Shown: positions 1 to 31,113 of the stretch, one piece after another | Position numbering within the stretch: the stretch's first letter is position 1 | Layout of the letters: the number at the start of each line of letters is the position of its first letter | DNA from: a virus | Virus record (IMG/VR): IMGVR_UViG_3300042696_000086 | Coordinates: 1-31,113 of that record | Strand: one strand, 5' to 3' | Length of the DNA stretch: 31,113 bases | Translations under genes and position numbers: made by a program | The notes under the pieces: generated by a model | Database searches by the model: none | What the model was told of the DNA's origin: nothing | Seen by the model: only the letters and a program-made list of their open reading frames with translations

Positions 1-217
1 CGCAGTAGAAGCCGATGGTCAACATCGGGTAGCCGTCGGCGGACGTGTGCTCCGTGACGACCTTCCACACCGCGGTGTCGGTGCACGGGGGGCGGCCGTC
101 TTGGGTGCGGCGGTAGTTGGTGGTGCAGTCGGCCCAGTCGCTGTAGTCGGGGGCCATCCAGCCGGTGGGGCGGTGGGAAACGTGGATCAGGGGGGCGTTG
201 TGGGTGATGTCGGTCAT
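1..217 (-). CDS. Hypothetical phage protein, 3' end outside window
   Basis: This leftward gene starts with ATG at 217-215, with an AGAGG ribosome binding site just upstream, and runs off the left edge after about 72 codons. The visible part begins MTDITHNAPLIHVSHRP and is rich in Trp, Tyr, Thr and Asp. It has two spaced cysteines and no hydrophobic segment. I do not recognise a family. It is the first gene after the repeat-rich gap that follows the primase-ATPase, so it is either the start of a new leftward transcript or the distal continuation of the early operon. The coding call rests on the RBS, GC-rich third positions and an uninterrupted frame. Confidence 0.7.
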   Translation of the reverse strand, partial: MTDITHNAPLIHVSHRPTGWMAPDYSDWADCTTNYRRTQDGRPPCTDTAVWKVVTEHTSADGYPMLTIGFYC

Positions 218-455
218 TGGGGCCTCTTTCGGCAGTAGATGCATGTGCATGGAGGTGGACAGGTGGACAAAAGGTGGACGTGTCCACCCCCCCCTGTCTC
301 GCGTAGCGCGTGAGTGAGAGTAAATGTCCGTTTTGTATGTGTTTATGAGGGTGAATTGAGGGCCGTTTTTCTCGCGACAGGGGGTGGTGGACAAATGTCC
401 ACCTGTCCACCTCGGCCGAAGGTGGACAGATGTCCACCCCCCTTGTCCACCTCGA
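218..455. repeat. Iteron cluster of DnaA-box-like repeats, possible replication origin
   Basis: This 238-base gap holds ten copies of the octamer TGTCCACC or its complement GGTGGACA. One of the ten is the variant CGTCCACC. The heptamer cores are at 255-261, 263-269, 274-280, 281-287, 387-393, 396-402, 404-410, 422-428, 431-437 and 444-450. Three pairs form inverted repeats with a 2-base spacer (274-287, 387-402, 422-437). The copies flank a stretch at about 315-370 that is clearly AT-richer than the surroundings. The Streptomyces DnaA box is TTGTCCACA; three copies here read TTGTCCACC, matching at 8 of 9 positions. Iterons, an AT-rich stretch and an adjacent primase gene suggest an origin. 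An operator array for a phage repressor is the alternative. Confidence 0.6.
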
Positions 456-3083
456 TTAGTCCGCTTTGACACAGATCCGGTCCCCCTCCTCGAAGACCCA
501 GTCCCGCGCCACCGCGAGCGCCACCGCCTTCTCCACAACCGGCCGGTCCCGGGACGCCAGAGCCTTCTTCAACCCGCCGTAGGAGATCCCCCCGACCTGC
601 GAGGCGTGCCGGACCACAAGCCGGGCCACACGCTCCAGCGCGAGATCCGCACCCTTCTTCGCCACGTGCGAGCGCAGCTCCAACTCGACCTTCGCGTCGG
701 TCTTCCGCTGCTGCTCCAGAGCGGCCTCACGCTCCGCCCGGCGCACCAGGGAGTCACGCACCGCGCACGAGGCCTTCCACACGACCTCGGCCAACTCCCA
801 GTCCTCGACGCTCACGTTGAGCCGGCCGCCGTCGAGGAGCGCGAACAGCGCGGCGAGCTTGACCTTCATCAAGTTGGCGTGGCCGTCGAGCTCGTGGACT
901 TCGAGTTCGCCGCGGCCGCGGGCGACGCGCTCGCGCCACAGCATCTGCTTGATGGACACGGGGAAGTCGATGTCGATCGGGCCGTCGGGGCGGATCTGCC
1001 CGGGGTGGGGGTCGATGGGGCCGGGCCACGGCGGCGGGTCCTCGGGGATGGTGGGGTCGTCCGCCCAGCCCCAGAAGAATCGCTGCGGGGTGCCGGTGTG
1101 CGCGTCGGCCAACAGGACGGTGGCGATGGAGGGCTGGAAGCCGGCGAGGAGGCCGAGGCTGTAGGAGCCGGGCGCGATGTACCGGGTGCGTTCCTCGGAG
1201 GCGTTGGTCTGGCCGAGGGCCTCGCCGATGGCGGCGCGGCGGAGGGTTTCGCCGAGGATGCTGCCGGAGCGTTCGCCGAGCTTGGCCATGGTCTGGCCCT
1301 CGTCGACGTAGAAGAACGCGTTGTGGCGGACCTGCTTGCGGACCTTGGCCATCACGGGGTCGCCCTTGTAGGGGCCCTTGGCGTGGAGTTCGCCGGTCGG
1401 CTCGTCGACGGAGCCCATGAAGGTTTCGGCGATGCCTTCGCCGGAGCCGATGGGCAGGCCGTCGCGGAAGTCGTCGTCCGCGGGGTGCATGAGGTCGCGG
1501 ACGCAGGAGGCGCTGATGGACTTGCCGGCGCCGGAGGTTCCGACCATCGCGGCGAAGATGTTGAGGCTGGCTCGGCCGCCGATGCCGGTGGTGGCGCGGA
1601 TGTGGTGGGAGACCATGCCGGACAGGCGGGCGAGTGTGGAGTAGAGGACGGTGTCGCCGGAGCAGCCTTGGGAGTGTGCGGCCTGGCGGATGTGCTGGAA
1701 GACGGGTCGGGCGTTCCAGAACGTGTCGGGCAGGAGGCCGGGCCGGGCGCCGGTGGGCGTCTCGGTGTCGGTGTCGTCGTTCTCGGGGGGTTCGGTGGGC
1801 CAGTACTCGTCGTCGGCCGTGGTGTCGCGGGGTGCGGCGGGCGGCCGGCAGGTCTGCTGGATCCGTGTGAGGACCGGCATGGGGAGGGCGCGTGCAGCTG
1901 GTGCGGCGTCTTGGCCGAACGCGGCGCGCAGCACGTCGAGGGTGGCTTCGCGTTCGTCGCCTGCGTAGTGGAGGTGGGCCCACAGGGTGGGCACGGTGAG
2001 TTTCTTGCCCGCGGGCTGCTGGCCCACGGGGAGGCCGGAGCGCTCGCTCCAGTTGACGGCGACGTGGTCGTCGCAAACGAGGCTGTAGTCGCTGTCGGGT
2101 GAGCCTTCGGCGCCGGTGGGGCGCAGCCACTTCTCCCGTCCGTCCGCCGCGGTGCCGCGGTAGGTCCAGCCCTGGGGTTCGAGGATGTCGCTGAAGGTGA
2201 GGTGCGCGGCGAGGATGTCAAAGACGCTGCTGCCGGACGCCGAGCGGGGGAAGCCGCTCGCGCTCCGGGCAGGGCGTGGCGCTGGCGCGGTGCGGCCGGT
2301 GCGCTCGTCCTGCCGGGCGCGCTTCTCCGTAGCGGCCTTCTCCAGGATGCGGCGGGCCTCGGGCTCCAGGCGGGCGATGGTCTCGCGCATCACGGCGAGG
2401 TCGATGAGCTGGCCGGTGCCGGGGTAGCTGCTGCTCGCGCGGGGCAGGTCGTTCTTGCGGTTGACGGTGCCGGGGATCCGCATGAGCCGGTCGAGGTTGC
2501 CGACCTGGGTGTCCCAGGTGCAGCCGTACTGGTAGGCGGCGGCGCCGAGGATGGCTTGCAGGGCGGACGTCATCTGCTCGACGGCGTCGCGGTTGTCGTC
2601 GGTGATGAGCACCGGCTCGGTGAGGGTCCACACGGGGTTGCAGCCGCCGCCGGTGTCGACCCAGCCGGACGGCTCGGGGAGTCCGGAGGAGGTGACGATG
2701 TCGCGGACGTGGTCGGCGTCGACGGGGTGGGGCATTTCGTCGGGGCCGGGCTTGTGCCCGATCTGCCCGTAGTCGCCGTCGGCCCACAGCCAGGTGAGTG
2801 CGTGTGCGAGGTCTTTGCCGCCGCGGCCCTTGGTGGGGTGTTCGCGCAGGGTGGTGACCTGTGCGTAGATGCCCTTGGGGCGGCGGGTGTCGAGTTCGGC
2901 GACGTAGCGTGCGGCGGCGGCGATGCCGATCTCGTCGGTGGTGAAGCGTCGTCCGGCCCAGCGGTCTGCGTCGGAGCAGATGCTGATGAGGCCGGGGGCG
3001 TCTTGGTAATGGTACGCGAGTGACGCTCTGACGAGGTCGAGGTCTGCGGCCACTTCCGTGTGCGCGCTGGGTGCGGTTGTCAC
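456..3083 (-). CDS. Primase-ATPase/helicase fusion (AEP-like primase plus DUF3987-like ATPase)
   Basis: This is the largest gene of the early operon (875 aa) and probably the replication initiator that primes and unwinds phage DNA. The N-terminal part looks like an archaeo-eukaryotic-type primase: an acidic W-A-D-G-D-Y motif near residue 101 and an R-I-P-G-T-V-N-R-K motif near 202, which resembles the third motif of that fold. The C-terminal part has a Walker A GTSGAGKS near 515 and a Walker B-like FFYVDEG near 590, as in DUF3987-type phage and plasmid ATPases. A charged, Pro/Thr/Asp-rich linker separates them. I chose the GTG at 3083 because it overlaps the upstream stop as GTGA; an in-frame ATG at 3131 would overlap the previous gene more deeply. 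The downstream neighbour is the iteron region, which fits a replication role. Confidence 0.85.
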   Translation of the reverse strand: MTTAPSAHTEVAADLDLVRASLAYHYQDAPGLISICSDADRWAGRRFTTDEIGIAAAARYVAELDTRRPKGIYAQVTTLREHPTKGRGGKDLAHALTWLWADGDYGQIGHKPGPDEMPHPVDADHVRDIVTSSGLPEPSGWVDTGGGCNPVWTLTEPVLITDDNRDAVEQMTSALQAILGAAAYQYGCTWDTQVGNLDRLMRIPGTVNRKNDLPRASSSYPGTGQLIDLAVMRETIARLEPEARRILEKAATEKRARQDERTGRTAPAPRPARSASGFPRSASGSSVFDILAAHLTFSDILEPQGWTYRGTAADGREKWLRPTGAEGSPDSDYSLVCDDHVAVNWSERSGLPVGQQPAGKKLTVPTLWAHLHYAGDEREATLDVLRAAFGQDAAPAARALPMPVLTRIQQTCRPPAAPRDTTADDEYWPTEPPENDDTDTETPTGARPGLLPDTFWNARPVFQHIRQAAHSQGCSGDTVLYSTLARLSGMVSHHIRATTGIGGRASLNIFAAMVGTSGAGKSISASCVRDLMHPADDDFRDGLPIGSGEGIAETFMGSVDEPTGELHAKGPYKGDPVMAKVRKQVRHNAFFYVDEGQTMAKLGERSGSILGETLRRAAIGEALGQTNASEERTRYIAPGSYSLGLLAGFQPSIATVLLADAHTGTPQRFFWGWADDPTIPEDPPPWPGPIDPHPGQIRPDGPIDIDFPVSIKQMLWRERVARGRGELEVHELDGHANLMKVKLAALFALLDGGRLNVSVEDWELAEVVWKASCAVRDSLVRRAEREAALEQQRKTDAKVELELRSHVAKKGADLALERVARLVVRHASQVGGISYGGLKKALASRDRPVVEKAVALAVARDWVFEEGDRICVKAD

Positions 3084-3397
3084 TGGTGCACCGCCGGGAA
3101 GTAGTAGGCGCCGTTGTGGGCGCCGATGCATCGGGAGTTGCGAGGGCAGAGCCGGGGTTCGCCGAGGTGGCCGGCGGGGTGGATGTGCTGGTGCTCGCAG
3201 TACGGGCAGCAGGTGATGACGAGGTAGAGCAGGGGTCGGCCCTCGGGGTCGTGGATGTCTGCGTCGTGGGCGGCGATGAGCCGTGCAGGTGCGGGCCGGA
3301 GGCCGTAGACGGATTCGGGGCGTTCGGTGGTGTGGGGTGCCGGCGGTGTGGGTGCGGCGGGTTCGTCGTCGAAGAGGGTGGGGGCCGTGGTGTTCAT
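3080..3397 (-). CDS. Small Cys/His-rich protein, possible zinc ribbon
   Basis: This 105-aa protein starts with ATG at 3397, overlapping the upstream stop as ATGA. An earlier in-frame start at 3475 would run deep into the upstream gene and is less likely. The first 40 residues are Pro/Thr-rich and probably disordered. The C-terminal half has C-C-P-Y-C-E-H-Q-H-I-H and a later L-C-P-x-x-S-R-C, so up to five cysteines and several histidines could form a zinc site. It is translationally coupled to the primase by a GTGA junction and may be an accessory replication factor, but that is inference from position only. No named family recognised. Confidence 0.75.
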   Translation of the reverse strand: MNTTAPTLFDDEPAAPTPPAPHTTERPESVYGLRPAPARLIAAHDADIHDPEGRPLLYLVITCCPYCEHQHIHPAGHLGEPRLCPRNSRCIGAHNGAYYFPAVHQ

Positions 3398-3681
3398 CGG
3401 TCGCCCTCCTTCAGGACGGTGTCGAGTTGGGCGAGGACTCCGCGGATCCACCAGCGGGCTCGGGCGCGTTTGCATGCGGGGCTGGGCTGCTGGGCGAGGT
3501 CGATGCGGATGTTGTCGAGGACCAGCTCGAACCAGGCGATGGCGGCCTGGAGGGCGGCGTACTGCTCGCCGTGTTCCTGTTCGGCCTGCCGTTCGGCGTG
3601 GTCCCGCAGGAGCGCGTCGAGGTCGACGGGCTCATCTACGGGGTGTTCGCCGGGGCGCCGGTGCGGCTGGTTCTCGGGCAC
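3394..3681 (-). CDS. Hypothetical protein, first gene of the primase transcript
   Basis: This 95-aa protein starts with GTG at 3681 with a clear AAGGAG about nine bases upstream. It is mostly helical in character: an acidic, Gln/Glu-rich middle (residues 20-60) followed by an Arg/Trp-rich end (R-A-R-A-R-W-W-I-R). It contains one cysteine and no membrane segment. The gap upstream holds the divergent promoter region shared with the Phd-type antitoxin, so this gene is probably the first cistron of a leftward transcript that continues into the primase. Function unknown. Confidence 0.75.
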   Translation of the reverse strand: MPENQPHRRPGEHPVDEPVDLDALLRDHAERQAEQEHGEQYAALQAAIAWFELVLDNIRIDLAQQPSPACKRARARWWIRGVLAQLDTVLKEGDR

Positions 3682-3783
3682 TTGGTGGTGCTCCTTGCGT
3701 CAAGGTGCGGGCGGGCAGCGCGATTTAGCAGGTCAGAGCGCTATGAGCCGGTTTCTCCACCTGCCTCACATCCTACCAACAAT

Positions 3784-3827
3784 GTGTACACTAGAGTACG
3801 CAGGTGTACCTCAGCTACTCTTTGCGT
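3784..3827 (+). promoter_or_regulatory. Promoter and operator of the Phd/GIY-YIG module
   Basis: The palindrome GTGTACAC lies at 3784-3791 and a second copy, GTGTACC, at 3804-3810, about 20 bases apart. A -10-like TACTCT (3816-3821) ends six bases before the ATG at 3828, and no Shine-Dalgarno is visible, so the transcript is probably leaderless. E. coli YefM, a Phd-family antitoxin, binds palindromes with a TGTACA core. The same core in front of this gene suggests autoregulation. The arrangement recurs at 20977-21034. Confidence 0.6.
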
Positions 3828-4028
3828 ATGCCTGCGAACACAAGCGCTGAGATCGGCATCCGCGAACTGCGGGCCGCCCTGTCCGACGTCGTGAACGAGA
3901 CCGCCGTCTACGGCCGGATCACCTACGTGACCAGCCGTGGCCGACGTGTGGCCGCGATCGTTCCCGTGCCGGACGCGGAAGCCATCGAGGCGAAGAAGCA
4001 GCCGGAGGGCGACGACTCCCCGGCCTGA
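3828..4028 (+). CDS. Phd/YefM-family antitoxin-like DNA-binding protein
   Basis: This 66-aa rightward protein matches the Phd/YefM pattern. A short beta/helix start with I-R-E-L-R-A-A-L-S-D-V-V is followed by Y-G-R-I-T-Y-V-T-S-R-G-R-R-V-A-A-I-V-P, the hallmark strand-turn-strand. A hydrophilic tail (E-A-K-K-Q-P-E-G-D-D) could be the toxin-neutralising or C-terminal regulatory part. The family binds its own promoter as dimers and often neutralises a co-transcribed toxin. I chose ATG 3828 because it sits at leaderless distance from TACTCT; a GTG at 3804 would translate through the operator. The next gene, 15 bases on, encodes a GIY-YIG nuclease. The pair sits as a rightward island inside a leftward operon, which suggests independent acquisition. 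Confidence 0.85.
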   Translation: MPANTSAEIGIRELRAALSDVVNETAVYGRITYVTSRGRRVAAIVPVPDAEAIEAKKQPEGDDSPA

Positions 4029-4043
4029 CCGAGGAGCGCGCCC

Positions 4044-4496
4044 ATGTGGCTCGAAGGCCACCGAACTGCCCTGTACCGCTTCTTCGATGCGGACGGGGCG
4101 CTTCTCTATGTCGGCATCACCGCCGACGTCGGCCAGCGTTGGGCTGCACACGAGCGCGATAAGCCGTGGTGGCCCGATGTGGTGACGAAGACCATCGAGT
4201 GGCATGCCACTCGGCCTGCCGCACTGGCCGCTGAACTGGCGGCCATCAAGGCCGAGGCGCCGCGCTACAACGTGGCGGGCTCGCCATGGGCGCCTGGCCC
4301 GCGCGAGCTTGAGCCGCACGAGCTGAACACCGGGCAGGCCAAGGACGTGCTTCGTGGTGTTGAGCGGGGTGCGCAGGTAGACGAGCCCCTGTTCATCGTG
4401 GATCAGTCGAAGGCCCGGCGCTGCGTGGCTGTGCTCGTCTCCGCAGAGTGGTACGCAGAGGTCCAGGCGGTACGAGCCGCGCTCGGCGAATCCTGA
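4044..4496 (+). CDS. GIY-YIG nuclease with C-terminal Phd-like domain
   Basis: This 150-aa protein starts with ATG at 4044 after GAGGAG. Residues 8-78 fit a GIY-YIG nuclease: L-Y-R-F, then L-L-Y-V-G-I-T (21-27), the catalytic-type Arg32 in G-Q-R-W-A-A-H, a W/R-rich strand, the metal-binding-type Glu64 in A-A-E-L-A-A-I-K, and the closing P-R-Y-N (73-76). Residues 93-148 have the length and pattern of a second Phd/YefM fold: L-N-T-G-Q-A-K-D-V-L, a central strand L-F-I-V-D, and C-V-A-V-L-V-S-A-E-W-Y. Following a Phd antitoxin, it could be a nuclease toxin or a restriction-like effector carrying its own antitoxin-like dimerisation domain. The nuclease assignment is strong; the Phd-like tail is a pattern match by eye. 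Confidence 0.8.
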   Translation: MWLEGHRTALYRFFDADGALLYVGITADVGQRWAAHERDKPWWPDVVTKTIEWHATRPAALAAELAAIKAEAPRYNVAGSPWAPGPRELEPHELNTGQAKDVLRGVERGAQVDEPLFIVDQSKARRCVAVLVSAEWYAEVQAVRAALGES

Positions 4497-4501
4497 CGTC
4501 T

Positions 4502-4822
4502 TCACCACATCGCTCCTTCCGGCCTGCGGCCGAACTCACTGATCTCTGGCGGGCATCGGTGCTCGATGACCGCGCCGTGATTGCACGGCCGCCCGTTTCG
4601 GCACCGCCACCGCAGCTCCACGTCGCCACTTCGCAGCTGGACCAGGCACCACACGAGCCGGTTCGGTTCCCGCAGCGCGAGCGCCTCCGTCAGGGGCAGG
4701 GGCTCGGCGTCTGCGGTCACCTTCAACGCGGCTCGGTGGCCGACCTCTTGGCGCAGCACGGCAGCGCCGCATCGGTCACATGACCGGCGCGACGCTCCCT
4801 GGGTGCTGCGGTGTCCGGACAT
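4502..4822 (-). CDS. Cys-rich hypothetical protein, possible zinc binder
   Basis: This 106-aa leftward protein starts with ATG at 4822, five bases after the stop of the preceding gene, with GAGG upstream. It has C-D-R-C near the N-terminus and W-R-C-R-N-G-R-P-C-N-H with a later E-H-R-C-P, which is enough for one or two zinc sites. The middle is acidic and Leu-rich (A-L-A-L-R-E-P-N-R-L-V). It converges on the GIY-YIG gene with only five bases between the stop codons and no obvious bidirectional terminator, so transcripts from the two strands may collide or overlap here. Function unknown. Confidence 0.75.
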   Translation of the reverse strand: MSGHRSTQGASRRSCDRCGAAVLRQEVGHRAALKVTADAEPLPLTEALALREPNRLVWCLVQLRSGDVELRWRCRNGRPCNHGAVIEHRCPPEISEFGRRPEGAMW

Positions 4823-4827
4823 GGCGG

Positions 4828-5151
4828 TCAGGCGACCTCGTCGTCGTGCTGCTCGAAGAGGGTTCCGCCGGAGGTGCGGCGGTCGTACATCTCGCGCTGG
4901 ACGCCGCGGAGCCGGCCGCGGGTGATCTCGTCGGCGGCGACTTCGATCGAGGTGACGCGGATCTTGACGGTGGGGTTCTTGTCCTCGTCGGGGCCGGGTT
5001 CGGTGCGCTCGACGTGGCCGAACTCGACGACGGCCATCCATCGGCCGGCGCGCTGCTTGAACATCTCGGTGGCGAAGGGTTCGAGGGCTTCGGCGACGTC
5101 GGTGAGAACCTTGCTGTCGAACTTGACGTCGGCGTCGATGTGGAGTGTCAC
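4828..5151 (-). CDS. Hypothetical early protein
   Basis: This 107-aa protein starts with GTG at 5151 preceded by GAAAGG; an upstream in-frame start at 5205 would read through a hairpin and is unlikely. It begins V-T-L-H-I-D-A-D-V-K-F-D and is acidic with alternating beta-like segments (R-W-M-A-V-V-E-F-G-H and T-V-K-I-R-V-T-S-I-E-V). A basic helical end follows (R-G-R-L-R-G-V-Q-R-E-M-Y-D-R-R). No cysteine cluster or membrane segment is present. The gene follows a strong hairpin at 5196-5234. Its function is not recognisable from the sequence. Confidence 0.75.
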   Translation of the reverse strand: MTLHIDADVKFDSKVLTDVAEALEPFATEMFKQRAGRWMAVVEFGHVERTEPGPDEDKNPTVKIRVTSIEVAADEITRGRLRGVQREMYDRRTSGGTLFEQHDDEVA

Positions 5152-5195
5152 GGTGTGCCTTTCTGGGTTGGTGGTGCTGGTGGGGTTTTGGTGGG

Positions 5196-5234
5196 CCGGG
5201 CCCACCCCGTTGGGGGAAGTAGGGGTGGGCCCGG
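5196..5234 (-). terminator. Intercistronic GC-rich hairpin
   Basis: A perfect 13-bp stem, CCGGGCCCACCCC (5196-5208) with GGGGTGGGCCCGG (5222-5234), closes a 13-base loop. It lies in the 137-base gap between two early genes, about 45 bases before the next start. No T-tract follows on the leftward strand, so it may be a partial terminator, a pause or an RNA-processing/stability element. Confidence 0.6.
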
Positions 5235-5288
5235 TGGCGGCCGCAGTGCCGGGGGGTGCACTGTCAGGCCGGCCGCCGATTCAGGTGG

Positions 5289-5726
5289 TCACAGGTGCGC
5301 TTCGATGGCCTGGCCGATGCCCTGCACCAGCGCGGTGCGCATGTCCTCGGGCATGCCGGGCTCGAACGCGAAGTGGATACGGGCGATGGGTTTGTCGTCA
5401 GCGCCGAGGCTGATGACGTGGTCGTCGCTGGGTTCGAGGCCGTCGGCGCCGAGGTCGATGGCCCACCGGGAGACGTCGGCCGCTTTACCGAGGAGATCGT
5501 CGATGGCGCGCTGCGCTTCCCCGTAGGCCTCGTAGCTGGCGCCTGCACCCTGCGGTACGAGCAACTCGTGCCACGTGAGTCCGGTGTCGCCGTCCTCGGT
5601 GGACGCGACGATGGAGTCCTCCATCTGCTCGCCGATGCCCATGAAGTCGGGGTCCGTCGTGGCGGTGTAGTGCTGGGCTGCGGCTTCGGTGCGGAGGTCG
5701 TCGTCGGTGTACGGGCGGTCGGTCAT
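5289..5726 (-). CDS. Hypothetical acidic protein
   Basis: This 145-aa protein starts with ATG at 5726, eight bases after a strong AAGGAG. It begins MTDRPYTDDDLRTEAAAQHY and is strongly acidic, with D/E runs, few basic residues and no cysteine. The C-terminal third has the alternating pattern H-V-I-S-L-G-A-D-D-K-P-I-A-R-I-H-F-A-F and a final helix (A-L-V-Q-G-I-G-Q-A-I-E-A-H-L). Similar short acidic proteins with this opening occur in Streptomyces phage early regions, but I know of no function. It lies between two hairpins and has its own good RBS, so it may be translated independently of the rest of the operon. Confidence 0.8.
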   Translation of the reverse strand: MTDRPYTDDDLRTEAAAQHYTATTDPDFMGIGEQMEDSIVASTEDGDTGLTWHELLVPQGAGASYEAYGEAQRAIDDLLGKAADVSRWAIDLGADGLEPSDDHVISLGADDKPIARIHFAFEPGMPEDMRTALVQGIGQAIEAHL

Positions 5727-5747
5727 CGTGTTCTCCTTGGGGTTGGT

Positions 5748-5774
5748 GCCCCGCCGGATTCCGCCCGGCGGGGC
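5748..5774 (-). terminator. Intercistronic GC-rich hairpin upstream of an RBS
   Basis: A perfect 10-bp stem, GCCCCGCCGG (5748-5757) with CCGGCGGGGC (5765-5774), has a 7-base loop. On the leftward transcript it lies after the stop at 5791 and just upstream of the AAGGAG of the next gene. It lacks a T-tract, so attenuation or mRNA processing is as likely as termination. Confidence 0.6.
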
Positions 5775-5790
5775 GCTTGTCGTCGGGCGG

Positions 5791-6075
5791 TCAGGTGGTC
5801 TTCTGCACCGCGGCCTGCGCGGCCCGGTACGCCTGCGGATTCGCACGCCGCTTCCCCGAGGCGACCGCACGCGCGTCATGCACCCGCGAGTCGTTGATCG
5901 GGGACGGCGTGGTCCACGCGCCGGCCGGATAGCCCGGGCCGGGCACCGGCTTGTCCCGGCCGGCGAGCGCCCACGGGGAGTGGGCGTCGCACTTCCATCC
6001 GGTGACGTAGAAGCGGAGTTCGCCGTCGTGGGCGCCGAGGGTGGCGTCGCAGGGCTGCGGGGTTCGGCTGCTCAT
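5791..6075 (-). CDS. Hypothetical protein coupled to the WhiB/HNH fusion
   Basis: This 94-aa protein starts with ATG at 6075, overlapping the upstream stop as ATGA. It begins M-S-S-R-T-P-Q-P-C-D-A-T-L and has a second cysteine in W-K-C-D-A-H. A Pro/Gly-rich middle follows, then a basic, Ala-rich end (S-G-K-R-R-A-N-P-Q-A-Y-R-A-A-Q-A-A-V). It has no membrane segment. The two Cys and one or two His could bind a metal, but the spacing is not a known ribbon. Function unknown. Confidence 0.75.
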   Translation of the reverse strand: MSSRTPQPCDATLGAHDGELRFYVTGWKCDAHSPWALAGRDKPVPGPGYPAGAWTTPSPINDSRVHDARAVASGKRRANPQAYRAAQAAVQKTT

Positions 6076-6611
6076 GCCGCGGCCTGCTTTTCGGCCTGCT
6101 TCTCGGCGAGCTCCCGCATCCACCGATCCGTCAGACACCCCTGCGCGACACAGCCCTCAACGCCACACGACCGCTTCACATGACCGATCGGATCCACCCC
6201 GTAGAACGCCACCCACGCGATCCGGTGCACCGTGTACGGAGTGCCGCGCACGTTGATCCACTGACGGTCGTCCGTCCACACCATGTGGCCACCCTCAGCG
6301 GGTTCGACGTGCTGCCGGTACAGGTTCCGCAGCAGCACCGCGGTGGTCTCCAGCGCCTCGACGACCGCGCCGGCGACCTTCCCGTCCGCCTTACGCAGGT
6401 ATGCGTTGCGCTGCCGCGGCGTGGTGCCCGCGCGGATGCTCCACTCATCGCCCTCGACGTAGGCCGCGGTCAGGCAGGCGGTGCGCACCAGGCACGTGTT
6501 GCAGATGCCGCGGGCCTCTTGCACGGCCTTCGGTTCGCGTTCTCCGGCGTAGAACAGGTCGCCGTCCTTGCCGGCGCAGGCGGCCTTGCGGCGCCAGTTG
6601 TTGGGGTTCAT
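6072..6611 (-). CDS. WhiB-like iron-sulfur regulator fused to an HNH-like domain
   Basis: This 179-aa protein starts with ATG at 6611. Residues 5-75 form a WhiB-like domain with Cys12, Cys37, Cys40 and Cys46 in the family's C-x(n)-CxxC-x5-C arrangement, which holds a 4Fe-4S cluster. The usual G-[VI]-x-G-G turn is replaced by S-I-R-A-G-T-T, followed by a basic stretch. WhiB-like proteins bind the primary sigma factor and tune transcription; phage members such as that of mycobacteriophage TM4 affect host septation and superinfection. Residues 108-162 resemble HNH-type domains: V-W-T, H-R-I-A-W near 129, then C-G-V-E-G-C-V-A-Q-G-C. The expected catalytic histidines are not all clear, so this part may be a binding module only. 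ATGA overlaps join it to neighbours on both sides. Confidence 0.8.
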   Translation of the reverse strand: MNPNNWRRKAACAGKDGDLFYAGEREPKAVQEARGICNTCLVRTACLTAAYVEGDEWSIRAGTTPRQRNAYLRKADGKVAGAVVEALETTAVLLRNLYRQHVEPAEGGHMVWTDDRQWINVRGTPYTVHRIAWVAFYGVDPIGHVKRSCGVEGCVAQGCLTDRWMRELAEKQAEKQAAA

Positions 6612-7045
6612 GCGGCACCTCCGAAGATGTTGCGGTACTGGTCGCGGAGTTGTTGGTCTTCGACGTGGGCGGGTGCGACGCAGTCGGTGCGGCCGCAGCC
6701 GGAGCGGACCTGGCCGACGGGCGGCCGCTCGTGGGCCATGCCGAAGGCGATCCGGCGGGCGTAGACGGTCCGCCGGTGGTGCTGGAAGGAGGGAACGCCC
6801 TCACGGAACGGGCCGGTCCACAGGAGGTGTCCGTCGTCTGCGGGCTGGGTGAGGGTGGCCCACATCTGCTCGTCGGTGAGGGTGCTGCGGCGGCGAGCCG
6901 TGATGACGGGGATGCCTTCTTCGCGGCGGATACGCCCGGCCCGCTTGGGGTTGGTGCGCAGGACGCGGCCGATGTAGCGGTCGGAGTGGCCCTCGGCGAG
7001 GAGGCGGATGATGTCGGCGCGGGGGACGCCTGCGGGTCCGGGCAT
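6608..7045 (-). CDS. HTH plus HNH-like DNA-binding protein
   Basis: This 145-aa protein starts with ATG at 7045, overlapping the stop of the preceding WhiB-like gene as TGATG. Residues 8-45 (I-I-R-L-L-A-E-G-H-S-D-R-Y-I-G-R-V-L with a basic end) look like a resolvase/Hin-style helix-turn-helix. Residues 70-128 match the HNH-like module seen in the neighbouring fusion: L-L-W-T-G, a basic Y-A-R-R-I-A-F, and S-G-C-G-R-T-D-C-V-A-P-A-H-V-E-D. The pair of cysteines and the final H suit a zinc-stabilised HNH fold. It is probably a DNA-binding or nicking accessory protein. The paralogous module in the next gene suggests duplication or domain shuffling in this segment. Confidence 0.75.
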   Translation of the reverse strand: MPGPAGVPRADIIRLLAEGHSDRYIGRVLRTNPKRAGRIRREEGIPVITARRRSTLTDEQMWATLTQPADDGHLLWTGPFREGVPSFQHHRRTVYARRIAFGMAHERPPVGQVRSGCGRTDCVAPAHVEDQQLRDQYRNIFGGAA

Positions 7046-7341
7046 CAGGCCGCCACCTCCGTGGACTCGGCCCGCCGGGCTCGCACGCCTCGCGCGTATT
7101 CGCGGTAGCGGTCGGCTTCCGTGAGGCCGCCGCGGATCCCGAACCGGAACTCGGTGTGGCGGGAGCCTTCCTCGGTGAGGACCTCGTCCAGGCAGGTCTG
7201 GCGGACGGGGCAGGAGGCGCAGATCCGTTTCGCGGCGTTGATGGCGTGCCGGTCTTCGGGGTGGGGGAACCACAGGTTGGCGTGGCCCTTGTACTGGGGG
7301 GTGGCGCAGGTGGCTTGTGCGGCCCAGTTGGTGGCGGTCAT
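7045..7341 (-). CDS. WhiB-like iron-sulfur transcription factor
   Basis: This 98-aa protein is a compact WhiB-like protein. Cys12, Cys41, Cys44 and Cys50 give the C-x28-CxxC-x5-C cluster motif, F-G-I-R-G-G (67-72) is the family's turn motif, and the basic tail R-R-A-E follows. Family members carry a 4Fe-4S cluster, bind region 4 of the housekeeping sigma factor and redirect transcription, so this copy may reprogramme the host or time early phage expression. The start is ATG 7341 with ATGA overlap to the upstream gene. It is the second WhiB-like gene within 1.3 kb; the other is fused to an HNH-like domain. Confidence 0.9.
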   Translation of the reverse strand: MTATNWAAQATCATPQYKGHANLWFPHPEDRHAINAAKRICASCPVRQTCLDEVLTEEGSRHTEFRFGIRGGLTEADRYREYARGVRARRAESTEVAA

Positions 7342-7817
7342 CGGGCCACCGCCTCGTAGCCGAGGGGGTCTTCACCCTTGGCCAGGCCACGCAGTACGAG
7401 GACGAGCTGGCCGCCCTTCGTCTTCACGCCGAGCCGCATGTCCGGGCCCACCACGTGCTCGTGGTCGTCGTCGTCGAGGAGGCCCGCGTCGACGAGGCCG
7501 TCCACGGCTGCCTTGAATGAGGGGTACCAGTTCGCGGGGTCGGCTCGGCGGGCTGTGGCCGGCCGGTAGATGCCGAGGATGTGGGCGCGCTGGAACAGCG
7601 GGCCGGGCTTGGCCGCGGCGAGGGCGGTCATGATGGCCGGGTCCTCGGTGACCGTCTCTTGTGCGGCGGCGCGGATGGCTGCGGCGAGTTTGGCCTTTTC
7701 GCGGTAGTGCTGGCGCTGGTTGGCGTTGATGAGGCGCATTCCGGTGGGGAGGGCCACGGTGAGGGGCCGGGGCCCGGCCGCCGTAGCGGCCGGGACCTCG
7801 GTGTCGAGCAGGGTCAC
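7338..7817 (-). CDS. RusA-like Holliday junction resolvase
   Basis: This 159-aa protein fits the RusA family of phage endodeoxyribonucleases, which cleave four-way junctions and other branched DNA during recombination and before packaging. The C-terminal half carries the acidic signature: D93-x-x-N96, K102, D106 and a D-D-D-D run at 115-118, followed by V-V-G and a basic K-T-K-G-G strand. The first 20 residues are Thr/Ala/Pro-rich. I chose GTG 7817 because it gives GTGA coupling with the upstream stop; an earlier start at 7931 would add an Arg/Pro-rich segment read out of the neighbouring gene. It probably acts with the DnaQ-like and PD-(D/E)XK nucleases further up the operon. Confidence 0.85.
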   Translation of the reverse strand: MTLLDTEVPAATAAGPRPLTVALPTGMRLINANQRQHYREKAKLAAAIRAAAQETVTEDPAIMTALAAAKPGPLFQRAHILGIYRPATARRADPANWYPSFKAAVDGLVDAGLLDDDDHEHVVGPDMRLGVKTKGGQLVLVLRGLAKGEDPLGYEAVAR

Positions 7818-8092
7818 TGGGTCCCTCCCGGGGTGGTGTCGTAGAGGTCGGCGACGCGGGCGCCGTAGGCCTTCATGTGGGCTTCGAGGTCTTCCAACAG
7901 CTGCAGCGAGTCCGGGCCCTCGTACACCCACTCCTCGCGCGCCATGAGCGGCAGCAGACCGACCCGGCGGCGGGCCGCTGCGACGCGCTCTTCCTCAGTC
8001 GGCTTGTCGTCTCGGCACGCCCAGACGAGGAACCCGGCCAGGGCCAGCAGCCCGGCGATGTATGCCGCGTTGGCGAGGGCTTCGTGGCTCAT
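7814..8092 (-). CDS. Small single-pass membrane protein
   Basis: This 92-aa protein starts with ATG at 8092 (ATGA overlap). Residues 8-26 (A-A-Y-I-A-G-L-L-A-L-A-G-F-L-V-W-A) form one transmembrane helix followed by C-R-D-D-K. The remaining 65 residues are hydrophilic and helical with Arg-rich and acidic patches. By the positive-inside rule the basic segment after the helix should be cytoplasmic. Phage early membrane proteins of this size can act in superinfection exclusion or host takeover, but nothing here proves it. The next gene upstream is a second small membrane protein. Confidence 0.75.
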   Translation of the reverse strand: MSHEALANAAYIAGLLALAGFLVWACRDDKPTEEERVAAARRRVGLLPLMAREEWVYEGPDSLQLLEDLEAHMKAYGARVADLYDTTPGGTQ

Positions 8093-8355
8093 GCCGCGCT
8101 CCTCGCGTGATCACGGTTGCGGCACTCCACGCACAGCTCCCCGCCCAGGCGAAGCCTGACGTGCAGGGTGCGGCGGTCCTCGGCCGGGCAATACGCCTCG
8201 AACCTCTCCTGCGCTTCCACCCGCGGCCCGCCGAGCGCCCGCGCCGTGTGCCGGCCCCGCTCGCGGGGCGGGGTGACGTACCAGCGGGCGACCGCGGTAC
8301 CACCGACCAGCGCGGCCAGGAAGCACGTCGCCCCGTAGGCGAACTGGTCGTTCAC
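8089..8355 (-). CDS. Small membrane protein with C-terminal Cys motif
   Basis: This 88-aa protein starts with GTG at 8355, overlapping the upstream stop. Residues 6-27 (A-Y-G-A-T-C-F-L-A-A-L-V-G-G-T-A-V-A-R-W-Y-V) form one membrane helix. The rest is basic and ends with C-P-A-E-D-R-R then L-C-V-E-C-R-N-R-D-H, so three cysteines and a histidine could bind zinc on the cytoplasmic side. Its stop overlaps the next start as ATGA. The two adjacent small membrane genes may form a pair, but I recognise neither. Confidence 0.75.
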   Translation of the reverse strand: MNDQFAYGATCFLAALVGGTAVARWYVTPPRERGRHTARALGGPRVEAQERFEAYCPAEDRRTLHVRLRLGGELCVECRNRDHARSAA

Positions 8356-8642
8356 AACTGGCCCCCTTCCAGACGGGCGAGCTCCAGACGGAGGTCGACG
8401 CCCGCGTCCGCGAGGGACTGGCGCAGCGACTCCGCGAACTGCTGCGGGGACTGCAGGACCGTCGACGGGTGGCCGGCCGCGACGATGTGGGAGGCGACGA
8501 CCTCCTTGCACCGGTCGAGCTCGGCAGCCACGCGGGCGAGGGCGTACTCCTCGGCTTCGGCCGTCTCGTGCTGCGTCTCGTCGGCGGCGACGCGGGCTTG
8601 GTAGCGGGCTTGGAGGTCCGCGTACTGGCGGCGGAGGCTCAC
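8352..8642 (-). CDS. Coiled-coil hypothetical protein
   Basis: This 96-aa protein starts with GTG at 8642, coupled to the upstream stop as GTGA. Residues 2-50 (R-R-Q-Y-A-D-L-Q-A-R-Y-Q-A-R-V-A-A-D-E and on) are charged and heptad-like, consistent with a coiled coil. The C-terminal part is also helical (F-A-E-S-L-R-Q-S-L-A-D-A-G). It lacks a membrane segment and has a single cysteine. It lies between the exonuclease and the small membrane proteins. Function unknown. Confidence 0.75.
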   Translation of the reverse strand: MSLRRQYADLQARYQARVAADETQHETAEAEEYALARVAAELDRCKEVVASHIVAAGHPSTVLQSPQQFAESLRQSLADAGVDLRLELARLEGGQL

Positions 8643-9376
8643 GACTGCTCACTCCCGCGCTGCGCCGGGATCAGCGGCCACTCCGGGCGCACCGTCTCCG
8701 CGAGGTGCTGCTTGCCGGGCGTCTTCGCGAAGTACTCCCGCAGCCCTTCCGCCTGCTCCGCCGCCCACTTGATTTGCGCGTGGTGCAGCTCCTCCAGGTC
8801 CATCGCGGCCAACTCCGGCCGCGTCGCGCCGAGCCGCCACGCGACCCGGGCCGCGGCAATCGCGTCGGCCGCCGAGTCGTGCGCACCGTCGAGCTTGACC
8901 TTGTAGTGCTCGCACAGCGCGGTCAGCGTGCGGGACCCACGCCGGTAGCGGTCCACCTTCTTGTCGATGACGAACGGGTCGATCACCGGCCAGATCACGT
9001 TGTCGATGTACCGGTCGACGAGCGTGTGGAGGCCGTGGCGTCGGCACTCGCGGTCGAGGACTGTGAGGTCGTAGCGGGCGTTCATCGCCACGATCGGGAT
9101 GCCGTGCTGGAGGACCTGCCCGAGGGCCGCGGTGATCTCCTCGACGACCTCGGCGGCCGGGCGGCCCTCGGCGCGCGCCCGTTCGGTGCTGTAGCCGTGG
9201 ATCTTTGCGGCCTCTTCGGGGATCTCCACGCCCGGGTCGGCGACCCAGGTGGCCGGTTGCGGAGGCTGGCCGCCGCCGACCTGGACGATGCAGGCGGTGA
9301 CGATGCGGGCCTCTTCCGGGTTGGCGGCAGTGGTCTCCAGGTCGAAGGCCGCCATGCGCTTGAGGTGCCAGCTCAT
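8639..9376 (-). CDS. DnaQ-like DEDDh 3'-5' exonuclease
   Basis: This 245-aa protein has the DEDDh exonuclease motifs in order: D12-L-E14-T-T (Exo I), N99-A-R-Y-D103-L (Exo II), and H166-D-S-A-A-D171 (Exo III). These residues bind the two metal ions that remove nucleotides from 3' ends. DnaQ-like proteins proofread for a polymerase or trim recombination intermediates. No polymerase gene is in this window, so the partner may be the host's or lie to the left. The C-terminal 60 residues are helical and charged. ATG 9376 overlaps the stop of the RDF gene as ATGA. Confidence 0.9.
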   Translation of the reverse strand: MSWHLKRMAAFDLETTAANPEEARIVTACIVQVGGGQPPQPATWVADPGVEIPEEAAKIHGYSTERARAEGRPAAEVVEEITAALGQVLQHGIPIVAMNARYDLTVLDRECRRHGLHTLVDRYIDNVIWPVIDPFVIDKKVDRYRRGSRTLTALCEHYKVKLDGAHDSAADAIAAARVAWRLGATRPELAAMDLEELHHAQIKWAAEQAEGLREYFAKTPGKQHLAETVRPEWPLIPAQRGSEQS

Positions 9377-10482
9377 CGGACCTCACCCGCCTTCACCGCG
9401 GCGAGGTAGGCGTTCATCTGCGCGACCGACCCGGACGACGGGTGCGTGCCACCGTTCAACTTGGCGAACCCCGCCTCCACCTGCTCGGCCGTCAGACCGT
9501 GCTGGCCGGCCGCGGCGATGATCTGGAACCACACGGCCTGCACGTCGGCCGGGTCGTCGTCGACTACCTCCGCGTCGTACACGCCCTCCGAATCCGGCAC
9601 CGGCGCAGACGCCGCCTGGCTGGGCGTGGCCTCGGGCTTCGTCTTGGCCGGGGCACCAAGCTCCGCGGCCCGCGCGGTCAGCGCATCCGCGATCGCCTTG
9701 TTCATGTGCCCCGCAGCCACGGCCTGCTCGTACAACTCCCGCACCGCAGCCGGCGTCTTGGCCACCGCGGCGAGCCGCAAGTAGTCCGGCCGCGGCGCCT
9801 CGATCGCAGCCCGCTGCGGACCAGACGCGACCGCCGTGCCCACCGAGGCGGCCCCCGCCATCAGCGCGGCCGGCGTCACAGCAAGGTCGATCGTCGGAAC
9901 CATCCAGTGCCGGGTCTGCCCGTCCCGCTTCGCGGTGCGCTGCTCCAGCCCGAGGAACGCCTCGACGTAGCCGCCCGTCTGCGCCAGGAGCTCGGCGACG
10001 CCCGGAAGTTCGAGTGCGGCGTAGTAGCCGTGGGACTCCAGCCGCCACACCCCGACGCCCTCGATCTCCGAGAGGACGACGTTGAGGCGAGTGGTGGGCT
10101 TGCACTGCCGCTGCTCGGGGTCCGGGCCGCAGATGCACGGCCGGTCCTTCAGCAGCTCGGTGACGCCGTCGCAGCGACGCTGGCAGCCACCTCCCGACCA
10201 CAGTTCGAAGTACTGGGAGACGGGCTGCGGCGGCACGTGGATCGGCATGCGCTTGGCGTCGGTGATGACCTCGTACTGGCCGGCGCCGCCGTCCGGGGTC
10301 CACTCCTGGACGGTGCCGCCGTACTTTGCGGCGACGCGGTCAAGGAGTTCCTTCGACGGGGAGGTCAAGCGGAACCGGTCCAGCTTCGCCGGGCGGCTGC
10401 CGCCCTTGGCGGTGGCGACCTTCTGGCCGATGCGGATGCGGCCCAGCTCACGGAGCCGCTGCTGCAGGGTCAGGATGGGCAT
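9373..10482 (-). CDS. Recombination directionality factor (phiC31 gp3 type)
   Basis: This 369-aa protein resembles the RDF family of phiC31 and phiBT1, which binds the serine integrase and switches it from integration to attL x attR excision. Shared traits, from memory of the family, include the opening L-Q-Q-R-L-R-E-L-G-R-I-R-I-G (6-19), P-A-K-L-D-R-F-R-L-T (31-40), S-Q-Y-F-E-L-W-S-G-G-G-C-Q-R-R-C-D-G (89-106) and W-R-L-E-S-H-G-Y-Y-A (146-155). Cys100, Cys104, Cys116, Cys118 and Cys127 could bind zinc. It is longer than phiC31 gp3; the extra C-terminal segment after about 245 is Ala-rich and helical. A serine integrase and candidate attP lie at 15603-17087, giving a complete switch set. TGATG couples it to the nuclease upstream. 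Confidence 0.85.
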   Translation of the reverse strand: MPILTLQQRLRELGRIRIGQKVATAKGGSRPAKLDRFRLTSPSKELLDRVAAKYGGTVQEWTPDGGAGQYEVITDAKRMPIHVPPQPVSQYFELWSGGGCQRRCDGVTELLKDRPCICGPDPEQRQCKPTTRLNVVLSEIEGVGVWRLESHGYYAALELPGVAELLAQTGGYVEAFLGLEQRTAKRDGQTRHWMVPTIDLAVTPAALMAGAASVGTAVASGPQRAAIEAPRPDYLRLAAVAKTPAAVRELYEQAVAAGHMNKAIADALTARAAELGAPAKTKPEATPSQAASAPVPDSEGVYDAEVVDDDPADVQAVWFQIIAAAGQHGLTAEQVEAGFAKLNGGTHPSSGSVAQMNAYLAAVKAGEVR

Positions 10483-11357
10483 CAGGCGGCCCTCTCTTCG
10501 GTGACGGGAAGGGTGAGTGCCTCACCCACAACGGACTTGGCGAGGACGCGCTGGAACTCGGCGACCGCCTGCACGTGCCGGAACACCTCGTACACGTCGT
10601 CGCCGCACTTCAGCGGCATGGGCCGGTAGCCCTCCGGGCGCAGGTGCAGGACGATGCCGACGTCGTGGACCTTCGGCATGGGGATCTGCGTGCCGTCCCG
10701 CAGCCAGGCGACCTCGGCCCGGCGGTAGGCGGACATCTGCGCGCCGGCCTCCGGGTAGACGCCCTTCTCGTCGAGCTCGCCGCCGGTCTTGGTGTCGCCG
10801 ACGAACAGGGTCTGCGGCGGCACCTGAAGGAGGTGGGCGATCGGGGCGGAGCGGAAGAGGTAGTCGAGGGTTCCGGCCCAGCCGTCGGTGATGTTGCCGA
10901 CGACCATCTCGGAGGCTTCGAACTCGATCTCCCACTCGGCTACGAAGCGGAGGAAGTTGTCGACGAACGGGGCGATGACCTCGTCGGAGAGGAAGCTCTC
11001 CGGGATGGGTGTGCCGAGGACGTGGGCTTCGATGACGTCGTGGACGGCGCCGCCGATCTCGGCGCGTTCGTCCTTCTTCCGGATGTGGCCCTTGCGGAGC
11101 CAGTCGTAGGCCTCCTCCTTGTCGTCTGGGCGCAGGGATGCGGCGACGAGCTTGGGGAGGGTGGCGAAGGCGTCGGCGGCGGTGAGGTTCGCGGCCCAGA
11201 ACACGAGCTGCGGCTTGGGGAAGCCCTGCGACAGGATCGTGGTGACGCGGCGGAGTTTGATGTCGGTGCCGGGCACCCGGTACCAGCCTTGTGAGGGCTG
11301 GGGGATGCGGTCCGGGCCGGCCGGGGCCGTGGTGGCCCCGGCGGTGGTGGTGGTCAT
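10482..11357 (-). CDS. PD-(D/E)XK nuclease (RecB/Cas4-like)
   Basis: This 291-aa protein has the motifs of a RecB-type PD-(D/E)XK exonuclease: G-x-x-x-H106 in an I-G-G-A-V-H-D-V-I-E helix, an acidic helix E-I-E-F-E-A-S-E near 143-150, G-T-L-D165, D188-T-K190-T-G, and the closing Q207-M-S-A-Y. This enzyme group cuts DNA with one metal-bound active site, and phage members resect ends for homologous recombination. The start at ATG 11357 overlaps the upstream stop (ATGA); longer versions read an Arg/Pro-rich shadow. Its stop overlaps the RDF start. I do not see a RecT/Beta-like annealing partner in the window. Confidence 0.85.
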   Translation of the reverse strand: MTTTTAGATTAPAGPDRIPQPSQGWYRVPGTDIKLRRVTTILSQGFPKPQLVFWAANLTAADAFATLPKLVAASLRPDDKEEAYDWLRKGHIRKKDERAEIGGAVHDVIEAHVLGTPIPESFLSDEVIAPFVDNFLRFVAEWEIEFEASEMVVGNITDGWAGTLDYLFRSAPIAHLLQVPPQTLFVGDTKTGGELDEKGVYPEAGAQMSAYRRAEVAWLRDGTQIPMPKVHDVGIVLHLRPEGYRPMPLKCGDDVYEVFRHVQAVAEFQRVLAKSVVGEALTLPVTEERAA

Positions 11358-11569
11358 GAACGGTCCCCGTTCGTGGTGCGGATGGTGATGCGGTCGGCGA
11401 GGAGCAGCACAAGCCAGCCGGCGACCGCCGCGGCGGAGATCCAGACCGCGGTGATGACGAAGGGCGGCTGCGGGCCGAGGGGTACGGTCGCGGCGGTGGC
11501 CGTGATGGCGGCGGCGAGGCCTGCGAGGGGGTAGGTGATGGCGCCGCGCACCATCTGGCGGACGGTCAC
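11354..11569 (-). CDS. Small two-helix membrane protein
   Basis: This 71-aa protein starts with GTG at 11569 (GTGA overlap). It has two hydrophobic stretches: residues 10-30 (A-I-T-Y-P-L-A-G-L-A-A-A-I-T-A-T-A-A-T-V) and 37-58 (F-V-I-T-A-V-W-I-S-A-A-A-V-A-G-W-L-V-L-L-L). A charged C-terminal tail follows (D-R-I-T-I-R-T-T-N-G-D-R-S). Both termini should face the cytoplasm. Its role in an early operon is unknown. Confidence 0.75.
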   Translation of the reverse strand: MTVRQMVRGAITYPLAGLAAAITATAATVPLGPQPPFVITAVWISAAAVAGWLVLLLADRITIRTTNGDRS

Positions 11570-11883
11570 CGGCCCTCACCCCGCCTGTTGCGCATGGCTT
11601 CCTTGGCGAGGCGGAGGGCGCCGTGGCGGAGTCCGGCGGCGAAGATGCGGCGGGTCGGGTACTGGGCGGCCCGGTCTTGGAGGATCGCGGCGGCCTCGTT
11701 GAGGACCTGGGCGCGGTAGGCGTCGCGGACCGACTCGGCAGCCTCGTCGCTCCATCCGCGCACGCTCGCCAGCCCGGACAGGATCGCCTCCTCCGGGGTG
11801 CGGGTGGCGGGGCACCAGCGGCAGGACAGTCCGGCTTGCCAGTCGTGTCCGGGCGGGTTGACGGTGCAGGTGGTGGCGTTCAT
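11566..11883 (-). CDS. Hypothetical protein with N-terminal Cys cluster
   Basis: This 105-aa protein starts with ATG at 11883 (ATGA overlap). Residues 1-30 contain C-T-V-N-P-P-G-H and C-R-W-C, which could bind one zinc ion. The remainder is helical and charged (E-A-A-E-S-V-R-D-A-Y-R-A-Q-V-L-N-E-A-A-A) and ends in a basic tail. It has no membrane segment and no recognisable family. Confidence 0.75.
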   Translation of the reverse strand: MNATTCTVNPPGHDWQAGLSCRWCPATRTPEEAILSGLASVRGWSDEAAESVRDAYRAQVLNEAAAILQDRAAQYPTRRIFAAGLRHGALRLAKEAMRNRRGEGR

Positions 11884-12089
11884 GCGGCGCCTCCCGTGGT
11901 GAACACGCCCACGCGCAGCGACCCGACGTACATCACGCCGATCCGGGCCCGCGCGTCGTACTGCACCTCGTCGACCGCCGGGAACTGCATCTGCAGGTAG
12001 CGGGTGACGATGTCCTGCACCGCGTCCTCGGGCACGTCGACGGGGGTGAGCTCGGTGCCGGGGCCGAAGGTGACGGTCACGTCGCTCAT
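11880..12089 (-). CDS. Hypothetical small protein
   Basis: This 69-aa protein starts with ATG at 12089 and overlaps both neighbours by four bases. It has a beta-rich look: M-S-D-V-T-V-T-F-G-P-G-T-E-L-T-P-V-D-V at the start and A-R-I-G-V-M-Y-V-G-S-L-R-V-G-V-F near the end. A short helix lies between (A-V-Q-D-I-V-T-R-Y-L-Q-M). It contains no cysteine. Function unknown. Confidence 0.75.
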   Translation of the reverse strand: MSDVTVTFGPGTELTPVDVPEDAVQDIVTRYLQMQFPAVDEVQYDARARIGVMYVGSLRVGVFTTGGAA

Positions 12090-12526
12090 GACGCCCTCCG
12101 ATCCGACTGCTCCGGCAGCGGGTTCGCGGCCAGGTGCTTACGGGTCGCCGCATGCGACGGGTGCTTGATCAAAGACGCGCCCCGCGACGAACGGCCCTTC
12201 CCCACCACCCGCACAACCTCGGTGTTCTCCTCCAGCAGCCGGCGCGCATCCCGCACATCGACCTCGACCTGCGCCGTGTCCATCCCGGCCCGGTCCTCGA
12301 CCTCTTCGAGCGCCGCGTCCAACTCGCCTTCGGCGCGCGGGCTGGCGACGACGTCGGCCAGCTCGTCGAGCGCGGCGATGATCTGGTCCCGGGATTCGGG
12401 GTCGGAGTGCCAGTGCTGCACCAGCTGCACGAGCGTCTGGTTGCGGATCTCGTCGGCGCGGAGGACGCCGTGGAGGTGGTCGGCGCCGATTTCCCAGGAC
12501 AGCTGCGGCTTGTTCGAGTGGATCAC
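12086..12526 (-). CDS. Hypothetical helical acidic protein
   Basis: This 146-aa protein starts with GTG at 12526 (GTGA overlap). It is mainly helical and acidic between residues 45 and 100 (L-D-E-L-A-D-V-V, E-G-E-L-D-A-A-L-E-E-V-E-D). A basic end follows (G-K-G-R-S-S-R-G-A-S-L-I-K-H-P-S-H). The pattern could suit a nucleic-acid-binding accessory factor, but no motif supports a specific role. Confidence 0.75.
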   Translation of the reverse strand: MIHSNKPQLSWEIGADHLHGVLRADEIRNQTLVQLVQHWHSDPESRDQIIAALDELADVVASPRAEGELDAALEEVEDRAGMDTAQVEVDVRDARRLLEENTEVVRVVGKGRSSRGASLIKHPSHAATRKHLAANPLPEQSDRRAS

Positions 12527-12816
12527 GACATGGCCCCCTTCGGGCTGGTGGAGAGGAGGATCAGAAGCGCGGCGGCGTCACGGAACGCCTCCCGCGAGGC
12601 GTAAGCGGCCCGGTTGAAGTCGTGGCCCGCATGCACCGCCACCTGCCACACCGGGCGCAGCGCACCGGACTCAGCCGCAGTACGCAGCGCCGGACGCGGG
12701 TCGAAGTAGGCGAGGCTGGCGTCAGCGAACGCCAGGACGAACGCGATCAACGCCACCCCGGAGACCCCGAGGGAGAGAGGTGCGGCCAGGTCGCCGAGCG
12801 TGTGGGAGTGCCTCAT
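12523..12816 (-). CDS. Small membrane protein
   Basis: This 97-aa protein starts with ATG at 12816 (ATGA overlap). Residues 9-38 are hydrophobic (D-L-A-A-P-L-S-L-G-V-S-G-V-A-L-I-A-F-V-L-A-F) and form one clear membrane helix. The rest is amphipathic with Arg and His, and a weaker hydrophobic patch lies near the end (A-A-A-L-L-I-L-L). It is one of four predicted membrane proteins in this operon. Confidence 0.7.
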   Translation of the reverse strand: MRHSHTLGDLAAPLSLGVSGVALIAFVLAFADASLAYFDPRPALRTAAESGALRPVWQVAVHAGHDFNRAAYASREAFRDAAALLILLSTSPKGAMS

Positions 12817-13148
12817 TGGGCACCGCCCAACTCGGGCAGATCACGGCCTACGCGGTAGTCGTGATGCGTCGATGCGTAGTGCTCGCCGTCCAACAGCGCC
12901 TGCGTCGGGGCGATGCGCCGCGTAATTCCATCCGCGGCCAGCAGCGTCTCCTGCTGTCCCCGCAGCGCCTGGAGTTGCTCCTCCAACTCGGCCACCCGGT
13001 CCTGCAACCGCGCCAGCTCCGCGGTCATCTCCGGCGTCAGCAGCATCTGCGCCGAGTCCAGCGCGAGGGCGATACCCGCCGGCGTCCGGTTCTGCGTGAG
13101 CGCGGCCATGATGACGCCGGCCGCCGTGTTCACGAGTCGGGTGTTCAT
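12813..13148 (-). CDS. Hypothetical coiled-coil protein
   Basis: This 111-aa protein starts with ATG at 13148 (ATGA overlap). Residues 38-72 (P-E-M-T-A-E-L-A-R-L-Q-D-R-V-A-E-L-E-E-Q and on) form a canonical coiled coil with Leu at heptad positions, so it probably oligomerises. The N-terminal third is uncharged and Ala/Thr-rich; the C-terminal end has H-Y-A-S-T-H-H-D-Y. No catalytic motif seen. Confidence 0.75.
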   Translation of the reverse strand: MNTRLVNTAAGVIMAALTQNRTPAGIALALDSAQMLLTPEMTAELARLQDRVAELEEQLQALRGQQETLLAADGITRRIAPTQALLDGEHYASTHHDYRVGRDLPELGGAQ

Positions 13149-13387
13149 GCCGCCACCGCCGTCCGGGCGATCAGCGGACCGAACGCCATCCGCACCGTGC
13201 GCAGCGTCCAGCGGTACGACTCGCCCTCACCCCGGTCCTCCGGGTTCTGCGGCGCCGGGCACGAGAGCAGCAGCTCCCCGTCATACGTGTGGCCGATCGC
13301 CACCCACACGTCACCGTCACGGTCCACGAACTCCGTCTGCGGCAGGGGCACCTCGTGGAGCGGGTTGACCTTGATCGGCTCACTCAT
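13145..13387 (-). CDS. Hypothetical small protein
   Basis: This 80-aa protein starts with ATG at 13387 (ATGA overlap with the HNH gene). It has an N-terminal V-P-L-P-Q-T-E-F-V-D-R-D-G-D-V-W-V-A-I-G strand pattern, one cysteine, a charged linker P-E-D-R-G-E-G-E, and a basic W-T-L-R-T-V-R-M. It may be a small beta-barrel domain, but I do not recognise it. Confidence 0.75.
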   Translation of the reverse strand: MSEPIKVNPLHEVPLPQTEFVDRDGDVWVAIGHTYDGELLLSCPAPQNPEDRGEGESYRWTLRTVRMAFGPLIARTAVAA

Positions 13388-13842
13388 CGGGCACCGCCCT
13401 CGATGGCGCGAGCCTTGCGGTATCCGCGTTCACGCTCCAGCGAGCACGTCCGACACCTTCGACCCCGGGCCGTCTGGTAGGTGTTCTCGTCAGTGAACTC
13501 GTGGCCGTGTTTGCAGGTCGTGCGCCGTGCGTTGATCGCTGCGGGGTTGTCGCTTCGCAGGACGTTGACGCGCGGCGTGACGGGTTCCATGTGCCACGGG
13601 TTGACGCAGAGAGGGGTGCGGCAGAGGTGGTCGATCTGGAGGCCGACGGGGATCTGAGTACGCATCGATTCGTAGGCGAAGCGGTGCGGCGTTACGAACT
13701 TGCCCTTCTCGATACAGAAGGTGCCGTAGCCCGTCCTCGGGTTCGCTGCTCCTGTCCACATCCAGCAGGTGGTGACGTCACCGCCTGCGACCTTGGCCCA
13801 GAAGCGTGCTGCGATCGGGCGTCGCTTAGTCTTGGGAGACAA
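13384..13842 (-). CDS. HNH endonuclease with extra zinc ribbon
   Basis: This 152-aa protein carries an HNH_3-like domain: W-M-W-T-G (27-31), H53-R-F-A-Y, I-D71-H72-L-C-R-T-P-L-C79-V-N81-P-W-H84. The second half has C110-K-H-G-H and C130-R-T-C133, a zinc ribbon common in phage homing-type HNH proteins. These enzymes nick or cut DNA; many are mobile free-standing genes. The start is TTG at 13842, seven bases after AAAGGGG, which is rare among its neighbours but is the only start with a good RBS. It is separated from the previous gene by an 89-base gap with a hairpin, which fits insertion of a mobile HNH gene or a second transcription unit. Confidence 0.85.
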   Translation of the reverse strand: MSPKTKRRPIAARFWAKVAGGDVTTCWMWTGAANPRTGYGTFCIEKGKFVTPHRFAYESMRTQIPVGLQIDHLCRTPLCVNPWHMEPVTPRVNVLRSDNPAAINARRTTCKHGHEFTDENTYQTARGRRCRTCSLERERGYRKARAIEGGAR

Positions 13843-13884
13843 CGTGGTCCCCTTTCTTCTTCGTGGTGAAGGTGGATCTCGTTC

Positions 13885-13918
13885 GAGGTCGCCCGGACTT
13901 GGCCGTTGGGGCGGCCTC
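13885..13918 (-). terminator. Intercistronic hairpin before the HNH gene
   Basis: GAGGTCGCCC (13885-13894) pairs with GGGCGGCCTC (13909-13918), with one T opposite G and a 14-base loop. It fills most of the 89-base gap between two leftward early genes. No T-tract follows on the leftward strand. It is the third strong hairpin found in an otherwise gap-free operon. Confidence 0.5.
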
Positions 13919-13931
13919 TTTGCTTGCTGCG

Positions 13932-14129
13932 TCAGGCGGCGTCAGCCGGCCGGACATCAGCCGACCGAGGACGACGCGGCAGCGGGAACGAAGCGAACAG
14001 CCGCTGGCCGCACAGGATCTGCTCCGGCGTGAACCGGGGAGCCTCCTTCACGCGCCGCTCCACCAGTGCCATGCACTCGGGGCCGAAGACGGCCTCGCAG
14101 TCGGCGAAGGAGAACGGTTGGCCGTTCAT
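13932..14129 (-). CDS. Hypothetical protein after the XRE regulator
   Basis: This 65-aa protein starts with ATG at 14129, overlapping the regulator's stop as ATGA. It begins M-N-G-Q-P-F-S-F-A-D-C-E-A-V-F-G-P-E-C-M and has C-x7-C plus a third Cys. A basic helical stretch follows, ending in a Pro/Arg-rich tail. No family recognised. Co-translation with the regulator suggests it is expressed at the start of lytic growth. Confidence 0.7.
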   Translation of the reverse strand: MNGQPFSFADCEAVFGPECMALVERRVKEAPRFTPEQILCGQRLFASFPLPRRPRSADVRPADAA

Positions 14130-14422
14130 GCCGCGGCCAGCTTGCGGAGGGTGTGAGCGGCTGGATCCAGCCGTTCGACGGGGGTTCCGAGGATGAGGAG
14201 TTCGACGCCGATCACGTCGCAGATCGCGGCGACGACGCTGCCGCGGAGGCGGGGCCGGGTGCCGGTGAGGACGTTGCTGATGGTGCCGGTGGCGATGCCT
14301 GCTTTGGCGGTGAGTTCGCGTCCGCTGATTTCTGCGCCGGTCTTGGTGCGCTTCATCAGTCGTTCGAGGAGTTCGGCGTCGATTTCGAAGAGTGGCTCTT
14401 GGGCCGGGAGTGGTGTGGTCAC
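14126..14422 (-). CDS. XRE-family regulator heading the early operon
   Basis: This 98-aa protein starts with GTG at 14422 after GAGGTGG. Residues 18-75 form a helix-turn-helix: L-M-K-R-T-K-T-G at the front, then G-R-E-L-T-A-K-A-G-I-A-T-G-T-I-S-N-V-L-T-G-T as the recognition unit, then A-I-C-D-V-I-G-V-E-L-L-I-L. Position suggests a Cro-like protein: first gene of the early leftward operon, opposite a second XRE gene at 14695. A GTCCAC half-site (14425-14430) overlaps its ribosome binding site, so it could be autoregulated. The role as Cro versus a different regulator is inferred from layout only. Confidence 0.85.
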   Translation of the reverse strand: MTTPLPAQEPLFEIDAELLERLMKRTKTGAEISGRELTAKAGIATGTISNVLTGTRPRLRGSVVAAICDVIGVELLILGTPVERLDPAAHTLRKLAAA

Positions 14423-14694
14423 GCGTCCACCTCATGCAATGGATCTGCCTTGCGGTGTTGCACCGCTTGGATGGAGAGAGCATTGCATAGCGTGGACGCA
14501 ATGTCCACGGGCTTGGATGGTTGCGTGAGAAATTCGCCAAACAGGCCGGACGCCCTGGCGCCCGCTGTCCATTTGCGTGGACACTCTGTGCAGCGCGTGG
14601 ACCACAGGGACCCGCGCCACCAGGAGGTATCCGCCGCATACCTCACTGGTCACGTGGACACCCCACGGCCCACGAGACGAACCGGAGTGGCATG
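14423..14694. promoter_or_regulatory. Divergent switch region with CGTGGACA-type operator sites
   Basis: The 272 bases between the divergent XRE genes hold several copies of GTGGAC/GTCCAC: 14425-14430, 14492-14497 with 14503-14508 (an inverted pair), 14577-14582, 14597-14602 and 14654-14659, plus a TGTCCA at 14566-14571. All but the first of the full sites are flanked as CGTGGAC. There is also GCGGTG-ttg-CACCGC (14452-14466), ATGCAAT paired with ATTGCAT (14434-14440, 14482-14488), and GAGGTAT paired with ATACCTC (14624-14644). This density of inverted repeats between two HTH genes is typical of a phage lysis-lysogeny switch. I cannot assign -35/-10 boxes with confidence. Confidence 0.65.
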
Positions 14695-15105
14695 ATGACC
14701 GTCATGGCAGCGCGAGATCCCAGAGCGGCCGGCGAGCGGACCCAGCTCCGCGACATCGTCGTCCAGCGCAAAGAGGAGTTGGCCCTGGGCTACCAGAGGC
14801 TCGCAGCACGCTGCATCGACCCCGAAAGCGGCGAGCAGACCATCAAGTCCAGCTGGCTGCACCGTCTTGCGACCGGCGAGCCCGTCGAGGCGCCGTCGTA
14901 CGAGATGCTGCGGGGCATGGCGGCCGGGCTCGACGTGCCGGTGAGTGTGCTTCAGGATGCGTCGTCGGCACAGTTCTTCGGGGCGAGCAAGGTCTTCAGT
15001 GATTCGGCCGAGGGTCAGGCATTCCTGGAGGACGCGGATCGGCTGACTCCTGCTCAGCGTGAGGCCATTCGGGCGTTGATGCGCTCGATGTCTGACGGGC
15101 AGTAA
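14695..15105 (+). CDS. XRE-like transcriptional regulator, candidate immunity repressor
   Basis: This 136-aa rightward protein starts at ATG 14695, seven bases after GGAG; an adjacent ATG at 14692 is also possible. Residues 20-80 look like an HTH of the XRE type, with L-A-A-R-C-I then S-W-L-H-R-L-A-T-G-E and Y-E-M-L-R-G-M-A-A-G-L-D-V-P-V as the last helices. The C-terminal half is acidic with a final helix L-T-P-A-Q-R-E-A-I-R-A-L-M-R-S-M, which may dimerise. Being divergent from the early operon and just upstream of the integrase, it is the best candidate for the lysogeny repressor. No protease-cleavage domain is present. Confidence 0.75.
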   Translation: MTVMAARDPRAAGERTQLRDIVVQRKEELALGYQRLAARCIDPESGEQTIKSSWLHRLATGEPVEAPSYEMLRGMAAGLDVPVSVLQDASSAQFFGASKVFSDSAEGQAFLEDADRLTPAQREAIRALMRSMSDGQ

Positions 15106-15239
15106 TCGGACATACCCTCTGAATCCCCGGCATGATCATTGGCCATGACCGCTACGGCCGGTAGTACTTGCCGACAGGCGGTAGTCGAACTTTGGTCAAA
15201 GTGGCAGCATTACTGATCCGCCTGGGAAGCGTGTGATTG

Positions 15240-15278
15240 CGATAGCCTGCAAGAACGATTCGTTCGAACGTGCTATCG
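15240..15278. promoter_or_regulatory. Nested inverted repeat with perfect 10-bp palindrome
   Basis: CGATAGC (15240-15246) and GCTATCG (15272-15278) form outer inverted arms around the perfect palindrome CGTTCGAACG (15261-15270). The element ends about 30 bases before the start of a small gene at 15310 and may be an operator or a recombinase accessory site. The rest of the 15106-15309 gap has a direct repeat CGGTAGT (about 15157 and 15179) and nothing else I can name. Confidence 0.4.
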
Positions 15279-15309
15279 ATTTACGGAGCGGCACGTCCAT
15301 GGGGGTCCC

Positions 15310-15576
15310 ATGCCGGAAGACTGCAAGAGCAACACCCGCAAGACCGTTCGGGCGCAGATCGTCTTCAGTGACGAACTGCCCAACGGCTTCCCACCCTTTG
15401 AGATCCCCGATGGCCACATGATGATGGAACTGGAGCTGACCGACCGCACCTGCATCGTTATCCGCCCGGGCGCCATGGACCGCGCCCTGTTCGACGAATG
15501 GAACAGGTACCTCGACCGCGTCACCAGTCAGGGCAACTGGTCCCGTGACCCGTCCCGCGGACAGCCCTCATCATAG
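15310..15576 (+). CDS. Hypothetical protein upstream of the integrase
   Basis: This 88-aa protein starts with ATG 15310 after a weak GGGGG; no better start exists in this frame. It begins M-P-E-D-C-K-S-N-T-R-K-T-V-R-A-Q. Two short strand-like segments follow (H-M-M-M-E-L-E-L-T and C-I-V-I-R-P-G) and then a helix (F-D-E-W-N-R-Y-L-D-R-V). It ends 26 bases before the candidate attP. Genes in this spot can encode repressor cofactors or excision accessory proteins, but no motif points to either. The RDF-like protein lies elsewhere. Confidence 0.65.
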   Translation: MPEDCKSNTRKTVRAQIVFSDELPNGFPPFEIPDGHMMMELELTDRTCIVIRPGAMDRALFDEWNRYLDRVTSQGNWSRDPSRGQPSS

Positions 15577-15602
15577 GGAAGAAACCTTCCGACCAGCACG
15601 TT

Positions 15603-15658
15603 TAAGGGTGGGTTACGCGGACCTTCGGACTACCGAAAGTCTGCGGAACCCACCCTTA
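15603..15658. other. Candidate attP (serine integrase attachment site)
   Basis: A 56-base imperfect inverted repeat ends 19 bases before the integrase ATG. The left arm (15603-15628) starts TAAGGGTGGGTT and ends GGACCTTCGG. The right arm (15633-15658) is its complement at 23 of 26 positions. The 4-base centre is ACTA, so the central dinucleotide would be CT (15630-15631), non-palindromic as expected for directional serine integrases. Large serine integrases use attP sites of roughly 50 bp with imperfect inverted symmetry, commonly next to int. A transcription-control hairpin is the alternative. Confidence 0.7.
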
Positions 15659-15677
15659 GCGTGTCACGATACGGGTC

Positions 15678-17087
15678 ATGCGCCACGATCCCGCAGACCC
15701 GCAACTCGCCTGCATCTACTGTCGCATGAGCGAAGACCGCGAAGGCGGCGGCCTCGGCGTCGAGAGGCAACGCGAGGACTGCGAACAGCTTGCCCAACAG
15801 CTCGGCCTCACCGTCGCCCGCGTCTACGCCGACAACGACCTCTCCGCATACTCCGGCAAACCCCGGCCCGAATACCAGCAGATGCTCGACGACCTCCGCG
15901 CAGGCATGTACGGCACCGTCCTCGCCTGGCACACCGACCGCCTCCACCGGCGCCCCGCCGAACTGGAGGAGTACATCGACGTCTGCGAACCCCGCGGCAT
16001 CGCCACCCGTACCGTCCAGGCCGGGGCCATCGACCTCACCACCGCCGCCGGGCGGCTCATGGCCCGCCAGCTCGGCAGCATGGCCCGCTACGAAGTGGAG
16101 CACATGATCGAGCGGCAGAAACGGGCCCGCGAGCAGAAGGTGCAGCGCGGCGAGTACTGCGGCGGCATGCGCCCCTACGGCTGGGAAAAGGACGGCACCA
16201 CCCCCGTCCCCAAGGAGATCGCCGTCATCCGTGAAGCCGCCGAGACCATCCTCGCCGGCGGCTCCGTCCGAGCCCTCGCCGCCGACCTCAACGCACGCGG
16301 CCTCCACAGCAGCACCGGCGCCCGCTGGGACGGCAGCACCCTACGCCGCATGCTCATGCGTCCCCGCAACGCGGGCATCCTCCAGCACCGCGGCCAGGAA
16401 GCCGGACCCGCACAGTGGGACGGCGCCCTCGACGAGCCGACCTGGCGAAGCCTGCGGGCCGTCCTCGACGACCCTTCCCGCATCCCCACACGGTCCAACG
16501 TGCGCAAGCACCTCGGCTCCGGGCTCTACCTGTGCGGGGTGTGCGGCGAGACCCTCACCTCGTTCTCCAAGGGCTCCGGACATCCGGCCAAGTACAAGTG
16601 CCGCAAGAACGACTGCGTCCTGCGGGACCTCGTGATGCTGGACAAGTGGGTCGTCCTGCACTTGCTGAAGCGCCTCGGTCAGCCGGATGCCGCCGAGGTG
16701 TTCGCCCGCACGGATGATGGCGGCCCGGACCTGGGGGCGGCACAGGCTGCGCTGGAGGAGGCACGCAAGGGCCTGGACGAGCTGGCGGCGGCGTTCGGTG
16801 CGGGGGAGATCGACATGCAGGAGTGGCGGATCGCCAGGTCCAGCCTGCGCGCGCGCAAGGAGGCGGCCGAGGGGGTGCTGTCGTCGGCGGTGCGGGTGAA
16901 CCCAGTGGCCGAGCTGCTGCAGGCCGACGACATAGTGGCCGCCTGGGAGGGCTGGGATCTGGCGCGGCAGCGTGCGGCGGTGGACTGGGCGATGACGGTG
17001 CGGGTGCTTCCGGCGAAGGTGGGGCGCCGTCCGGGTGGCGCCTACTGGGATCCCGATGCGGTGGAGATCGTGTTCCGGCGGAAGTAA
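15678..17087 (+). CDS. int: Large serine recombinase / phage integrase
   Basis: This 469-aa protein is a large serine integrase that would join attP and the host attB by double-strand cleavage through a serine-DNA bond. Residues 10-155 form the resolvase-like domain, with A-C-I-Y-C-R-M-S18-E-D carrying the nucleophile Ser18 and a W-H-T-D-R-L-H-R-R stretch with active-site-type arginines. The recombinase domain spans about 160-270. The zinc ribbon has Cys286, Cys289, Cys308 and Cys313, and a coiled coil (about 352-402) is inserted before the final beta segment, as in the phiC31 class. It is shorter than phiC31 integrase. ATG 15678 is needed to keep the catalytic N-terminus, though no Shine-Dalgarno is visible. 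A terminator follows at 17087. Confidence 0.95.
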   Translation: MRHDPADPQLACIYCRMSEDREGGGLGVERQREDCEQLAQQLGLTVARVYADNDLSAYSGKPRPEYQQMLDDLRAGMYGTVLAWHTDRLHRRPAELEEYIDVCEPRGIATRTVQAGAIDLTTAAGRLMARQLGSMARYEVEHMIERQKRAREQKVQRGEYCGGMRPYGWEKDGTTPVPKEIAVIREAAETILAGGSVRALAADLNARGLHSSTGARWDGSTLRRMLMRPRNAGILQHRGQEAGPAQWDGALDEPTWRSLRAVLDDPSRIPTRSNVRKHLGSGLYLCGVCGETLTSFSKGSGHPAKYKCRKNDCVLRDLVMLDKWVVLHLLKRLGQPDAAEVFARTDDGGPDLGAAQAALEEARKGLDELAAAFGAGEIDMQEWRIARSSLRARKEAAEGVLSSAVRVNPVAELLQADDIVAAWEGWDLARQRAAVDWAMTVRVLPAKVGRRPGGAYWDPDAVEIVFRRK

Positions 17088-17120
17088 CAGGGCCCCCAGC
17101 CATTGGCTGGGGGCTCCTGT
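17087..17120 (+). terminator. Integrase terminator hairpin
   Basis: A perfect 10-bp stem, GCCCCCAGCC (17092-17101) with GGCTGGGGGC (17105-17114), has a 3-base loop. It is lengthened by ACAGG (17087-17091) pairing with CCTGT (17116-17120) across a bulged T. It begins at the last base of the integrase stop codon. No T-run follows, which is common for actinobacterial terminators. Confidence 0.8.
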
Positions 17121-17316
17121 GGCCCGCCCTCCGGTCGCCTGGGAAGCTGCGGAGGGGGGCCGTCTGTGGGTGCCTCATGTGGCGCGTACCCGCAGGTGCG
17201 GGACTGTTTACCCGCGCGGGCCGATCTCCTCGAATTGTCCACGTTCTGTTCTGCGTCTTCGAAAATGTACGGTGCACGATACAGACACCGCTTCATGATC
17301 CACCCAGGGTGGTCGG
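17121..17316 (+). promoter_or_regulatory. Upstream region of the third XRE gene
   Basis: This 196-base gap holds one TTGTCCACG site (17235-17243), matching the CGTGGACA motif of the switch region. It also has short palindromes TTCGAA near 17258 and GTGCAC near 17272. A GATACA near 17278 might be a -10. The placement suggests that the same regulator may control this gene. Nothing else is recognisable. Confidence 0.35.
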
Positions 17317-17547
17317 GTGCCGTCCGCGCCTCCGCCCGCATGGGTCCTCGCCCGGCGCCAGGCCGTCGGCACCAACATCCGCACCGCCCGGCGAGCGTGT
17401 GGCCTGTCCCAAGAACGCCTCGCCGAACTAGCCGGCATGGACCGGCAGGCAATCAACCGCATCGAGCAGGGCCACCAGTCGCCGATCCTCGACAACCTGA
17501 TCCGTATCGCCGACGCGCTCGGGGTGCCGCTCGCAGAGTTGGTGTGA
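17317..17547 (+). CDS. Small XRE-family helix-turn-helix protein
   Basis: This 76-aa protein starts with GTG 17317 after AGGGTGG. Residues 16-75 are a textbook XRE domain: G-T-N-I-R-T-A-R-R-A-C-G-L-S-Q-E-R-L-A-E-L-A-G, then R-Q-A-I-N-R-I-E-Q-G-H-Q-S-P and L-D-N-L-I-R-I-A-D-A-L-G-V-P. It has no other domain, so it probably acts as a simple dimeric repressor. Similar stand-alone XRE proteins are abundant in Streptomyces chromosomes. It is flanked by hairpins at 17087-17120 and 17548-17583, so it forms its own transcription unit. Confidence 0.9.
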   Translation: MPSAPPPAWVLARRQAVGTNIRTARRACGLSQERLAELAGMDRQAINRIEQGHQSPILDNLIRIADALGVPLAELV

Positions 17548-17583
17548 CCCGCCGCCGGCGTCGGCAAAGGCACCGGCGGCGGG
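17548..17583 (+). terminator. Terminator hairpin of the small XRE gene
   Basis: A perfect 11-bp stem, CCCGCCGCCGG (17548-17558) with CCGGCGGCGGG (17573-17583), starts at the base after the stop codon and has a 14-base loop. A second, shorter inverted repeat, GGCCGCTC with GAGCGGCC, follows from 17586. The remaining gap to 17689 holds no gene I can support. Confidence 0.7.
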
Positions 17584-17688
17584 GTGGCCGCTCCACCTAG
17601 AGGGCGTGAGAGCGGCCGTCACCCTCCCGCGCAGGGTCACGGGCCTTCACACGGGAGAGGTCTGGGAAAGCGGGCGCGGCGCCGGGTT

Positions 17689-18057
17689 TCACCGCGGCGT
17701 CAGCCGTTCGTAGTGGTTGCACAGCGCGGTCACGGAGCGGGCGAGTTTCTGCACCACGCTGACGCGGATGGCGAGCGCGTCGCCATCTCCCATGCGGAGC
17801 TTGTTCTGCGCCTCGGCGACACCGGCGCGCGCGCAGAACTTGTTGAGCTCGTCGCGTGGCTTCGTGGTGGCAAGTTCCGACACTGCGGGGATGAGGACGC
17901 AGAGGTGGCCGCGCAGCGTTTCAGCGAGGACGCTCAGGTCATCCGTGTCGGGCGCGTCAGCCAGGGCGAGCCGGGCGGTCTCACGCATGGTGTGGATGTC
18001 CGGCGGATCCGCCTCGCCTGCGGCCGTTTCCTCCGGTTTGTCGATGCGGTGCGCCAT
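17689..18057 (-). CDS. DUF6415-type protein
   Basis: This 122-aa leftward protein starts with ATG 18057 after GGGAGG. Its core fits, from memory, the DUF6415 pattern of short Streptomyces proteins: L-A-E-T-L-R-G-H-L-C-V-L-I-P-A-V-S-E-L-A (46-65), then a long helical region ending in V-V-Q-K-L-A-R-S-V-T-A-L-C-N-H-Y-E. Family function is unknown; members often sit near regulators like the one upstream. The helical, uncharged core suggests a scaffold or binding role. It is more typical of the host chromosome than of phage cores, so it may have been picked up from a host. Confidence 0.7.
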   Translation of the reverse strand: MAHRIDKPEETAAGEADPPDIHTMRETARLALADAPDTDDLSVLAETLRGHLCVLIPAVSELATTKPRDELNKFCARAGVAEAQNKLRMGDGDALAIRVSVVQKLARSVTALCNHYERLTPR

Positions 18058-18128
18058 CGCTCACGCCTCCCCGCGTGTGGTGATCCGTCTCACACACGGG
18101 ACGGTAGGTCCGGTCGGGAACCAGCAGA

Positions 18129-18143
18129 GGCACAGTTTGTGCC
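18129..18143 (-). promoter_or_regulatory. Short inverted repeat between the DUF6415 and large XRE genes
   Basis: GGCACA-gtt-TGTGCC (18129-18143) is a 6-bp inverted repeat in the 94-base gap between two leftward genes, nine bases after the stop of the regulator. GTGTG and CACAC repeats lie next to it at about 18076-18097. It could be a weak terminator of the regulator or an operator for the DUF6415 gene. Confidence 0.35.
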
Positions 18144-18151
18144 CATCCGCA

Positions 18152-19420
18152 TCACGCGGCGAGCAGCCCAAGCTTCACCGCGAGCTCCGACGCACGACGC
18201 CGGCGGGCCGGGCTTTTCGCCTCGGTCTCCTCCAGCACGATCCGCTTGGCGTACCCGTTGTACTTGATGGTCTCCGGGGCGGCCTCGTGTGCCTGCGCGA
18301 GCGTGGCGAGGGCGACGTCCGGCTGCCCGTCGAGCTGGTAGCCGCGAGCCTCCTCGATGCGGTGCCGTGCCCGGCGCGGCCGGGACGGGATGACCAGGGC
18401 GTCCGCGGCGGCTGCCTGCCGCACGGACTCGCCGCCCTGGTGCAACTCGACGGCGACGGTCACTGCGTGGGCGCCCATGATGGCCTGCGAGAAGCTGGTG
18501 ATCGGGTGGTAGTAGTCGGCGGGTAGCCGGTCGGCCATGCTGCGGGCCTGGTCCCAGTACCGCCAGGCGGTGCCCGTCTCGCCGCGGCGGGCCGCGGTGT
18601 ACCCGGCCTCGAAGGTGAGTGCACCCGCGATGGCCAGCACGTCGTCCGTGGCGTCCGGCAGTAGGGGTTCGAGGAAGGCGATGGTCTCCAGGTTCACTGC
18701 GTCGGCCGCGTCGAAGTGCGCGGGCCCTGCGTCGCGGTGTGCCTGCGCGGCCAGCCACGCGGCGACGCCGATGGCGTGCGGGTCCTCGGATTCCTGGGCG
18801 GCGATCAGACCCCGGTCGGCGACGCGCCACAGCAGCGCGGGGTCGGGCTGGTAGGCGCAGAAGAACTGGGCGAGGGAGTACACCTCCGCGAGGATCGCGT
18901 GCGCGGCGCGGCGCTCGGGCCCGGTGTTGGCCTGACGCACGCCAGCCTGGGCGTCGCGGATCAGATCCGGCAGGAGTTCGCCGATGACCTCGCGGTGGTT
19001 GGGTGCGCTGTGGCGGGCCGCCCAGGCGCGGGCGAGTCGTGCGCGCAGGTGTGCTGATGGGGGTGCGGGCCGTTGGGCGGTGAGGGGGAACGCGTCGACG
19101 GCTGCTTTGACTTCGGGGAGGCGTGGGTGGCCCGGTCCGGTGAAGAGGTCGACGTGCACGGACTGGTCCCCTGTGAGGTCGGAGAGGTCCCGGACGCGGA
19201 GGATCTCGGCGAGGCGGAGGACGACTTCGAGCTTCGGGGTCTTCAGGCGTCCGGTTTCGATGCCCTTGACCCAGGAGCCGGATCGTCCTGCGAGGCCGCC
19301 GAGTTGGTCGCGGGTGAGGCCCTTGCGGGTGCGGAGGATCTGCAGTCGTTGGCCGAAGACCATGGGGTCGGCGTAGGGGTCCGGGGTAGCATCAGAAGGC
19401 GACAGGGCCTTGCCTCTCAC
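18152..19420 (-). CDS. XRE regulator with long helical (TPR-like) C-terminal region
   Basis: This large leftward regulator has an XRE domain in V-F-G-Q-R-L-Q-I-L-R-T-R-K-G-L-T-R-D-Q-L plus G-L-A-G-R-S-G-S-W-V-K-G-I-E-T-G-R. About 330 residues of Ala-rich helices follow, with the A-x-x-A/Y spacing of tetratricopeptide repeats. Streptomyces has many such XRE-TPR proteins, which sense a ligand or partner through the helical part. The start is uncertain. I chose GTG 19420; ATG 19498 would add a stretch with poor codon bias, and ATG 19363 would leave only a few residues before the HTH. No Shine-Dalgarno is visible at any of them; a TACTCT at 19443-19448 could be the -10 for a short leader. Likely host-derived. 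Confidence 0.85.
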   Translation of the reverse strand: MRGKALSPSDATPDPYADPMVFGQRLQILRTRKGLTRDQLGGLAGRSGSWVKGIETGRLKTPKLEVVLRLAEILRVRDLSDLTGDQSVHVDLFTGPGHPRLPEVKAAVDAFPLTAQRPAPPSAHLRARLARAWAARHSAPNHREVIGELLPDLIRDAQAGVRQANTGPERRAAHAILAEVYSLAQFFCAYQPDPALLWRVADRGLIAAQESEDPHAIGVAAWLAAQAHRDAGPAHFDAADAVNLETIAFLEPLLPDATDDVLAIAGALTFEAGYTAARRGETGTAWRYWDQARSMADRLPADYYHPITSFSQAIMGAHAVTVAVELHQGGESVRQAAAADALVIPSRPRRARHRIEEARGYQLDGQPDVALATLAQAHEAAPETIKYNGYAKRIVLEETEAKSPARRRRASELAVKLGLLAA

Positions 19421-19521
19421 TCTGTACAGCGTCCACTGCCCAGAGTAGGAGGCGGGGCCTGTTTCGTGTGAGGGGTTGGGGTTGGCCGCAACCGGCATGA
19501 GTGATTCGAGGCCCTGATCGA

Positions 19522-19527
19522 TAGTCT
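19522..19527 (+). promoter_or_regulatory. -10 element of a leaderless gene
   Basis: TAGTCT ends six bases before the ATG at 19534 with no Shine-Dalgarno between them. This is the spacing expected when transcription starts at the start codon. Confidence 0.5.
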
Positions 19528-19533
19528 TTGTGT

Positions 19534-19713
19534 ATGTCCCCCGACTCGCCCTGCCCGGGTTCTGTGCGGCCTGCTGCGGTCGTGAATGCGGAGATCCGTG
19601 CGTTGTTGGAGCGGACTCGGCGGCGGTTGTCTGATGTGGAGCGCGCCGAGTACGAGGGACTCGTCGAGGAGTACGAGGCGGCCAGGCGGGCTGAGATCAC
19701 CACGGCTGCGTGA
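19534..19713 (+). CDS. Small helical hypothetical protein, probably leaderless
   Basis: This 59-aa rightward protein begins M-S-P-D-S-P-C-P-G-S-V and then forms one long charged helix (V-N-A-E-I-R-A-L-L-E-R-T-R-R-R-L-S and E-Y-E-G-L-V-E-E-Y-E-A-A-R-R-A). Short proteins of this kind are common in Streptomyces and their phages but have no assigned role. ATG 19534 is preferred over TTG 19528 because of the leaderless promoter spacing. Its last 17 bases overlap the end of the converging gene at 19697. Confidence 0.7.
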   Translation: MSPDSPCPGSVRPAAVVNAEIRALLERTRRRLSDVERAEYEGLVEEYEAARRAEITTAA

Positions 19714-19924
19714 CGGCTGGGGCGAGCTTGGCCTGGATGCGGGCGAGAGCGGCACGGACGTCCTTGGCGCCCGGGTCCTGCCGGTCGCGCCACTCCTCTT
19801 CCAACGCAAGGCACTCGCGGTACACGTCCCGCAGGGTTCGTAGAGCGAGCAGGCCCGCTCCTTTGCTGGCCTCTGCTGCTGCTTTCTGGAGCCGCTGATA
19901 GGCGGCGCTCGGCTCGTCAGTCAT
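19697..19924 (-). CDS. Small helical hypothetical protein
   Basis: This 75-aa leftward protein starts with ATG 19924 after AAGGGAT. It is entirely helical in appearance: Y-Q-R-L-Q-K-A-A-A-E-A-S-K-G-A-G-L-L-A-L-R, then E-C-L-A-L-E-E-E-W-R-D-R and V-R-A-A-L-A-R-I-Q-A-K-L. It has one cysteine and no membrane segment. A terminator-like hairpin just upstream separates it from the next leftward gene, so it probably has its own promoter. No family recognised. Confidence 0.7.
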   Translation of the reverse strand: MTDEPSAAYQRLQKAAAEASKGAGLLALRTLRDVYRECLALEEEWRDRQDPGAKDVRAALARIQAKLAPAVTQPW

Positions 19925-19984
19925 GTCGATCCCTTCGCGTTGGCGTCCTTCGCTGGGTACGGACGACGTAACTCGCGGCGTGAC

Positions 19985-20010
19985 GAAGCCCCGCACGATG
20001 GCGGGGCTTC
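19985..20010 (-). terminator. Terminator hairpin
   Basis: A perfect 10-bp stem, GAAGCCCCGC (19985-19994) with GCGGGGCTTC (20001-20010), has a 6-base loop. It lies 14 bases after the stop of the leftward gene at 20025. No T-tract follows, but the stem is very stable and short-looped. Confidence 0.75.
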
Positions 20011-20024
20011 GGTGGGCGCGTTGC

Positions 20025-20420
20025 CTACTGCATCGGGTCCGATCCGGCGCCTTCGTCGCCGTCGAGCCACGCGTAGTAGTCGCGGCCCTGCCATGCGGTG
20101 TGCCGGGAGTGCGGGCCCTTCTCGCCGCAGTAGACGGTGTCCGGCATGGGGTCCTCGCGGAAGGTGGCGAGGCAGTGGGCGTCGGGCTCGTCGTCGACGC
20201 ACTTGTACTCTCTGGCGCGGCACGCGACCACATCGACGGACCGCTCCGTCCCGTGTAGCAGCCAGTCGACGGTACGTCCGGCCGCCTCGGCGATGAGCGC
20301 GTACTCCAGACTGGTCGGCAGGCACCCTCCGGCGAGGATCTCGTGCATGCGGGCATCCGAAACGCCTTCGACGGTGACCCCGTCCGTCACCGCTCGGATG
20401 CGGTTCAGCTTCTCGCTCAC
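20025..20420 (-). CDS. HTH-like protein with Cys-rich C-terminal region
   Basis: This 131-aa protein starts with GTG 20420 (GTGA overlap). Residues 5-60 resemble an XRE-type HTH: L-N-R-I-R-A-V-T, D-A-R-M-H-E-I-L-A-G-G, then L-E-Y-A-L-I-A-E-A-A-G-R-T-V-D-W-L-L-H-G. After that, cysteines at about 68, 74, 83 and 98 with H82 and other histidines suggest a metal site. HTH plus metal-binding suggests a small sensor-regulator or a DNA-binding accessory protein. The HTH is a moderate match by eye; the recognition helix is less clear than in the neighbouring XRE genes. Confidence 0.7.
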   Translation of the reverse strand: MSEKLNRIRAVTDGVTVEGVSDARMHEILAGGCLPTSLEYALIAEAAGRTVDWLLHGTERSVDVVACRAREYKCVDDEPDAHCLATFREDPMPDTVYCGEKGPHSRHTAWQGRDYYAWLDGDEGAGSDPMQ

Positions 20421-20623
20421 TTGCCCTCCCGTGCCTGGTTCCACCACGTGTTGCGTTGCGGGTTGACTTCGACGGGCTCGCGTGCACTGCCAGGGCACGG
20501 CGGGTGACCAAGGCGCCGGGGCCAACCTCGCCGCCAATGCTGGTGCATCAGCCCCTTGCCGGTGAGGCGTTTGGCCTGCCTGCAGTGGCCGCATTCGCCA
20601 AAGTTGACCTCTGCTTGGGTCAC
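20417..20623 (-). CDS. Small basic CxxC protein
   Basis: This 68-aa protein starts at GTG 20623, which overlaps the preceding stop as GTGA; a second GTG at 20626 is directly before it. It begins V-T-Q-A-E-V-N-F-G-E-C-G-H-C-R-Q-A-K-R-L and continues with a Trp/Arg-rich basic middle (H-W-R-R-G-W-P-R-R-L). One CxxC, a later Cys and several His could bind zinc, and the charge suits nucleic-acid binding. It is coupled to genes on both sides. Confidence 0.65.
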   Translation of the reverse strand: MTQAEVNFGECGHCRQAKRLTGKGLMHQHWRRGWPRRLGHPPCPGSAREPVEVNPQRNTWWNQAREGK

Positions 20624-20976
20624 CACTGGTCACCCATGTGGGAGAGCGGCTTGGCGGCTTGCCCGAGGTAGCCGCCGCCAGTGGCGATGAGTCGCCGCGC
20701 CTCGCTCAACGCAAGCCGCGCCTCCTCCATAGCCGCGTCGACGCCCGAGAGGTCGTCCATGCGGATGGACCCCGACTTCTCCATGGCGCGGAGCTGCTTC
20801 CAGGTCTGCTCGATCGCCTGCGGCAGGCCCTGCACGAGCTGGGCGAGCGCACTGATCGTGCGGTAGGCGTCGGCGGGCTGCTCGAACGCCTGGGTGTCGA
20901 TGGTGCGGTGGTTGAAGGTGCGGATCTCATCGGCGGCGGACTGGGCGATGATGACGGGCTCGCGGTTCAGGTTCAT
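20620..20976 (-). CDS. Hypothetical helical protein divergent from the Phd/DUF6221 module
   Basis: This 118-aa leftward protein probably starts at ATG 20976: a -10-like TACAGT on the leftward strand (20988-20983) ends six bases before it, so the mRNA would be leaderless. An alternative ATG lies at 20991. The protein is helical and moderately charged (Q-S-A-A-D-E-I-R-T-F-N-H-R, A-L-A-Q-L-V-Q-G-L-P-Q-A-I-E-Q-T-W-K-Q-L-R-A-M, A-A-M-E-E-A-R-L-A-L-S-E-A). It contains no cysteine. Its promoter overlaps one TGTACA box of the adjacent Phd module, so it may be co-repressed. Function unknown. Confidence 0.7.
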   Translation of the reverse strand: MNLNREPVIIAQSAADEIRTFNHRTIDTQAFEQPADAYRTISALAQLVQGLPQAIEQTWKQLRAMEKSGSIRMDDLSGVDAAMEEARLALSEARRLIATGGGYLGQAAKPLSHMGDQW

Positions 20977-21034
20977 GGCATCACTGTACATAGCGACTTC
21001 ATGTACATCAAGACGGAATGGTAATCTCGTCTCT
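20977..21034. promoter_or_regulatory. Divergent leaderless promoters with two TGTACA boxes
   Basis: TGTACA occurs at 20985-20990 and 21002-21007. The first overlaps the leftward -10 (TACAGT), and the second sits where the rightward -35 should be, upstream of TAATCT (21022-21027), which ends seven bases before ATG 21035. Neither gene has a Shine-Dalgarno. The layout mirrors 3784-3827 in front of the other Phd-type gene. TGTACA is the operator core of E. coli YefM, so self-repression by the Phd-type protein is likely. Confidence 0.65.
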
Positions 21035-21262
21035 ATGGACCCCAACGCCGAAGACCAGCCGATCGCGGTCGCCCGCGCCAACATCTCCAAGCTGCACAAC
21101 GCCGTGCAGCTACTCAGGCGCGTCTACTTCCTCACCAGCAGGGGCACACGCGAAGCCGCCGTCGTCCCCGTCGACCTCGGCGAACTCGTCCAGGGAGTCG
21201 GCGGAGTCGATGTCGCCGTCGCCATCCTCAAGACGGCTAAGGAGGCCCACGATGGTCGCTGA
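21035..21262 (+). CDS. Phd/YefM-family antitoxin-like protein
   Basis: This 75-aa protein fits Phd/YefM: I-A-V-A-R-A-N-I-S-K-L-H-N-A-V-Q-L-L for the first half, then V-Y-F-L-T-S-R-G-T-R-E-A-A-V-V-P-V-D-L-G-E. The last part shares T-S-R-G-x-R-x-A-A-x-V-P-V with the protein at 3828. The C-terminal 25 residues are helical (V-D-V-A-V-A-I-L-K-T-A-K-E) and are where Phd-type antitoxins contact a toxin. It overlaps the DUF6221 gene by 11 bases, and a strong AAGGAGG for that gene lies inside its last codons. It is probably an autorepressor; whether it neutralises anything is open. Confidence 0.8.
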   Translation: MDPNAEDQPIAVARANISKLHNAVQLLRRVYFLTSRGTREAAVVPVDLGELVQGVGGVDVAVAILKTAKEAHDGR

Positions 21263-21716
21263 CCTGGTGCAGTTCCTGCGGGCTTGCTTCGACGAAGACG
21301 AGCAAGCCGCATGTGCATGGCCTGCGGATCAGCGCGCTTGGGAGGCGCGTGGACGCCGTCAGGTCGGCTACGACTCAGGGGTTCTTGAGGGCGTGTCCGT
21401 GATTAGTGTCGGCGGCCCGGGGCCGTGCGGTTGGGAGCGGATCAGCGTCAAGCGTGATGTGGACGGGCTAGCTGGCCACATCGCCTGCCACGATCCGGCA
21501 AGGGTGCTGCGGGAGATCGACGCCAAGCGGAAGCTGGTCGACGAGCACAAGCCCGGCATGCAGAAGGGGTGGCCGAACATGGGGCGGCACTGCCTGTCGT
21601 GCACCGGTGCCCGGGTCTGGGATGAATCGTCGAACGAGTCGAACTGCCTGACCCTTCGCCTCCTGGCGCTGCCCTATGCGGACCGGCCCGGCTACCGCAA
21701 CGAGTGGCGACCGTAA
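21252..21716 (+). CDS. DUF6221-type protein coupled to the Phd gene
   Basis: This 154-aa protein starts with ATG 21252 after AAGGAGG. It matches, from memory, the DUF6221 pattern: D-L-V-Q-F-L-R-A-C-F-D-E-D-E-Q at the start, H-I-A-C-H-D-P-A-R-V-L-R-E-I-D-A-K-R-K-L in the middle, H-C-L-S-C-T-G near the end, and A-L-P-Y-A-D-R-P-G-Y-R-N-E-W as the closing motif. The family is common in Streptomyces and its phages and has no known function. The conserved H-x-x-x-H-D-P-A-R could be catalytic or metal-binding. Translational coupling to a Phd-type antitoxin gene makes a toxin role conceivable. Confidence 0.75.
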   Translation: MVADLVQFLRACFDEDEQAACAWPADQRAWEARGRRQVGYDSGVLEGVSVISVGGPGPCGWERISVKRDVDGLAGHIACHDPARVLREIDAKRKLVDEHKPGMQKGWPNMGRHCLSCTGARVWDESSNESNCLTLRLLALPYADRPGYRNEWRP

Positions 21717-21721
21717 CCGCA

Positions 21722-21727
21722 TAGGAT
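21722..21727 (+). promoter_or_regulatory. -10 element of a leaderless gene
   Basis: TAGGAT, a strong actinobacterial -10 match, ends six bases before the GTG at 21734. There is no Shine-Dalgarno between, so transcription and translation probably start together. Confidence 0.55.
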
Positions 21728-21733
21728 CCCGGG

Positions 21734-21958
21734 GTGCCACACACTTTCGAAGATCTCGTGCAGCTGGAGCAGGCGGCGGTCGCCGCGCACGCCGCCCTCC
21801 GTACCGCCGACGACCCGGCCACCGCCCGGCAGGCGGCCGTCGACGCCTCCGCCGCCTTCCAGGCCGCCGTCACCGAATACGCCGAGGAGAAGAAAGAGCC
21901 ACGGGTCACGGTGGAGATGCAGGCCAAGCAAGCCGTCCGGCACCCACAGGCAGGCTAG
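21734..21958 (+). CDS. Small Ala-rich helical protein, probably leaderless
   Basis: This 74-aa protein starts with GTG 21734. It is Ala-rich and helical (L-V-Q-L-E-Q-A-A-V-A-A-H-A-A-L-R, A-A-V-D-A-S-A-A-F-Q-A-A-V-T-E-Y) and ends with a charged E-E-K-K-E-P-R and a Q-A-K-Q-A-V. It contains no cysteine or membrane helix. It converges on the fibre-like gene, with 19 bases between stop codons and no terminator that I can see. Function unknown. Confidence 0.7.
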   Translation: MPHTFEDLVQLEQAAVAAHAALRTADDPATARQAAVDASAAFQAAVTEYAEEKKEPRVTVEMQAKQAVRHPQAG

Positions 21959-21977
21959 CGACCCACGTCCTCGCCGA

Positions 21978-23648
21978 TCAGGCAGGCTCAGGCCCCAGGT
22001 TCGTCAGCAGCATGTACCACGGGTACGTACTGTCCGCGTAGATCGTCTCCCCGCCCGAGCCCTTGTACGCCAGCGCGATCGTCACCTTTCCGGTGCCGTC
22101 CACCTCACCCGACCCCACCACGATCTGCATCGTGCCCGGCACACCCGGGAAACTGGACGCCTGCGGATAATAGGACGGGTGCCCCTCAGACAACGGCGTC
22201 GACGAGTCCGTGCCGAAGTAGCGGGAGATCGCACCCCCCGAGTCGAGGATCGTCAGGTCCAGGAAACAGCCACTGCCCGTCCGCATGAAGCTCGGCGACG
22301 CCTGGATCCGGTCCCCAACCGCCGCCGTGATCGACGCGGCAAGCGGCGTGCCACTCGACGACACAACCGCCCACGACGCCGACGACGCCAGCGCGACATC
22401 ACCCGGCGTGAGCCGCACATCAGCGGTTCGGATCACAGCACCACCGCCGGAGCCCGTAGGTGTCTGCCATGACGCCGCCGAACTCGAACTCGCCGTCAGT
22501 ACCTGCCCCGACGACGGGGTGCCGCTCACCGCGACCCCAGCGACCTTCGCCACCGTCGGCCCCGGATACGTCCCGGACAGGTCCCCCGACGCCGAACCCG
22601 ACGGCGTCCGGTTGTCCGTCAGCCGCGGATCCGTCGTCAGCACCAGCCCGGTCGTCGGGTGGACGTGCCCGGCGTCCGCAGCCTTCCCGATGCTGCCCGC
22701 CGCCTGTACGCCGAGCGCCTGAATATCGGCGGCCGTGCCGTCCAGCTGCACGACACCGGCGGCCGACGTGGAAGCCGACGGCAAGGTGGGTGTGCCGTGC
22801 GTGTGGTCGGAGCGCGCCGGCGTGGATGCGGTCCCGTTCCCCGAGGCGGCACCGAAACTCGTCTGCGCCGTTACCGCACCGAAGCTCTCACGGCCGTGCA
22901 CGTGGTCCGCGCGGGCCGCCGTGCTCGCCGACCCCGCAGCTGCCGCGGCGCCCACCAATGACGTGCTAGCCGCGCTCGACGTTAGTGAGGGGCTGCCGTG
23001 CGTGTGATCGCCCCGGGAGAACGTGCCGGCCACGCCCGCGGACGCCGACTGCCCGAAGGCGGTCTCCGCGGTCACCGTGTCCGCCGGGGTGCCGCCTCCG
23101 CCTCCGCCTCCGGCCGGGGTCTGCCACGTTGCCGTGGTCGATGAGGTGGCGGTCGGCACCTGCCCGACCGCCGGACTGCCGCTCACGGTCACGCCGTTGA
23201 CCCGGCTCACCGTCGGGTTCGGGTAGCTGCCCGAGAGGTCGCCGCCCGCGGGCCCGTTCGGAGCCGCCGGCCCGTAGACCACCACGCCGTCCGACGCCTC
23301 GACCTCGATCAGTGCCGACAGGTCCACGCTGCCCGCGGAGGCGGGGATGCTGACGTTGTAGCTGCGCGGGGTCTCCCCGGTCAGGGCCCGGTCCACGCGG
23401 TACGTCCACCCGGACGGGGAGAAGCCCTCCGCGTCGACCGGCAGAACCTCCCGCGGGGTGAAGGTGCCGGAGGCGCCGATGGTGAAGTTGATCTCGCCGA
23501 CGGCGATGATGCCGTGCTCCGCCGAGACGACTTCACGCACCGACGGGGTCAACGTGATCGTGCCCGTCTGGTAGGCGCCGTCGAGGGTGCGGAACCCGTT
23601 CGCGGGAGCGGCGACCGTGACGATCTGAACGCCGGCGGGGAAGCTCAC
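21978..23648 (-). CDS. Tail-fibre/minor tail-like protein with HxH motifs
   Basis: This 556-aa protein starts with GTG 23648 after AGGAG. It is Ser/Thr/Gly/Ala-rich, low in Cys, and has repeated fibre modules: G-G-D-L-S-G-S-Y-P-N-P-T-V (135-147) and S-G-D-L-S-G-T-Y-P-G-P-T-V (354-366), each followed by a V-x-V-S-G-x-P repeat and W-Q-T-P. Four HxH sites (H215/217, H249/251, H282/284, H328/330), mostly in D-H-x-H-G contexts, resemble those in T4 gp37, where they bind iron ions along the trimer axis. Residues 408-556 look like a globular tip. It is probably a receptor-binding fibre. It is the last gene of the lysis transcript, an unusual place for one. Confidence 0.8.
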   Translation of the reverse strand: MSFPAGVQIVTVAAPANGFRTLDGAYQTGTITLTPSVREVVSAEHGIIAVGEINFTIGASGTFTPREVLPVDAEGFSPSGWTYRVDRALTGETPRSYNVSIPASAGSVDLSALIEVEASDGVVVYGPAAPNGPAGGDLSGSYPNPTVSRVNGVTVSGSPAVGQVPTATSSTTATWQTPAGGGGGGGTPADTVTAETAFGQSASAGVAGTFSRGDHTHGSPSLTSSAASTSLVGAAAAAGSASTAARADHVHGRESFGAVTAQTSFGAASGNGTASTPARSDHTHGTPTLPSASTSAAGVVQLDGTAADIQALGVQAAGSIGKAADAGHVHPTTGLVLTTDPRLTDNRTPSGSASGDLSGTYPGPTVAKVAGVAVSGTPSSGQVLTASSSSAASWQTPTGSGGGAVIRTADVRLTPGDVALASSASWAVVSSSGTPLAASITAAVGDRIQASPSFMRTGSGCFLDLTILDSGGAISRYFGTDSSTPLSEGHPSYYPQASSFPGVPGTMQIVVGSGEVDGTGKVTIALAYKGSGGETIYADSTYPWYMLLTNLGPEPA

Positions 23649-23657
23649 GGTGATCTC

Positions 23658-24269
23658 CTAGTACTTGGTGCGCCGCGGGTCCAGCGCCTGCGGGGACGGG
23701 GAGTCGTTGCCGCCTGGATCGGGTGCGCCGTCCTTGCGGCACACCAGGGCATCCGGGTCATAAGAGGGCGCCTGCAGCGAGTAGCCGTCGGGGCAGGTCT
23801 GCCCGTCCTTGCCGTCCTGGCCGGCGGGCCCTTGCTCGCCCTGCGGTCCGGCTGGCCCGGGGTCACCCGGGACGCCCTGAGGTCCCGCAGGCCCGGCCGG
23901 TCCGGTGGGTCCGACCGGGCCAGGGCTCCCCGTGGCGCCGGCACTGCCAGGCTTGCCGATCTTGCCCGGCGATCCGGACGGGCCAGGTGAGCCGGGTTCC
24001 CCCTGGTCGCCTTTCGCGCCGCGGGGTCCGATGATGCTCTGTCCTGGCTCGCCGCGGCTTCCTGGCGGGCCCGCCACGGGCTTGTGTCCGAGGGCTTGTA
24101 CCTGCTGGGCCAGGGCGTCACGCGCCTGGTTGGCGGTGCGTAGGTCGTGTGCCAAGGCCTGCACGGTGATGACGATCCAGGCGAGCAAGGCGAGCGCCAC
24201 GACGGCGCCGAGCGTGAACCACAGGTCTGCTCGGCGGCGGGCCTTGGCTGGCGAGCTGTGATTGCTCAC
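23658..24269 (-). CDS. Membrane-anchored collagen-like protein
   Basis: This 203-aa protein starts with GTG 24269 (GTGA overlap). Residues 1-15 are basic, 16-38 form a transmembrane helix, 39-62 a short coiled coil that could nucleate a trimer, and 67-156 an almost continuous G-x-y tract with many G-P-x triplets, typical of phage and bacterial collagen-like stalks. A C-terminal region has Cys159 and Cys177 in C-P-D-G-Y and L-V-C-R-K. The TM helix is unusual for a virion stalk; it suggests a type II membrane protein with the collagen part outside. It may cooperate with the downstream fibre protein or act as a spanin-like element. Function unproven. Confidence 0.75.
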
Positions 24270-24613
24270 GAACCCGCCCCCTTGGCCGCGAGGTATGCCT
24301 GTAGGAGCACGATCAGCACGGGCACGATCAGCGCCGAGAAGATCAGACGCCGGTCTGCGCGCCGCTGGTCCTCGACCCTCTGGCGGGCCGCCGCCATTTC
24401 CTGGCGTTCCTTGTCGCGTGCCGTCTCGATCGCCTGGATGCGCTCCATCATCTGGACGTGGACCTCGTCCCGGTTGCGCCGCTCGATCTCGTACCGCTCG
24501 ACGGAGACCTTCTTTTCGAGCAGGCCGACGAGCTCGCGGAAGTCCTCCTTGAGGTCTATGCGCATGGCCTCAATGCGGTGGGCGAGCTCCGCGTTTGACG
24601 GGTCGTCGGCCAC
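24266..24613 (-). CDS. Coiled-coil protein with C-terminal membrane helix (holin-like)
   Basis: This 115-aa protein starts with GTG 24613 after GGAG. Residues 8-90 are a highly charged helix ([16 protein letters not shown] and on), and 91-110 form one membrane helix ([17 protein letters not shown]). Such tail-anchored proteins lie beside endolysins in many actinophages and are annotated as holins or membrane lysis accessories. It sits between the four-helix candidate and the collagen-like gene. The exact role, holin or regulator of holin, is unresolved. Confidence 0.7.
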
Positions 24614-24625
24614 GTGCGGCTCCGA

Positions 24626-24988
24626 TCAGAGGACCGGCTTCGCGGTCTGCGAGGCGGGCACTGTCGGGCCGGTCGGGGAGACCTGGCCGCGGGTGAGGAA
24701 CATCAGCACGGCGAGGACCAGGCCGTTGATGGCGGCCGTGGTGGTGGGGGCCACGTCGTATCCGAATGCGGCGACCGCGGAGGCGACCGTGGCGACGAGT
24801 GTGGTGAACGCCTGTACGGCGATCGGCCGGGTGAGTGCTGCGGCGATCGCACCGAGGACTGCGGATACGCCGGCGACGATCCATCCGGCCTGGTCCTGGG
24901 TGAGGCCGATGTTGAAGGTGACGACGAGGCCGAGGACGGCGGACAGGGTGTTGAGGTAGAGCGCGGGTTCGCGTCCGAAGATTCTCAC
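24626..24988 (-). CDS. Holin candidate with four membrane helices
   Basis: This 120-aa protein starts with GTG 24988 preceded by GAGGAAA. It has up to four hydrophobic helices: about 8-28, 32-52, 60-78 and 85-99, with a basic start and a polar C-terminal tail. Size, charge and the position right after the endolysin fit a holin, which would form membrane lesions that release the endolysin to the wall. An antiholin function cannot be excluded because a second small membrane protein follows. Confidence 0.75.
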   Translation of the reverse strand: MRIFGREPALYLNTLSAVLGLVVTFNIGLTQDQAGWIVAGVSAVLGAIAAALTRPIAVQAFTTLVATVASAVAAFGYDVAPTTTAAINGLVLAVLMFLTRGQVSPTGPTVPASQTAKPVL

Positions 24989-25011
24989 GGTGGTTTCCTC
25001 TCGAAAGGGGG

Positions 25012-25866
25012 TCAGACGTTGGGGACGTGGAGCTTGGCCCAGCTGGCCGGGCCGGGTGTGCCGTCGGCGTCGCTGCCCGCGTAGCCGAGCTTGCGCTGCC
25101 AGGCCGCGTAGGAGCGGACGTCGCCGGAACCCCACACGTCCTGGTTGGCGGTGGACTGGTAGCGGTTGCAGTCCTCCGCGACGAGCCGCCGATGCATGGC
25201 CGCGATGATCGGTGAGCGGCGGCCGGCCTTGAAGAAGGAGGTGCCCGGGAACGGCTCGTACTTCTGCGTGCCCGGTGTCGGGGTGTTCACGAAGTCGGGC
25301 CAAGAGCCGGGGTCCTGGTGGTCGTTCTCCGGGACCTGAGCGTGCGCGTACCAGCCGGCCTGCTTCTCCCATACCGACTCGCTACGGCGGGAGGTGAAGT
25401 CCACCGGGCGGCCCATCGGCCACGCGTTGGGGACACCCCACGAGTGGACCCATGCCTGAAGGTCCTCCCACCCCTTGCACGGGGTGTCGACGAGCCGCGG
25501 GTAGACCTTCGTCCCGACCCGGCAGTAGGGGAAGAACAGCGCCTCTACCTGGATCACCACGGAGCCGGCCCGGTTGGTGCGCGTCCCGCCGGCCTGGTCG
25601 ACGAGGGACTTCGAGCGGCAGTTGGCGGGGACGAACTGTGTGAACCTGCCGACGAAGGGGTCCCAGAGGATGTGGGAGGCGACGCCCTTGCCGCTGCCGG
25701 AGAAGTAGGAGCGCAGGTCCTCGTAGGGGGCGAGGTCCGCCGGCTTGGCCGCGGTGGCGTTCTTGTCCCACGTGATGTGGGCGATGGCCTTGGGTGGGCC
25801 GTCGTCGGTGGGCTGGTGGTCGCCTATGTCGAGCCGGGTGGCGCCCGGCATCCAGAGGTCGGGCAT
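25012..25866 (-). CDS. Endolysin: N-acetylmuramoyl-L-alanine amidase with C-terminal wall-binding region
   Basis: This 284-aa protein is an actinophage-type amidase. Residues 25-190 contain A-H30-I-T-W-D, A-S-H65-I-L-W-D, and the signature Y-A-H175-A-Q-V-P-E-N-D-H183-Q-D185-P-G, with the His/Asp arrangement of zinc amidases. Residues 205-284 (F-F-K-A-G-R-R-S-P-I-I-A-A-M-H-R-R-L, then V-W-G-S-G-D-V-R-S-Y-A-A-W-Q-R-K-L-G-Y) look like a peptidoglycan-binding domain. It would cut the sugar-peptide amide bond of the host wall during lysis. There is no signal peptide, so it needs a holin. The start at ATG 25866 is one base after the previous stop. Confidence 0.9.
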   Translation of the reverse strand: MPDLWMPGATRLDIGDHQPTDDGPPKAIAHITWDKNATAAKPADLAPYEDLRSYFSGSGKGVASHILWDPFVGRFTQFVPANCRSKSLVDQAGGTRTNRAGSVVIQVEALFFPYCRVGTKVYPRLVDTPCKGWEDLQAWVHSWGVPNAWPMGRPVDFTSRRSESVWEKQAGWYAHAQVPENDHQDPGSWPDFVNTPTPGTQKYEPFPGTSFFKAGRRSPIIAAMHRRLVAEDCNRYQSTANQDVWGSGDVRSYAAWQRKLGYAGSDADGTPGPASWAKLHVPNV

Positions 25867-25867
25867 G

Positions 25868-26803
25868 TCAGGCTCCCGTGGTGGTGGTGTCGTGCACCAG
25901 CGCCTGCATCAGACCGTCCGCTTCCTGAACCAGGGCAGCTGCCCGAGCCAGTCGCGGATCCGTAGCAGGAGCTGGAGAAGGAGGAGGGGTGGGCACCGGC
26001 GTCGGCTGCGGTGCAGGGATCGGGTTCTTCTCCCCGGTGAGGTCCGCGAACCGCTGCCCCAGCGCGTAGAACGTGGCCACGCCGGTGAAGTACTGACCGG
26101 CCTTCGTTAGGCCCTCTTTGTCGAGCCGGACCCAGACCTCGTCGGCGTACTTGGTGAAGAACCGCCATGTCATGCGGGTCTCTTGACCCCAGGTGACGAT
26201 GCCGAGGCCGTGCTCGTCGTAGGCGCCGCCGAGGATGCAGTGGCCGCCTTCGTTCTTGGCGCCGCTGACGATGTCCCATGGCTGGCCTGCGTTGAACTGG
26301 CGCATGGCGCTGTCGGGGAACTGGATGCCGATGCTGACGCTGCCGAAGAGGGCGATGGCGAGGCGGACGTGGTCGAGGTTGGCGGGGTCGATCGACGCAT
26401 AGGCGACGATCTTGTGTCCGGCGATGCCGGTCTTCCGCCAGTACTTGAGCGCGTCTTGGACGTAGGTCCCGTTGTCCGTCGGGTTGTTCCCGGGCGGGCC
26501 CGCGTTCGGGTTGAAGCCGGTGACGTCGGAGTAGCCCTTGAGGATGTCGTCGTCGGTCGGCTGCTGTTCGTCGCCGGTGGCGTAGTAGGTGATCTGGTTG
26601 ATGGCGTGCCCGATCTCGGCGAAGACGCAGTCGCCCCAGTCGGCGTTGCCGTACATGGGCCAGGTGATGTTGTCGTCTTGCCAGTCGCAGGTCTCGGGCG
26701 GGGCCGGGAGGTTGGCTTCCTGGAGGACGGGCGAGAGCCGCAGGTGCGGGCGGGCTGGCTGTGCGGGGGCCTTGCCGAGTTGGCGGGTTGGTGGTGCGGC
26801 CAT
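25868..26803 (-). CDS. Papain/C39-like cysteine peptidase, probable second lysin
   Basis: This 311-aa protein starts with ATG 26803 after GGGAGG. The pattern G-N-A-D-W-G-D-C59-V-F-A-E-I (catalytic-type Cys at a helix start), E-G-G-H188-C-I-L-G-G (His), and V-T-W-G-Q (204-206) is that of a papain- or C39-like cysteine peptidase. A Pro-rich linker (262-280) leads to a short helical tail. In actinophages, cysteine-peptidase-like modules occur in lysins that cut peptide cross-links, so it may work with the amidase encoded immediately downstream, or be a virion wall-degrading protein. It lacks a signal peptide. It is the first gene of the leftward lysis transcript. Confidence 0.7.
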   Translation of the reverse strand: MAAPPTRQLGKAPAQPARPHLRLSPVLQEANLPAPPETCDWQDDNITWPMYGNADWGDCVFAEIGHAINQITYYATGDEQQPTDDDILKGYSDVTGFNPNAGPPGNNPTDNGTYVQDALKYWRKTGIAGHKIVAYASIDPANLDHVRLAIALFGSVSIGIQFPDSAMRQFNAGQPWDIVSGAKNEGGHCILGGAYDEHGLGIVTWGQETRMTWRFFTKYADEVWVRLDKEGLTKAGQYFTGVATFYALGQRFADLTGEKNPIPAPQPTPVPTPPPSPAPATDPRLARAAALVQEADGLMQALVHDTTTTGA

Positions 26804-26831
26804 GCGGGTCCTCCCACAAGCTAGGTTCCTT

Positions 26832-26875
26832 CGAATCGTAGCTTGTAGCACCCAGTCAGCCTACGAATCGTAGGC
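26832..26875. promoter_or_regulatory. Repeated CGAATCGTAG element with palindrome
   Basis: CGAATCGTAG occurs at 26832-26841 and 26864-26873, 32 bases apart, about three helical turns. The second copy is embedded in a palindrome, GCCTACGA-A-TCGTAGGC (26859-26875). On the leftward strand each copy contains TACGAT, a TAnnnT -10 candidate. Located between the divergent lysis and right-arm operons, the repeats may be the binding site of a late activator or repressor, or tandem leftward promoters. Confidence 0.55.
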
Positions 26876-26955
26876 TACAGTTCGGCTAGCCCTTGGCTCA
26901 GGGCAGGCGGCAGGAGCGTGCACCGTGCGGGTCGCGTTCCTGCCGCTTCAAAAAT

Positions 26956-26985
26956 CCCGCACCCACCCGCACAAACCCGCACAGG
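26956..26985 (+). repeat. Three phased CCCGCAC repeats in the 5' leader
   Basis: CCCGCAC occurs at 26956, 26966 and 26976, exactly ten bases apart. An inverted copy GTGCGGG lies at 26925-26931 and can pair with any of the three. The array ends just before the AGGAG of the gene at 26995. Alternative stems could control translation, or the helical phasing could bind a regulator. Confidence 0.5.
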
Positions 26986-26994
26986 AGCCCCGCC

Positions 26995-27741
26995 ATGGTT
27001 GACCGCACCAACGGGTTCATCCCTGATCGCCTGTTCACCGACGGCGTGCCACACATCGTTGAGATCGCACCCCCGCGCGACGACGTCCGCGTCATCGGCC
27101 GCGAAACCATCGGCGCCCCAGACGAGTACAACCGCGACGCGTACTGGCGGTGGGTCGACGTCTCCGGCAACGGCACGCATTGGTCCCACTTCCGGGGCCA
27201 CCAAGTCCAGATCGACATCGAGTTTCATACCGCCAACCGGCGCGAAGTCAACGACTGGAAGGGCCGCGACGAGATCCGCGCTGAAGGAACCTGGACACTC
27301 GCGCTGGCTCGGCAACAGTGCTGGGAAGGCTTCCTTCGGCAGGACCCGCTCAATCAGCTCCTCGACATCCATCGCATCGCAACGCAGATGCTGAACCACT
27401 CGGCGATCGACTGGCGGTTGGAGACGAGGGCCGCCGATCAGCTGATGGGCCGTCGCGTCTACTACGACCGGACACCTGCCGTCGTCTCGTCAACCTGCGT
27501 GCTCGGCCAGGGCTGCGTGATGCTGCGGCCTGTCGGAGTCGATCGTTTTCCGCCGTCTGTTCATGCCCTCGACGATGAGGACGGCGACGACCCGTTCGAG
27601 CGCGACGAGATCAAGGTCGAGTTGTTGTGCGAGCGCGTGTGGTGGTGGCGAGACAAGCCCGCTGGGAACGAGCCGGACCTGCGGCGACGAAGCGAGGTTG
27701 AGTCTCAGGCTGCGCCCGCTCCGGACGGCGGCGAGTCGTGA
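26995..27741 (+). CDS. Hypothetical protein heading the right-arm operon
   Basis: This 248-aa protein starts with ATG 26995 after AGGAG. It is rich in Trp, Arg and Asp: R-W-V-D-V-S-G-N-G-T-H-W-S-H-F-R-G-H-Q near 60-80, W-K-G-R-D-E-I and G-T-W-T-L-A-L-A-R-Q in the middle. A D/E-rich stretch (D-D-E-D-G-D-D-P-F-E-R-D-E) and a disordered tail follow. Three cysteines are scattered. I see no catalytic motif. It leads the rightward operon that includes the glycosyltransferases, with GTGA coupling to the next gene. Confidence 0.75.
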   Translation: MVDRTNGFIPDRLFTDGVPHIVEIAPPRDDVRVIGRETIGAPDEYNRDAYWRWVDVSGNGTHWSHFRGHQVQIDIEFHTANRREVNDWKGRDEIRAEGTWTLALARQQCWEGFLRQDPLNQLLDIHRIATQMLNHSAIDWRLETRAADQLMGRRVYYDRTPAVVSSTCVLGQGCVMLRPVGVDRFPPSVHALDDEDGDDPFERDEIKVELLCERVWWWRDKPAGNEPDLRRRSEVESQAAPAPDGGES

Positions 27742-27848
27742 CCGTCATCTGCCGCGCCCTCGCCGCCTGGTTCGCGTTCACCGTGCTCGCCCCATACGGG
27801 CCCGTCATCTACGACCAGCAGCCCACCACCGCATGGAGCCACCGATGA
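27738..27848 (+). CDS. Tiny membrane-associated protein (36 aa)
   Basis: This short gene starts with GTG 27738 (GTGA overlap with the previous stop) and ends in an ATGA overlap with the next start. The protein begins V-T-V-I-C-R-A-L-A-A-W-F-A-F-T-V-L-A-P-Y, a hydrophobic helix of about 18 residues, then a polar end with D-Q-Q-P-T-T-A-W-S-H-R. Perfect coupling on both sides supports translation despite the small size. Function unknown. Confidence 0.6.
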   Translation: MTVICRALAAWFAFTVLAPYGPVIYDQQPTTAWSHR

Positions 27849-28063
27849 GCCTCGGCACCCGCCACACCATCGCGCGCACCACTCGGATCTCCGACACCAC
27901 CGCGTGGCTCCAATACCACGGCGCCACCTGGAAGCCCGGCGACCCGGCCACCACACACATCGTCATCCAACAGCCCGGCCAGCCGGACCTCGCCGCGCGC
28001 ATCGGAGACACCCTCGTCTGGGACGGCACCAGCATCAGCGTCGAACCACGGGAGCGCTCGTGA
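27845..28063 (+). CDS. Hypothetical small protein
   Basis: This 72-aa protein starts with ATG 27845, seven bases after GGAG, overlapping the previous stop as ATGA. It is beta-rich (H-I-V-I-Q-Q-P-G, I-G-D-T-L-V-W-D-G-T-S-I-S-V) with a W-L-Q-Y-H-G-A-T-W-K front. It has no cysteine and no membrane helix. No family recognised. Confidence 0.75.
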   Translation: MSLGTRHTIARTTRISDTTAWLQYHGATWKPGDPATTHIVIQQPGQPDLAARIGDTLVWDGTSISVEPRERS

Positions 28064-28203
28064 ACACTGCCGTCACCATCACCGCGATCATCGCCGCGCT
28101 CCTCCTCGCCCTCGCCATCGTCAACGCCATCCGCGACACCGCCAAAGCCAAACACCAGCCCCAGCAATGCAACGGCTGCACCTGCCACAAGGAGGGGACG
28201 TGA
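28060..28203 (+). CDS. Tiny single-pass membrane protein with Cys tail (47 aa)
   Basis: This 47-aa protein starts with GTG 28060 after GGGAG (GTGA overlap). Residues 3-26 are a membrane helix (A-V-T-I-T-A-I-I-A-A-L-L-L-A-L-A-I-V), followed by a basic segment and C-N-G-C-T-C-H-K. The CxxCxCH could bind a metal on the cytoplasmic face. It is coupled to the HNH-AP2 gene by GTGA. Confidence 0.65.
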   Translation: MNTAVTITAIIAALLLALAIVNAIRDTAKAKHQPQQCNGCTCHKEGT

Positions 28204-28697
28204 CCGCACAACCGGAAGTCCTGAATCTCCCCGGCGGAAGCACCGCGCTCATCGACCCCGGCGACGTCGACCTCGTCAGCGGATACCACTGGCGCGTCCT
28301 CGAACTCGACGCCCTCACCTACGTACATGCCTGGGACGGCCCCAGACACCTCTACCTCCACCGCCTCATAGCTGCGCCACCCCTAGGGATGGTCGTCGAC
28401 CACCGCGACGGCAACGGCCTCAACAACCAGCGCAGCAATCTACGCGTTGCCACCCACTCGCAGAACAGCGCCAACGCCGGACCCAACCGGCGGAAGGCGG
28501 GAAAGACGTCAGCGTACAAGGGCGTCTGCTTCGATCGTGGCCGCGGCCTGTGGGCAGCCACGATCCACCACCAAGGGAAGACGCGGGCACTAGGGCGGTA
28601 CGCGAGCGAGATTGACGCAGCCGCCGCCTACGACAAGGCCGCGCTCGGAATCTGGGGCGAGTTCGCCCACCTCAACCTGGCACAGGAGCGACGGTGA
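28200..28697 (+). CDS. HNH-AP2 homing endonuclease-like protein
   Basis: This 165-aa protein starts with GTG 28200 after AAGGAGG. Residues 50-95 are an HNH nuclease with H54-R-L-I, V-V-D67-H68-R-D-G-N and N76 in L-N-N-Q-R-S-N-L-R-V-A-T. Residues 103-158 form an AP2 DNA-binding domain: S-A-Y-K-G-V, W-A-A-T-I, L-G-R-Y-A-S-E-I-D-A-A-A-A-Y-D-K-A-A-L, ending F-A-H-L-N. HNH-AP2 proteins are mobile endonucleases that copy themselves into allelic sites. Tight coupling (GTGA at both ends) means it integrated without breaking the operon. Confidence 0.9.
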   Translation: MTAQPEVLNLPGGSTALIDPGDVDLVSGYHWRVLELDALTYVHAWDGPRHLYLHRLIAAPPLGMVVDHRDGNGLNNQRSNLRVATHSQNSANAGPNRRKAGKTSAYKGVCFDRGRGLWAATIHHQGKTRALGRYASEIDAAAAYDKAALGIWGEFAHLNLAQERR

Positions 28698-29770
28698 ACC
28701 AGCAGAGCATCGCTCCCATCCACCCGGCCCACACCATCCCCGCCGCCCTACGTGGCCCCGACTGGCGCGACCCCTTCGAAGGCATCCCAGTCCCCAAGGT
28801 CTTCGCATGGGCCGCTGACAACGCAGGTTGCGGATGGTATCGGGCCCAGATGCCGATGGAAGCCCTCGCCGCCCTCGGCCGCACCACCCACTACGGCACG
28901 CGGCTCCCCCGCCCGGTCCGCCACCAACGCGACACCATCATCGTCGGCCAACGCGTCTGCGACCCCGACCCATCCTCGATGTGGCAGCAGCTCGCCGTCG
29001 AAGGCCGCCACCTCATCTACGAAGTCGACGACGACCTCTTCAACATCGACCACCGCTCACCGGCCGCCCACCACTACTACGCACGCCCCGACGTCCGCGA
29101 CAACATCCGCCGCAACATCCAAGTCGCCGCCGCCGTCACCGTCACCACCGAACCCCTCGCCGAGATCGTCGCCCAGTGGAACCCCAACGTCCACGTCATC
29201 CCCAACGCCGTCCCCGACTGGCTCACCGACCACCAGCCCCCGCAGCGTGACGACGGCACCCTCACCATCGGCTGGGGCGGCTCCGCCACCCACCAAATGG
29301 ACTGGGATCACAGCGGACAACACATCCGCCGCTTCCTCCAACGCAACCCCCAAACCGAGTTGCACTGCATCGGCAACGACTACGGCGCCCTCCTCCGCGC
29401 ACCCCGCCGCCGAGTCACGCCATGGCAGCACAGCGTCGAGGACTACTACCGCGTCGTCGACTACACCATCGGCGTCTGCCCCCTCATGCCACACATCTTC
29501 AACCTCGCCAAGAGCCCCGTGAAAGCCACCGAATGCGCGGCCCTCGGCATCCCCGTCGTCGCCTCCGCAGTCCGCCCCTACGAAGACTTCGTGCAGCACG
29601 GCGTCACCGGCTACCTCGTCCACCGCGACCACGAATGGGCCCACTATCTCCGCGCCCTCACCAACGAGCCAGCCATGCGGCAGGAGATGGGCCGCGCGGC
29701 CCGCGAGCACGCCCGCCAGTACACGATCAGCCGGCTCGCCCCGGCCTGGGAGAAAGCGATCCTCGGATGA
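28694..29770 (+). CDS. GT4-type glycosyltransferase
   Basis: This 358-aa protein starts with GTG 28694 after AGGAG. It has a GT-B architecture: an N-terminal domain with W-A-A-D-N-A-G-C-G-W-Y-R (39-50) and Y-E-V-D-D-D (109-114), then I-P-N-A-V-P-D-W-L (169-177). The C-terminal sugar-nucleotide domain has L-T-I-G-W-G-G-S (190-197), D-Y-T-I-G-V-C-P-L (256-264), and K-S-P-V-K-A-T-E-C-A-A-L-G-I-P-V-V-A-S (273-291), the position of the family's conserved Glu. It probably transfers a sugar from a nucleotide donor to a virion protein, phage DNA base or host glycan. The acceptor cannot be told. Codon use is typical of the surroundings. Confidence 0.85.
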   Translation: MNQQSIAPIHPAHTIPAALRGPDWRDPFEGIPVPKVFAWAADNAGCGWYRAQMPMEALAALGRTTHYGTRLPRPVRHQRDTIIVGQRVCDPDPSSMWQQLAVEGRHLIYEVDDDLFNIDHRSPAAHHYYARPDVRDNIRRNIQVAAAVTVTTEPLAEIVAQWNPNVHVIPNAVPDWLTDHQPPQRDDGTLTIGWGGSATHQMDWDHSGQHIRRFLQRNPQTELHCIGNDYGALLRAPRRRVTPWQHSVEDYYRVVDYTIGVCPLMPHIFNLAKSPVKATECAALGIPVVASAVRPYEDFVQHGVTGYLVHRDHEWAHYLRALTNEPAMRQEMGRAAREHARQYTISRLAPAWEKAILG

Positions 29771-29889
29771 TCTGCCGCCAGTGCGCCGACGCCGCAGACC
29801 AAGGCCTGCCACCCGGCGCCCACTGCAACAACCCGGGCTGCTCCTGCGGCCACCGCGCCCCCACCCGGACGGAGGGCGCCCCGTGCTGA
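29767..29889 (+). CDS. Cys-rich mini-protein (40 aa)
   Basis: This 40-aa protein starts with ATG 29767 (ATGA overlap). It begins M-I-C-R-Q-C-A-D-A-A-D-Q-G, then G-A-H-C-N-N-P-G-C-S-C-G-H and a final C. Six cysteines and two histidines in 40 residues make a compact zinc-binding fold very likely. It lies between the two glycosyltransferase genes and overlaps the start of the second by seven bases. It may be a partner or chaperone of these enzymes, but that is only inferred from position. Confidence 0.65.
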   Translation: MICRQCADAADQGLPPGAHCNNPGCSCGHRAPTRTEGAPC

Positions 29890-30575
29890 CGATCCTCGTC
29901 CCCACCCGCGGCCGGCCCGCGAACCTCGCCCGCCTGTGGAAGGCATTCCTCGACACCTGCGAGTACGAGACCCGGCTCGTCGCGCTCGTCGACAGCGACG
30001 ACCCCGAACTCCGCGGCTACCAGGACCTGTACAAGGAGCTGCGGGACGAGCCGATGTTCCGCATGGGCATCGGCCCCCGCCTCCGCCTCGGCCCCACCCT
30101 GAACGTCGCCGCACCCAAGTGGGCGGCCCGCTCCGACGCGGTCGGCTTCATGGGCGACGATCACCTGCCGCGCACCGTCGGCTGGGACGGCCGCTACCTC
30201 ACCACGCTGAAGAACCTCGGCACCGGCCTGGTGTACGGCAACGACCTCATCCAAGGGCAGGCGTTGCCGACGCAGGTGGCGATGAGCTCGGACATCATCC
30301 TCGCGACCGGCCACATGGTGCCGGTTGGGCTGATCCACCTCTACGCCGACAATGCGTGGCTCGCCCTCGGCCAGGCCCTCAACTCGATCGTCTACCTGCC
30401 CGAGGTGACGGTCGAGCACCTGCACCCGATCGCTGGCCGAGCTCAGTGGGATGCGGGCTACGCGGAGGCGAACACCGACGCCCGGTCGGATGCGGACCGG
30501 AAGGTGTTCGAGCGGTGGCGGGAGCACGAGCTGCCGACCTGGGTGCAGCAGATCAAGGAGTACCACCGTGACTGA
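29883..30575 (+). CDS. GT2-type glycosyltransferase-like protein
   Basis: This 230-aa protein starts with GTG 29883 after GGAGG. It opens V-L-T-I-L-V-P-T-R-G-R-P-A-N-L, the first strand of a GT-A fold. D37-S-D-D and the G91-D-D-H motif in V-G-F-M-G-D-D-H-L-P could be the nucleotide/metal-binding acidic pairs. The remainder has Y-G-N-D-L-I and W-x-L-x-L-G segments seen in small phage GT2-like proteins. With the GT4 gene just upstream, two steps of glycan building are possible. Catalytic function is likely but the donor and acceptor are unknown. Confidence 0.75.
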   Translation: MLTILVPTRGRPANLARLWKAFLDTCEYETRLVALVDSDDPELRGYQDLYKELRDEPMFRMGIGPRLRLGPTLNVAAPKWAARSDAVGFMGDDHLPRTVGWDGRYLTTLKNLGTGLVYGNDLIQGQALPTQVAMSSDIILATGHMVPVGLIHLYADNAWLALGQALNSIVYLPEVTVEHLHPIAGRAQWDAGYAEANTDARSDADRKVFERWREHELPTWVQQIKEYHRD

Positions 30576-31080
30576 CCTTCGCCCCACCATCAGCCCCCAC
30601 CTGACCGCCGACGAAGTGCTGTATGTCCTCGCGGGCCGAGAGACCGTGCAGCTCGGCAACCTCAGCCTCTCGGTCGTCACCGGGGACCACGCTCCGGCTC
30701 CCAATGAGCCGGACTGGCCTTACACGGCAGGCGAGATCATCGTCACGCAGTACATCCACCCCGAAGGCTTCCGCGAGCTGATCAGCCGCCGAAGCATCGA
30801 AGCCTGGCACACCAGCGTGTTCTACCGGACCGAGGACCTACAGGAGGCCGTCGCGCTGTCGAGCCTGGTAGCAGCCGGAGCAGAGCGCGGCATGTACCAG
30901 TGGGACGGGAGCGTTTGGTACCGCTCCGCCGACCAGCAGGAGGCTCACGAACGCTGGTGCAGCGTCGGCGATGAGTATGCAGCCTTCGTGGGCGACACAA
31001 ACGCGGCCAACACCTACGGAATGGACATCTCCTACCCCGACAAGTACCCGCCCGTCGAGAAGGAACCACGCCATGGCTGA
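30568..31080 (+). CDS. Hypothetical protein downstream of glycosyltransferases
   Basis: This 170-aa protein starts with GTG 30568 after AAGGAG, overlapping the previous stop by eight bases. It begins V-T-D-L-R-P-T-I-S-P-H-L-T-A-D-E-V-L-Y-V-L-A-G-R and has W-P-Y-T-A-G-E-I-I-V-T-Q-Y-I-H-P-E-G in the middle. An aromatic C-terminal half follows (M-Y-Q-W-D-G-S-V-W-Y). It has one cysteine. No recognisable domain; the aromatic, acidic character could suit carbohydrate binding but this is speculation. Confidence 0.7.
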   Translation: MTDLRPTISPHLTADEVLYVLAGRETVQLGNLSLSVVTGDHAPAPNEPDWPYTAGEIIVTQYIHPEGFRELISRRSIEAWHTSVFYRTEDLQEAVALSSLVAAGAERGMYQWDGSVWYRSADQQEAHERWCSVGDEYAAFVGDTNAANTYGMDISYPDKYPPVEKEPRHG

Positions 31081-31113
31081 GTACCGCCTGTTCCCTGAAG
31101 GCGAGACGCCGCA
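31073..31113 (+). CDS. Partial gene at the right edge
   Basis: An ATG at 31073, preceded by AAGGA, overlaps the previous gene by eight bases and continues past the window after 13 codons (M-A-E-Y-R-L-F-P-E-G-E-T-P). Overlap with the upstream stop and the RBS support a real gene in the same operon. Too little is visible to assign a function. Confidence 0.55.
   Translation, partial: MAEYRLFPEGETP

Follow-up and report, generated by a model that had tools for sequence, protein, structure and literature searches.

Satellites of the SaPI/PICI kind have a self-loading Rep helicase with an origin 3' of rep, and it is the C-terminal domain of Rep that recognises the iterons (PMC6092414, PMC7581432). 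For SCCmec Cch2, the isolated C-terminal domain of the helicase binds direct repeats downstream of its own gene, and in SaPI Rep and SCCmec Cch2 together there is experimental precedent for iterons just downstream of a gene being bound by the C-terminal domain of its product (PMC7581432). Coliphage P4 alpha is a fused primase-helicase with a cis region, crr, directly 3' of its gene. In ORF904 of pRN1, primase, helicase and winged helix are all combined in one protein, and the origin, which also lies 3' of the gene, is a long stem-loop without identified iterons, the helicase being of the SF3 kind (PMC4234260). The DUF3987 proteins have been predicted to be replicative helicases of mobile elements and are listed as uncharacterised in PMC5862659, the available part of which describes no origin or sequence specificity for them. 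In the open-licence literature, we found neither origins nor sequence specificity reported for the DUF3987-like primase-helicase family that is the subject here; work on Streptomyces or actinophage origins with iterons contained nothing on this family, and searches with the repeat motif itself returned only unrelated sequences.

The locus analysed here is in IMG/VR record IMGVR_UViG_3300042696_000086. The window, i.e., the whole stretch of DNA that was analysed, is the complete record, a linear fragment of 31,113 bases, so a second origin elsewhere in the phage could be missing from it. Judging by its gene content, it reads as a temperate actinophage, with genes for a serine integrase (15678-17087), a phiC31 Gp3-like directionality factor (9373-10482), an exonuclease, and WhiB-like and HNH proteins. 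The DNA to the right of the integrase (17100-31113), with its HTH_31 regulator and a glycosyltransferase (28694-29770), resembles host chromosome, and the record may therefore be a prophage plus flank. A megablast search of phage records gave Streptomyces phage mu1/6 as the nearest phage by DNA, matched in one stretch only, at 71.7%, in the recombination region, and a tRNA search found none.

A mirrored iteron array beside the primase gene

The primase-ATPase gene (456-3131, minus strand, an ORF of 891 aa) is followed by an intergenic gap of 239 bases (217-455), which extends from its stop codon (456) to the ATG (214-216) that starts the next gene, also on the minus strand. That gene is cut by the left edge of the record, and only its start (1-216, minus strand, 72 aa) is visible. 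Ten GGTGGACA-type repeats occupy positions 254-451, between the primase stop codon and the next gene. Nine of them are exact copies of TGTCCACC/GGTGGACA (starting at 254, 262, 281, 386, 396, 404, 421, 431 and 444), with no others in the 31,113 bases; 1.67 would be expected by chance over the whole window, and none of 100 shuffles reached nine. The tenth, at 273-280, is a variant, CGTCCACC/GGTGGACG. Among all 420-base stretches of the window, the iteron region has the densest 7-mer repeat. A sequence-only reading of the same DNA had described ten copies, one a variant and three inverted pairs among them, flanking an AT-richer stretch just after the primase-ATPase gene, and this description was borne out, the convergent inverted pairs being 273/281, 386/396 and 421/431.

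Absent from that description was the mirror order of the copies, which fall into two clusters. The primase-distal cluster A (254-288) comprises the copies at 254-261, 262-269, 273-280 (the GGTGGACG variant) and 281-288, in the plus-strand order > > > <, while the primase-proximal cluster B (386-451) comprises those at 386-393, 396-403, 404-411, 421-428, 431-438 and 444-451, in the plus-strand order > < < > < <. Taken in the reading direction of the primase gene, the order is > > < > > <, a gap of about 100 bases, and > < < <, i.e., the clusters mirror each other across the most AT-rich 60 bases in the 31-kb record. Of 31,053 60-mers, the two lowest in GC start at 311 and 313 and have 40% GC vs. 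a mean of 69%; both lie in the AT-richer stretch between the clusters (289-385), a putative melting region.

The window strand folds unusually well at the array (z = -7.3), a consequence of the mirrored and inverted order of the iterons. This fold, and the precedent of pRN1, whose origin is 3' of a fused primase-helicase (PMC4234260), are what could recommend a stem-loop origin, in which the signal would be the structure rather than the repeat sequence. We regard this as highly improbable, since the iteron order accounts for the fold, many relatives keep repeats that vary in number and spacing, and the repeat letters track the protein (see below).

At the edge of the AT-rich stretch is a short GC-rich inverted element, CTCGCGTAGCGCGTGAGTGAG (298-317), and by-eye inspection of relatives shows a similar CGCG-n-CGCG element there. 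An AAAA-n-GGACAT element and the CGCG-n-CGCG hairpin are kept in many relatives, at 298-360 here and in the equivalent gaps of others (L015-L021, and L095-L101 from Streptomyces prophages); because GGACAT is retained in L021, whose iterons now have ATGTAC, some other factor probably recognises it.

As in SaPI/PICI, the iterons are immediately 3' of a putative initiator-helicase gene, and, on its sequence features, the layout matches the satellite type of origin (SaPI/PICI, P4), although the carriers are ordinary actinophages and the putative initiator belongs to a family, DUF3987, that is still uncharacterised. The differences are also plain: SaPI/PICI are satellites, whereas the loci described below include complete, isolated actinophages, and SCCmec Cch2 belongs to another helicase family, has 5-base iterons and lacks a fused primase. 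P4 shares with the window both the fused primase-helicase and a cis region directly 3' of its gene, and its type 1 repeats (GGTGAACA in the P4 record) are one base from GGTGGACA, but in P4 the ori is a separate site, distant from the alpha gene. Between P4 alpha and the window primase there is no recognisable similarity beyond the ATP-binding loop, and membership of the P4 alpha family was rejected despite the near-identical repeats. Likeness of mechanism thus does not imply membership. ORF904 of pRN1, for its part, resembles the window protein in its composition and in the position of its origin, and departs from it in having an SF3 helicase and a stem-loop in place of iterons (PMC4234260).

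The primase-ATPase and its C-terminal module

The true start of the primase may be a GTG near 3083, at a point where its frame and the stop codon of the gene before it overlap. From its N-terminus, the protein has a primase-polymerase-like half (aa 1-469; 1725-3131, minus strand), an AAA+ motor domain that resembles MCM and has a weak Pfam match to DUF3987 (aa 470-775; 807-1724, minus strand), and a long helix followed by a winged helix (aa 812-891; 459-698, minus strand), the last being the proposed iteron-binding domain. The DUF3987 match was the only one in Pfam and was sub-threshold. The Pfam search found neither a DUF927 nor a D5/Primase_Cterm domain in the primase, and these are the domains of the SaPI/PICI helicases; the window helicase, being of the DUF3987 kind, is placed outside the SaPI/PICI Rep protein family.

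An AlphaFold2 model of aa 470-891 (mean pLDDT 93.4, pTM 0.83) has an AAA+ core followed by a long helix and, at the C-terminus, a winged helix. Its best structural matches in the PDB were MCM chains, with E-values from 4e-7 and modest TM-scores of about 0.4, and all 50 of the PDB matches listed were chains of MCM-containing entries (motor plus C-terminal winged helix). In agreement with the model, the last 75 residues have a weak sequence match to the winged helices of MCM4 and RPA32, and the isolated C-terminal domain, when modelled alone, again gave a winged helix. The modelling thereby points to a C-terminal half that is an MCM-like AAA+ motor with a winged helix, and the MCM-like helicases of mobile elements are among its closest known counterparts. 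The predicted recognition helix starts at S860, and its tip is formed by A859-S860-R861-D862-R863 (543-557, minus strand), the candidate specificity residues.

Relatives of the primase were drawn from viral contigs, bacterial genomes and annotated phages, and about 150 related loci were compared. Repeated 7-mers located up to 400 bp 3' of the gene were taken as significant when they exceeded dinucleotide shuffles (p <= 0.005). Such repeats were present in 75 of the 95 loci that encode the module and have distinct downstream DNA, about a fifth of these 95 being without them, and in 63 of the 95 the 3' repeats exceeded every other window of their own locus. The recurring layout is one of repeats, a gap of about 90-220 bp, and repeats again in mirrored orientation, typically '>>< gap ><<', and the AT-richest 50-mer of the whole locus is inside the inter-cluster gap in 53 of the 58 loci with an assigned core. 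Complete, isolated phages are among these loci: all ten CGTGGACA copies of Gordonia phage Tarzan are between 36554 and 36799, in this region, and TinyDot has 11 of its 12 copies at the same position.

The repeats go with one half of the protein. L009, L010 and L011 have the N-terminal primase half in common with the window (53-55% identity) and another C-terminal half, and such repeats are absent from them, while L013, which has the same C-terminal half and a different N-terminal primase domain, carries GGTGGACA. Within the sequences compared, the computation shows the repeats to be linked to the C-terminal module of the primase.

Some further observations concern individual loci. In place of iterons, L009-L011 have a conserved AT-rich 3' region (TTGATTACTTACAGGTCTCC...). 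In L025, L026 and L046, a window away from the primase end has one 7-mer in more copies (10-18) than are present in the putative origin. The annotated hypothetical genes 55 of Tarzan (L110, 5137-5409) and 58 of TinyDot (L116, 5149-5499) overlie the iteron arrays and are probably not genes.

The gene that follows the repeats is not conserved; in 57 loci it falls into 26 groups, and no single family accompanies the iterons. Binding of the array by the protein of the next gene was for this reason rejected. It likewise bears on the idea that the repeats, which do lie upstream of a gene, are an operator array through which a phage repressor or transcription factor controls that gene. Six GTGGAC sites also occur in the repressor region at 14425-14659, which could be taken in favour of the idea, but the downstream gene is not constant, the repeat letters track the primase helix, and mirrored clusters set ~100 bp apart by AT-rich DNA do not look like an operator; we consider this explanation very unlikely, although operator function could be an added role of the array. 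The sites at 14425-14659 are a looser second cluster, the densest for GTGGAC outside the origin; they include the palindromes CGTGGACgcaatGTCCACG and TGTCCAtttgcgTGGACA and are located between a Cro-like HTH gene (14126-14422, minus strand) and a divergent repressor-like gene. They could be operators of the repressor or a link between initiator and immunity.

Repeat letters and the tip of the predicted recognition helix

With the iteron numbered G1G2T3G4G5A6C7A8, 393 variable protein columns were scanned against one iteron position at a time, with overall divergence controlled. Position 3 was best predicted by residue 863 (partial r 0.81, the next best of the 393 columns having 0.47), while residues 860 and 859 ranked sixth and third for positions 5 and 6, respectively. 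A partial-correlation scan of all core positions together, in which residue 863 was second, was led by rare changes in conserved columns, and the single-position scans were more informative. Of 59 loci, 36 paired R863 with T3, and 17 of the 18 with K863 had G3. Over all loci compared, position 3 has exceptions in L085, L134 and L232, and also L165. In the 59 loci, S, G or N at 860 accompanied G5 in 50 of 54, Y, H, K or A accompanied T5 in five of five, and T859 occurred with C6 in two of two and nowhere else, the rules for positions 5 and 6 having first been seen in the same data that they describe. In the xGRDK clade, residue 860 does not explain position 5, and more than residues 859, 860 and 863 is needed. 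These three residues may lie on one side of the helix, so as to read the bases in reverse order.

Pairs of related loci provide natural examples of such changes. The cleanest natural pair is L078/L118, 95% identical over the module, in which ASRDR becomes TSRDR (A859T) and GTGGACA becomes GTGGCCA throughout the array, the origins being otherwise alignable. S is replaced by H as ATGGAC changes to ATGTAC in L017/L021 (63%), and by Y as GTGGACA changes to GTGTACA in L080/L090 (67%); R becomes K at 861 as GGGGGACA becomes GGGGAACA in L026/L050 (88%), and K becomes R at 863 as GGGGGACA becomes GGTGGACA in L234/L235. On a tree built from the ATPase part alone, each specificity switch has a branch of its own and no switch contradicts the rule; there are few independent switches, about 8, and taken one by one the tests fall short of significance.

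A prediction rule was fixed before the repeats of unseen loci were read. Among 54 further distinct loci, a canonical helix together with significant, automatically framable repeats was present in 13, and for these the rule was right for 37 of 39 bases (11 of 13 at position 3 and 13 of 13 each at positions 5 and 6). Over 20,000 permutations, the number right averaged 24.8 and never exceeded 34, a baseline whose p is optimistic because some of the 13 loci are close relatives, and always guessing the consensus gave 28. Both misses were at position 3, in L134 and L232; L165 (SSRDR with GGGGGACA) is a further miss, unscored, being shortened by a contig end. For the sequences at hand, this computation shows the repeat letters to be predictable from a few amino acids at the primase tip.

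These letters also bear on DnaA, since the sequence-only reading had offered an origin that recruits host DnaA, a decoy that titrates DnaA, and iterons for the phage's own initiator as explanations of the array. It had noted that several copies match the Streptomyces DnaA box at eight of nine positions with C as the last base, which is true of three of the ten (TTGTCCACC); the C ending is common to all ten iterons, whereas the DnaA box ends in A, the full TTGTCCAC is present in only three, and the exact box, TTGTCCACA, in none. A DnaA site should be conserved in sequence wherever host DnaA is conserved, yet the relatives hold the layout and change the core (GGGGGACA, GTGTACA, ATGGACA, GTGGCCA, GTCGGACA and others), which is impossible for a DnaA site, and the cores track the primase helix and not the host, several same-layout relatives in Streptomyces genomes using GGGGGACA. 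An origin whose repeats are DnaA boxes for the host protein, despite its three eight-of-nine matches and its neighbouring AT-rich stretch, is accordingly unsupported and scarcely credible. A titrating decoy, to which ten DnaA-box-like sites within 200 bp might seem suited, meets the same evidence from copies and relatives, and would need neither the mirrored layout nor the AT-rich centre nor the link to the primase C-terminus; its probability is close to negligible. Iterons for the phage's own initiator, the remaining proposal, are strongly supported by the position 3' of the primase, the two clusters around an AT-rich stretch, and the letters that track the primase winged helix.

A candidate origin and its initiator

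The stretch at 217-455 is thus very probably a replication origin of the phage used by its own primase-helicase, with the winged helix on the iterons, opposed hexamers and melting of the AT-rich stretch, and, as far as sequence comparison can tell, replication is most likely started by the phage's own protein rather than by host DnaA. Computation provides the iterons with their statistics, a layout that is conserved, its linkage to the module, the residue-to-base correspondence with its test on unseen loci, and a confident fold model; we infer that the C-terminal domain binds the iterons, that two hexamers are loaded and that replication starts at this place. In the mechanism that we propose, the C-terminal winged helix of the primase would bind the GGTGGACA iterons and in this way dock the primase-helicase; iteron position 6 would be read by residue 859, position 5 by residue 860 and position 3 by residue 863. 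The MCM-like AAA+ part would then assemble on the mirror-ordered clusters, probably as two opposed hexamers, and melt the AT-rich stretch between them, after which the N-terminal primase domain of the same protein would start new strands.

On a broader scale, it is probable, if less so than the assignment of this one origin, that actinophages have a large family of primase-helicases with MCM-like motors which act as self-loading initiators, that each of these recognises the mirrored iterons of its own origin by a short and largely predictable amino-acid-to-base code (863 to base 3, 860 to 5, 859 to 6), and that initiator and origin specificity have been switched together several times. The origin of a broad group of actinophages would thereby be placed beside proteins that are annotated only as DUF3987 or 'DNA primase/polymerase', which suggests that the satellite type of origin is not confined to satellites. 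If the modelled fold and the sequence comparisons are a good guide, these phages would also offer an example of an MCM-like motor aimed at an origin by its own winged helix. Finally, the natural residue-to-base correspondence makes the coevolution of initiator and origin directly testable with natural pairs of protein and origin, and with it origins may be found, and the specificity of their initiators predicted, from sequence alone.

Follow-up and report, generated by a model that had tools for sequence, protein, structure and literature searches.

A predicted attachment site beside the serine integrase of a Streptomyces-type phage and its probable target in a nucleobase permease gene

The viral DNA considered here, a stretch of 31,113 nucleotides referred to in full as the window, carries a long imperfect palindrome directly in front of a serine integrase gene (int), which raises the questions of whether this repeat is the phage attachment site (attP) and, if so, which chromosomal site (attB) it recombines with. 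Repeat detection returned two arms of 26 nucleotides separated by the four nucleotides ACTA, with 23 of the 26 arm positions paired (88% complementary), and thereby reproduced exactly the repeat of the original prediction, which had read it as an attP with a CT core. With 46 of its 56 positions self-complementary, the element is the top-scoring 56-mer in the window, where the runner-up reaches 38, and the best palindromic 56-mer across 30 dinucleotide Markov shuffles of the window scored 40. From the base composition, the number of arm pairs with at least 23 of 26 matches expected in the window is 1e-5 at a four-nucleotide spacer and 2e-4 over 21 spacer lengths. The element has the general make-up of a serine-integrase attP, namely an imperfect inverted repeat of about 45-56 bp, a non-palindromic central dinucleotide and a position adjoining int, with 19 bp between the end of the repeat and the ATG start codon (Table 1).

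The predicted placement just upstream of a serine integrase was confirmed by family matches, as the product of the downstream gene matches phrog_95 integrase (E 5e-97), PF00239 (E 4e-30) and PF07508 (E 4e-12). Its N-terminal resolvase domain carries the catalytic serine within YCRMSED and aligns to 3g13, and the CxxC...CxxxxC pattern of a zinc ribbon appears in the translation as CGVC...CRKNDC. The nearest solved structures are integrase and recombinase chains, the best of them being PDB 9iu2 (residues 26-400, E 1e-14), an entry titled only Integrase which we take to be the Bxb1 enzyme and which, despite being the best structural match, is a distant homologue. No integrase of a sequenced phage exceeds about 40% identity to that of the window, and the closest enzymes, from Mycobacterium phage Kumao (38%) and Streptomyces phage phiScoe3 (36%), are too distant for common att sites to be deduced from them.

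Table 1. Coordinates, strand and supporting evidence for the attachment site, its parts and the neighbouring genes in the window.
Feature	Position	Strand	Evidence
attP, 56-bp imperfect palindrome	15603..15658	.	Repeat detection, palindrome score and alignment with the attPs of relatives; lysogens of relatives with attL/attR
Crossover dinucleotide CT, non-palindromic, fixing orientation	15630..15631	+	Central in 17/17 attPs; inside the CTGCCGA interval of S. ossamyceticus attL/attR; exact cut predicted from symmetry
P arm, predicted to go to attR	15603..15628	.	Counterpart is the phage portion of attR in G001 C379 and G002 C20
P' arm, predicted to remain beside int in attL	15633..15658	.	Counterpart is the phage portion of attL in L003, L004 and L063
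P-arm outer conserved block, positions 17-24 from the centre (mirror image 15647-15654)	15607..15614	.	Predicted zinc-ribbon-domain contact
Large serine integrase, 469 aa, with resolvase domain, recombinase domain and Cys4 zinc ribbon	15678..17087	+	Family profiles and structure matches
Conserved 88-aa ORF, candidate directionality factor or other integrase partner	15310..15576	+	26 bp from attP; co-occurrence; function predicted
Repressor-like regulator	14695..15105	+	phrog_12831 transcriptional repressor, E 6e-8; beside attP in 9/9 relatives compared
XRE-type HTH protein downstream of int, alternative directionality factor or regulator candidate	17317..17547	+	PF01381; in 9/10 relatives compared
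phiC31 gp3-like protein of an RDF-like family, alternative directionality factor candidate	9373..10482	-	PF18897

Conservation of the element was assessed across a scan of viral contigs, which returned 18 integrases at 71-80% identity to that of the window. The same palindrome stands 17-19 bp before int in all 16 contigs that include upstream DNA (integrases 74-80% identical), and CT is at its centre in each of these and in the window. Counted from the centre, most of positions 3-7 and 15-28 show strong mirror symmetry across the 13 distinct attPs, but symmetry is weak at positions 11-14, where Watson-Crick pairs form in only three to five of the 13. At these middle arm positions the window is more symmetric than its relatives, a feature that the attP model does not need. 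The two arms also co-vary, with double changes in 14 of the 26 mirror pairs, a level that none of 500 shuffles reached, and arms that change in concert are as expected of a site bound by two identical subunits. One contig (L017, ~9890-9960) carries two tandem copies of the P-arm outer block (TTAGAGGGGGGTCCCGTCAACC).

These comparisons bear on the possibility that the repeat acts mainly as an RNA hairpin in the int leader, whether as an attenuator, a terminator or a translation control. The RNA of the window repeat folds very stably (-54.7 kcal/mol, z -7). However, there is no U-tract and no terminator match at the repeat, and the middle of the arm is precisely where pairing is lost in most of the other attPs.

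More direct evidence comes from integrated relatives, since only the P' half stands beside int in three Streptomyces genomes whose integrases are 71-78% identical to that of the window: S. ossamyceticus (L003/G001, 78%), S. coelicoflavus (L004/G002, 71%) and G386 (L063, 71%). In all three the P' half is preceded by a truncated NCS1-type permease (PF02133) that stays in frame to a Gly-Leu-Pro, the arrangement of an attL. A PF02133 search recovered the missing C-terminal part of the permease on contig C379 of S. ossamyceticus and contig C20 of S. coelicoflavus, each time directly after the P half, as in an attR; in S. coelicoflavus, C20 is also the contig of int itself, and the prophage measures 52.9 kb. 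When the flanks were joined at CT, a single permease of 521 aa resulted, matching PF02133 end to end (E 6e-158) with CT on a conserved Leu codon, and the joined site aligned without gaps to an intact orthologue from another genome (95% over 1548 bp). In S. ossamyceticus, attP and attB differ at the base before CT and their identity stops after CTGCCGA, which confines the crossover to these 7 bp, within which the centre of symmetry picks out CT. The attP rebuilt from attL and attR of this genome is letter for letter the one found in an independent viral contig (L013). In G386, a genome search found neither the second permease half nor the 88-aa ORF of Table 1; its attL on contig C33 may belong to a decayed prophage or remnant, or may border an assembly gap.

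The parting of the half-sites into attL and attR on integration was thus observed in relatives of the window phage, and it contradicts both remaining accounts of the repeat. Lysogens split the palindrome at its centre, with each half joined to host DNA, and a hairpin or terminator as its main role is refuted by these junctions and considered very improbable, while a secondary regulatory role of the repeat RNA may exist. Another account would make the repeat an operator for a dimeric repressor instead of a recombination site, which its dyad symmetry beside two regulator genes (14695-15105 and 17317-17547) might suggest; but 56 bp is long for a single operator and half-site exchange in lysogens is a signature of recombination, leaving this the least credible of the accounts, with a negligible probability. 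The attP reading and the CT core of the original prediction were instead both borne out, the latter by its position at the symmetry centre and within the 7-bp crossover interval. The combined comparisons argue that 15603-15658 is almost certainly the attP of a temperate Streptomyces-type tailed phage with, by homology, an attB in the permease gene. The element is real and well resolved, yet ordinary in kind.

The chromosomal site was then followed in its unoccupied state. The Gly-Leu-Pro is kept in 30 of 30 intact permease orthologues, and the dinucleotide common to all 17 attPs is found at 29 of these 30 empty sites, where it forms the first two positions of the conserved Leu codon, at which synonymous change is rarest. 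The exception (L075, the orthologue of G020) has a TT core, and this empty site is predicted to be unusable by CT-core attPs. At a presence threshold of E <= 1e-120, the permease gene was found in 75 of 121 sampled Streptomyces genomes (~62%). Restoration of the C-terminus of the host gene by the P' arm was ruled out, as the permease is cut mid-gene (at codon 287 of 521) and L004 lacks a stop at this point, so that the in-frame stop of most attPs is not a repair. A shifted zinc-domain motif in attB, with agreement by eye at only 3-4 of the 9 positions, is not claimed. A search of the open-access literature found no serine integrase described with its attB in an NCS1 permease gene, which is weak evidence of novelty.

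The original prediction had proposed a search for a host attB with a matching core, and such a site was located in the permease gene for the relatives, while that of the window phage itself is assigned by homology. No lysogen of this phage turned up, and among the integrases whose attB has been mapped the nearest shares 78% identity with that of the window. The window phage likely has the same attB as its relatives, because integrases that target the permease are distributed over the whole clade to which its enzyme belongs. It could instead be that the repeat is an attP whose integrase uses some other attB, given that integrases at 53-58% identity in other Streptomyces are not beside the permease and specificity therefore changes with divergence. 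However, the permease-targeting L003, L004 and L063 are scattered over the tree of close-relative integrases (in which L064 was entered on the wrong strand and its placement is meaningless), L003 is at least as close to the window as L004 and L063 are, and the window attP retains the CT core and the CC..A flanks common to the permease site, so that a different attB appears improbable.

The state of the window itself can be read from the same relatives. Left of attP, 14521-15105 and 15310-15576 match the attR end of the S. coelicoflavus prophage, and right of it int, 17317-17547 and 18152-19498 match the attL end; no permease sequence was found in the 31-kb window. Flanks from opposite prophage ends, together with the lack of permease sequence, indicate that the window has the attP-bearing, unintegrated arrangement, as would be expected either before integration or after excision. 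With both arms intact, the unrecombined site of the original prediction is upheld; its free phage or circular form agrees with this gene order, but the record is only a linear, partial 31-kb fragment of such a form, compared with a prophage of ~53 kb in the relative. The open reading frames include primase-like, exonuclease, endolysin and tail-fibre genes, while those that were scanned contained no recognisable capsid or terminase gene. Elsewhere in the window, 28167-30575 holds an HNH endonuclease gene followed by two glycosyltransferase-like genes (phrog_7162 and phrog_14945), the latter of which also matches a DNA-methyltransferase family, and 6072-6611 on the minus strand encodes a small protein whose N-terminal part is WhiB-like and whose C-terminal part resembles HNH proteins (PHROGs matches at 3-90 and 95-157).

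A possible mechanism is that an integrase dimer binds the mirror-image arms, where its recombinase domains would contact the inner blocks and its zinc-ribbon domains the outer ones, an assignment that we infer from the conserved positions. Synapsis with the host attB would be followed by a cut at the central CT and exchange of half-sites, giving attL, beside int, and attR. By homology, attB would lie in a chromosomal NCS1-family nucleobase permease gene at the conserved Gly-Leu-Pro (GGN-CTN-CC), and integration would split this gene at about codon 287. The conserved blocks of the window attP agree in position with those of the A118 family of Listeria, in which attP is pseudo-palindromic and its 25-bp half-sites consist of an inner recombinase-domain block and an outer zinc-domain block with the ZD motif at 16-24 (PMC3783163), although the sequence and host are different and the zinc-domain contacts in the window are predicted only. 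Similarly, the attP of Streptomyces phage phiJoe is an imperfect inverted repeat of ~50 bp with a central crossover dinucleotide, located 18 bp upstream of a serine integrase (PMC5311408), a layout that is the same in the window at 19 bp, whereas the phiJoe core is GG instead of CT and its attB also differs.

Serine integrases need a recombination directionality factor (RDF) for excision, and that of phiJoe is encoded by a small gene next to int (PMC5311408). An independent scan recovered the 88-aa ORF left of attP from 18 viral contigs, which are exactly the 18 with a close integrase. Of 392 Streptomyces genomes only two contain it, S. ossamyceticus and S. coelicoflavus, both of which have both att halves and the ORF next to attR, and no INPHARED phage has it. 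The scan detects close relatives only, and a wider occurrence is possible. The protein showed no match in Pfam or PHROGs, and a fold search with a predicted model of only moderate confidence returned nothing significant, so that it resembles no known RDF in sequence or fold. Known RDFs are unrelated to each other, and a protein without such similarity may still be one. Its position and exclusive co-occurrence place the 88-aa ORF first among the RDF candidates, as adjacency singled out phiJoe gp52 (PMC5311408), from which it differs in lying on the other side of attP and in having no detectable match. That it represents a new RDF family dedicated to this integrase clade is a tentative proposal, plausible rather than probable. 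If true, RDF, attP and int would be neighbours in the phage form, and after integration the RDF gene would be found at the opposite end of the prophage, beside attR.

The phiC31 gp3-like gene was also considered and rejected as the common RDF of the clade, its family being missing from 9 of 11 searched records, while its product could serve as the RDF of the window phage alone. This gene sits in an exonuclease/DNA-polymerase-exonuclease cassette; phage mu1/6 has a stretch matching the region at 72% DNA identity, and contig C557 of S. ossamyceticus carries a cassette syntenic to that of the window.

These results outline a predicted complete integration system, consisting of integrase, attP, attB, core and candidate RDF, for a clade of Streptomyces phages. 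Orthogonal int/attP pairs of this sort find use as integrating vectors, and few RDFs have been validated. For the host, the predicted consequence of integration is loss of the NCS1 permease in lysogens, which would provide a testable phenotype.
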